64,000 nt of DNA, taken from the NCBI GenBank assembly GCA_016946835.1, contig JACVTC010000014.1, positions 815,001-879,000 of the forward strand. Direction: 5' to 3'. The DNA comes from Neocallimastix lanati (nom. inval.). Taxonomy: Eukaryota; Neocallimastigomycota; Neocallimastigomycetes; Neocallimastigales; Neocallimastigaceae. This document shows, one piece after another, positions 1 through 64,000 of the stretch; the first letter of the stretch is position 1, and every line of letters begins with the position of its first letter. The translations under genes and the position numbers were made by a program. The notes under the pieces are model-generated. The model was given only the letters and a program-made list of their open reading frames with translations, had not been told where the DNA came from and searched no databases.

Positions 1-272
1 TATAAGATAAGGTTTCTTCTTCTTTTAATATATATATTAATTTATAAAATAAAGGTTTATTTGGAAATATATTATTTAAGTAGCTATTATAAGATTCTGA
101 TGCATTGTTTGTTAAATGCTCTATATTTTCATAATAATTCCAATTATTAACATTATACTTAAGTAAATAATTTTTATTAAAATATTCTAAAAATTGTAGA
201 AAATTATTATACTTTTTTTTTTGACAAATTCTTTTTATTATAATATAAATATCAAATATATAGTTAGGGTTT
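1..272 (-). pseudogene. MULE-type transposase, C-terminal part (displaced, partial)
   Basis: The minus strand is open from 272 to the left edge, giving about 90 residues with no stop. The segment includes a TNNASESYNSYLNN-like motif and FPNKPLFYKLIY, which are typical of the region after the catalytic domain in fungal MULE transposases. The first codons continue exactly where the N-terminal half at 28814-29780 stops. Joining the halves through the single target copy GGTTT (AAACC on this strand) keeps the frame as Phe-Ile-Asn-Pro-Asn-Tyr. This is therefore the 3' part of one gene split by a 28.5-kb nest of retrotransposons. The gene continues beyond the window. The frame is undamaged apart from the insertion, so the split is recent. 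What is seen is the continuity; the MULE assignment is from family knowledge. Confidence 0.75.
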
Positions 273-275
273 TGT

Positions 276-1258
276 TGTAAAATAAAATACTTATCAAGTC
301 TAGGTTTGTGGCTATTCTAAACTAACTTTACTACACTAATAACACTATATCTTAAACCTCTATTATTTAATTAATTATTTTCTTTTTTAATTTCTTTTAT
401 TTATTTATTTTATTTATTAACTAATTTTCAACAACCACTTAACTGGGTAACGCAGGGTCCTTTCCGGAGTTCCCACTAGCAGTTAAGGTTTTACAAACTA
501 TAATATAATTGTTTTATAAGAAAGTAACTATTCTAATAATAGTTACGAAACTAATAATAAAATTTAAATTTTCCTATTCTATACGATTTTCCTATTCTAT
601 ACGATTTTCCAACTATCGTTCAATAGTTGAAAAATTAACTCTTTTTATACTTTTTCAAAATAAAGTTTTAAATCAAAATAAATTTTAATAAATTACATAA
701 ACATATTATTTTATATTATCAATTACATTATTTAATAAATTACATGAAATGTTATGAATTATTTTAATATAAATCCTATTTAAAACTATCTAATTTTTCT
801 AAAATTTTCTATGAAGAAAATTTAGAGTTTAATTCATTAATTATATGATTAAATATATTCTATCCATATATTTAATTTAAATTTTGCCAAGTTGTGAAAA
901 CCAATTTACTAAACCACAACTTGCTATTTTTATTTTTAGAATTTTTATAATTTAAAAGACAAGTAAACAAAACGGCAAGTTTTTGTAAACAAACGGAAAA
1001 GGCAATATTCCTTTAATTATTTTAATTTAACTAATTAATGACTAATTATTTTTTAATTTATGAAGTTTCGTGATTCAACTGAGTAATTGTTACGTAAATT
1101 CTCCAAATAATTTAGTCATAAATTTTTGAGAAAATTATTTAAATTAATAATTTGGAATACATTTAAATTTATATTAAAAATTTGGAAAACATTTTTATCC
1201 ACAATAGTTTACATTACATTACATTTAAATACGTATTCAAATTATTAAATATTTTACA
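276..1258 (-). repeat. E1 3' LTR
   Basis: It is a 983-bp copy of the sequence at 6139-7121, with TG..CA ends. In element orientation a TATA box (GTATAAAAAG, plus 641-650) lies about 30 nt before position 614, the predicted start of R. A hairpin AACTAT/ATAGTT occupies 611-628. Confidence 0.93.
604..614 (-). promoter_or_regulatory. E1 predicted R start, complementary to its primer-binding site
   Basis: On the minus strand this reads AGTTGGAAAAT. It is the exact complement of the 11 nt just inside the 5' LTR (6128-6138). The same segment recurs in the 5' LTR at 6467-6477. It lies about 30 nt downstream of the TATA box, where transcription should start. In the yeast element Tf1 the first 11 nt of the transcript fold back onto the primer-binding site to prime reverse transcription. 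The arrangement here matches that mechanism. Confidence 0.72.
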
Positions 1259-1290
1259 TGCCCCTCTGTTTAAGTCGAGCCCCTGAGCGA
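1259..1290 (-). other. E1 polypurine tract
   Basis: On the minus strand the sequence next to the 3' LTR is CAGGGG...AGAGGGGCA followed directly by the LTR TG. This is the expected plus-strand priming site, and it directly follows the polyprotein stop at 1292. Confidence 0.75.
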
Positions 1291-1291
1291 C

Positions 1292-4200
1292 TTATAATCT
1301 CGAAGGAACTCTATTAGTTCTATTGAACTCTTGAACTAATTGAGGATCGGAGATTTCTTCTTCAGACAACCAAGTGCATTCAGTAGCTGGAAGTCCTTTC
1401 CATAACATAAAGTAAAGAGGTTTATTGTTAACAACTTTAGCGGCAACAATCTTCAAAGGTTCCTTTCCTTCAGTATCAGTAGCGATCGAAGTAATTCGAG
1501 TATTAGTACTTGCACTTGATTCATCAAATTCTCTTTCATTGTAAGGTTCTAGGTTTGAAATATGGAAAACATTATGACATTTAATAGTATCAGGCAATTC
1601 TAATTTATAAGAAACAGGGCCTGTTTTTTCAATAATTTTAAAAGGACCAAGTTTTCTGTTAGTCAATTTAGAAGGACCTTTTGGAAGTAAGTCTGGACGC
1701 TTTAACCAAACTTTATCACCTACTTTTAATTTTGGTCCTACAATTCTTAAGTGATCTGCATATCTCTTATATCTTTCCTTAGCTTTTTCTAAATTTTTCT
1801 TGAGGAATTGCATGTTTTTCCTTATTTGTTCAACATGGTCAATGGTACTTGTTCTTCTGCTATCAGCAGGTATAACTGGATTGAATTTTGGATTAAAACC
1901 ATAATTTGAGAAGAATGGTGTCTGATTAGTCGATTGTTGTAATGTGTTATTATATGCGAATTCAGCATAAGGAAGAATGTCCATCCAGTTATTTTTTCTT
2001 TTGTTAATATAGCACCTTTAAAATTGTTCTAATATACCATTAACTCGTTCAGTTTGACCATCTGTTTGAGGGTGATGTGCTGTTGACAAATTTTGAAGAA
2101 TATCTAATAGACTGCATAATCGTGTCCAAAATTCCGAGGTAAATTGAGAACCTCTATCGGAAGTAATATCTTCTGGTAATCCGTGTAAACGAAAAACTTC
2201 TCTAAAAAATACATCAGCAGCGATTTGAGTAGTAGGTATACTCCTAAATGGAATAAAGTGAGCCATCTTTGTTAATCTATCAACTACGACCATTATAACT
2301 GTTTTGTCTCTTGACTTAGGTAAATCAGTTATAAAATCCATTGAAACTGAGGACCATGGTCTTTTTGGAGTAGGGAGCGGTTGAAGTAATCCATATGGTT
2401 TATGACGATCATCTTTAGCTTGACAACAAATCTTACAAGAAGCAATGTACTTTACGATATCATCCGTCATTCTGAACCAAACAAAATTTCTACTAATAAC
2501 TTCTTTAGTTTTAAGAATTCCAAAGTGGCCTTGCACAGGATTATCATGGTGGATACCGATAATAATATCTTTCATCTTGTTAGGAACAAAGATAAGTCCT
2601 TTATAAAGAAGTAATCCATCCTCCTCAAGTTCGAAATCTTTCATTTTACTTTTATATTTATTGTTAGTAGTCGATACTCCTTTCTTTACGCTAATTAATT
2701 CCTGGATAAATTTATCCTCTTTTGTATTCTTTATTAATTCCTCTTTTAGTTGACCTTGGATTGAAGGGTATGAATTATTATCTAAGTCCATGATAGCGAA
2801 GCACGGGGTTGAGTCTTCTTCATCCTCAATTTCTTTATCTTCATAGTCTGGTCTTCTTGAAAAAGCATCTGGTTTTCCACCCTCTTTTCCTGGTCTATAT
2901 TGCAATTTATAATCGAATCGTGACAAAAATAAATTCCATCTAATTTGTCGTTGAGATAGAAGTTCTGGCTTACGAGGAAAAGTACGATTTTTGTGATCTG
3001 TGAAAATTGTAAACTGGTGTTTTGAACCATCAAGGTAATGTCTCCATTCTTGTAATGCACACTTAACAGCTAAAAGTTCCTTGTCATAAATAGGGTAGTT
3101 TCTTTCAGATTTGGACAAACCTCTAGAATAATAACAGATTGGATGTAACTCATTTGTATCCTTATTTCTTTGAGATAATACGGCACCAATTGCAAAATTA
3201 CTTGCATCTGTCTCTACTATAAACGGTAATTCTGGATCTGCATGGGCAAGAATAGGTTCTATGGTAAAAAGTTTCTTCAAAGTTTCGAATGCAACGGAGC
3301 ATTCTTCAGTCCATTCATATTTAATATCTTTTCTTGTTAAGCTGTGTAACGGCTTAGCAATTTTAGCAAAGTTTGGGATGAATCTTCGGTAGTAGTTGCA
3401 TAAACCTATAAATGATTGTACTTCTTTGACTGTAGTTGGTATTGGCCATTCTAAGATAGACTTAACTTTATCCGGATCCATGGAAATTCCTTGATTGGAT
3501 ATTACGTGCCCCAAGAATGTTGTTTTCTGGACTTCAAATTCACACTTACTTAATTTTGCATAAAGTCCACTTTCTTGCAAACGTTTAAGAATCTTCTTCA
3601 CATGCACGCGATGTTCTTCTAGGGTGTTTGAGTATATAAGTATATCATCAATATAAGCGAAAGCGAATTCATCTAAGTATTCCCCTAATACATCATTAAT
3701 AAAGTGTTGGAAAGTAGCAGGTGCATTCTTTAATCCAAAGGGCATTACTCGGTATTCATAATGACCGTATCTTGTTCTGAAAGCGGTTTTATACTCATCT
3801 CCTTTACGAATTCTTACTAGATTATATGCTAATTTTAAATCTAACTTAGTAAAATACTTAGCTTCTCTCAATCTGTCAAAAAGCTCGGTGATTAAAGGGA
3901 GTGGATAGGAGTCCCTTATAGTATTTTCATTAAGTCTTCGATAATCGATACAAAGTCTTAAACTTCCATCCTTTTTTCTAACGAATAAAATTGGAGCACC
4001 AGCAGGAGATGTTGAAGGTCTAATGAAGCCTTTTTCTAAATTTTCTTTGATATATTCTTTTAAAGCTTCACGTTCTTCCTCCGTTAATGGATATAAAGGA
4101 CCATAAAATAAGTCAACATCATCCTTTAATCTAATTTTACAGTCATACAACCGGTGAGGAGGTAATTTATCGCATTCTCTTTCATCAAATACACTTTTAT

Positions 4201-5926
4201 ATTCCTTATATTGTTCTGGAATCTCTTCTTTAACTTCATCTTTTATATTAATTTTATTTCTATCTTGTTTTTCTCGATCAATACTAGTATTCCTTTTTAC
4301 ATTTTCACATTTTTCTCTAATAACACGTAAAACTTTATCTTTACTTTCAGTTTTTGAAACACAATAAAATACATAATTTTCAATTTTATCTTTATTTAAA
4401 TTTTTTCTTTTTAAACTCTTATTTTTCTTAACTAAGGCTTTTTTCATAACAGCCTTTTTACTACATACTTTACAAATATATGCCTTATTTTTTTCAATCT
4501 CTAAACTACTTTTAAAATCATCATTATCTAATCTAATACAATTATCTTTATTATTTTCAACCTTATAATTAATAATTTCTTTTGCTAATTGGATTTTATT
4601 CCTGCGTTCTTCTTCTTCTTTTCTTCTTTTTTCTTCAACTCTTCTGGCAATTTCTTCGGCGGTAGCACAGCAGTTTCTTTTACAATACTGAGAACTGAAT
4701 CTAATATTTCCGTGGTCAAATTCAATTGTTGGGCAGTGTTTCTTTAACCATGGATTTCCAAGGATAATGGGTATTCCTTCAGGTAAATCATAAATGTAAA
4801 AATTAATAGTTTCAGAATGCTGACCCATAACCATAGTTAAAGGAATGGTTTCATAGCGGATAATTCCATTTCCGTTAATACCTAAAACATTCTTTTCATA
4901 ACGAAGACGTTGCATTGGAATACCATACCTGTCAACAACTTTTCTATCAATTAAGTTAATGTCAGATCCGGTATCTAAAATTGCCTTTAGGATTAATCCA
5001 TCTCTGAACTTGATAGCTACATTGTAGGTGTGAGATAAACTCTTTTTACTAACAGTTATCTGTAATACCTTTTCTCTTCTCCGAATTTTCTCCTTTTGTT
5101 TAGGACAGTTAGACTTCAAATGATTAGTACTGTTGCATATAAAACATTTCTTAATTCTTGACAATTTATTTGCTGGCGGCATTCCATAATTTCTTTCGGT
5201 ATCTTGGTAATTAGTCCTGTAGCGGCTTGTTCCTAAACTTCTGCTAAAAGGTCTAATTCTTCTCTGGTCTACATCCATGGGGTCACTTCCAAAAACACGA
5301 CGGTCTTCTTCAGCGTTGGCAGATACCACATTAATTAGTTCGTTGAGTTTCCTGATCCTGGGATAGATCAATCTTGTTCTTTCTTTTGCTCTTGCTGGCA
5401 ATCCATCAATAAAAAAGTGAATCTTGGCTTCATCATTAAAGGAGGAGTCTCTGGCTACCTTTTCGAACTGATCACAGTATTCGGCAAGAGAACAATAATG
5501 GTGGCTTTTTATCTTCGTAATCCTACTGTTGGCTACATCGGTACTGGCACAGGTTTTATATCTTTCTTTTATTGCATTTATAAAGAGATCGTAACTTTGG
5601 AGCAAGGGGCTTTCTTCTTTACACAAATCAGCATACCATTCTGCAGCGGTTCCATCTAAGTAGCTGCTCACTACATCTATCTTGAATTCGTCATCTTCAA
5701 TTGCTTCACCTTCTAAGTTATATTTGAAATATCTTGAAATATGGCCTAAAAACGCTGACAGTTCGTTCCTTTTTCCTGAAAATACCTTAGGTTTTGGAAT
5801 GAGGCGTGCCCTGGTATTGACGTGATTACCAGCCTCATTTTCTACTTCCATAGAGCTGGCTTCAGAGACTGCGTCAAAGTCTCTCCTAGCTCCTGGGTCT
5901 TGGTTGTTGATTCTCAAATACTCCAT
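1292..5926 (-). pseudogene. E1 gag-pol polyprotein, broken by one stop codon in integrase
   Basis: The first ATG in good Gag context is at 5926; an in-frame ATG also exists at 5998. Domains in order are a Gag capsid-like region, one zinc knuckle CFICNSTNHLKSNC, and an aspartic protease with LDTGSD. Next come reverse transcriptase with YIDD, RNase H with ETDAS, and an integrase HHCC zinc-binding domain. The DDE core has MDFITDL, SDRGSQF and HPQTDGQTERVN, followed by a GPF motif and a C-terminal chromodomain (LWKGLPATECTWLSEEE). A TAA at 2018-2020 falls shortly after the catalytic Glu, where E4 has Leu in YLRCY. The frame continues in phase for 230 more codons from the next Met at 1984. Everything except the integrase C-terminus is intact. 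A single T-to-A change explains the stop. Confidence 0.9.
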
Positions 5927-5998
5927 TCTATTTATAAACCTATTTTTATTACTAAACAATAAACTATATACTATACTATAACTAATTATTAAATCCAC

Positions 5999-6138
5999 CT
6001 TTATTTACTATTACTAATTTTAAACTAAAATTTTTTTTTTTTTTTTTTTTTTTAAAAACTAAAACTAAAAATATTAACTATTCCTTATTTCTTAACAATG
6101 CCACAAAGGTAAACTTCTATTCTAAAGAGTTGGAAAAT
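5999..6138 (-). promoter_or_regulatory. E1 leader with self-priming site
   Basis: Only about 140-210 bp separate the 5' LTR from the coding start. Positions 6128-6138, read on the minus strand as ATTTTCCAACT, abut the LTR with no gap and are complementary to the R start at 6467-6477. No TGG-initial tRNA-type site lies nearby. The rest holds a T-run at 6031-6052 and no structured GC-rich RNA, unlike the leaders of E2-E4. Confidence 0.7.
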
Positions 6139-7121
6139 TGTAAAATAAAATACTTATCAAGTCTAGGTTTGTGGCTATTCTAAACTAACTTTACTACACT
6201 AATAACACTATATCTTAAACCTCTATTATTTAATTAATTATTTTCTTTTTTAATTTCTTTTATTTATTTATTTTATTTATTAACTAATTTTCAACAACCA
6301 CTTAACTGGGTAACGCAGGGTCCTTTCCGGAGTTCCCACTAGCAGTTAAGGTTTTACAAACTATAATATAATTGTTTTATAAGAAAGTAACTATTCTAAT
6401 AATAGTTACGAAACTAATAATAAAATTTAAATTTTCCTATTCTATACGATTTTCCTATTCTATACGATTTTCCAACTATCGTTCAATAGTTGAAAAATTA
6501 ACTCTTTTTATACTTTTTCAAAATAAAGTTTTAAATCAAAATAAATTTTAATAAATTACATAAACATATTATTTTATATTATCAATTACATTATTTAATA
6601 AATTACATGAAATGTTATGAATTATTTTAATATAAATCCTATTTAAAACTATCTAATTTTTCTAAAATTTTCTATGAAGAAAATTTAGAGTTTAATTCAT
6701 TAATTATATGATTAAATATATTCTATCCATATATTTAATTTAAATTTTGCCAAGTTGTGAAAACCAATTTACTAAACCACAACTTGCTATTTTTATTTTT
6801 AGAATTTTTATAATTTAAAAGACAAGTAAACAAAACGGCAAGTTTTTGTAAACAAACGGAAAAGGCAATATTCCTTTAATTATTTTAATTTAACTAATTA
6901 ATGACTAATTATTTTTTAATTTATGAAGTTTCGTGATTCAACTGAGTAATTGTTACGTAAATTCTCCAAATAATTTAGTCATAAATTTTTGAGAAAATTA
7001 TTTAAATTAATAATTTGGAATACATTTAAATTTATATTAAAAATTTGGAAAACATTTTTATCCACAATAGTTTACATTACATTACATTTAAATACGTATT
7101 CAAATTATTAAATATTTTACA
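6139..7121 (-). repeat. E1 5' LTR
   Basis: It is 983 bp with TG..CA ends and matches 276-1258 at a constant offset of 5863. It holds the promoter: TATA, a hairpin and the predicted R start at 6477. The right flank is the target duplication TTTGT (7122-7126). Confidence 0.93.
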
Positions 7122-7140
7122 TTTGTAACGAAATCTTCTG

Positions 7141-7927
7141 TGGTATGGTTCATATAATTTTAGGAATATAATAATAATTAACACAAATAATAAAATTACA
7201 ATAAAAAAATAATTTGTTTTAAAAATCAATATTTATTTATTTAAATTTATAAAAGAAAAATAATAATATAATTATTTATTTAATAAAAAGAAAGTTATTG
7301 ATTATATTTTATTTCACTAAAATTACATGTATTTATATTTTTTTATCAAATTAAAATTTGTAAAGCCTAACTATTTTTTTAATAAACTAATTACTAATTA
7401 TTTTTATAAATAAAACATTTAAATTGAAATTGAATTATTATTTTAGTTAATAATATTATTGTTATAAATAGTAGTTATATATTATTGAATTATTAATTAT
7501 TTAATAATAGTTTAATACTAATATATATAAAATAAAAATAAAGAGATTATACAGAATATTTTATTGTGGTTTAGTTAAATTTAATAATTAAAAATAAATT
7601 TAAATTGATAACGAAAATTTTAATAACTAATTAAATAGATTTGATTATTTTCAATATAACATAATACAAAAGAAATATAATATTAATATATTAAGTGGGC
7701 AAGGACAATATTCTTGGCTAAAGATTTTTAATACATTATAATGGAATCGGATCGATAATTCAAAAAGGAATTATAAGTTAATTAGTGATTTATTAACTTA
7801 AGATTTCTATTTAGTAATATTTGAAGAATATTGGAAAGTTCCAATTATATAGAATAGAATAATCTATAAGGTTAGAATAATTTATATTATTTTAGTACAA
7901 TTAGTATTATTTGTTCATTCTGTATTA
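7141..7927 (-). repeat. E2 3' LTR
   Basis: It is 787 bp and matches 13367-14154. The inner boundary is fixed by comparison with E3: both have GTAT(T/C)A followed by AGATGCCCCC on the plus strand. E2 therefore carries TA where E3 carries the canonical TG. Confidence 0.88.
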
Positions 7928-7950
7928 AGATGCCCCCGCTAAGACTCAAG

Positions 7951-10900
7951 CTAGGTAGAAGCTGAGTTAAACTTGACAATATTTTTCAAATGAACATTAC
8001 GATTCATTTGTATATTAGTAGCAGGATCGGCTAAAGTGACTGTATTGAATTGTTTCTTTACCACTTTCATAGGTCCAACAAAATAAGGTTCTAATTTAGT
8101 TCGATTAAAGTTTCTTACTAGTACTAAATCACCTGGTTTTATTCTTTTAGCTTGATTCATACTGGTCTTTTCTTCTCTCCTAGTAGCCCAATACTTCGAA
8201 GCATTTTTGATATTAGATGCGGCCTCCATTACCCATTGGTAGTGTGATACAAATTTTTCCAGTAGAATTTCGTCAGAAGACTTATTTATACCCTTAGTTG
8301 GTCTGGCAGCAATGTCAAAAGGTTGTTGGTCCTCCCTTCCATAAACTAATTCAAAACTTGAATGGTTGGTGATTGAGTTTTTAGTAGTTCTTAAAGCCCA
8401 AAGTGCAGATGGTAAAATTTCATCCCATTCTTTGTGTTGTTGTTCTAGTAATCGTAATAATTTTCCAATTTCTTTATTACGATTCTCAACTAAACCATTG
8501 CTTTCAGGATGATATGGAGTGATAAATTTAACATATACATCATATAAATCAAGGAAGATTTTTGTCATATCTGATGTAAATTGTGTTCCATTATCAGTAG
8601 TGATAATTTGAGGTACACCGTGTCGAGCAAATACATTAATTAAAAATTTTATCACATCCTGAGAAGTAACATTTTCAGTGGGCTCTGCCTCAACCCATTT
8701 AGTAAAATAATCAACCACAACGATTATATATTGATTATTATTTCTGGTTTTACTTAGAGGTCCTATAATGTCCAATCCTAAGTGTGTAAATGGTCCTTCC
8801 ACTTCAGTTGGTTTATCTTCCGTTGGTTCAGGGTATGGTTGAGATTTATTTAATTGACATTTTTCACATTTACCTATAATTCGCTTAATGTCATTAACCA
8901 TATTGTTCCAATAGTAGCTCTTTTTCAAACGTTGGTATGTCTTGTAATAGCCTTCGTGTCCTATACTGTGTGCTTGAAAAATTAATTGAAGTTTTTCTTT
9001 TGTATCTGTAACTAATTTTCTATAATTATTGCCATCAACAAAGTAGTCCACACCATCAATTGTCGTAAATTTTTCTTCAATAAATTCCTTAATGGTTCTT
9101 GAAAGCAGGTTTTCATCTTGTTCTTTGATTATTTGTGTTGTTAATACAACTTTTTCTTTTTCATTTTTCATTCTTGATAAAGCATCTGCGACAACATTAT
9201 TCTTTCCAGTTTCATATCGTAAATCAATTCCTAACATACTGACAGTCAAACACCATCTTGTATGGCGAGAGTTTTGTGGTTCCTTATTTTTAAGTAATCC
9301 GATTAAGGGTCTATGGTCTGTATATACTATAGTTTGCTTAGGATTTCCCATAATATAAGATTTTAATTTATTAATACAGTAAATTAGAGCAGCACCTTCT
9401 AGATCCGTAATTCCATAATTCTTTTCCGATTTAGATAAACTTCTACTAATATAATGAACCGGATGCTCCTTTCCAGTTTCATCATCCTTTTGTAAAAGCA
9501 CACCGCCTATTCCATCATAGGAAGCATCTGTTCTTATAATAAATTCTCTATCGAATCTAGGAAATCTTAATATTGGAGCATTGATTAATCTTTCCTTAAG
9601 AATTTTAAAGCTTTCTTCTTGTTCCTTTTTCCATTCAAACTTAACACCTTTTCTTAATAGAGTGCAGAGAGGAGCAGTAACTTTTGCAAAGTCCTTAATG
9701 AAATTTCTATAATATCCAATGGCTCCTAAAAATGATCGAAGTTCGTGAATGTTAGAGGGAGCCTTCCATTCTTTAATAGCTTCAACTTTGTTTTCCAATG
9801 GACTTAAACCTTCTGAGGATACTTTATGTCCAAGTACTTCTACTTCAGTTTGCATGAAAGAACACTTTTCGATATTGATTTTTAACTTATGTTCCTTGAA
9901 TATTTCTAAGACTTGTTTAAGATGTTCTAGGTGTTCTTCTTCAGTTCTTGAGTAGATTAAAATATCATCGATAAAGTTATAGACGCATTTTCCTATTAAG
10001 GGAAATAGTATACGGTTCATTTCTCTTTGGAATGTAGCTGGAGCACCTGTTAAACCGAAGGGCATTACCTTGAATTGGTAGTTTCCGAACTTAGTTGTAA
10101 AGGTAGTGATTTCAACACTATCATCATCCATTAATATTTGATGATAACCGGAATAAAGATCTAATGTTGAGAAGATTTTTGCTCCATCTAAGCTATCAAA
10201 AATTTCCTCAATATTTGGTAAAGAATAAGAATCCTTCTTAGTTGCTTCATTTACTTTCCTATAGTCAATACACAGGCGCCATTTACCGTTCTTTTTAGGC
10301 ACAAGTACTACTGGTGATGACCATTCTGAACATGAAGGTTCAATTAATCGTTTATATATGAGTTTGGTTAATTCTTCTTTTAAGATATCTGTTTTTAATT
10401 TACTAAGTCGATAAAATTTTTGTTTAATAGGTTTAACTCCTTCCTTAAGAATAATTTTGTGTGGTGATAAATCTGAAGGTGTTAATTCTTCAGAAGAAGT
10501 TGCAATTATATCAATATATTCTTCAAGTAATTTAGTAATAGCTTCTCTATAATTTGAATTAATTGTACTTTGAAAAACTGTGTCATATATATATTTTATG
10601 GGTGGTAATCCTTCAATCGTTTTCAATTGTTGCTTAGCTTCTTGGTGATTCAATGCTTTGATTACACATAATAATTTTTCTTCGTCATCATATTCATTAT
10701 TAATAGGTGTAATTTCTTCAATTAAACCTTGATCATTAAATCGACAAAGACTATATCTAATTGGATGTATAAATAACTGGTTATCAATTTGAGTTTTGAG
10801 GTTGATTAATATATCATAGAATGGATCCTCCTTGTCTATAATTCTACACGTAACAAGTAGTTCTAGTTCATTAATTTTTACGGGAACTTTGATTAACACA

Positions 10901-11946
10901 TCTTCTGAGTAATCATCATTCAGCGTTGCTAAACGTATTCGTCCTGCACTAACTCCTATAGGTTCATACTGATAAGGTAATTTATCTAAAAATTGCTTTG
11001 TGATAATACTTAAGTTGCTACATGAATCTATTAAAGCCTTACCACGAACTCCATCTACTATTACATCAACCATAGCAATATCATCTTCTTGTGGTTCATG
11101 ATGTTTACTTTTATATGTATGATCTATATTGTTCGTTATTATTGTAGTAGCACACATATTATCCACTGCACCTGAAATTTTAGTATTATTCTTTTCTAAT
11201 TTAAGTCCTTGTGATACTTGAGACCGTATCTTTGGAGCAACGTCCAATAATTGTCCAAATGTAATATTGCAATTACTGGAGTTTAAATCTTTGATCACGT
11301 CATAACTATCACAATCAGTTTGCATTTGTATTCTTTTTGGAATTCTAGTTGGCATAATTTCAGTTGACTTTTCTGATGATTTTTCTTGAATTAATTTATT
11401 TAAAGTTTGTTTAGAATTATTTCCTTCCTGAGAAGTTTCTTCATTAATAATATTAACAATACTATTTTTATTATTTTCCACAGAAGTACTAGTACTAGCT
11501 CTTTCCTTATCTCTTAGCTCTTTCTCAATCCTCTTTTCTTTCTCTATTCTGGGTTGAGCCATAATCGAAGGATGTAATTGAGTTGTTGGCTTTTTGACTG
11601 GTCGCGATGTTCCCCTTAATTGATTTTCTTTTTGTTTTCGTAAACCTGGAGTAACTATTGGCTTAGGATCATCTCTTAGACTACGGTGAACCCTCTTTCC
11701 TCTTTGGTCACTAGTCTCTTCATCTTTAGGATTTGCCTTTCTCTTTATAACGTTTACTAAGTAATCCAATTCTTTGGAACCATCCGACTCATCATCAAAA
11801 TCTTCGTAATAATCCGTAGTAGTACCTTCTTGGAAATCAGCAATTTCTTCATAATCATCATCTTCTTTTAAGTCAACTGTTTTGGGACGATGGCAGACTG
11901 AAGCAATTTTTTTGACGATGGGAGTGCTTCTACTCCCTTTTAGTGG
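7951..11946 (-). CDS. E2 Pol polyprotein (protease, RT, RNase H, integrase)
   Basis: The frame is open from the frameshift site to 7951, 1331 residues if entered at the slip. It has no ATG near its start, which supports expression as a Gag-Pol fusion. A basic linker comes first, then a protease whose active site reads IDSCSN (11014-11028) with Cys in place of the usual Gly. RT follows with FIDDILIYS, RNase H with RTDASYDGIGG, and an integrase HHCC zinc domain (HSIGHEGYYKT, CEKCQ). The DDE core has GLDIIGPL, TTDNGTQF and the Glu in NGLVENRNKE. The end has GPMKVVKK and no chromodomain. All RT and integrase catalytic residues are present. E3 Pol is its closest relative in the window. Confidence 0.9.
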   Translation of the reverse strand, partial: PLKGSRSTPIVKKIASVCHRPKTVDLKEDDDYEEIADFQEGTTTDYYEDFDDESDGSKELDYLVNVIKRKANPKDEETSDQRGKRVHRSLRDDPKPIVTPGLRKQKENQLRGTSRPVKKPTTQLHPSIMAQPRIEKEKRIEKELRDKERASTSTSVENNKNSIVNIINEETSQEGNNSKQTLNKLIQEKSSEKSTEIMPTRIPKRIQMQTDCDSYDVIKDLNSSNCNITFGQLLDVAPKIRSQVSQGLKLEKNNTKISGAVDNMCATTIITNNIDHTYKSKHHEPQEDDIAMVDVIVDGVRGKALIDSCSNLSIITKQFLDKLPYQYEPIGVSAGRIRLATLNDDYSEDVLIKVPVKINELELLVTCRIIDKEDPFYDILINLKTQIDNQLFIHPIRYSLCRFNDQGLIEEITPINNEYDDEEKLLCVIKALNHQEAKQQLKTIEGLPPIKYIYDTVFQSTINSNYREAITKLLEEYIDIIATSSEELTPSDLSPHKIILKEGVKPIKQKFYRLSKLKTDILKEELTKLIYKRLIEPSCSEWSSPVVLVPKKNGKWRLCIDYRKVNEATKKDSYSLPNIEEIFDSLDGAKIFSTLDLYSGYHQILMDDDSVEITTFTTKFGNYQFKVMPFGLTGAPATFQREMNRILFPLIGKCVYNFIDDILIYSRTEEEHLEHLKQVLEIFKEHKLKINIEKCSFMQTEVEVLGHKVSSEGLSPLENKVEAIKEWKAPSNIHELRSFLGAIGYYRNFIKDFAKVTAPLCTLLRKGVKFEWKKEQEESFKILKERLINAPILRFPRFDREFIIRTDASYDGIGGVLLQKDDETGKEHPVHYISRSLSKSEKNYGITDLEGAALIYCINKLKSYIMGNPKQTIVYTDHRPLIGLLKNKEPQNSRHTRWCLTVSMLGIDLRYETGKNNVVADALSRMKNEKEKVVLTTQIIKEQDENLLSRTIKEFIEEKFTTIDGVDYFVDGNNYRKLVTDTKEKLQLIFQAHSIGHEGYYKTYQRLKKSYYWNNMVNDIKRIIGKCEKCQLNKSQPYPEPTEDKPTEVEGPFTHLGLDIIGPLSKTRNNNQYIIVVVDYFTKWVEAEPTENVTSQDVIKFLINVFARHGVPQIITTDNGTQFTSDMTKIFLDLYDVYVKFITPYHPESNGLVENRNKEIGKLLRLLEQQHKEWDEILPSALWALRTTKNSITNHSSFELVYGREDQQPFDIAARPTKGINKSSDEILLEKFVSHYQWVMEAASNIKNASKYWATRREEKTSMNQAKRIKPGDLVLVRNFNRTKLEPYFVGPMKVVKKQFNTVTLADPATNIQMNRNVHLKNIVKFNSAST

Positions 11947-11952
11947 TTTAAA
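11920..11952 (-). promoter_or_regulatory. E2 programmed -1 frameshift signal
   Basis: The last Gag codons contain the heptamer TTTAAAC (minus strand, plus 11946-11952), in Gag frame as T TTA AAC. The Gag stop follows one codon later. An 8-nt spacer (11938-11945) is followed by a hairpin with stem GGGAGT/ACTCCC (11932-11937 with 11920-11925) and a 6-nt loop. Pol is open in the -1 frame across the site. This is the classical X XXY YYZ slippery site with a downstream structure. Confidence 0.88.
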
Positions 11953-12857
11953 TGATTTTCATAAAACTTCTTGCGGTTATTTTCCAATATAGAATTTAAT
12001 TTAGGACAGTTTCGTTTGGTATGTCCTTCATTGCTACAAAACCAGCAAGTACTAATTTTCATTTCTTTCATCTTGTTAGTGAGATTTTCTATAGATACAT
12101 TTTTGTGGGTTTTTGGTTTGTTAAAATCATTTGAAATGTTCTTATTAAAATTACTTTTAGAGTTAAGGAGATTGTAACGAGTCTTATCATAATATTCAGT
12201 ACTATTTTTAATAGATAAACGATCAACTTTTTCAGCTATAGCGAATGCTTTGGTAATAGAAATATTGTCTTTAAGCATAACCTTTCTCCATGCGTCAGGA
12301 TTATTGGTTAAGGAATCTGCATAATCTAAAACACTAATTTTTCTTCTTCTCTTTTTATCCAATTTATGGTACAAAGATCTATAACGGACATTAAAATCTT
12401 TAACTTTCTCGTTCTTCTTTATTTTCATGGAACGTAATTCTCGTAACAAATTGGTTTGATCTTCTTTAAGTCCATAGAAAGTCTTCAGATGATTTATGAT
12501 TTCATCAAGGCTTGGGTAGGTGCTAGTAGATTCACTTTCTTCATCACCTTCTCCTTCACTATCGCTATCGAAATCAGAATCTTCATCTTCAGTAAGGTCA
12601 TTTCCATCTTCTAGTTCTTGGATAATTTCTCTTGGTTCTCCAGAAGCCGTTAATATACAAGCAGTAAAAATAGTTTCAGGATCCTTGATATGTTGGTATT
12701 TTATCCATGCCTTTAACTCATTTGCCCAGGAGTTGATGTCAAGGTTTTGTTTAGTAAGCTTTTCAAAATCTTTTAATTCTTTCTTTAATTCTCTGAAGCT
12801 AAGCTTACTTTCTGGAGTACTCTCTGTTGGAGTACTGGAAGTACTGGATGTTCTCAT
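11940..12857 (-). CDS. E2 Gag
   Basis: This 305-residue frame starts at the ATG at 12857. It has a Ser/Thr-rich N-terminus, a helical capsid-like region, and a strongly acidic Glu/Asp/Ser insert at about residues 86-112. A second conserved region has LRELRSMKIKKNEKVKDFN. One zinc knuckle CWFCSNEGHTKRNC lies near the C-terminus (about 271-284). It ends in NHLNH, overlapping the frameshift heptamer. It would form the particle shell, and the knuckle would bind element RNA. The acidic insert is unusual for a nucleic-acid-binding Gag and is absent from the other three Gags here. Confidence 0.88.
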   Translation of the reverse strand: MRTSSTSSTPTESTPESKLSFRELKKELKDFEKLTKQNLDINSWANELKAWIKYQHIKDPETIFTACILTASGEPREIIQELEDGNDLTEDEDSDFDSDSEGEGDEESESTSTYPSLDEIINHLKTFYGLKEDQTNLLRELRSMKIKKNEKVKDFNVRYRSLYHKLDKKRRRKISVLDYADSLTNNPDAWRKVMLKDNISITKAFAIAEKVDRLSIKNSTEYYDKTRYNLLNSKSNFNKNISNDFNKPKTHKNVSIENLTNKMKEMKISTCWFCSNEGHTKRNCPKLNSILENNRKKFYENHLNH

Positions 12858-13366
12858 AAAATAAAATTTATTGTATCTATAGAATGCTAAACCTCGTAAT
12901 GTATAAATTGTTATAAAAAAGTAAAAATAAAAAAAAATTAAAAAAAATAAATCTTTTAACTAATAAAATTATTAATTATTTATTATTATTAATCACTTAT
13001 TAAATTATAATAATCGTGCAATCTGATAGTACACACTGTCTGACGTGCAGCTTACCTCTTGAAAGGTGTCATGCCACGCGTGTGCCACGGTTACTATTTT
13101 CAATATAAAAAATAGCAGTCCAGAGCCTACTAGCCCAATTACTATGTAGGATAAACTTAACCCGGAAATCTATGCACGAATATTAGTTTAATTTAATATT
13201 AATTAATATTTTTAACAATTAATAATAATTAGTTAAAAATATAAAAATTGTTTTCTTTTTTAAAAAAATATTTGTTTTATTAGAAAAATTATTTATTAAT
13301 ATTATAATTTTATCCCCAATGTATTAATTTATTATTATATTCCCCGATATCTCCACCAATTTTTCA
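12858..13366 (-). promoter_or_regulatory. E2 leader: primer-binding site and structured RNA
   Basis: Reading leftwards from the 5' LTR, an 8-nt spacer is followed by an 18-nt site TGGTGGAGATATCGGGGA (plus 13341-13358). Its complement ends in CCA and looks like a tRNA 3' end (T-stem plus acceptor). A GC-rich block lies at 13014-13179 and is described separately. The remainder is AT-rich. The gag ATG follows the GC-rich block by about 157 nt. Confidence 0.72.
13014..13179 (-). ncRNA. Conserved structured leader RNA, E2 copy
   Basis: The 7-bp closing helix pairs 13173-13179 with 13014-13020 (TCGTGCA/TGCACGA). A second 8-bp helix pairs 13150-13157 (AGTTTATC, minus) with 13049-13056 (GGTAAGCT). 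A hairpin pairs 13109-13115 with 13094-13100 (CTATTTT/AAAATAG). Blocks shared with E4 are GATTTCCGG, TTAAGTTTA, AGGCTCTG, GACACC, AGGTAAGCTG and TACTATCA. Its role is unknown; packaging, translation control or dimerisation are possible. Confidence 0.68.
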
Positions 13367-14154
13367 TGGTATGGTTCATATAATTTTAGGAATATAATAA
13401 TAATTAACACAAATAATAAAATTACAATAAAAAAAAATAATTTGTTTTAAAATCAATATTTATTTATTTAAATTTATAAAAGAAAAATAATAATATAATT
13501 ATTTATTTAATAAAAAGAAAGTTATTGATTATATTTTATTTCACTAAAATTACATGTATTTATATTTTTTTATCAAATTAAAATTTGTAAAGCCTAACTA
13601 TTTTTTTAATAAACTAATTACTAATTATTTTTATAAATAAAACATTTAAATTGAAATTGAATTATTATTTTAGTTAATAATATTATTGTTATAAATAGTA
13701 GTTATATATTATTGAATTATTAATTATTTAATAATAGTTTAATACTAATATATATAAAATAAAAATAAAGAGATTATACAGAATATTTTATTGTGGTTTA
13801 GTTAAATTTAATAATTAAAAATAAATTTAAATTGATAACGAAAATTTTAATAACTAATTAAATAGATTTGATTATTTTCAATATAACATAATACAAAAGA
13901 AATATAATATTAATATATTAAGTGGGCAAGGACAATATTCTTGGCTAAAGATTTTTAATACATTATAATGGAATCGGATCGATAATTCAAAAAGGAATTA
14001 TAAGTTAATTAGTGATTTATTAACTTAAGATTTCTATTTAGTAATATTTGAAGAATATTGGAAAGTTCCAATTATATAGAATAGAATAATCTATAAGGTT
14101 AGAATAATTTATATTATTTTAGTACAATTAGTATTATTTGTTCATTCTGTATTA
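13367..14154 (-). repeat. E2 5' LTR
   Basis: It is 788 bp and matches 7141-7927 except for two A-run lengths (9 versus 7, and 4 versus 5). Its right flank is CTTTAG, which does not duplicate the left flank of the element. Confidence 0.88.
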
Positions 14155-14471
14155 CTTTAGTTGTTAAGGTTTTAGAGAATTAAATAAAAATAAAGTAAAG
14201 AAACACAAATTTTATTTTTTTTTATTTATTATTTTTATTTATAAATTTATTTTATTAATTTTACTTGATGATTTTTAAAAATTAGTAGCAAAATTTACAA
14301 CTATTTATACTTTTTTTTCAAGGCATAAAAGTTGTTCTTGCCACTAAATTACATTTTATTTTTATTTTTTTTTTTATAAAAACTATTAAATTTAAATTGA
14401 TTTTTATAATCAATTATATAAAATTTAATTATAACAATATAAATAAAATACATTTATAATATTAATAAAAC

Positions 14472-14521
<50 letters not shown>

Positions 14522-15010
14522 CTATCTAAAATATTACTAATAAGAATTTATTTAATTGGCTATAATTTTTATTACAATCTGTTAAAATATTCAAATAAAA
14601 ATAAAAATACTATTCTAATATAAAGGTTTTTAATAAAATAAAATATTTTTCAATATAAAATAAAACATTTCGATATAAAATTTTATAATAAAAGTTAAAA
14701 TATAATATATAAATTTTTAATTATCAATATATAAAAATATTATTAATACAAATTTTCATTATTAATATAAAAATAAAAAAATAAGATTTATTATTAATAT
14801 TGCTAATATAAGTTTTAAATATATAAAAATATTACTATTAATATAAGATTTAATATAAAAATATAAAGTTTAATATAATTTTTGATTTAATTTTTGATTT
14901 TTGGATTTAAAAATTTATTAAAGTACAAAAATAATAATGTACACATAATGTATTAGAAATAAATCGTAGATTTAATTAAGAATGCATTATTTAGTACATT
15001 CTTATCATAG
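14155..15010 (+). repeat. E0 fragment, AT-rich
   Basis: This piece of the outer LTR-like insertion lies between E2 and E3. It holds a T-run of about 46 nt at 14471-14516 and repeated short AATATAAAA-type units. No ORF, RNA gene or other signal is recognisable. It ends in CATAG at the E3 border. Confidence 0.55.
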
Positions 15011-15686
15011 TGGTACAGGACTTTTCATTTATTTATTTTCAATAATAATATATTCTAATTAATTCTAATTAAACTTATTTAATTATTTCCGAATATTATC
15101 TAAACTAATTAAACTCAACATTAATATTCTAATGTTTTTAAATATTAACTAAGCTCTCTTTTATTTTATTTTAAACCCCTTAATTAACTTAATTATTATT
15201 TAAACTTAAAACTATTATATTAACAACACAGCTTAACACTAAATTAAAACACCCTTAATTTATTTTACCTTATTTTATTCTAAAATTTAATTTATAAAAT
15301 TTTGAGAGAGAGTTTTTTAATATTTTTTTGATTTTACAAGTTATTTATAGAATTTAATGAAGTTTTTTAATTGGTTCAAATAAATTTTTAATTAATTAAA
15401 ATAAAATAATGTATAAAAAATAATAAAATAATATATAAAAATAATAAAAATTAAAGTAAAAATAAAAGTAAAAGTAAAAATAAAAATAAAAATATAAAAT
15501 AAAAATAAATTATAAGATAAAAATAATATAATAAAAATTAAAATAAAAATAAAGTAAAAGTAAAAATACAAATAAAAATTTAAAATAAAAATAAAGATAT
15601 AAAATAAAAATAATATAAAAAAAAATAAAAACAAATATAAAATAATAAATTCAATAATATAAGCAATATTAGATTGTTCCGTATCA
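15011..15686 (-). repeat. E3 3' LTR
   Basis: It is 676 bp, the same length as 21100-21775 with no visible differences. The middle (15390-15650) is a purine-rich (A,G)/T string of AAAATAAA-type units. This is simple sequence, not a gene, although it stays open in one frame. Confidence 0.92.
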
Positions 15687-15817
15687 AGATGCCCCCGTTG
15701 AGTTAGGACTTCGTCCCTGAAGTCTCTATTTCACATAACTTATACGGAACAATATTTTTTAAATGGACATTACGTTCTGCAATTTCATTAGTGAGCGGAT
15801 CACACAAGGTAACAGTA

Positions 15818-18800
15818 TTAAATTGTTTTTTTAACTATCTTCATTGGTCCAAGGAAAAATGGGTCAAGTTTTCTTCGATTTATTAGTCGTACTAATACAA
15901 GATCCCCTGGATTGTAATCTGCCTTAAGTCTCTTCATTTGTTTTCTCCGATCTTCCCAAAGCTTATTAGCTGTTTCAATATTGTTAACAGCTTCTTTTAT
16001 CCATTTATTATGTTTTGTGAATCTTCTAATTAAATATTCTTCGTCAGACTCCCACTCCTCTTTTTTATCTAAGTTAATCATTAGCTCAAATGGCTGCAAA
16101 TTCCGACGACCATATAGAAGCTCAAAACTTGAAAATTTAGTTGTTTCATGCTTACATGTTCTAATAGCCCATAATGCACTTGGAAGGATTTCGTCCCAAT
16201 TAGTAGTATTTTTATTACATAATATTCTTAAATACTTCCCAATTTCTTTATTGCGATTCTCTACCTCGCCATTGGATTCCGGGTGATAAACATTAGTATA
16301 GTTTACATAGACACCATAGAGATCTAAGAAAGACTTTGTCTTATCTGATCGAAACTGCGGACCGTTGTCAGTGACAAGTATCTCTGGTGTACCGTGCCTA
16401 GAAAATACTCTTGTAAGAAAATGTATGACATCATCAGATTCGATATTAATACTGGGTTCGGCTTCGACCCACTTGGTAAGATAATCTACTAATACAAAGA
16501 TATATTGGTATCCCTTCTGTGTTTTGGGTAAAGGTCCAACAATGTCTAATCCAACCTTCGTAAATGGTAAACCAGGTTTAGTAGGTAAATTTTCAGTTTG
16601 ATAGTTTCCTGTTTGTGGACGAAAGAGTTGGCATCTTTTACATGTTCTAACTAAGTACTTAACATCCAATATCATGTTTCTCCAGTAGTAGTCGCGTTTG
16701 AGCCGATTATAAGTCTTGAATATTCCTTCATGCCCGATTCCATGGGCCTGTAAAACAAGATTTATCTTTTCTTCATTATCCTTTATAACTTTTCTTAGGG
16801 TTTTAGAATCTTTATCATCATAATATTCTACATTGTCAATTGTTACAAAGCTATTTTTAAAATTATTAACGGGGTTATTACCATCTTCCAATATTAAAGG
16901 AGCAACTATTTCGTCTTTAGATTCCATTCTGGACAGTGCATCTGCTATGACATTCTTTTTTCCGGGTTCGTATAATACTTTTATTTTAAGCATTGAAAAT
17001 AATATTACCCATCTTGTCTGTCTTGCATTATTTGTTTCTTTATTCTTAAAGAGTCCTACTAATGGTTTGTGATCCGTGTAGAGAAGAGTTTCGAATTTAT
17101 TTCCAGCAAAGTATGATTTAAATTTTTTGACACAATAAGCAGCAGCAGTACCTTCAAGATCAGTAATTCCGTAGTTTTGTTCTCCTGGTTTTAAAGTTCG
17201 ATTAATAAAATGTATTGGCTTTTCATTATTATTTTCATCTTTCTGTAATAATACACCTCCTATTCCTGAATATGATGCATCCGTACGTATAATAAATTGC
17301 TTTTCAAAATCTGGCATTGTTAGTATTGGTGCTTTCATTAATCTATCTTTCAACTTATCGAATCCTTCTTCTTGTTCTGAGTTCCAAACAAATGGGGTTT
17401 CTTTCTTTAAAAGTTTATAGAGAGGTTTAGCAATACTTGAGTAATTAGCAATAAATTTACGATAGTATCCAACTGCGCCCAAGAAGGACTGGAGTTGCTT
17501 TACTGTTGTAGGAGCAGACCAACTAGCAATGGCGTTGACTTTAGACATTATCGGTGAAATTCCTTCAACTGAGAGTGTATGTCCCAGAAGCTCTACCTTT
17601 TTCTTAAAGAAATTGCATTTTTCTAGATTTACTTTTAACCGATTTACGGATATAATTTCAAAAACTTTAATAATATCTTTAATATGTTCTTCTAATGAAT
17701 TGGAAAAAATAACTAAGTCGTCGATGTAGATGAACATACATACTCCAATTAGTGGGAAAAAGATCCTGTTCATTTCCCTCTGGAAGGTTGCTGGTGCATT
17801 ACAGAGACCGAAAGGCATGACGCGAAATTGATAGTTTCCAAAGATAGTAGTGAAACTGGTTTTAGGAATATCATTCTTTGACATTGGAATTTGATGGAAT
17901 CCTGAAAACAAGTCTATGGTTGTAAAATATTTGACTTTCTTCCCTATGGAGAAAAGGATTTCATCTATTAAGGGTAATGAGTATGCATCTTTTATAGTTA
18001 AATCATTCAATTTTCGAAAGTCTATGCACATTCGCCATTTATTATTTTTTTTAAGAACTAGTATTACAGGGAAAGACCATGGTGAATTGGATGGTTCTAT
18101 TAGTTTATTATTAATTAACTTGGTGATTTCTTCCTTAAGTGCATCAGCTTGTACCTTTGATAAGCGATAGCATTTTTGTTTGATTGGTTTAGCACCATCT
18201 TTCAATTGAATGGTATGTGGTAATAATTTAGTTGACTGTAATTCCTCAATTTTGGTAGCTAAAATATGATAATATTTATTAAATAATTTTTTAACTTGTT
18301 TTTTATATTTCCACGGAATTTCCAATATTAACTTATCAATTATTTCCTTTTTCTCGTCAATATCCTCTTTTTCTTTTACCTTTTTTGTAAAACAAAGTAA
18401 CAACAATCTGTCTTCTTCTTCATTTGTTTGTTTGGTAGGCAATTCTTCAGTGCTTATACATTTATCCTTTTTGTGTAAAGGTATTATTCTCTCCCAAGTC
18501 TCATCTCTGTTCATTCTACAAAGGAAATTGTCAACTGGGTTTATGAAAAGGTGATTTTCTTTAAGTGTTCTATATCCGATTAGTACGTCAAAGATATTTT
18601 TATCATGATCAATTATCCTAAAGCTATCTTGTATTTCTATATTTCCAAATTTTAGTCTCAAATAACAAGTTTCCATAACGATATTCTTATTGGAGAAAAC
18701 TTGAATAATGTTATCATCAGTGTATCCAGATGGAGTTATATTCTTTAATTTGTTAAAGTATTTCCTTGTAATTAAGTTAATGCTAGCACAAGTATCTAGA

Positions 18801-19507
18801 AACGCTACTCCTGGTGTGTTTTCTACGATACATTCTGCGGTCGCAACGTCTTCTCTGCTTAATGCGGACATCATCACCTTTTCTGGGTTTTCTTCAGTCA
18901 TCTCAGGGGCTTTCAATTTTAATGCCTTAGAGAGTTCCGATCTTAGCTTAGGACTCGCATCAATCAATTGGGATATTGAGATATTTGCCATTAGCTTGTT
19001 TAGGTCGTCTGTAATGTTGTACCTTTTCCTTCCTTCCATCATAGACACATGTTTAGTATTGTTATTACCTAGTTGCTTATTCCTTTTTTCTTTTATTGTA
19101 TCACTTGGTAATGTACTTTGATTCTTATTTGGTTTATTGATATTGCTGTTATTCTTTTCTGCTTCGGTCTGTATTTCTTTAGTTCTTTCTATTTTTGACA
19201 TGCTTTTCGCTTTATTTATTGATGGTTGTGCAATTATTGAAACATCTACTTCTTCAAGTTTTTCTGTGTTGGAATTTTTGTTATTTTCAGTTTCCATGTT
19301 ATCTTGAGCATACTGAAGGCCTTTAGGGATTGGTATACTAACTGGGTTTTCTTTTAATGTTCTTATAGTTCTATTTTCATAAGGTTTTGAACCAGAATTA
19401 TTTTTATTTCTTCTTATAACCGCAGCTAAAATTGGTTCTTTTGACTCTGTAGGGTTCTGATAGGTTGTGGTTTGATATACGGGAGTTTCCCTTCTCCCAT
19501 TTATTAG
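15818..19507 (-). pseudogene. E3 Pol polyprotein, C-terminus frameshifted
   Basis: Entered at the frameshift site, the frame gives 1229 residues. It has a long Asn/Lys-rich linker and a protease reading LDTCAS (18782-18796) with Cys where Gly is expected. RT has YIDDLVIFS, RNase H has RTDASYSGIGG, and the integrase has HGIGHEGIFKT with CKRCQ. The DDE core has GLDIVGPL, VTDNGPQF and NGEVENRNKE. It stops right after GPMKIVKKTI. E2 continues about 34 residues further with NRNVHLKNIV. In E3 a matching NVHLKNIV segment exists in another frame down to a stop at 15703-15705, next to the purine tract. A run of seven A at about 15827-15833, one longer than needed, accounts for the shift. The lost part is the integrase tail, so activity may persist. 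An assembly error in the run is also possible. Confidence 0.82.
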
Positions 19508-19513
19508 TTTAAA
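19481..19513 (-). promoter_or_regulatory. E3 programmed -1 frameshift signal
   Basis: The heptamer TTTAAAC (plus 19507-19513) is in Gag frame as T TTA AAC and is followed immediately by the Gag stop. The spacer is 8 nt (19499-19506). A hairpin GGGAG/CTCCC pairs 19494-19498 with 19481-19485, with an 8-nt loop. The -1 frame is open from here through the first Pol ATG at 19297. Heptamer, spacer length and stem sequence are nearly the same as in E2 although the flanking proteins differ. Confidence 0.88.
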
Positions 19514-20412
19514 TGATTATTTTCTTTTTCTTTATTTTCTCTCTCTTCTATTTCAGCTAACTGCTTAAATGTATAAGGACACCTTCTAAAGATGTGACCT
19601 ATTTTTCCACATCGGAAGCAAACTATATTTTCATTGCGATTTGTTTCATTTTGAGATTTATTTTCAAATTCAGTATTATTTACATTTCTTTGGTTAAAAT
19701 AATTATTATTTTGAAGTGTGCGTCTTTGATTCTGCTTCTGATTATAATTATAGTTATTATTATAATTATTCCTTCTAGTATTAAAGTAATTATTACTCCT
19801 TCTATTATTATTGTATTCATGTTGATATCTTTCAGATTGATTATTGGACTGGCCATGAAATAGTGTTGTCATTACCGTAACTTTATTTGACGTCTTTATT
19901 TGTTCCGCTCTCTCGGCCAATTCAGCTTCTTCAAACGCGTCTTCTAAATCTTCCGATCGTTGGGTAATTACTTGAGATCTAATGTAAGGTCTATACTTAA
20001 TTGATTCAATATAATCATCTACAGTAACAAATGTTTGGTAAAATTTTGGTAAGCTATCGTAGAGTTTCTTATATCTCCAGTTGAAGTCGGCTATTGTTTC
20101 ACCCCTTTGAATCTTCAATTTTTGTAGCATTTTACATTTTTCTTGTGGTGTGATCCTAAGTGCTTCCTCCAAAGCTTCTTTTATCTCTTTTATGGATGGA
20201 TAAATCTTACCATCTTCAGTTTCCTTTTCTAGTTCTTGTACTACACCTCTTAGCCTTCCATTTACACATTCTAATGCCCAAATGAATATACTCTTAGGAG
20301 ATTCTATATCTGCTAGAGCCATCAACCTATTAAACTCTTCAAACCAAGAGTCCAATTCTCCTGTTGATTCAGTTACTCTTGGTAATAATTTTTGGATTTC
20401 TAAAATCTTCAT
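19504..20412 (-). CDS. E3 Gag
   Basis: This 302-residue frame has its ATG at 20412. Its capsid-like region (SWFEEFNRLMALADIESP, FNWRYKKLYDSLP) aligns in layout with E2 Gag but lacks the acidic insert. An Asn/Arg/Tyr-rich low-complexity stretch at about 195-250 precedes one zinc knuckle CFRCGKIGHIFRRC (about 265-278). It ends NNHLN at the slippery site. It is predicted to assemble the particle and to bind the element RNA through the knuckle and the basic stretch. Confidence 0.88.
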   Translation of the reverse strand: MKILEIQKLLPRVTESTGELDSWFEEFNRLMALADIESPKSIFIWALECVNGRLRGVVQELEKETEDGKIYPSIKEIKEALEEALRITPQEKCKMLQKLKIQRGETIADFNWRYKKLYDSLPKFYQTFVTVDDYIESIKYRPYIRSQVITQRSEDLEDAFEEAELAERAEQIKTSNKVTVMTTLFHGQSNNQSERYQHEYNNNRRSNNYFNTRRNNYNNNYNYNQKQNQRRTLQNNNYFNQRNVNNTEFENKSQNETNRNENIVCFRCGKIGHIFRRCPYTFKQLAEIEERENKEKENNHLN

Positions 20413-20740
20413 TCTCTTACTTTCTATTGTTAATATTTTAATATTTTATATAACTAATTAAACTGTTATTTTGTTATAAAAACCCGACCAGTAATCTTAT
20501 TATTATACGCTAATTTCTGTGACGTTTCGTCCCCTGTGTTCATTCCGTCACTTCTCCTCGCACTTGCAAACGACTCGAAGATCTTTACACAGCCCTAATC
20601 CCCCACGCTGACCGAAATTAGCAGCTTGTATAATGCTGAAATTAAAATTACTGTTGTTTAAATAACAAAAGAAGGAAAACTTCTATTACCAGTTGAACAA
20701 CAATAACAATATTTCAATCCAAAGGTTGATGGATGGATCA

Positions 20741-20827
<87 letters not shown>

Positions 20828-20987
20828 TTTATAACTCACTATTACTACTATCACTATTATATATAAATATATTTATTAAAATTCTACACACTAAATTAAT
20901 TATTATTCAATTATTTATTACTTTAACTATATTTTATTCTTTCAATTTATAAAATTTCTTATATTATTGTTATTATTAATTTATACT

Positions 20988-21024
<37 letters not shown>

Positions 21025-21099
21025 GTCTATTCTAAATTATTGAATTAATTATTTTCATATTATTATTGTCTTGTCCTGCATAGCTCGCCAAAATTTTTA
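20413..21099 (-). promoter_or_regulatory. E3 leader: primer-binding site, T/ATT tracts, GC-rich structured block
   Basis: Next to the 5' LTR, after 9 nt, the plus strand reads GTCCTGCATAGCTCGCCA (21073-21090), the 3' end of a tRNA including CCA; its complement is the primer site. A T-run (20743-20790) continues into ATT repeats (20791-20826). A GC-rich block at 20509-20622 is closed by the 9-bp helix GCTAATTTC/GAAATTAGC (20509-20517 with 20614-20622). Inside it lies a GTGACG/CGTCAC stem (20519-20524 with 20546-20551). This block does not share the sequence motifs of the E2/E4 leader RNA. Confidence 0.65.
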
Positions 21100-21775
21100 T
21101 GGTACAGGACTTTTCATTTATTTATTTTCAATAATAATATATTCTAATTAATTCTAATTAAACTTATTTAATTATTTCCGAATATTATCTAAACTAATTA
21201 AACTCAACATTAATATTCTAATGTTTTTAAATATTAACTAAGCTCTCTTTTATTTTATTTTAAACCCCTTAATTAACTTAATTATTATTTAAACTTAAAA
21301 CTATTATATTAACAACACAGCTTAACACTAAATTAAAACACCCTTAATTTATTTTACCTTATTTTATTCTAAAATTTAATTTATAAAATTTTGAGAGAGA
21401 GTTTTTTAATATTTTTTTGATTTTACAAGTTATTTATAGAATTTAATGAAGTTTTTTAATTGGTTCAAATAAATTTTTAATTAATTAAAATAAAATAATG
21501 TATAAAAAATAATAAAATAATATATAAAAATAATAAAAATTAAAGTAAAAATAAAAGTAAAAGTAAAAATAAAAATAAAAATATAAAATAAAAATAAATT
21601 ATAAGATAAAAATAATATAATAAAAATTAAAATAAAAATAAAGTAAAAGTAAAAATACAAATAAAAATTTAAAATAAAAATAAAGATATAAAATAAAAAT
21701 AATATAAAAAAAAATAAAAACAAATATAAAATAATAAATTCAATAATATAAGCAATATTAGATTGTTCCGTATCA
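21100..21775 (-). repeat. E3 5' LTR
   Basis: It is 676 bp, the pair of 15011-15686. Its last two bases, CA, may be LTR or may be the start of the CATAG target copy shared with E4. Confidence 0.92.
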
Positions 21776-21778
21776 TAG

Positions 21779-22568
21779 TGTAAGAAATTGATATAAATTT
21801 TTATAATTTATTTCTATTTCTTATTAATTAATAATTATTTCATAATTATTATTCTTTAAAAAAATTTATTTCATTTAAAAACAATTATACCAATTAATGT
21901 ATTAATTGTTATATGAAAAAATGTATTTAATATAACTTCTGTATTATTTCATAGAAAAAATGTATTTAATAAAATTTCTGCATTATTTTATCCTTCTCTT
22001 TTTTATCCTTTTTCTTTTTAATTCTTTTAGTTATTAAAATCGGTTATTAAAGTTTTTCCGATTAATTATAATTGGTTTTATTTAATAACACGATGATCAA
22101 TAAGTATAGATTATTGATCAAAAATCTTTCCAGTTTTTTCTTCTAATCTTTTTCTGGAAAGAATCATTGTTAAGATTAGAAAAATACATTTATTTTGGTA
22201 AAAATATAAATAGCTGTTGATTTTCGTCTTTAGAAAATCAAGAGTTATTATTTTAAGAAAAATATAATAACAATAAAAGACATTAATATTTCAATTAATA
22301 TAAAATAGTTATTTTAAAATTTGTCAAAAAAAAATAATAAAATATTTAATAATAAAATAGATTAATAAAGTTCTTTTTATAAAAACATATTTTATTTCTC
22401 TTTCATTTAAGGTCTATTATATTTTCTTATAATAAGCTCTAATTTTAAAGATAAGTATTAAATTCTTATTTTTATTTTAATTTTTTATTTTAATTTTTAT
22501 TTAATCTTAATAGTTTAGTTAATATTAATTATAAATAATAATCTCTATAATTTATAGAAATTATTACA
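21779..22568 (+). repeat. E4 5' LTR
   Basis: It is 790 bp. TATAAATA is at 22205-22212. It is followed by an 8-bp hairpin TGATTTTC/GAAAATCA (22218-22225 with 22233-22240). The predicted R start at 22240-22251 begins on the last base of that hairpin. Confidence 0.93.
22240..22251 (+). promoter_or_regulatory. E4 predicted R start, complementary to the primer site
   Basis: AAGAGTTATTAT here is the exact complement of ATAATAACTCTT at 22569-22580, the first 12 nt after the LTR. It lies 35 nt downstream of the TATA box. This matches Tf1-style self-priming, in which the 5' end of the RNA folds onto the primer site. The 3' LTR has the same 12-mer at 27853-27864. Confidence 0.75.
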
Positions 22569-22736
22569 ATAATAACTCTTCTAGATAATTAGTTAATTGT
22601 ATTATGATATTGTAGTACAAAAGTAAAAAAAAAAAAAATTTATTTTATCCGATCAAATAAATAAATAGATAATATTAGAGAAAAAAAAAAAAAAAAAAAA
22701 AAATTATTTTTTCCAATCAGATAAATAAATAATATA

Positions 22737-22777
<41 letters not shown>

Positions 22778-23385
22778 TAGTAAATTATAATTATATAAAT
22801 TAAATTGTATATACTAATAGATAGTAAAATTATATTATTAAATAAAATAATTATAACAATAACAATAATAATAAATACGTAAATTATATACTATAAATTA
22901 TACTAACAATTAAATTTTTTATATTTAATAATATTAATTTATAATAAAGGATTCTAGAAGTTATTTCCAAAAATAAACAATATAATGAGAATTAGTACGA
23001 ACTTTAGAAGCAGGAGTAGCCTGAGTCTTGTAACTGAGTGATTTCCGGATTAAGTTTACCCTTCACGACAAGCTGTGCGGGAGGCTCTGAACTGGTCTGT
23101 TTTAATGGTAAACAGATTGCAATCGTGGTGCGCGCGGCAACAAGACACCATTAATAGGTAAGCTGGTCGTATAGCGCATACTATCACTCAAACTCAGGGG
23201 CTTCTGGAAAATTGGTCGGAAATGCTCATTTTTGTTAAAATATTGGAAGTGTTCTTCTAGACTCCGAAGTTATAAATTTCTATTATTAATATAAATAATT
23301 TATATTTTACAATTATATACATATATTAAAGATATATTAAAGATATTTTAAAGATCTATATTAAAAAAGTCTATTTAGTATTTTA
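22569..23385 (+). promoter_or_regulatory. E4 leader with self-priming site and structured RNA
   Basis: The 12-nt primer site 22569-22580 abuts the LTR. Positions 22600-22980 are AT-rich with three A-runs. The GC-rich block at about 23036-23189 is described separately. From 23190 to the ATG at 23386 is mostly AT-rich, with GGGGCTTCTGG at 23197-23207. Confidence 0.7.
23036..23189 (+). ncRNA. Conserved structured leader RNA, E4 copy
   Basis: The closing helix is GAGTGAT/ATCACTC (23036-23042 with 23183-23189). The second helix is AGTTTACC/GGTAAGCT (23053-23060 with 23157-23164, one G-U). The hairpin is TCTGTTT/AAACAGA (23096-23102 with 23110-23116, 7-nt loop). A further TGGTG/CACCA stem (23126-23130 with 23146-23150) is possible in this copy. 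Helix sequences differ from E2 but pairing is kept, while the unpaired blocks are conserved. Confidence 0.7.
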
Positions 23386-26300
23386 ATGAATTCAATCAGT
23401 ATGGAAGCTACTAAGGAAGCTGAAGCGTCAAAATTAATTTCTGCAATTACCGAATTTATTCCCACATTTTTTTCACCTAACGGTGTGTTGGCCCGCAATG
23501 AAGACAACACAAAGCTTAATCTAAACGAACTAACGGAACAGTGTGAATTGTTCTTTGATGAACATGCCAATTCGTTCCCAAATGACAACTTTAGAAACGC
23601 TTTCGTTATCAGCAAACTTTATGGACCAGCTAAAAAATGGGGATTATCTCTCAAGGCTGATGGAACACTTAATTCTCTCACCTATGAGGAATTTAAGAGG
23701 TTATTGTTAGAAAATTTTGGAGATACAAAGGAACAAAGGTTTGTTTTAATTGAAGAACTTTTGAACCTTAAACAGCTTCACCTCGGAAAGGCAGCTTTCT
23801 TTACTATTGAATTCAGAAGATTAGCGTCAAGAATTGGTTGGAACGACGATGTTTTTATTGACCTTATCCGGAGAGGCCTTCTTGAGGAGGTTCGTCTGGA
23901 GTTCGATAAAATCGAAAGACCAAAGACCCTTTTTGAAGCAACAAATTCAATCATCAGCATCGATAAAAAATGTTTCATTAACAACCTAGCCAAAACAAAT
24001 AAGTCAACCAACAAGTCGCAAAAAAGAAAAAGAGATGAGCATCCAAAACAGGAATTCAAGAACAACAAAGTACACAAGAAATTCAGAAAAAATCAGAACA
24101 AAGAAAGCATCCTTTCGGCTAACTATACACCAAACACCTCAAATTCAATGACCACTACATTTATATTAAATAATAATGGAAAGAAAATGAAAATAAACGT
24201 CCTTATTGATTCTGGTTCTGCAAGAAGTTACATCTGTAGAGACTTTGTAAACGCCAACAGAATTCAATTATCTACCTTGTCTTCACCATTGAACATTCAG
24301 TTACCGAACAACAAAAGTATGAATATAAGACAAGTAACGAAGAAATTAGGCCTTGCCTTCATGGACCACAAGGAAAGCTATGAATTCTACGTAGCTACCT
24401 TACAACTTCAGGGAATATCAGCCATCCTTGGAAGAGATTGGTTGAGTATTCATATGCCATACGTAGATTTCAAAAATAATAAGATTTACTTTTTAGAGAA
24501 CCACTGCGGAAATCACTGCCCTTCAGCAAAAGGGAATAAATTCATTTTTCACTCTAAAGATGTTACTGCTGCAATTTTGCCAAACAACGAAAACAACAAT
24601 GTATCAAAAGATAAAACAGAAACATACTCAATATCTGGTGACGAACTTTTTGATATAGATATTTGCGCCGCTTTAGTAAATGAAACTGATAAAGATGAAA
24701 TTATCAACATATACTATCAAGATTTGAAAATTGTATTTGAAAAGAAAGAGGCAGACAAATTGCCTCCACATCGTGAATATGATATATCAATTGACCTAGT
24801 CCCTGGTGGTCAATTATATTATGGACCTGTGTACTCTCTTACGATTGTCGAAATGGAAGCTCTTAAAAACTATTTAAAAGAAAATTTAGATAAGGGGTTT
24901 ATAAGGAAGTCAAAATCACCTGCTGGTGCCCCTGTCCTGTTTGTAAAAAAACAAGACGGAAGCTTACGACTCTGCGTTGATTATAGGAAATTAAATTCTA
25001 TTACAATTAGGAATAGCTACCCTATCCCAAGATTGGTTGACTTGATTGAATCGTTTAAGGGGGCAGTAATATTCACTCGTTTGGACCTTCGATCTGCATA
25101 TAACCTTGTCCGCGTTAAAGAAGGTCATGAATATTTAACTGCTTTTAGAACACCTTTAGGCCAATTTGAATATCTAGTAATGCCCTTTGGCCTAAGAAAT
25201 GCCCCCTCGGTGTTTCAAAGATTCATCCAGGATGTTTTATCTGATGCAATTGGCATATTTGTTCAAGTATACTTGGATGATATAATAATTTATTCAAAAA
25301 GTTTAGACGAACATATTCAACATGTTCGTAAAATATTGTCGCTTCTAATTAAAAATGGTCTTTACGTGAAATTGGAAAAATGTGATTTTCATGTTAAAGA
25401 AACTATTTTTTTAGGGTTTGTGGTGTCTGTAAATGGTCTTTCAATGGACAGGAATAAGGTTAAAGCTGTTATCGACTGGCCTATCCCAAAAAATATTAAA
25501 GAACTCCAAGGGTTTCTAGGACTTTGTAACTTCTATAGGAAGTTTATAAATAATTTTGCCGAGATCATTGAACCTCTCCGTCGGCTTTTGAAGAAGAACT
25601 CTCCCTTCATTTGGGATGTTAGGGCAGACAATGCTTTCAACAAACTCAAAGAAGCTTTTACGACGGAAGAAATCCTAGTTTATCCAGATCCAGAGAAAGA
25701 ATTCTTTGTAGAAACGGACGCTAGCAATTTCGCTGTTGGTTGTGTTTTATCCCAAATTAGTAACAAAGACAATAAACTCCATCCGGTTGCTTTCTACTCT
25801 AGGTCCTTGTCTTCTGCTGAAATCAATTATACTATTTATGACAAGGAATTACTTGCAATAATCGTAGCTTTTGAAACCTGGCGCCATCACCTAGAAGGTG
25901 CTAAATTTCCAGTACAAGTAGTCACAGATCACAGAAATCTGTTATATTTTAAGCAACCTCAAAAATTAAACCAAAGACAAATTAGATGGAGTCTCTTTCT
26001 CTCAAAGTTCACTTATAGGATTTCATTTCGCTCCGGTATTAAGAGTGGTAAACCTGACTCTTTATCAAGACGCCCTGATTACGTCAACAAGGATTCGACC
26101 AATGAAGGTTATCCTCTGTTAGATGAAGAGATATTTTGTTGTGCACCTTCTGACAACTTAAAAGCCTTAATTGAAGCTCAGAAGTCTGACACATACTGTA
26201 AGGATACACTCAATAAAATTAAAACAAGGTCAAATGAAGTAAAAAGTTCGCTTTTTACCATCGTCGAAGGGGTTCTGCATTTTCAGAACCGAATAATTGT

Positions 26301-27381
26301 CCCTTCTTCACTCAAGGCCAAGGTATTGAAAATGTATCATGATGGTCCAACTAATGGTCACCAAGGAGTAGATAAAACTTTTGAAAAATTAAGAAGAAAT
26401 TATTGGTGGCCAAATATGAAAAAAGACATCAAGAATTACATATCCTCATGCGATGTTTGTGGAAGAAATAAGCTCCGAAGACACAAGCCATATGGTAAAA
26501 TACAACCTTTACCGGTTCCCAGTAGACCTTGGGAAATAATTGGCGTTGACTTTATCACTTCACTTCCCAGCTCGCAAGATTGTACATGTTTAATGGTTGT
26601 AGCTGACCATCTGACCAAAATGATTCACCTTGTCCCTTGTTCTGATGTTCCCTCCGCTGATCTGACGGCCAAAATGCTTCTATTCAATGTTTTTCGCTAC
26701 CATGGATTCCCTAAAATAATTGTTTCGGACCATGGTTCTCAATTTTCATCAGAATTTTGGACTTCGTTGTGCTCTGCTATTAACGCTAATCCAAGACTTG
26801 CCACAGCTCACCATCAACAATCCAATGGACAAATTGAGCGTGCAAATTCAGTAATTGAGCAGTATCTCCGATGTTATTGTTCAACCTCCCAAAATGAATG
26901 GTGTTATTATGTTCCTTTATGTGAAATGGCCTATAACAACTCCCTGCATAAGTCCATAGGTAAATCACCATTCTTTGCTAATTATGGCTTTAATCCTTCC
27001 TGTACTATAGAGTCGCCTCCTGTTCTTCTAAAGGATAATGCTTCCGCTTTAACCAGGGATTGGTCCTCACATTTCGAAGCATTGAAGAGACACTTACAAA
27101 AAGCTAAAGAAAATTTTAAGAAGTTTGGAGATTCGAAGAAAGCTACAGGACCTTCATTCAAAGTAAATGATTTTGTATGGCTAAAAAGATATTATTTTAC
27201 AAATGAGCCATCCAAAAAACTTTCTTCACAATATCTTGGGCCGTTTAGAGTTTTGGAAGTGAGGGAGAGAATGAATTACCGTTTAGATTTGCCAGAAAAT
27301 CTACATTTACATCCGGTATTTCATGTTTCCCAGTTGGAGCCTTATACAAAAAGAAATCCGGAACTAGTGGATGCATCATAA
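23386..27381 (+). CDS. E4 Gag-Pol polyprotein
   Basis: This is a single 1331-residue ORF with its ATG at 23386; a second Met lies five codons later. Gag (about 1-240) has a capsid-like region but no zinc knuckle. A Lys/Arg/Asn-rich stretch at about 203-240 stands in for RNA binding. Protease has LIDSGSA (Asp275). RT has VYLDDIIIYS (YLDD at 25270-25281), and RNase H has ETDASNFAVG. Integrase has the HHCC domain with CDVCGRNK, then GVDFIT, VSDHGSQF and the Glu in SNGQIERAN. It ends with LGPFRVLE and HPVFHVSQLEPY and has no chromodomain. One-ORF expression, lack of a knuckle and self-priming all resemble the Tf1 group. All catalytic residues appear intact. Confidence 0.95.
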   Translation: MNSISMEATKEAEASKLISAITEFIPTFFSPNGVLARNEDNTKLNLNELTEQCELFFDEHANSFPNDNFRNAFVISKLYGPAKKWGLSLKADGTLNSLTYEEFKRLLLENFGDTKEQRFVLIEELLNLKQLHLGKAAFFTIEFRRLASRIGWNDDVFIDLIRRGLLEEVRLEFDKIERPKTLFEATNSIISIDKKCFINNLAKTNKSTNKSQKRKRDEHPKQEFKNNKVHKKFRKNQNKESILSANYTPNTSNSMTTTFILNNNGKKMKINVLIDSGSARSYICRDFVNANRIQLSTLSSPLNIQLPNNKSMNIRQVTKKLGLAFMDHKESYEFYVATLQLQGISAILGRDWLSIHMPYVDFKNNKIYFLENHCGNHCPSAKGNKFIFHSKDVTAAILPNNENNNVSKDKTETYSISGDELFDIDICAALVNETDKDEIINIYYQDLKIVFEKKEADKLPPHREYDISIDLVPGGQLYYGPVYSLTIVEMEALKNYLKENLDKGFIRKSKSPAGAPVLFVKKQDGSLRLCVDYRKLNSITIRNSYPIPRLVDLIESFKGAVIFTRLDLRSAYNLVRVKEGHEYLTAFRTPLGQFEYLVMPFGLRNAPSVFQRFIQDVLSDAIGIFVQVYLDDIIIYSKSLDEHIQHVRKILSLLIKNGLYVKLEKCDFHVKETIFLGFVVSVNGLSMDRNKVKAVIDWPIPKNIKELQGFLGLCNFYRKFINNFAEIIEPLRRLLKKNSPFIWDVRADNAFNKLKEAFTTEEILVYPDPEKEFFVETDASNFAVGCVLSQISNKDNKLHPVAFYSRSLSSAEINYTIYDKELLAIIVAFETWRHHLEGAKFPVQVVTDHRNLLYFKQPQKLNQRQIRWSLFLSKFTYRISFRSGIKSGKPDSLSRRPDYVNKDSTNEGYPLLDEEIFCCAPSDNLKALIEAQKSDTYCKDTLNKIKTRSNEVKSSLFTIVEGVLHFQNRIIVPSSLKAKVLKMYHDGPTNGHQGVDKTFEKLRRNYWWPNMKKDIKNYISSCDVCGRNKLRRHKPYGKIQPLPVPSRPWEIIGVDFITSLPSSQDCTCLMVVADHLTKMIHLVPCSDVPSADLTAKMLLFNVFRYHGFPKIIVSDHGSQFSSEFWTSLCSAINANPRLATAHHQQSNGQIERANSVIEQYLRCYCSTSQNEWCYYVPLCEMAYNNSLHKSIGKSPFFANYGFNPSCTIESPPVLLKDNASALTRDWSSHFEALKRHLQKAKENFKKFGDSKKATGPSFKVNDFVWLKRYYFTNEPSKKLSSQYLGPFRVLEVRERMNYRLDLPENLHLHPVFHVSQLEPYTKRNPELVDAS

Positions 27382-27391
27382 GGAGGTGCAA
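27382..27391 (+). other. E4 polypurine tract
   Basis: AAGGAGGTGCA overlaps the ORF stop region and directly precedes the 3' LTR TG at 27392. It is the expected plus-strand primer site. It resembles GGAGGTGC near the right end of E0. Confidence 0.75.
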
Positions 27392-28181
27392 TGTAAGAAA
27401 TTGATATAAATTTTTATAATTTATTTCTATTTCTTATTAATTAATAATTATTTCATAATTATTATTCTTTAAAAAAATTTATTTCATTTAAAAACAATTA
27501 TACCAATTAATGTATTAATTGTTATATGAAAAAATGTATTTAATATAACTTCTGTATTATTTCATAGAAAAAATGTATTTAATAAAATTTCTGCATTATT
27601 TTATCCTTCTCTTTTTTATCCTTTTTCTTTTTAATTCTTTTAGTTATTAAAATCGGTTATTAAAGTTTTTCCGATTAATTATAATTGGTTTTATTTAATA
27701 ACACGATGATCAATAAGTATAGATTATTGATCAAAAATCTTTCCAGTTTTTTCTTCTAATCTTTTTCTGGAAAGAATCATTGTTAAGATTAGAAAAATAC
27801 ATTTATTTTGGTAAAAATATAAATAGCTGTTGATTTTCGTCTTTAGAAAATCAAGAGTTATTATTTTAAGAAAAATATAATAACAATAAAAGACATTAAT
27901 ATTTCAATTAATATAAAATAGTTATTTTAAAATTTGTCAAAAAAAAATAATAAAATATTTAATAATAAAATAGATTAATAAAGTTCTTTTTATAAAAACA
28001 TATTTTATTTCTCTTTCATTTAAGGTCTATTATATTTTCTTATAATAAGCTCTAATTTTAAAGATAAGTATTAAATTCTTATTTTTATTTTAATTTTTTA
28101 TTTTAATTTTTATTTAATCTTAATAGTTTAGTTAATATTAATTATAAATAATAATCTCTATAATTTATAGAAATTATTACA
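27392..28181 (+). repeat. E4 3' LTR
   Basis: It is 790 bp, the same length as 21779-22568 with no visible differences, and is followed by the target copy CATAG at 28182-28186. Confidence 0.93.
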
Positions 28182-28189
28182 CATAGTCA

Positions 28190-28270
28190 GTAAAATTAGA
28201 ACTTTGGTTCAATGGTTAGTTACATTGACCATGACCAATACTTCATGGGTTCGACTCACACCTCAACTCA
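28190..28270 (+). other. tRNA-like sequence with Pol III A and B boxes
   Basis: TGGTTCAATGG (28205-28215) fits the A-box consensus exactly. GGTTCGACTCA (28248-28258) fits the B box, at normal tRNA-gene spacing. An ATTG/CAAT pair could form an anticodon-type stem, but the acceptor, D and T stems do not pair well, so it is not a functional tRNA. It is either a tRNA-derived SINE head or a decayed tRNA gene inside E0. E3 and E4 ended up just upstream, close to where Pol III would start. Confidence 0.5.
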
Positions 28271-28813
28271 TTTTGCATAAATAATTATTTTATTAATTAT
28301 TTTATTAATTATTAATAATATCTTCTTGAATATTCTTTCTGTATAAAATTATAGAAAGTTAAAGATTCTTTCGGTTCGTAATTCAACCGAAATGAATTTA
28401 GAAATTCTTATTATATAAATTATTTTATTCTTTTTTGATAAGATTCATTTTCATCAATTAAAATCTATATTCTAGAAACTTTACATTATTAATTATTACA
28501 AACATATTTCTAAATATTTCTTTAAAATTATTTTTACATGTTAAAACTGTTTTTCCGTTAAAAGTATAAATAGTGCGAACTTCACGAATGAAAATATTTT
28601 TCTTCGTGCTTTTATTAATAATAATTAACGTATAAGTAATTCGAAATATTACCTTGTTGATTAATATTAATAATTATTTTAAATTTTATAATTAATAAAA
28701 AATATTTCTAATAAAACGAATTATTTATACAGATAGTGTAAACCTATTGAGTTTTCTTCTTTCTGTGTTTCTATATCTCATCCCGCCTTTACAATAGAAG
28801 CACCTCCGTTACA
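28271..28813 (+). repeat. E0 right-hand part with LTR-like promoter
   Basis: It is AT-rich. TATAAATA at 28565-28572 is followed by the CACGAA/TTCGTG hairpin and about 240 bp to the terminal CGTTACA at 28813. This matches the R-U5 end of an LTR. No coding sequence is seen. Confidence 0.55.
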
Positions 28814-29780
28814 GGTTTATAAACGGTAAGTTCGAAATAGCTTTATAATAAATATATACATCATTATTATTCTTCACTTCATGATAACATAATATATTTT
28901 TTTGTTTTTCTAATGATCTTTTGTAATGCCAAACACAATATTTAATATTTATATTGGGAAAAACTTTTTTTGCGGCATTAGATATACCTTGTTCAAAATC
29001 ACAATGAAAATTAATTGTAGTAATTAATGTATTACTCCTAAATTTATTTGCATTTTTTTTTATTTCTTTAAATAATGTTTCATATGTAGATTGTTTTTTA
29101 TTTTTTAATATAGAAATGGAAGTAGTGTAAAGCATATTAAATTCTCCAACATAAGTTCTTGTTATAAATAACTGATAACTAAATTTCGGAGCTGCATAAA
29201 ATGTACCGTCCGCAAATATATTTTTATGATAATTCGAAAATAAATATGCTTGGAATGGTGATTGAAAGATTATTAGATCAGTATTTTTAAATATCATAAA
29301 ATTTTCATTTCTTTTCATTTTATAATATTCTGATTCAATGGGAATATCATCAAAACCTTTTATGTTTGGAGGAAATTGTTTATTTATATTTCTTATTATT
29401 TGGGATCTAATTGTACTATATTCGGGACATATAAGTCCCATTTCTTGAGAAACGGCATTAAATATATGTTTAGGTTTTATATCCATAGGAATTGAATTTT
29501 TCTTAATTTCTTCCTTAATTTTATGCTTTGCTACTGATATAGACACATCAATTTCTTTTTCGAGATGGTTATGTAAACTTTCATATTTTAAAACCTCCTT
29601 TTTATCATTTAAAATAATTAAAGATTTACATTTATTTAAAGTCTTATATTCAGTACATCTATAAATTTTTGATTTATCTTTCCTTTGAAATGAAAAATTA
29701 AATTTGTGTTTTTTATTAATAATAATTTGTTCATTTCCTCGATTTGTTTCACTTATTTCAATTTCTATATTGTCTTCCAT
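28814..29780 (-). pseudogene. MULE-type transposase with FLYWCH-like zinc finger, N-terminal part
   Basis: The ATG is at 29780 and about 321 residues are read before the E0 insertion; the open frame runs only a few codons into E0 (stop at 28809-28811). Residues 25-72 look like a FLYWCH-type finger (Cys42, Cys51, His70, His72). The MULE catalytic core starts at about 185, with ADGTFY (Asp191) and HCDFEQG (Asp261), then YCVWHYKRSL. The third acidic residue would lie in the displaced C-terminal part at 1-272. Such transposases cut and paste Mutator-like DNA transposons. Before the insertion the gene was open in the part visible here. The terminal repeats of its transposon are not identified. Confidence 0.8.
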
Positions 29781-31169
29781 TAATAATTAAAATTTTTCAA
29801 TAAAATATTTTAATAAATATACTTTTAAATGCTTTGAAACTTTTTTTTTTTTTTTTTAATATTTAAAATAATAAACCTTTTTTTAATTAATTATATAATT
29901 ATTTAAATAATTATTTAATTATTAATTATTTATTATTTCTTTATTTACTATTTTATTTATTTATTTTTATTTTTATTTTTTATTTTTTTATTTTATTTTA
30001 TTTTTTTTATTTTTTAATGCTTAAAAAATAAATTTTTATTTATTTTTATTTTATTTTTTAATGTTTAAAAAAGAAGTTTTCTTATTTCTTATTTTTTTTT
30101 TTTTTTATTTTTTGATGCTTAAAAAATAAAATGTTTATTTATTTTTATTTTATTTTTCAATGTTTAAAAAAAAAGTTTTCTTATTTCTTATTTTTATTTT
30201 ATTTTTTAAGCATTAAAAAATAAAATGTTTATTTATTTTTATTTTATTTTTCAATGTTAAATAGAAATACCTAACCTAATTATTATTTATTGAAGTGTTG
30301 TATTTCGCCAAAAGTTGAATTTCGTCCAGTTAAATTTCGCCAAATTCTTGGTGGCTTATAAAATTTCGTCATAAAATATCACCACATTTATTATTCACGC
30401 CATATTGTGAATATATGGCTTTTTAAAAATTGTAGAAAAAAGCCACAAAGTTATGATACAATTAGATATACGCCCCACGTAAGATTACGTGTTTGAAAAT
30501 TTTTGAAAATTGTAATTTTATTTATTTAATTAATTAATTATTATTCATTAAATTTTTAATAAAATTAAGTGGCTTAAAATTAAAAATATTTAAGCCATAC
30601 AACAAAATACAAATTTTTGTAATAAAAATTTTCGAAATGCACACTCCCCACATGTAATTTGCATCTATTTTACATAACAATTAGAAACAATTAGAAAATA
30701 TAGAAACATGTAACTCTTTATAATTAATAAATAAAGTTTACTTAATAAGATATAAATCTTATTTTCTAATAAATATAATTATATTATTTATGTAATAAAA
30801 CTATATTTTTAATTTTTTTTTTTTTTTTTCGATATTTATTGAATTATTACAGAGAGCAAATTTATTCTTTTTTTTTTTTTTTTTTAATAAAAAAATAAAT
30901 CATACTTTTCGATTTCAACAATAAAAAAAAAAAAAAAAAATTAAATATTTTACAGTTTATTTTATTTTTTTCTAAATTAAAAATAACCCAATAAATATTA
31001 TAATAAAAAATGTGAAATTTTAAACAATATTATTATATATATAATGAAATAAAAATATTTGGGTATTATATTAAAGAGAATATGTAAATACATTAATATA
31101 TATATATATACTAATATTGTAAATATAATTCATATATAATATTAATATTATATTTTATACTCTTTAAAA
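29781..31169. other. Intergenic: tandem repeats and a possible MULE terminal region
   Basis: No gene is seen. Positions 29998-30252 hold about two and a half copies of a roughly 105-bp AT-rich unit with inverted AATGCTTAAAAAATAAA / AAGCATTAAAAAATAAA segments. Positions 30300-30500 contain repeated ATTTCGCC / ATTTCGTC words and a CACGTAAGATTACGTG palindrome. These could be the end of the MULE element whose transposase lies at 29780. The remainder is AT-rich with several A/T runs. Confidence 0.5.
29998..30252. repeat. AT-rich tandem repeat, about 105-bp unit
   Basis: Units alternate GCTTAAAAAATAAA, ATTTATTTTTATTTTATTTTT, AATGTTTAAAAAA and AAGTTTTCTTATTTCTTATTTT. The third copy begins with AAGCATT instead of AATGCTT, so the flanks can also pair as inverted repeats. 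Confidence 0.6.
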
Positions 31170-31303
31170 TTACTTTTTCATTTTTTTATTTTGTATTGGA
31201 GGAAACGATATATTTGATGATGGTGAGGTCGATGAACTACTACTATAACTTGATTTATTATTTTTATAATTTTTAAAATTATATGACATATTATTCGAGT
31301 ATA

Positions 31304-31352
<49 letters not shown>

Positions 31353-32439
31353 GTTATTATTATTATTGTTGTTGTTGTTGTTGTTATAGCTATTAAATGA
31401 ACTTATTGTATTAATTGATAATGAACTATTTGTATTTGGACTCCTTATTGATCTTTCATAACCATTATTTGAATAGCATATATTATAAGAATAATTATTA
31501 AGTGCTTTAATTTTTTTCAGTAATAAATTATTTTCATTAATAATATGAGATGCTATGTCTTTATTTATTAATAATATTGGTTTTCTTTTTGAGCTCTATT
31601 AAAAGAAATTAAAAAAATAAAAAAATATTATATATATATATTAAATTCTATATTAATAATAATTATAATATATATATATATTATAATTATTATTATTTGA
31701 TTTTACAATCTGTAGCTTCTTTTTCTCTTGAGAAATAGAAAGAACAGAATCTTTTCCTGTTATAAAGTCATATCGTTTCTCAACTCTTGGCAATATGTCA
31801 TATGAATTGTTTCTATTTAATTTTTTTTCTATTGAAGATTGAGATTGCATATTCTATATTTCATTATTAAAAACATGAATATTTATATTTATTTATGTTA
31901 ATATTGAAATAAATAAGTTATATGATCATTTTAATAATAAAATTATATATTAAAATAATTTACATTTTTAGTCAAAGAATTATCTTCTTTCCATTTATAT
32001 GAAACTATTTCTGGTGAATGTAAAGATGATATTGCTGAAGATGTTACTAATTTATTATTAGCTATGTTTTTATTAGGATCAAAATTATGTTTTGAATTTA
32101 ATAAATTAGAAGTGTTATTATCAATCAAAATTTTATTTATAAATTTTGAATTTGAATTAGTATTAGAATTTTCTAATTTTAATTCATAATTCTTATTTAT
32201 ATTTTCATTATTATAATTATCAGATAAAATTTTCTCACTACTTAATATTTTATTATTATTGGCAATGTTATCTTCAGTAGTGCTATTTATATTCTTTTTA
32301 TACGAATCTGATGTATCGTATTTATTATGGTTTACTTCTATATATATATTATGTTTAGTATATACATGTTTATTTGAATTATTTTAATATTTATTAATAT
32401 ATATATTTTTCTTACCATTATTATTATTACTATTATTAC

Positions 32440-32512
<73 letters not shown>

Positions 32513-35500
32513 TAATTTAAATTCCATCTTTTTTAAATTTTTTTTGGTATCCATATCAACTTTTGATATTTTCTTTATATGTCTGTTTTATTAAATAATT
32601 AATTTTATTTGAATAATTAGTATTTATAAATATAAAATTAATATAAAGTACATATTTTTTATTTTTAAATTTTTTTTGGATGAATTAATATGAAATAATT
32701 ACTTTTTATTTCTCTCGGGTATATCAACTTTATTTTCTTCATAAATTGTTATATTTGATTCATCTATTTTTATATTAATTTCCTTCTTTTCTTTATTTTT
32801 TCTGGATTCTTTTCTTTTTGAGCCCTTAAAAGTTTTCTATATCGTAATAAAATAATAAAGAATATAAATAAATAAAATAAATAAATAAACATAAAATTAC
32901 TATAAAATTATTGATACACTTACTGTATGCTTAATTTTAAGATTAATTGGTATATTTTGATTAATATTTAATTCAATAGTCATTTCACTTTGATTTAAAT
33001 AATTATTCATTTTGTCATCATAATCATAATTAATTTCATTATGTAGCCAATTATCTACTTCTATTTCTATTATATTATTATTTAATGTAACTCATAATTA
33101 TGAATATTATATGAATATTATGTAATATATAATATAAAAAATTAATAATAACCATCATTACTATCAAGAACATTTTTAAAAACATCATTAATATGACCAA
33201 TTTCAATAGCTGGTAATGTTAATGCTTTTTCATTATATGGGAATAATTCATCTATTTTAATTAAAGTAAAAAAATAATAAATATTTTAATTATTACGTAT
33301 TATTATATAATAAGTTCTTAACTATTAAATATATGTTTATTTAACCTTTATTATATAATAATGAATTTTTCTTCAATGATTTATTTTTTTTACATCTTGT
33401 TTCTCTATAATCTATTTAAATTATAATATTAATTAAAAACATATTAAATATACACTTATAAATATATTTTAAATTACTTTTCCAAGCTTTTTGAATTTTT
33501 TCAACAGCAATAATTTCTTGTGCATTATGAATTTTTTTCATTCTTTGATATTCTGGATATTAATACATTAATATTAACATTTCATTTCATTACATTATAT
33601 TATATTATTATATACAGATATAATACCTCTCCATTTTTTTTGTATTACCGAAGCTGAATTATTATATTTAATATTCATTTTCTTCTTTTGATAAGCTGAA
33701 TTGATAATAATATTTTTATTATTAATATTATTTGTTTATTCATATATTATATAATTATTTAAATTTTATAATAAAAACCTTTCCATGTATCACATATCTT
33801 AGAATATGCATGAATTTGTTGCAATAATATTTTTAAATTTTTATTTAAGATATAACCTAGTAAAAAAAAAATTACACATAAATATTATATATATATATAT
33901 TATATAATATATAAAGATTAAAAATAATATATAAATACTTTTCCAATATTTTTCTATGGTTTTTACAGAATACGATATTTTTTTTTCTTTATTAATTTTT
34001 TCTTCTTTTTTCCTTTTATTAATTAAATATTCTATAAAATAATATTAGTTAATATTAATATATTATAAATTATATTTTTTTTTTGTTTATTTATTTGTTT
34101 CTGTAATTTATTTTTTAATTTTACTTTTCCAATTCCTTTGAATTACAATAGCATTTTTCTTTTTTATTAAAAATGAATTTCTTGCTTTATAACCTTACAA
34201 TATTAATTTTAATAATATAAATATTAACATCTGTATTCATATCTTATATCTGTAAAATGAGTACTCATCTCATTATTATATTTATTATATAAACTAATTA
34301 AAATTACATCTCCAGTTTCTTTGAATTAAGCATGCCGCATGTTTTTTTTTGTTATAATATTCTAATAAATTTATAAATAATAATTTTAATAATGTTATTA
34401 TCAATAATTTTTTCTATTTATATATAATTTTTCTTTATTATTATATACCACGCCATTTTTTTTGAATTATTATTGAACATAACTTTTTTTGAATTATTTT
34501 TTGTTTTATTTTTTTTATAAAGTTATTTTTAGTTATTGTTCTCTGTATAAATATAATACCTATTTAAATTAATAAATATTTACATTAATTAAATTAATAA
34601 TTAAATATTATTTATTATTTACTAAAAAATTTTTAATTTCATACTTTTTCTATAGTTTTCATATTGCTTTTTAAGTTTATATATTTTCCATTGTTTTTGA
34701 ATTAAAAGTGCCGATATATTTTTAATTTCATCTTCATTTTTTTTAAATTTAATATAATAGAATATACTTTTGGATTATAATAATATTAGTAGAATATAAT
34801 AATAATAGTAATTATAATATTAACAAACGTATTTATTACTTTGTATTATCTGTCTCGAAAAGAGATATAATTTCCTTAATGCTTTCACTAGTATCATGAA
34901 ATCCAGTTATCATATTATTTAAAGAGCCGTCATTTATAATTTTTAATTCATTAACTTCATTATTAGGAATTAATATTGAATTATTAGATTTAACTATTAA
35001 TGTTTTTTGAATGCATTTATAAAAACCATAATTTAATATTATTAACTCGGGATCTAGATATTTATTTAATACCTTATATAAATATGAATATGAAAATAAT
35101 TATTAATTACATATATATTATATAATATATCTTTATATATTGTTTTATAATTTGATAAGTTACTTTTTGTGACTTTGAAATTAATGATAATAAAGATAAA
35201 TATGGTTGGGTATAATTTACACTACTATGTTATTTTATAAAAAATTATTATAATTAATTCTTTTTTATATAATAATAATACTAAAATTATATAAAAGTTA
35301 GAAAAATAAAATTTTACTCTTTACTATCAGTATTGAAGTTATTAATTTTTTTTGATTTAAAATAATTATTACATTCTTTCAAAATATTTAATTTGTCTTT
35401 CTGATTTATACTTCCATAAAATTCATTTTCATTGATTTTTATTTTATTTATTATCTTCAAAATATTTTATATTAAAGAAGTAAATAAATATTTTAATAAC

Positions 35501-35923
35501 ATTATATAATATTACTTATAATTAAAGTTATATGATATAAATTTACTCTTAGATTAGGAAATAAGATTTTTATATATAATAAAAATTTTGGATGTTTAGA
35601 AATAGGATTTTGTAGAAGATTTAAATTTAGTAATGAATTTGAGCATAATGATAAATTAAATAATGATTCGATATCTATTAAATAATGTTTTTTATTTATT
35701 ATATACCTATTAGTTATATATAAACATGATAAATGTATATTAACATATTATATTAACATATATATATATTCATTACCATTAATATTATTATTGGATAAAT
35801 TAATAACCTTTAAAAATGGACACGCCGATATTGAGTCAACAGTTTCAATAATATTTTTCTTTAAATTTAGAATTGTTAATAATGGTATCCATGATGTTAA
35901 ATTAATATTGCTTATTTAAAAAT

Positions 35924-35966
<43 letters not shown>

Positions 35967-38900
35967 GTATTTGGTATTTAATTAATATTAATAATATTTT
36001 TATAATAAAAATATTGTTAAATACATTAATTATAAATACTTTATTTTATTATCTTTTATTACGAGTTTGATTAATGACATATGCTGAGTATCATATGGTA
36101 TATTTTGAATTATATTATTTGAAAGATTTATATAGCATAATCCTGGACTTGAAAAAATTTGTGGAATAATATCTGTTTTTAAATTATTATATTGGAGTTC
36201 TATATATATTAAATTTTTCATATCTTTAAATATTTTAAAATTTTTGGCCTTTATTAATGATATAATATTTATTATTATTGTTGTTGTTTTTTAACACAAA
36301 ATACAATAAAAAATTAAAATACTCATTAAAAATTGTTTTATCATAAAATATTATATTATAACATATTATTTTATATCTTACTATATTATATTAAATTATA
36401 TTTAATATACCTGAATTCTATTTAATAACAAAAAATTTAAGTTTTTTAAATCAATAAGACTTTTTATATTTTTGATTGGATTATTACTAATATTTAAAAA
36501 ACGAAGATTTTGAAAATATTTTATATCCTATTTAAATGAATTATAATGAAAACATCATTATTATAGTAAAATTTTAATATAAATATGTAATTTTTATTTA
36601 CACATAACTATATATATATTATATATATTTACATTAATATTGTTAATATTGTTTGTTGAACATGAAAGATATTTAATATTTAATTTTTTATTAAATATTA
36701 GTTTATCAATTAAATTGTCCTTATATATTTATATATATATATAGGTAGATAGATGCATATAGAAAAATATATATTATTATTTATTGATTACAATTTAAAA
36801 AGTTAATTATTTAAGTTTTTTCTTTTTAATATACATATTTAACACTTACATCCATTTTAATATATTCCAGTTTTTTTAAATCCTCAATAAATTTTACTGA
36901 TAAAAGATTATTATTTGATATGTTTAATGCTTCTAAATTTGGTAGATATGTATCAAGAAATAAAATCTTATAAAAAGTTTGATTGTTTGATTATATATTT
37001 AGTTTAGTTCTTTTATTCAATTTTATTTTTTTAATATATAAAAATATATAAATAGTTAATTACTTGTGGTAACTCTGCATTTGATATATTTAAATATTTA
37101 ATATTGTTGAAGAAATTTATTTCTTGATTCGAATTTAAAGAGAATTTTCTATCATATTGCTTTTCTAAAATTTTAAGAATTATATACTGATTTGCCAAAA
37201 ATTCCTTTTTTAGCTTTGAATTTTTATTTAATATATTCATTTTTTTTTTACTATATGTATCATTATAACTATTATTTTCATTAATACATATATTTGAATT
37301 TGATTCTGGTTCAACTTCAATAATTTTTAATTCCTCATTTTCATCATCTTTTTCTAATTCTTCATCTTCATTAAAATTTCTTATTATATTATCACATCTA
37401 ATGGTACTATTATTTCTCATATCAATGATATTTTGTAATATTTCATTATTTTTTGGATTGTTTTTAATATTATCAATATTTTTAATAAAAATATTATAAT
37501 TTATATTACTATTTTGATTATTACAATTAACTTTTTCTTTATTAATTATTCTTTTATTATCTTTATTATAATCATTATTATCATAGACATTACTGAATGT
37601 TAGACAATCTTCATCGATATTATGATAATCACTGTTATTAATTGAATTATCTGGATTTTTTTCATTTATATTTTTATATTTATTTATACTATTATTAATA
37701 CTATCAAAATTTATATTACTATTATTTTTATCTATTTTCTTGTTTTCATAGTTAGTATTTTCAAAAATAGGTTCTAATATTTTACTATATTTCCTATTAT
37801 GTTCTTTTTGTAGTAGGCCTTCTTTATTTTCTAATTTTATATAATTAATATTTTCTTTACTTTCATTAAAACTTTTTTTTGATACTTTTTCTAAATTATC
37901 TGTTTCTGATAAATGATAGCTCTCATCAAAACTATTGTTATTATATTTACATGAAATAACTTTACCATGATGTTCATCTTTGTCTTCTTTGGGATAATTT
38001 ATTTCATTTAATATTTGTATTTTTACTTCCAAATTTTCACTTTCTTCATTATATTTTCTTTTTTCTTTATTTTTATTTCCTTCATTATCTTGATTTTTAT
38101 TTAATTCATTAAATTTACTTTCTTCTTGATTTTTATTTAATTCATTAAATTTATTTTCTTCTTGATTTTTATTTAATTCATTAAATTTATTTTCTTCTTG
38201 ATTTTTATTTAATTCATTAAATTTATTTTCTTCTTGATTTTTATTTAATTCATTAAATTTATTTTCTTCTTGATTTTTATTTAATTCATTAAATTTATTT
38301 TCTTCTTGATTTTTATTTAATTCATTAAATTTACTTTCTTCTTGTTCTTGATTTTCACTAACTTCAATAAACTTTTTATAATTTTCGTTTTTTTTCTTAA
38401 TGTTATTGTCTTTAATAGATATATCCATTTTTTGATTTTCACCATCAAATATACAATCAGTTTTATTTTTTACTTTCAAAAATTTATTTTCTGAAAAATT
38501 ATTAACTATATTTTTAATTTCCTCATTATTTTTATTATTATTACTTCTATTTATTTTATCAGTATTAAGATGTTCATTATTATAATGAAATTTTTTATTT
38601 CTAATTTTAGTATTTTTTGATTCTTCATTATTAATGTTTTGATCTACAGTTTTTATATTTATATCTTCATTAGCTTCTTTTTCATCATTCATTTTATTAT
38701 TATTCCTATTTATATTGCTACCGGAATTTTGTATTACTTCATTTTCTGTAATCATTATTTTATCATATACTATTTCTTTATTTTCAATACTTTTTTCATT
38801 AGTATTTTTGGTTTTTGATTCATTTATGTTTTCAAAATTTTCAGCATTCTTAAATCTTATACTATCTCTGTCATTATTGATATTTTCAATTATTTTGTTA

Positions 38901-40065
38901 TATTTTATAACTTTATTATTATCTTCTTCATTAGTAATGGTTTCAATGACTTTATTATTTTTAAGCCCTGTATTATTTTTATCACTATTTTGGTTTTCAG
39001 TTATTTCATTGTTACTTTTATTCTCAATATAATTTTCATTACTATTTATGTTTTTTATAATTTCATTAATATCTGGTTCATTATCAGATTCATTATTATT
39101 TTTTTTTTCTTTTTCTTTATATTTATATACTTCAATACTATTATTTATAAAATTGTATTTCCTTATATTATTTTCTATATACTTATTTGAATCTAAAAAT
39201 TCATCTATTTTTATATCTAAATCATCTTCATCTATCAAATTTAATTCCTCTTTCTCTTCTATTAAGGTTCTTAATAATTCTTCTTCTTGATTAAAGCATT
39301 CATCAATTTTTCTATTATTAATATAAAAATATAATTTTATAATTACCTATAATTCAGAAATACTTCATAATAATAAACAATTATTATTCAATTAAAACTA
39401 ATAAAAATGATAATTACGTAAGTTTATATTCATAATCGTCTTCTTCATATTCACTATTACTTTCTTCAGTATTATTTTTTACTTTGATAATATTAATGTT
39501 TTCATTTTTAATTTCATTTATATCGTTAAAATAATTGTTAGTATTATTCTGCTTATTTAAAAGTTCTTCACTATTATTTAAAATTTGATATTCATCTCCT
39601 AAATCTTTATTATCTAAAATAAAATTATTTAATATTTAACTTTAATGTAATTATATTAATTATTATTAATATATTAATTAAAATATGACAATACCATTAT
39701 CATTATTTAAAAATGAAAATAATTCATTTTCATTTTTATTATTATCCTCAATACTTCTCATCAAATCATTCCATGAATCTAAATTCTTATTTAAATATAT
39801 ATAAATTCCATTATATCAGTATACTAATATTCATTATATTATTTTATATTATTAGTATTACTTTTAAACCGTCAAGTTCATTATCATCGTTACCATATAA
39901 ATTTAAACTATCTCCTATATTTGTAATAATATCATCTTCAGTATTTATTATTTCAATTTCTTCCGTATTATCAATTATAACTTTATTTTTACTACTAGTA
40001 GTCTTATCGTTTTTATTATTTGTGTCTTCATTATTAATATTATTTTTCAATATTGAATCTTCCAT
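31170..40065 (-). CDS. LRR and IQ-motif protein, LRRIQ1-like (many exons)
   Basis: The span is start ATG 40065 to stop 31170-31172, with many short GT-AG introns. Exon 1 is 39862-40065; the next codes for NLDSWNDLMRSIEDNN. A large exon (about 37070-39310) is a charged, Asn-rich region with a 12-residue tandem repeat. Exons between about 37150 and 35000 encode leucine-rich repeats, for example LRFLNISNNPIKNI, LEALNISNNNLLSV and LCYINLSNNIIQNIP. Exons at 33480-34720 encode at least six IQ-like motifs (VEKIQKAWK, SVIQKKWR, AIVIQRNWK, CLIQRNWR, SIIIQKKWR, LLIQKQWK), likely calmodulin-binding. The tail has poly-Asn and Ser-rich segments. Charged region, LRRs, then IQ motifs is the LRRIQ1 layout, a cilium-associated family. 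That all exons belong to one gene is inferred from order and strand; individual exon borders are not all resolved. Confidence 0.65.
31303..31390 (-). repeat. Poly-Asn coding trinucleotide repeat in the LRRIQ1-like gene
   Basis: ATT/GTT triplets on the plus strand read AAT/AAC on the coding strand, giving a run of about 25-28 Asn near the C-terminus. A second such run lies at 32419-32511. Confidence 0.7.
32419..32511 (-). repeat. Second poly-Asn coding repeat
   Basis: ATT triplets, some ATTACT, encode an Asn run after MEFKLN. A GTAAG donor follows on the coding strand at the left edge. Confidence 0.6.
38083..38337 (-). repeat. 36-bp tandem repeat coding FNELNKNQEENK
   Basis: Seven nearly identical copies of a 12-residue unit lie inside the large charged exon of the LRRIQ1-like gene. 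Only the first and last copies vary (EESK). The array stays in frame. Confidence 0.85.
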
Positions 40066-40353
40066 ATTAATATTCCCTTTTTTAATATTATTTATTTAAT
40101 AATTATTATAAATATATTTTTTTATTTATATTATTTAATAATTCTTTATATTTTATATTTCTGTTTTATCAGCTACAATAATACCATGAAAATTATTTAA
40201 AATATTATATTAGAAATAACTATATATTTAACTTCTATAAACTAAAGTTTTAAAAAAAAAAAATTGTTCAGATTTTAATTAATTAATCATATTTATGTTT
40301 TTTTTAATTATTTAATTATTAAAAATATTTATTTAAAATTAATATAAACGTAA

Positions 40354-40385
<32 letters not shown>

Positions 40386-40718
40386 CAGTTAAAACTTTAA
40401 AAATCATATTTAATTAAAAGTTTTTAAATATAATATAAATTTTATATAAAAAATTAAATTTTCGAATTGTAATAAAAAATAAAATATATTATATTTATAT
40501 TGTATTTAATAAAGCTATATACAATCTTTTTTTTTTTTATTTTATTCGTATATTTTTTATATATAAAAATATGAATTTAATCATATTTTTTTTTATTTTA
40601 TTCGTATATTTTTATATATAAAAATATGAATTTAATCATATTTTTTTTATTTTATTTGTATATTTTTATATATATAAATAAGAATTTAATCATATTTTAT
40701 TATTTTAAAATTGAAGTT
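40066..40718. other. Intergenic with three-copy tandem repeat
   Basis: No gene is seen. Positions 40536-40700 hold three copies of a roughly 55-60-bp unit (TTTATTTTATTCGTATATTTTT, TATATATAAAAATATGAATTTAATCATA), decaying towards the left gene end. A-runs occur at 40252 and 40360-40385. The promoter of the LRRIQ1-like gene should lie here but no defined element is recognisable. Confidence 0.5.
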
Positions 40719-46463
<5,745 letters not shown>

Positions 46464-46798
46464 TTTTTTTATTTATTTGTTTGTTTTATTTGCCTTTTAT
46501 TTTTGTTATTAATATTATTGTTTAATAAATAATACTAATATATTAAATTATTAATTCATTATCAATTTTTTTATTATTTATTAATAAATTTAATATAAAT
46601 AATCTAACTTAACAAATAAAGATAAAATAAAATAAAATAAATATTTTGTTTTCAAAATTTTAAAAATCTTATATTTTTTTATTTAACTAAAAATTAAATT
46701 TATTTAAATTTTATTAATAATTTTAATTTATTGTTTTTTCTTTTTTTTTTTTTTTTTTTTTAAAATTTTTTTTTAAAATAAAATTTTTATTTGGAAAT

Positions 46799-46861
<63 letters not shown>

Positions 46862-46929
46862 TAATTCTTATATTAATTATAAAAAATATATTTATATAGA
46901 ATAGAAGTTTGTAATATACAATACTAAAG
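46464..46929. promoter_or_regulatory. Divergent intergenic region with (ATTT)n
   Basis: This 466-bp gap separates the ATGs of two divergent genes. It holds a T-run (46740-46760) and an (ATTT)n array at 46799-46861. It probably contains both promoters; no specific motif can be assigned. Confidence 0.5.
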
Positions 46930-50972
<4,043 letters not shown>

Positions 50973-51009
50973 AAAAAAAATCATGTTTATCATTAAATTT
51001 TAATAAATT

Positions 51010-51046
<37 letters not shown>

Positions 51047-52073
51047 TATTAATCATATTTATTAATTGTTCATAATAATTTAATTTTTACTAAAATTTTA
51101 AGAAATTGTTTGTTTGTTTGCTTGTTTATTTGTCTTCTTTTTTAGTTTGTTTTTTTATAATTATTATATCTCTTTTATTTTTTTTGTCTTGTTTTGTTTT
51201 GTTTTATGCTTAATATTTTATATTTTATATTTTATGTTTTCGATTTTTTGATTTTTTGATTTATAATCATTGTTATTTCTTTTATGATATTTATACAAAT
51301 ATATTTTTAATATATTAATAATATTTTTCTTTTTTTTCAATTTATATATCTATTTCTATTTTTTTATCTTTAAAATTCATTATTTAATATTTAGATTATA
51401 TGTTGTATTTTAGTTCATAATTATTTACTTCCATTTTAATGCTTTTATTTTTCTATTAATTTTTCATTTTCTAATAAATCATTTTTAGAATTATTTTTAA
51501 ATAAATATATACTATTACTTATATTATTATTTTAATATAAATTATTATAAATAAAATTCATATAATTTTAATATAATTAAAGAATACCTTCCATAATAAT
51601 AATTTTTATGTTATGGAATTGCTGAATATTAAGAACATAAATGATATATGGAATAATCAAATTATAATATAATAAATAATTTGAATTAGCCAAAGCATAC
51701 ACATTATTTGAAATATAAAAAAAATATAATATGATCCTAGAAAAAGATTTCTTATATACTAAAAACAAATATATATATATATATATATATAATTAATTCT
51801 TTTTACTTAAAAACATTAATTTAATATTTCGATACTTAATAATAATAGTAATAATAATAATAATAATAATATCATACCTATAGAAACAAAAACCAATAAA
51901 AATACCAATTTATTCAGAATAAATAATTAAATAAATTATTAAATAAAAATAATAAATAATTAAATATACATAATAAATAATTAAATATTTTATTCTTTAA
52001 ACATTAAAAAATATATTCTTAAAAATACATTTTATTTAAATAAACTGAATAATAAAGAAAAAAAATTGAATAA
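50973..52073. other. Intergenic, AT-rich
   Basis: No gene is seen. It has an ATA triplet array at 51013-51048, TTTG repeats at 51106-51140, GTTTT repeats near 51190 and an (AT)n stretch at 51765-51792. Confidence 0.5.
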
Positions 52074-52502
52074 TTAATAATATAAATTTATATTATCCAT
52101 GTTTTCAAAGATATCTTTTAACTGATCTATCACGTCTAAAATTCCTTGTTTATTAGTTGTTTTTATTGAGTTTAATTTCTTCAACCAATATGATGAATCA
52201 ATAGTTGAACTACCATATTTCTTCTTTAATTTTGATATAATTTCATAGAAAGTATTTAGTCCTACTATTTCTCTATGGATATTTATATTTATTGTGTTCA
52301 GAATTTTAGATACAACTTCTGCATCCTTTTTAATTTGTTCTTTCTTATCATTTGGTGGATAATCAATATCCACGTTATTCAATACATTTTCTTTAATGTA
52401 GTTTAATAAACCTTCCTTTTTTAGTTCATTGCACAGATAATTAAACCATAACGCATAATTATTTGTGCCTTTTAATATTAATAAATTATTAATCTCGCTC
52501 AT
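52074..52502 (-). pseudogene. Ty1/copia-type Gag N-terminal fragment
   Basis: This is a 142-residue frame with its ATG at 52502. It begins LLILKGTNNYALWFNYL, the hallmark of the Gag N-terminus in Ty1/copia elements and related UBN2-type domains. KKYGSSTIDSSYWLKKLNSI and LDVIDQLKDIF follow. It ends before any zinc knuckle, protease or RT, and no copia Pol is seen nearby, so it is either a relic or a domesticated small protein. It is a single exon in good frame with a proper stop, so a domesticated role cannot be excluded. Confidence 0.6.
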
Positions 52503-53107
52503 GGGATAATAATAAATTTTTAATTTATTAATATATTAAAATTTTTATTAAAAATTTTATTTATGATATTTTAGTCTTTGCTCTTCTTGAGACTCTTAAT
52601 CTATTAACCGACTATCGGTAGAAAAAGACACAAAGACAAAATAATACCTTTAATATTGTTTTGTATTAATAATTATTATTAACACTTTTTTTATTTAAGT
52701 TTTTTATAAAAAGTAAAAGAGAGAGTACAGTTTTAAAGTATAACAATTGTTTAGGTGTAAAAAAGAAAAGTTAGTTTTAGGGGGAATAACATTTACTTTT
52801 AATATATTAAAACTAAATTATTTATATAGTTTTACATAAAAGAAATTATATAATATGTTATAATTTTATGAAATTTATGTATTAAAATAGTCCAAATTAG
52901 AGAAAATTTAGTCTTAGAAAATTTAGAAAATTTAGATATAAATAATAATTATCATAATATGTAAATACACACATTCACCAACAAACCAATTTATTCTTTA
53001 AGAATAACAAGGTTTGAGGGGATATGTTAGAATATGTGAAATGTGAATATTCTATGTATACATTAAACATGTATATTACATTACGTTAGTACCTAAAGGA
53101 TATATTT

Positions 53108-53740
53108 AATTCTAATAAAATTAATAAATATATAAATAATTATTATTTTAAAAGAAATAATATATTCTATTAAAAAAGAATTATAAAAAATTATTTTTTG
53201 TTTATAAAAAAATATTTTTACAATTGAATATTAATAAATTATATATAAAAAAAGAACATTTAATATTTATATAATTATTATTTAATTAATAAAAAAAACA
53301 AGCCACATATGGAAGCACTCCATATTGGGAAACGAACTAGATTCCATTAAAATGGGGATCGTTCATTTATCAATGTTGCGTATTATTGTTTAAATAAAGC
53401 CATACATTTTTAAGATATTCTATACAATCATAAATAAGTATATAAATAATTATTATTTTAAAAAAAATTATATTTTTTCAATTAAATATTATTAAATAAC
53501 TATTTCCAAAGAAATAATAATATATTCTATTAAAAAAGAATTATAAAAATCATTTTTATATTTTAATATTAATAAATTATATATATATAAAAAAAATATT
53601 TATTATTTATTAAATATATTATTTATTTAATTATTAATTTTTTGATTATTAAAAAACAAGCCACATATAAAATTCGCCACATTGTGAATGTATGATTGCG
53701 AAATGCTCTACGATTCCATTAAAATATATCTAGGGTTAGG
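53108..53740. repeat. Two-copy direct repeat, about 300 bp each
   Basis: Both copies start with AATA(A/G)(A/G)TATATAAATAATTATT and contain ATATTCTATTAAAAAAGAATT. They end in AACAAGCCACATAT followed by (G/C)ATTCCATTAAAAT. The CCACATTGTGAATGTATG word in the second copy recalls CCATATTGTGAATATATGG at 30411-30429 near the MULE gene. Confidence 0.5.
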
Positions 53741-53804
53741 AAATGATATATGTTAGGTTAGGTAAATTTTATACTAAAATAAAATTAATATATAGACTGA
53801 AGAC

Positions 53805-53965
53805 TTTTGTCTCCCCCATATATTAATATGAGTGTATGTTTAACCACCATACCGGCATAAGCAAATAAACTTTTGTACAGAAGCACCCTACGTGATCCTC
53901 AAGGGAAAGCAGAGCCCACTATATAAGTCACCTCCCTGTCATTCCGGAGGAGCTGGAAACAATAC
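53805..53965. other. GC-richer island of unknown nature
   Basis: About 160 bp with near 45 percent GC stand in otherwise over 85 percent AT sequence. It has an ATTCCGGAGG core and GGGCTCTG on the minus strand. No ORF, tRNA or rRNA is recognisable. It could be a leftover retroelement leader or a non-coding RNA. Confidence 0.4.
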
Positions 53966-54203
53966 ATAATATAAATTAATTATAAAGTGTTAAAATTTTA
54001 AAATGTTTAAATAAAAAAAACTTTTTTTTTTTTTATTAAATTTTATTCTTAATATTTTGATAAAAAATTTTTTCTTTATTTTATTTTATTATCAATTTCA
54101 CTTTTCGTTAATTTAAAAATTTAAAAATTTTAATAATAAAGCAAAAAAATTACTAATTTTATTATAGAATATAAATATAAATTGTTATAATTTATAATTT
54201 ATT

Positions 54204-54243
<40 letters not shown>

Positions 54244-55848
54244 AATTTAAAAATAGAACTGTATTTCGTTGGAAGACATTTAAAAATTTAGTGATTTAGT
54301 GCTTTCCAAAAAAAAAAATAAAGATTAAATTAATGTATAAAATATTTTTAATTTATTATTAATTGATAATATTTTTTTTTAGAAAAGCATTGTTAATTTA
54401 TTAAGTGTTTTATCAACAGAATTTATATATTTAATATAATGCAATAAAAAAAAAAAAAAAAAAACTTTATATATTAACATTGTAATATATATACTTTTTT
54501 TTATATATTATTGATAATAAAAAAATAGAAAATTGGAAAAAAGATAAAAGTACAAAACAAAAAAAAAAAATTAAATTAAAAAACCGTTGTGCTTTTATTC
54601 TATTCAATATTTTTAATTATTAAAATCTGTTTTAGTTTTAGTATATCTAATTAATGAATTTTTCGTTGCTTATCTTTATTTTGGTTTTTAATTTTTAATG
54701 TAATAATTTTATTACAAGTATTATTAAATAAATAAAAAATATATATAAACATATTTTTTAAATTAAATAACTATAATATTTCAATATTTGGTATAGCTTA
54801 TAATTTAATATTTTGATTTAATACAAATAAAATATTTTTATTTTAATTATTATTTTTTTTTTAAACTTTCATTTTTAAATTTATTAAAATAGAAATATAA
54901 TTATAATTTAATAAAAATTAAATAATATTTATTTAAATCATTTTTTTTATTTATTAATTATTAAATAATTTTAATTTCTTTTTATTTTATTTTTAATTAT
55001 ATGTATTAATTAATAAAATCTTAAAAGTTTAATTATTATTTAAATTTTGATTTATTTATTTTTACAGTTCTATTGTATTTATTTTTTTTTTATTGTATTT
55101 ATCATTATTTCATATAATTAAGTATACAGTATTTATTATAAAGGAAAAATATTTAACTTTTTTTTGTAATATAAGTTATATTCAATATTATAAAAAGGAT
55201 ATAAATAATTATGTAATCGATGGAATTACAAAATTAAAATTCAAAAAGTAATATTTTTTTTTTATTATTCTTAAAAAATATTATTTTAAAATAAGCTATT
55301 ATTATATAAAGGAAACTTTTTGAATAAGAGTTTATATAATAAAATATTTTTTTTATTAAGAAGAATAGAAAATAAATTATAATTAATTCTAGATAATAAA
55401 GTATTTTTTCATGGTATTGTATATTATTTGAATTAAAATTTAATATTTTTGTTCAGAAATTTTATAAATAATATATATTAAAGAAAAATAAGAAAATTAA
55501 TTAAACTATTTTTAATGTACTGGATTTTAATAATATGATTTTTTTTGTATAATTTTGTATATTACATTTAAAAGCAAAATGAATGACAATAAGAAATAAA
55601 AAAATAAGTAAAATTGTTCACTTAATAAAATTTGAAATAACAAAAAAAAAAAAAAAAAAAAAAATAAAAAAAAAAAAAAAAAAATCAATGTAATAATGAA
55701 ATAATAATTTACTACAAAATATATTGTAAAGTATTCAATAAAAATTATTATATATTTCTCAGTGATAAGATTGATAAGATAATAGAAAATAAAAAAAAAA
55801 GGAAAATGAAGAGAAGAAATTGGATAAGATTTTAATATTCAAATAAAT

Positions 55849-55889
<41 letters not shown>

Positions 55890-56476
55890 CATTAATTCAA
55901 TCTTTTCAATTTAATCTTTTCATTAATATTATATTTCTTAATTAATATAATAAAATATTAAAATAAAATATATATTTTAACACAAATATATATATAAAAT
56001 ATAAAATTATATGTTATTTAAATACAATATATATTTAATTTAAATATTACATTCTTAGTTAAAATAAGTTATATTATTTATATTATTTGGTTTTGAATTT
56101 AAAAATTAATATCATAAAATAAAGAGTAAAATTTAATTTTTTTTGATTTTATACTATTTAATGTTATATTAATAAAATATATAAAATAAAAATTAATTTA
56201 TTTGTATTTTTTTTTTTTTTTGAACTATTTTTATATAATAATATATTTTATTCTAAATATCATAAATTTTCTATTTTTTTAATTGTAATAATAATTTTTT
56301 TTTTTTTAAAATATTTATAATTTGTTATATCAAATAATTATATATTTTAATATAATTAATATATATATATTTATTTATTTTAAATATAATAATTATAATA
56401 AATAATTGGATAAAAAATAGAAATAAAAATAGAGAAAACAATAAAAAAATTAAAATTATATATACTTGATGATAAA

Positions 56477-58046
56477 ATGGAGTCAAGAGATATTTATAAT
56501 GAACTATTTGGTAAAAATTTTTTTAATATTGATATTGACCCGTCATTAGATTTGAATATTGTAAAAGATGTATGCATATTATTATTATTAATTTATATAT
56601 ATTTTCTTCCATATTAAATCATAATAGTTGAAAATTTAATAATAATAGGATTATTATTATAATATCATTTTTAATTATAAATCCATAAAAAATTAATTAA
56701 AATTATATATATTATAATTTAGGTCATGATAAAATTTTCTGAAAATGAACTTGAGAATACTGGAATAGATTTTGATGCATTTAAATGGTCGTTATCTGGT
56801 ATATTTTAATCATAACATTGAAATAGACTTATAAGAATTTGTATTATTAACATTTTTTTTTTTAATAAATTCTAATTATAGTAATATATATATATATATA
56901 TATATATTTTTATAGAATTATATGGAATAATCCTTGGAATGTTTAACAAATATAATGCAATTAAGGATGAAATATCGTTAATTCATATTTTTAAATTTGT
57001 AGCTGAAATTCGATCAACATATAATGATGTTCCTTATCATACATTTCGACATGCATCTGATGTTTGCTTCGTTACTTATTATATGTTCACAGAACTTCGA
57101 TCAAATATATATTTAAAATATTCACGTTTAGAAGTAATAGCAATGTTAATTGCAGCATTAGGTCATGATATGTATCATCCAGGATATAATAATCTCTTTC
57201 AAATTAATACAAAATCAGAACTTGCAATTAAATACAATGGAAAATCAGTTTTAGAACAATATTCTGCTGATTGTTTAGTAGAATTAGTAGAAAATTCAAA
57301 TATTCTTGATTATTTAAATCTTTATCCTAATTTAGATAATGAAGCATCTGATACATATAATAAATTATCAGCAACATCAACATCTCCATTAAATGAAGAA
57401 AATAATAAAAATGAATCAAATAATACAAATAATACATCAATAACATTAGATAATAAGGATACAGTAAAAAAATCATCAATATCATTAAACAATCATAATG
57501 AAAATGAAAGTCATAGATTCGAAAATATATCGAAAGAACCAGTTATTCCTAAAGATATGGAATTTGAATTTAATTTATTAGATAAAGAAATAGAAGAAGG
57601 TTTGAAAACACCTAACGATATTTATAATTTAAAACGTGAAAAGATAAAAAAATTTTTTTGTGATTTAATTGTGGAAGTTATATTAAGTACAGATATGAGT
57701 ACGCATTTTCAATTACAAGATAAACTTGCAGAGATTTCTTTAACTCTTAATCCATATAATGAATGCTTTTTTTCAATGGAAAATGATCTTGAAAATATAG
57801 AATCTTATACTAATAGTGGTAATAATATTAATACTAACTCGTTAATATCATTATCCTCAATAAAAGGAAATAATATAGATTTATCATCACAATTGGTAGT
57901 TTGTGATGAGGAGTATGTTAATATGGAAGAATCATGTATAGATAAAACTCAAGTTGCTATTAACAGTACAGAATTTAAAGAAAATTCCAATTCTAATTGT
58001 AATAGCAATTATTTGGTAATATATTATTATTATTATTATTATTATA

Positions 58047-58088
<42 letters not shown>

Positions 58089-59662
58089 ATTTTATATTAT
58101 TAATATTATACTATCATAATTGATAATATATACATATATAAACTATAATTAAATTAAATTTTATTTTATATAAATATGATAACGATGATAAAATAATAAT
58201 AATATAATAATAATGTAATAATAATGTAATAATAATAATAAAAATAAAAATAATAATAATAACATAATATTAATAATAACAATAAAAGCCAATAGATGAA
58301 AGAAAAAAAGAAACAGCATATGATAATTGTCCAGATTCTATATTAAGTTATTCAAATTTTGAAAATTATACTACTTTAAATCAAAATCAACATATTAATG
58401 ATAATGTAATTTTTGAAGAAATAACGGATTCAAAAAGAAAAAGTGATCTTGAAATTTATCAATTAGGATTAAGTGTTCGTCTTTTAGAGCATAAACAATA
58501 TCAATTATTATCGGAAAATCAACGAAGAATTATATTAAATGGTTTATTACATGCTGCTGATATAAGCAATGCTGCTAGACCGTAATTTAATAATAATAAT
58601 AATAATATTATTATATATTCTATATATATTATTATTAATATTGTAATTTATATAAAAATATTATTAATAAATAGATTTATTATTATTAATATTATGATAT
58701 TATTTTGTTATTATATTATTATTACTATTATTTTTATTTTAAATATTTAATAGATGGTATGTCTGTGAAGAATGGAGTAATCGAGTGGTGGAAGAATTTT
58801 GGAGACAAGGTGATGAGGAAAAAAGATTAAATTTAACAGTTTCTCCAAATATGGATAGAGATCGTTTTGAACGTAATGGAATTAGTATAGCATTTAATGA
58901 TTTTATTACAACACCATTTTATGAAGTCATTTATGAATTAATTCCAACATTTGAAATTTTTGTTAAGCTGTTACATATTAATCGTCAGAAATGGAATGAT
59001 TTAATTTCATTATCAAAGAATGGTAATTCAGAAACATCAATAATTAATGCATTAGATTCTGCAAATGATTCTAGTGTTGGTTCAACAATATCTTTAAGTG
59101 GTAGCTTAGAAGATAATAAACCCGTTACAGAGCAAAATATTGGTCGTAGACTTAGTATTGCTGCTGGTAATATTTATATTTTAATAAATACATATATATT
59201 GTATATATATGATTATAAAATTCTATAAATCATTAAATATTAATTTATATATATTTTAATTATGATATATATTAATTTAAATTCATAAAATATTTTATAT
59301 TATTATATTATAAAGGTACATTAATTATTCCTGATAATTTTCTTTCAAAGTTATCGCTAAGAAATGATTATCAAAGATCATTATCAGTTCAAAGTGATCA
59401 CTATTCAAGAGGTCTTCCTATTTTAAATATATTACATGTATCATCAAGTTTATTAGCTTTAAATGATAGTAATCCACATGTTAATGAATTTAGTAGATCA
59501 CGATCAAAAGAAAATCATGATATTGACAAATATATACTATCTCAGTCGACTCAGTTAAAAAAACTTGGTAGTACAAGTGATAGTATGGAAAAACTTGGAA
59601 CATCTTATCGTAGTAGAAGATGTCAATCCGTAGATACAACAACGTATAAAAGAAATTCTTAA
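56477..59662 (+). CDS. Class I cyclic-nucleotide phosphodiesterase (6 exons)
   Basis: Exons are 56477-56569, 56723-56798, 56916-58015, 58289-58581, 58754-59166 and 59316-59662. Borders are GT-AG and phases consistent, giving 773 residues. The HD-type catalytic domain begins in exon 3 with YHTFRHASDV, then LGHDMYHPGYNN (metal-binding HD and the HDxxHxGxxN signature) and SVLEQYSADC. ILSTDMSTHF, LLHAADISNAARPW and VEEFWRQGDEEKR follow. The enzyme would hydrolyse cAMP and/or cGMP. Two low-complexity inserts, about 130 and 170 residues, interrupt the domain between conserved helices. The usual invariant Gln before the GFI motif aligns with Ser (codon 58884-58886, context ISIAFNDFI). No membrane segment or N-terminal regulatory domain is seen. 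The C-terminus is Ser-rich. Confidence 0.92.
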
Positions 59663-60859
59663 AAAAATAAATTAATAATTATATATTTATATATATTTAT
59701 ATTAATAAAAATTATTATTATTATTTTTTTTATTATATTTATATATATATGTATATAATATATTATATAATAATTTAGATAAATATAATGTGACATTTTA
59801 TAGAGAAAAATAATTTATTTAATATATTTATAGTAGTTTTAGATTTTTTTTATTTTTATTTTTTTTTTTATTTTTATCTTTATTATTATTATTAATTTAA
59901 TTATATATATATATATATATAATTTTTTTTTATATTTTTTATTTATTTATTTATATCTATATCCATTAAAAACTAATATTTATATATAATATTAAAAAAA
60001 AAAAAAAAGATAAAAACAAACTGACAGGCAAATATATATATATAAAAATTTAAATACAAAGAAAAAATTATAATGATTTACTTATAATTCAATAAGAACA
60101 TCAGTAGTAATCAATTAAAAATTTAATAATATATAGTAATAAATATTAATAATTGAGAATACTAGTTATTATAAATATATAAATTATAGATATTCAAATA
60201 TTATAAATTATTAATAATGATAATAATATCTTAAATTTATTTGAAATTCTTTAAAATAATAACAATAATAATAATAATACTTTAAATTTATTTAAAATTT
60301 TTTAAAATAATGATAATAATATAAATTTATTTGAAATTCTTTAAAATATTACAATTATTATAGTAATCATTATATTCTATTTTATATTATTTATAATATT
60401 TATTTATAATTGAAGATTATAATTAATATAAATTTTTTTTATTAATATTTAATAATTATTAATTATAATACAAATTTATTAATGATGTATTTTTATCTTT
60501 TTATTTTTTTTTATATTTTATTTATTATATTATTATTATTATTATTATTATCATTTTTTGATATTCGTATATATAAATTAAATAGAATACTTTTATATTT
60601 AAATTTTTAATTATTATTATTATTATTATTTTTTAATCATTTTTTTAAAAATTTTAACACAATAAAACTCATATTATTATAAAATATAATGTATTAATAA
60701 TTTCTTATATAAAATATAAGAAATTTATAATAATAAAATTTATTTAATATAACTTATAATAGTTATTACAAATAAGTTTTTGCAAATAATTAAAGACACT
60801 ACAAAGACCATTTACAAAGACTGTTTACAAAGACTGTATTTTCAATTTACTAATATAAT

Positions 60860-60899
<40 letters not shown>

Positions 60900-61225
60900 C
60901 TATATTTTAATTGAAATATTTATTAAGTATTTTAATTAATTTTAAAAATAAAATAATCCACAGATTGAAAATTGTACACTTTGTTTACCAATTTTGTATG
61001 TATGCATTTTGATACATACTTCTTCATTAATATATATATTAAATTTTTTTTTTTTTTGATTATTTTTTTTTAAATCTTAAATTAACATATTGATACATAT
61101 ATGTTAATTTAATAATATATTCATTATAATCATAAATTAAGTAATAATAAACTATTAATAAAGTATTGATGGTAACAATAATAGATTGATTAATTAATAA
61201 ATTAAAAAAAAATAATGAATTATAA

Positions 61226-61301
<76 letters not shown>

Positions 61302-63375
61302 AATAAAAATAAAATGTAATAATATAATAAAAATTAAATATTTAGTAAATTTTAGTTATAGTAATTAAAATAAATATAACATGAATAACAAATATATATA
61401 TGTATAGTTTCAGAAAGAAATTTTTTTGAATAAAAGCTATTGCTATTTCTTAAAAATATATATCGATTTCATCCAAGAGTTTTTTTAAACCCATATGATA
61501 TAATATTTATCATATATTATATTAATTTCATTTAAAAATGAGGTCTATTTTTAATCATTAGCAACAATATTCAACCCTCTATCCTTTATATTTAATCTTT
61601 ATATTTGTTTTATATATGATAATTTAATATTTATATTTTATTTTATAATATAATGAATTAATATTAATATTTTATTATTATTTATTAAATTAAAATTTAT
61701 TTTATTATATTATATATATATATATACATACATTTTTCATTATTTAATTATTTAATTAAAAAATATTTAATGTGTAAGATTAATATATTTATAAATTAAT
61801 TTAATTTATAATTGAAAAATCAAATCATCAACATTAAAAAAAAATAAATATTTATAGTATAATTAAATCTTATAATTATATTAATATATGCATTTCAATT
61901 GATGATTTATTCTAATCAATCGATTTATTAGTAGATTTTCTTTTCTTTATTTTTATTTAAATATGCTATATATCGTATTTTCTTTTCATATTCATCAAAT
62001 ATATATTATTATTGTCTATTAACTTTTTTCATATATAATATAATTTTTTTTTCTCACATATTTCTAAAAAATATTAATAGTAATTTGGAAACTTTATACC
62101 AAATTTCGTTTAATAATTAAACCTTTTATTATATTATTTTAAGTCTTTTTTAAATTATAAATTCAAAATAAAATTAATAAAAATAATTAAAGTATTAAGA
62201 AAAAATATTATAATAATATATAAAGTTTTATATATTTTAATTTTAATATTAATTAAAATACTTAAAAATATATTATAATTATATTGTTTTAGACGAGATG
62301 ATTAATTATAAATAAAGTAAAAGTTTTAATGACTAATTATAATAATCTATTTTATTTTTATCATTAAACCATAAAATATGTATTATATAATATCATATAT
62401 ATACTAAATGATATATATGCTTAATAGGAAAAAATAAAGTCTAATATAAATAATAATTGAAGCTTTTTCACAAAAAATAATTCCTATTTATTGTAATAAA
62501 TTTTTATATTATAACATCTTATAAAATCAAAACAACATAATATTACATTAAATCGTATATAATTTTAGTGACTGATAAATTTATGTATAAACCCTTTTTT
62601 CTTTTTAATATTAAATTTTATAAGCGATTTATTATTTCTTCATAAAAAAATTAATAAAAAATTTTTAATTAAAATTAAAATTAATTATAAAAAATATTAT
62701 AAATACAATTAATTTCAAAAAATTTTTTTTTTTTTTTAGTTTAAAATTTTTTTTTTAATTATAAAAAAAATATTTAATAAAAAAGTAGTTACTAATATTT
62801 GAAAAAAAAATTATATTAATTTTCAAATTTATAAAGTAAATAAGAACAAATCAAAAATTAAAATAAATAAAAAGCAATTTTCAATAAAAAACAGAAGGAA
62901 TTAATGTAAATTTTTTATAAAAATAATAAAAAAATGAAATGAATTTGATATAAAATTCAAATTTATATCAAATTTGGATTTTATATTAAAAAAGGAAAAT
63001 ATAATTATAATTATTAAAAACTAGAAGAATAATATATAATTCTTTTTTAAACTTAACAAATATATATAAATTGTAAAAGTGGAAAATTTATTTTAATTGA
63101 AAATTATTTAATGAGATTTAATATAATTATGTATATTTATTTATCATTAATAATTAAAAAAAATATTATTAATAAATTCCATTCAATTTATAAATTTAAC
63201 AATACTTATACTAATAGAGCTAATATATATTATTTAATTTATAAAGATGTTGTAATAATAAAATGATATATATATTAAAAGATTTGAAAGATTAACAGAG
63301 AATATTAATTCATTAATACAAAATAACATTAAATATAAACATATAATTAATAAAGACATAAAAATTAAGTTTATA

Positions 63376-63406
<31 letters not shown>

Positions 63407-63627
63407 AAAAATAAAGCTGAATCAATAATAATAATATTAATATTAATAATATTATTATTTAATTTATTCAATATATAATTGTATTAAAATTATTTATTTA
63501 AATATACTAATACTTTTTACTTGATGTTTATATTATAATTATATGTATTATATATCAAACATTACTATTTAAATTAATATATTTGGGTATAGTCAATTTT
63601 ATTTTCAAATCATTTAAAATAAATAGA
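59663..63627. other. Long AT-rich intergenic region
   Basis: No gene or RNA is recognisable in about 4 kb. It holds T-runs (60861-60895), an (AAAT)n array at 61224-61300, several (AT)n stretches and short direct repeats of TTATTTGAAATTCTTTAAAATA near 60235-60350. Confidence 0.5.
61224..61300. repeat. (AAAT)n microsatellite
   Basis: About 19 near-perfect copies of AAAT in intergenic DNA. It is the complement-type counterpart of the ATTT arrays at 46799 and 49106. Confidence 0.85.
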
Positions 63628-63843
63628 ATGTCATCACCAAGTAATAGAAAAACTGGACATGTAAAGTTTTTTAATAGTCAAAAGGGTTTTGGGTAATTAC
63701 TAATATGAAATAATAAGTACAATAAAATACATATTTATTAAAAAAATATATGTATAGAAAAATATAATTATTGATATTATTTTAATATAAAAAAAGCTTT
63801 ATTATTCCAAATGAACCAGTTGATGGAGCTGCTCAAGCAGAAA
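63628..63843 (+). CDS. Cold-shock-domain protein, first two exons (partial)
   Basis: Exon 1 (63628-63692) codes MSSPSNRKTGHVKFFNSQKGFG, and exon 2 (63797-63843) continues FIIPNEPVDGAAQAE in phase. The split Gly codon is rebuilt across a GT-AG intron, and a GTAAG donor follows at 63844. KFFNSQKGFGFI is the RNP1-type nucleic-acid-binding signature of cold-shock domains, which bind single-stranded RNA or DNA. Later exons lie beyond the right edge. Whether it has extra domains cannot be judged. Confidence 0.88.
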
Positions 63844-64000
63844 GTAAGAATAAAATTGATTAATAATAGCTATTATATATGTTGATAAGTTCAAAAGTTT
63901 AATAATATATTTATCCCTTAAAATTATTCATTATAATAATAAATATAATTAAAACTGAATGGAAATATATTAAATTTCCATAATAGTTAATAATTTAAAG

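Follow-up and report, generated by a model that had tools for sequence, protein, structure and literature searches.

The genomic RNAs of Ty1, Ty3 and the retroviruses have structured 5′ leaders, in which packaging signals, dimerisation signals and primer-site folds act in cis between the 5′ LTR and gag. Which signals direct packaging, export and translation in Ty3-type elements is so far ill-defined. For Ty3, dimerisation in vitro is reported to require the palindrome CUGCAG (PMC11381356). The constitutive transport element (CTE) of type D retroviruses binds NXF1/TAP and, in the corresponding passages of a report on it, is marked by an A-rich internal loop, the sequence AAGACA and loops in 2-fold symmetry (PMC4330393). 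Here we describe an RNA domain of some 165 nt, conserved, folded and cis-acting, in the leaders of Ty3-type LTR retrotransposons, which is present in at least eight families in the genome of Neocallimastix lanati.

The window, that is, the whole 64,000-nt stretch analysed, holds two copies of this structured RNA, one in the untranslated leader of element E2 on the minus strand and the other in that of element E4 on the plus strand. E2 has the LTR pair 7141-7927/13367-14154, the latter being the 5′ LTR, and separate ORFs for gag (11940-12857, with one CCHC zinc knuckle) and pol (7951-11769, with RT, RNase H and integrase domains), all on the minus strand. E4 has the LTR pair 21779-22571/27392-28185, with the 5′ LTR at 21779-22571, and a single gag-pol ORF (23386-27381) on the plus strand, in the first 450 residues of which no CCHC knuckle was found. 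The Pol proteins of E2 and E4 are 31% identical, and that of E3 is 46% identical to E2 Pol. Among the candidates scored, Pol relatives came from metagenomes and from a set of proteins with the label Orpsp1, presumably Orpinomyces. The difference in frame strategy between the two hosts had been pointed out in an earlier note on this DNA, as had a difference in priming, and both hold. E2 shares the tRNA-type primer site TGGTGGAGATATCGGGG with families F4, F5 and F6. E4 and F3 have in common a 13-nt stretch at the 5′ LTR end that could pair with an internal site of that LTR; it is absent from E2, and the arrangement resembles that of self-primed elements. AT-rich complements of 11-15 nt also occur in E1, E2 and E3, and we therefore regard E4 and F3 only as putatively self-primed.

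The whole domain spans 13014-13180 on the minus strand in E2 (171.8 bits) and 23033-23192 on the plus strand in E4 (170.3 bits), as scored by the covariance model R1, in the building of which both copies were used. The six ordered blocks listed in the earlier note as common to the two leaders were all found in place, within the internal leader between the 5′ LTR and gag. The block ends 156 nt before the gag ATG in E2 and 196 nt before it in E4, within the 155-200 nt claimed; in other families this distance runs from 557 nt (F4) up to nearly 1,000 nt (F8). A search with the 5′ core of the RNA gave 697 near-matches in the window's own genome and 2 with the reversed control. The copies fall into eight sequence families (E2, E4, F3, F4, F5, F6, F7 and F8), whose copy numbers are lower bounds.

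In the common layout, helix P1 closes a junction with three further arms, namely P2, P3 and a long helix, P4. The outer P1 of E2 is formed by TCGTGCA (13173-13179) and TGCACGA (13014-13020), and P1 of E4 by GAGTGAT (23036-23042) and ATCACTC (23183-23189). The earlier note had equated the two as one closing helix. Both do pair, but they occupy different columns: the E2 strands lie outside an internal loop, and the E2 counterpart of the E4 strands is GAT/ATC. A compensatory change at the place of the E2 strands is seen in F4, which has CGTACA/TGTACG. P2 is a hairpin with a bulged A, at 13126-13150 in E2 and at 23060-23084 in E4 (CCTTC..GGAGG); the minimum-energy fold of E4 alone uses another register. 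Beside P2, AGTTTA pairs with TGRACT, and by eye F5 keeps this pairing with different letters. The internal hairpin P3 was correctly given before, with CTATTTT/AAAATAG in E2 (13094-13115) and TCTGTTT/AAACAGA in E4 (23096-23116); in F4 it is CTATATT/AATATAG.

P4 does not appear in the earlier note. Its 5′ strand is CACACGCGTG in E2 (13075-13084) and TGCGCGCGGC in E4 (23129-23138); its 3′ strand is CACGT, a 6-nt bulge and GTGTG in E2 (13032-13047), and GTCGT, a 3-nt bulge and GCGCA in E4 (23166-23178). The tip of P4 is a nearly invariant motif, in which an internal loop of UGAC opposite AAGC (4 by 4) is capped by a short CC/GG hairpin. This apical motif (CATGACACC...GGTAAGCTG at 13048-13073 in E2; CAAGACACC...GGTAAGCTG at 23141-23165 in E4) is present in all eight family representatives, while the letters of the helices vary. 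Single-sequence folds of F5, F6 and F8 give the same layout. P4 is absent from the minimum-energy folds of E2 and F4, and two helices each are missing from the single-sequence folds of F3 and F7, P2 of F3 having been checked with a wrong seed.

R1 was built from four families (E2, F4, E4 and F3) and used to search chosen loci (19, then 26 sources). It picked up copies of four families outside the training set (F5-F8) with E values of 4e-6 to 1e-12; a decayed copy, L112, failed with only 9.7 bits (E 1.6). The further copies covary: in 27 model-aligned sequences, 31 of the 39 pairs in P1-P4 change on both sides. In the same sequences 93.5% of cells pair, compared with 29-44% when the structure is slid along the alignment; slid structures and column shuffles served as the controls for covariation. 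In A4, a sequence-only alignment of four families, 17 of 39 pairs were compensatory, a count reached by none of 500 shuffles, and the number of further pair types was reached by 11 of 500; E2, E4 and F3, three of the families in A4, had served to draw the structure by eye, and these pair counts therefore lean towards it. One early covariation count used a hand alignment. RNAalifold on three sequence-only alignments of E2, E4 and F3 gave z scores of -3.8 to -4.2, and 1, 0 and 0 of 300 column shuffles reached the observed score; P4 was not recovered in one of the three (globalpair). E2 and E4 alone gave a z score of -3.15, reached by 1 of 300 shuffles. Chance as the source of the shared blocks is ruled out by these shuffles together with the 697 and 2 matches given above.

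The second helix of the earlier note, AGTTTAYC with GGTAAGCT, fared differently and was rejected: none of its six counted pairs covary, and 12 of the 27 sequences break one. That 82.4% of its cells still pair is because the letters hardly vary. For P1-P4, the compensatory changes are above the controls, and the RNA thus qualifies as a conserved structured RNA. The central claim of the earlier note, that two divergent Ty3-type elements have in common a structured leader RNA supported by compensatory changes, is borne out and extends to eight families.

Like the families in Rfam, the leader RNA is structured and covaries, and it matches none of their 4227 models beyond chance level. Nothing in the window scored above the gathering scores; sensitive scans of E2 and E4 with E up to 10 gave three weak matches (E 2.2 to 9.8, chance level), and seven other sources gave no match at E up to 0.5. 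A known RNA family is therefore rejected. A self-cleaving or self-processing ribozyme with an unknown fold would suit the compact junction and its nearly invariant single-stranded segments, but none of the three weak matches is a ribozyme. The 5′ end is needed for reverse transcription, and cleavage here would remove it from the gag-pol RNA. We consider this reading very improbable.

The earlier note had also named a protein-coding or tRNA-derived repeat as explanations that would speak against its claim. Neither holds: every forward frame contains at least one stop in all eight family representatives, and ARAGORN finds no tRNA in the window. A 5′ splice site, for which AGGYAAGC with TACTA might be taken, was rejected by eye, as Y varies with its P5 partner: the pair is A-U in E2, F4 and F5, A-U or A.C in E4 copies, A.C in F3, F6 and F7, and G-C in F8 and the copy L106. 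Searches of viral contigs with exact patterns and with E2 and E4 Pol revealed no relative (one pattern search gave 5 matches, none a relative). Searches of genome contigs gave 0 and 2 matches, both on bacterial-labelled contigs of 52-55% GC and without an R1 match. Nothing on the leader RNA of these elements was found among the part of the literature search results that was covered.

The elements carrying the domain encode two types of Gag. Six families (E2 and F4-F8) have an E2-type gag; those of F4-F8 are 47-67% identical to E2 gag over the matched pieces, which in F7 comprise 29 residues only, and several of the copies compared (F4, F5 and F8) are decayed. E4 and F3 have an E4-type gag and are 61% identical to each other. 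No similarity was detectable between the E2 and E4 Gags (best E 6.3). The CCHC knuckle was found in E2, E3, F4, F5 and F6, and was looked for in E4 and F3 and not found. Because elements whose Gags have no detectable similarity carry the same motif, a reader of this motif is more likely to be host-encoded than to be Gag; candidates are the translation machinery (ribosome or initiation factors) and a protein that binds or exports RNA. We tentatively favour a host-read cis-element that would influence how the genomic RNA is translated or exported, a reading that we hold with slightly less than even confidence. The helices would present the apical motif and the junction strands to such a factor, and the domain would decide between exporting the genomic RNA, translating it and setting it aside. 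A point on the other side is that a Gag could bind structure without a zinc knuckle.

The main rival is a signal for packaging or dimerisation of the kind found in retroviral leaders, read by Gag, by which the genomic RNA would be selected for particles. The position between the primer site and gag fits such a signal, and passages of a report on Ty1 place its packaging sequences near the RNA 5′ end, not precisely defined (PMC4974528). Within the apical motif, all eight families retain AGCT, a 4-nt palindrome, in A6, an alignment fitted to the model in which rows F5-F8 are imperfectly aligned. In the same alignment, however, no 6-nt palindrome stands at one column in more than three of the eight families (TCCGGA in E4, F3 and F6), and dimerisation through a conserved 6-nt palindrome was rejected. 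The two Gag types, dissimilar and differing in the knuckle, also speak against it; on the E4 lineage, the signal would have to have been captured, with Gag adapting or the RNA being packaged in another element's particles. We consider a packaging signal rather unlikely.

An internal ribosome entry site or ribosome shunt, bringing ribosomes past the upstream leader to gag, was weighed by counting ATGs. Over seven families together, the stretches from block to gag have 9 ATGs compared with 33.3 in shuffles, and four LTR controls have 26 compared with 35.0. The depletion stems from F4, F5, F6 and F8; there is none in E2 (0 vs 0.3), E4 (1 vs 1.6) or F3 (2 vs 2.2). Upstream of the block, ATGs are not depleted in E4, F3 and F5 (11 vs 11.4), as a shunt would allow, but of these three only F5 avoids ATGs after the block. 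In E2, F4 and F6, ATGs are scarce upstream as well (1 vs 11.5), as scanning from the cap predicts. E3, which lacks the block, is equally ATG-poor (3 vs 11.3), so that the depletion need not concern the block. Six families retain an upstream ATG within the 3′ flank GGAAATGC, which lies at 23218-23225 on the plus strand in E4 and is present also in F3, F5, F6, F7 and F8, but this flank is missing in E2 and F4. Taken together, entry or shunting is improbable.

As to origin, the RNA has the appearance of a module that passed from one element lineage to another, because the Gags of E4 and F3 have no detectable similarity to the E2-type gag of the other six families. Simple common descent under extreme constraint, without transfer, would explain why the domain lies 5′ of gag on the same strand in every family seen, and the unrooted block distances by themselves are compatible with a root that separates {E4,F3} from the other families, the differences being slight. 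The E2 block is nearer to E4 (62% identity) and F3 (59%) than to its own gag relatives F5, F6, F7 and F8 (51, 50, 57 and 54%), which argues against common descent; the gaps are small (F7 57 vs F3 59%), and the imperfect alignment lowers the F5-F8 values. E3, closer to E2 in Pol, gave no R1 match in the window search. Furthermore, E4 and F3 have flanks in common with F5-F8 that are absent from E2 and F4: the 3′ flank above, and a 5′ flank, TTAGTACG..TTAGAAGC (22990-23011 on the plus strand in E4), with similar sequences in F3, F5, F6, F7 and F8. Common descent alone seems doubtful to us. A second, putatively structured module is common to E3 and F8. Judging from these comparisons, it is quite possible, and no firmer than that, that a host-read regulatory RNA module has passed between lineages with dissimilar Gags, and that the leaders are built from several interchangeable structured modules.

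With several hundred natural copies in eight families, comparison yields a strong model of a single leader RNA and a short, nearly invariant motif that can be tested. If its reader is a host factor, regulatory RNA would be shared and exchanged among the retrotransposons of one genome irrespective of their Gags. Among known export elements, the CTE is similar: it too belongs to the RNA of an LTR retroelement and has a stem with an internal loop rich in A (PMC4330393). Identity with the CTE is rejected: AAGACA is confined to copies of E4 and a single F3 copy of the six examined, the other families having AUGACA or AUGAAR, and each domain has one apical motif instead of loops in 2-fold symmetry. 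Like the leaders of Ty1, Ty3 and the retroviruses, this is a folded cis-acting RNA that lies between the 5′ LTR and gag; it differs from them in that no 6-nt palindrome is conserved and in forming a single discrete domain, with its nearly invariant motif, that is common to families with dissimilar Gags.

Self-comparison of the window, for matches starting in its first 40 kb, revealed four LTR elements with near-identical LTRs, E1 to E4, which lie adjacent to one another at 275-28185. Their LTR pairs are 100, 99.6, 100 and 99.9% identical, respectively, suggesting that the insertions may be recent. Pattern checks confirmed that E2 and E4 share the sequence blocks described in the earlier note, at the described places and in the described order, in the internal leader between the 5' LTR and gag (E2, 13014-13180, minus strand; E4, 23033-23192, plus strand). 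A covariance model, R1, built from these two blocks and those of two further families, F4 and F3, found no match in the window beyond E2 and E4, leaving E3 without a copy visible to this model. In the genome holding the window (199 Mb, 762 contigs), the first core pattern, with up to three mismatches, matched 697 places (351 forward, 346 reverse), compared with 2 for the backwards pattern. A pattern for the apical motif of the domain matched 411 places and a variant of it 51, compared with 0 in each control; one of the 411, at locus L091 outside the window, was unlike the block by eye.

From the genome pattern matches and DNA searches we defined eight sequence families: E2, F4, E4, F3, F5, F6, F7 and F8, the names F3-F8 being coined here. 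Scoring of 40 of 67 candidates gave at least 26 of E4 type and at least 14 of F3 type, four of these 14 being retrieved. In a second search, the 40 of 53 candidates that were scored included at least 31 of F6 type (92-100%), at least two F7 and at least seven F8. In a further search all 14 candidates were scored, 13 being F5 copies at 96-100% and one standing at 88%. Block identity was 92% for E2-F4 and 87% for the close relatives F7 and F8. It was 62% for E2-E4, 59% for E2-F3 and, with F5-F8 imperfectly aligned, 61% for E4-F8 and 51, 50, 57 and 54% for E2 against F5, F6, F7 and F8.

The domain folds into four helices. P1 closes it, with U-A as the innermost pair in 25 of 26 sequences, and changes in a compensatory manner between E2 and F4 (CGTGCA/TGCACG vs CGTACA/TGTACG) and between E4 and F3 (GTGAT/ATCAC vs ACAGT/ACTGT). 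A strand of 16-17 nt (UUCCGGRUUAAGUUUAY in E2, E4 and F3) leads to the P2 hairpin, which has a bulged A in five of the eight families and lacks it in F6, F7 and F8. By eye, the P2 extension, AGUUUA/UGRACU, is kept in F5 as AGUAUA/UGUGCU and is missing from F6. P3 is a further hairpin. In P4, a 10-nt strand pairs with two strands further downstream, which a bulge separates: CACACGCGTG with CACGT..GTGTG in E2, TGCGCGCGGC with GTCGT..GCGCA in E4 and TGTACGCGGG with CCCGT..GTACA in F3. The apical motif atop P4, CA-[UA]GA[CA]-[AG]CC-loop-GGY-[AG]AGC-UG, was found in all eight family representatives; its loop varies in length, and the pair adjoining CC/GG is A-U, A.C or G-C, depending on family.

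RNAalifold on a hand alignment of E2, E4 and F3 gave -41.3, compared with -13.7 (sd 3.2) for column shuffles, none of 500 being as low. Because this alignment had been fitted manually, three sequence-only MAFFT alignments were also tested; these gave z of -3.8, -4.1 and -4.2 (reached by 1, 0 and 0 of 300 shuffles), and P4 was not recovered in the third. Family pairs gave -3.15 for E2/E4 (1 of 300 shuffles), -3.9 for E4/F3 and -3.8 for E2/F3 (0 each). In a sequence-only alignment of four families, both sides changed in 17 of 39 pairs and 95.4% of cells paired, falling to 25-47% when partners were slid. R1 also detected the families outside the model. Copies of F5 scored 47.9-56.7 bits (E 2e-10 to 1e-12), those of F6 with its variants scored 31.8-45.5 bits (E 4e-6 to 1e-9), and F7 and F8 reached 35.0 bits and 33.6 bits (E 1e-6), respectively. 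The decayed F5-like copy L112 was not significant (9.7 bits, E 1.6). Over all 27 matches, both sides changed in 31 of 39 pairs, bearing out the proposed structured leader RNA with compensatory changes, and the covariation score was 0.563, compared with 0.195 (sd 0.011) in shuffles (0 of 500 reached it). This covariation shows an RNA fold under selection. Of the helices proposed earlier, the closing ones of E2 and of E4 each exist but occupy different columns, and the second showed covariation in none of six pairs counted. Single-sequence minimum-energy folds contained all four helices in F5, F6 and F8 (z -3.1, -3.8, -4.5), P1-P3 without P4 in E2 and F4 (-2.4, -1.9), P1, P3 and P4 with P2 in another register in E4 (-1.5), and only P1 and P3 in F7 (-1.8); the F3 fold (-0.1) lacked P3 and P4, with P2 visible as printed.

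E2-type gags follow the blocks of F4, F5, F6, F7 (29 residues compared) and F8 (143 residues), and E4-type gags, 61% identical to each other and without an E2 match, follow those of E4 and F3. Pol identity is 31% for E2-E4 and 46% for E2-E3. A CCHC knuckle is present in E2, E3, F4, F5 and F6; none was found in E4 or F3, nor in the F8 stretch, where the frame of that copy stops after 175 codons. In the F3 copy (L058 1808-3126), the reading frame resembles that of E4 except for a stop that separates gag from protease. The flanks TTAGTA..AGAAG and GGAAATGC are common to E4, F3, F5, F6, F7 and F8, and E2 and F4 lack both. The simplest reading is that the E4/F3 ancestor took the module with its flanks from the E2 lineage; we infer both the transfer and its direction. 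Since elements with dissimilar Gags keep identical apical letters, we tentatively favor a common host-encoded reader; a packaging signal read by Gag itself, weighed against the same dissimilarity, is possible but less probable. Separately, a 13-nt stretch at the E4 5' LTR end (22568-22580) is complementary to LTR-internal 22240-22252, and recurs in F3 (L058 799-811, complement 513-525); it is absent from the E2 stretch examined. Such a shared self-complement would be as expected for self-priming elements.

Between block and gag, seven families hold 9 ATGs, compared with 33.3 in dinucleotide shuffles, with depletion in F4, F5, F6 and F8 but not in E2, E4 and F3. In six families, the part of the leader between the LTR or primer site and the block contains 12 ATGs, compared with 22.8 (four LTRs: 26 vs 35.0); this part is ATG-poor in E2, F4 and F6 but not in E4, F3 and F5. 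The ATG-poor upstream leaders of the former three speak for scanning. We judge an IRES or shunt unlikely. The apical motif contains an ATG in E2, F4, F5-F8 and in five of the six F3 copies that were read. A second ATG lies in the 3' flank of six families, the F5 copy L117 lacking it. The short peptides from these two ATGs, when compared, were not alike, so a role of the ATGs in translation is at most possible.

Other leader features were also seen. A distinct GC-rich block is common to E3 (20484-20638, minus strand) and F8 (L115), with the motifs GTGACGGAATGAA, GGACGAAA, ACAAGC and GGTCGG. By eye, the closing helix stays paired in both although its letters differ (GCTAATTTC/GAAATTAGC vs TACTAGCT/AGCTAGTA); single-sequence folds did not show these helices, and no Rfam family matched the block (E cut-off 1). 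A third stretch, possibly another structured RNA, stands out in the otherwise AT-rich leader of F4 (L061) by reaching 50% GC in 50-nt windows; it lies upstream of the shared domain, about 200 to 450 nt past the primer site. Around TGGGTCGAAG.GGAATTCGAG, the F8 leader (L115) has a pair of hairpin-like stretches that are nearly identical, and a stretch near them has a weak match in the F6 leader (L087 1958-2015).

No Rfam model matched the domain beyond chance level; that the covarying fold is a ribozyme seems to us very improbable. The loop in the domain prompted a comparison with the CTE, which was rejected on its signature, as far as the cited accounts set it out (PMC4330393, PMC4330390, PMC4330389). 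Structured leaders are known in Ty1, Ty3 and retroviruses, and for Ty1 and Ty3 the sequences that direct packaging are, according to the passages cited, still without a precise definition (PMC4974528, PMC11381356). Beside these systems, the leader RNA described here is a discrete, shared module that has probably been exchanged.
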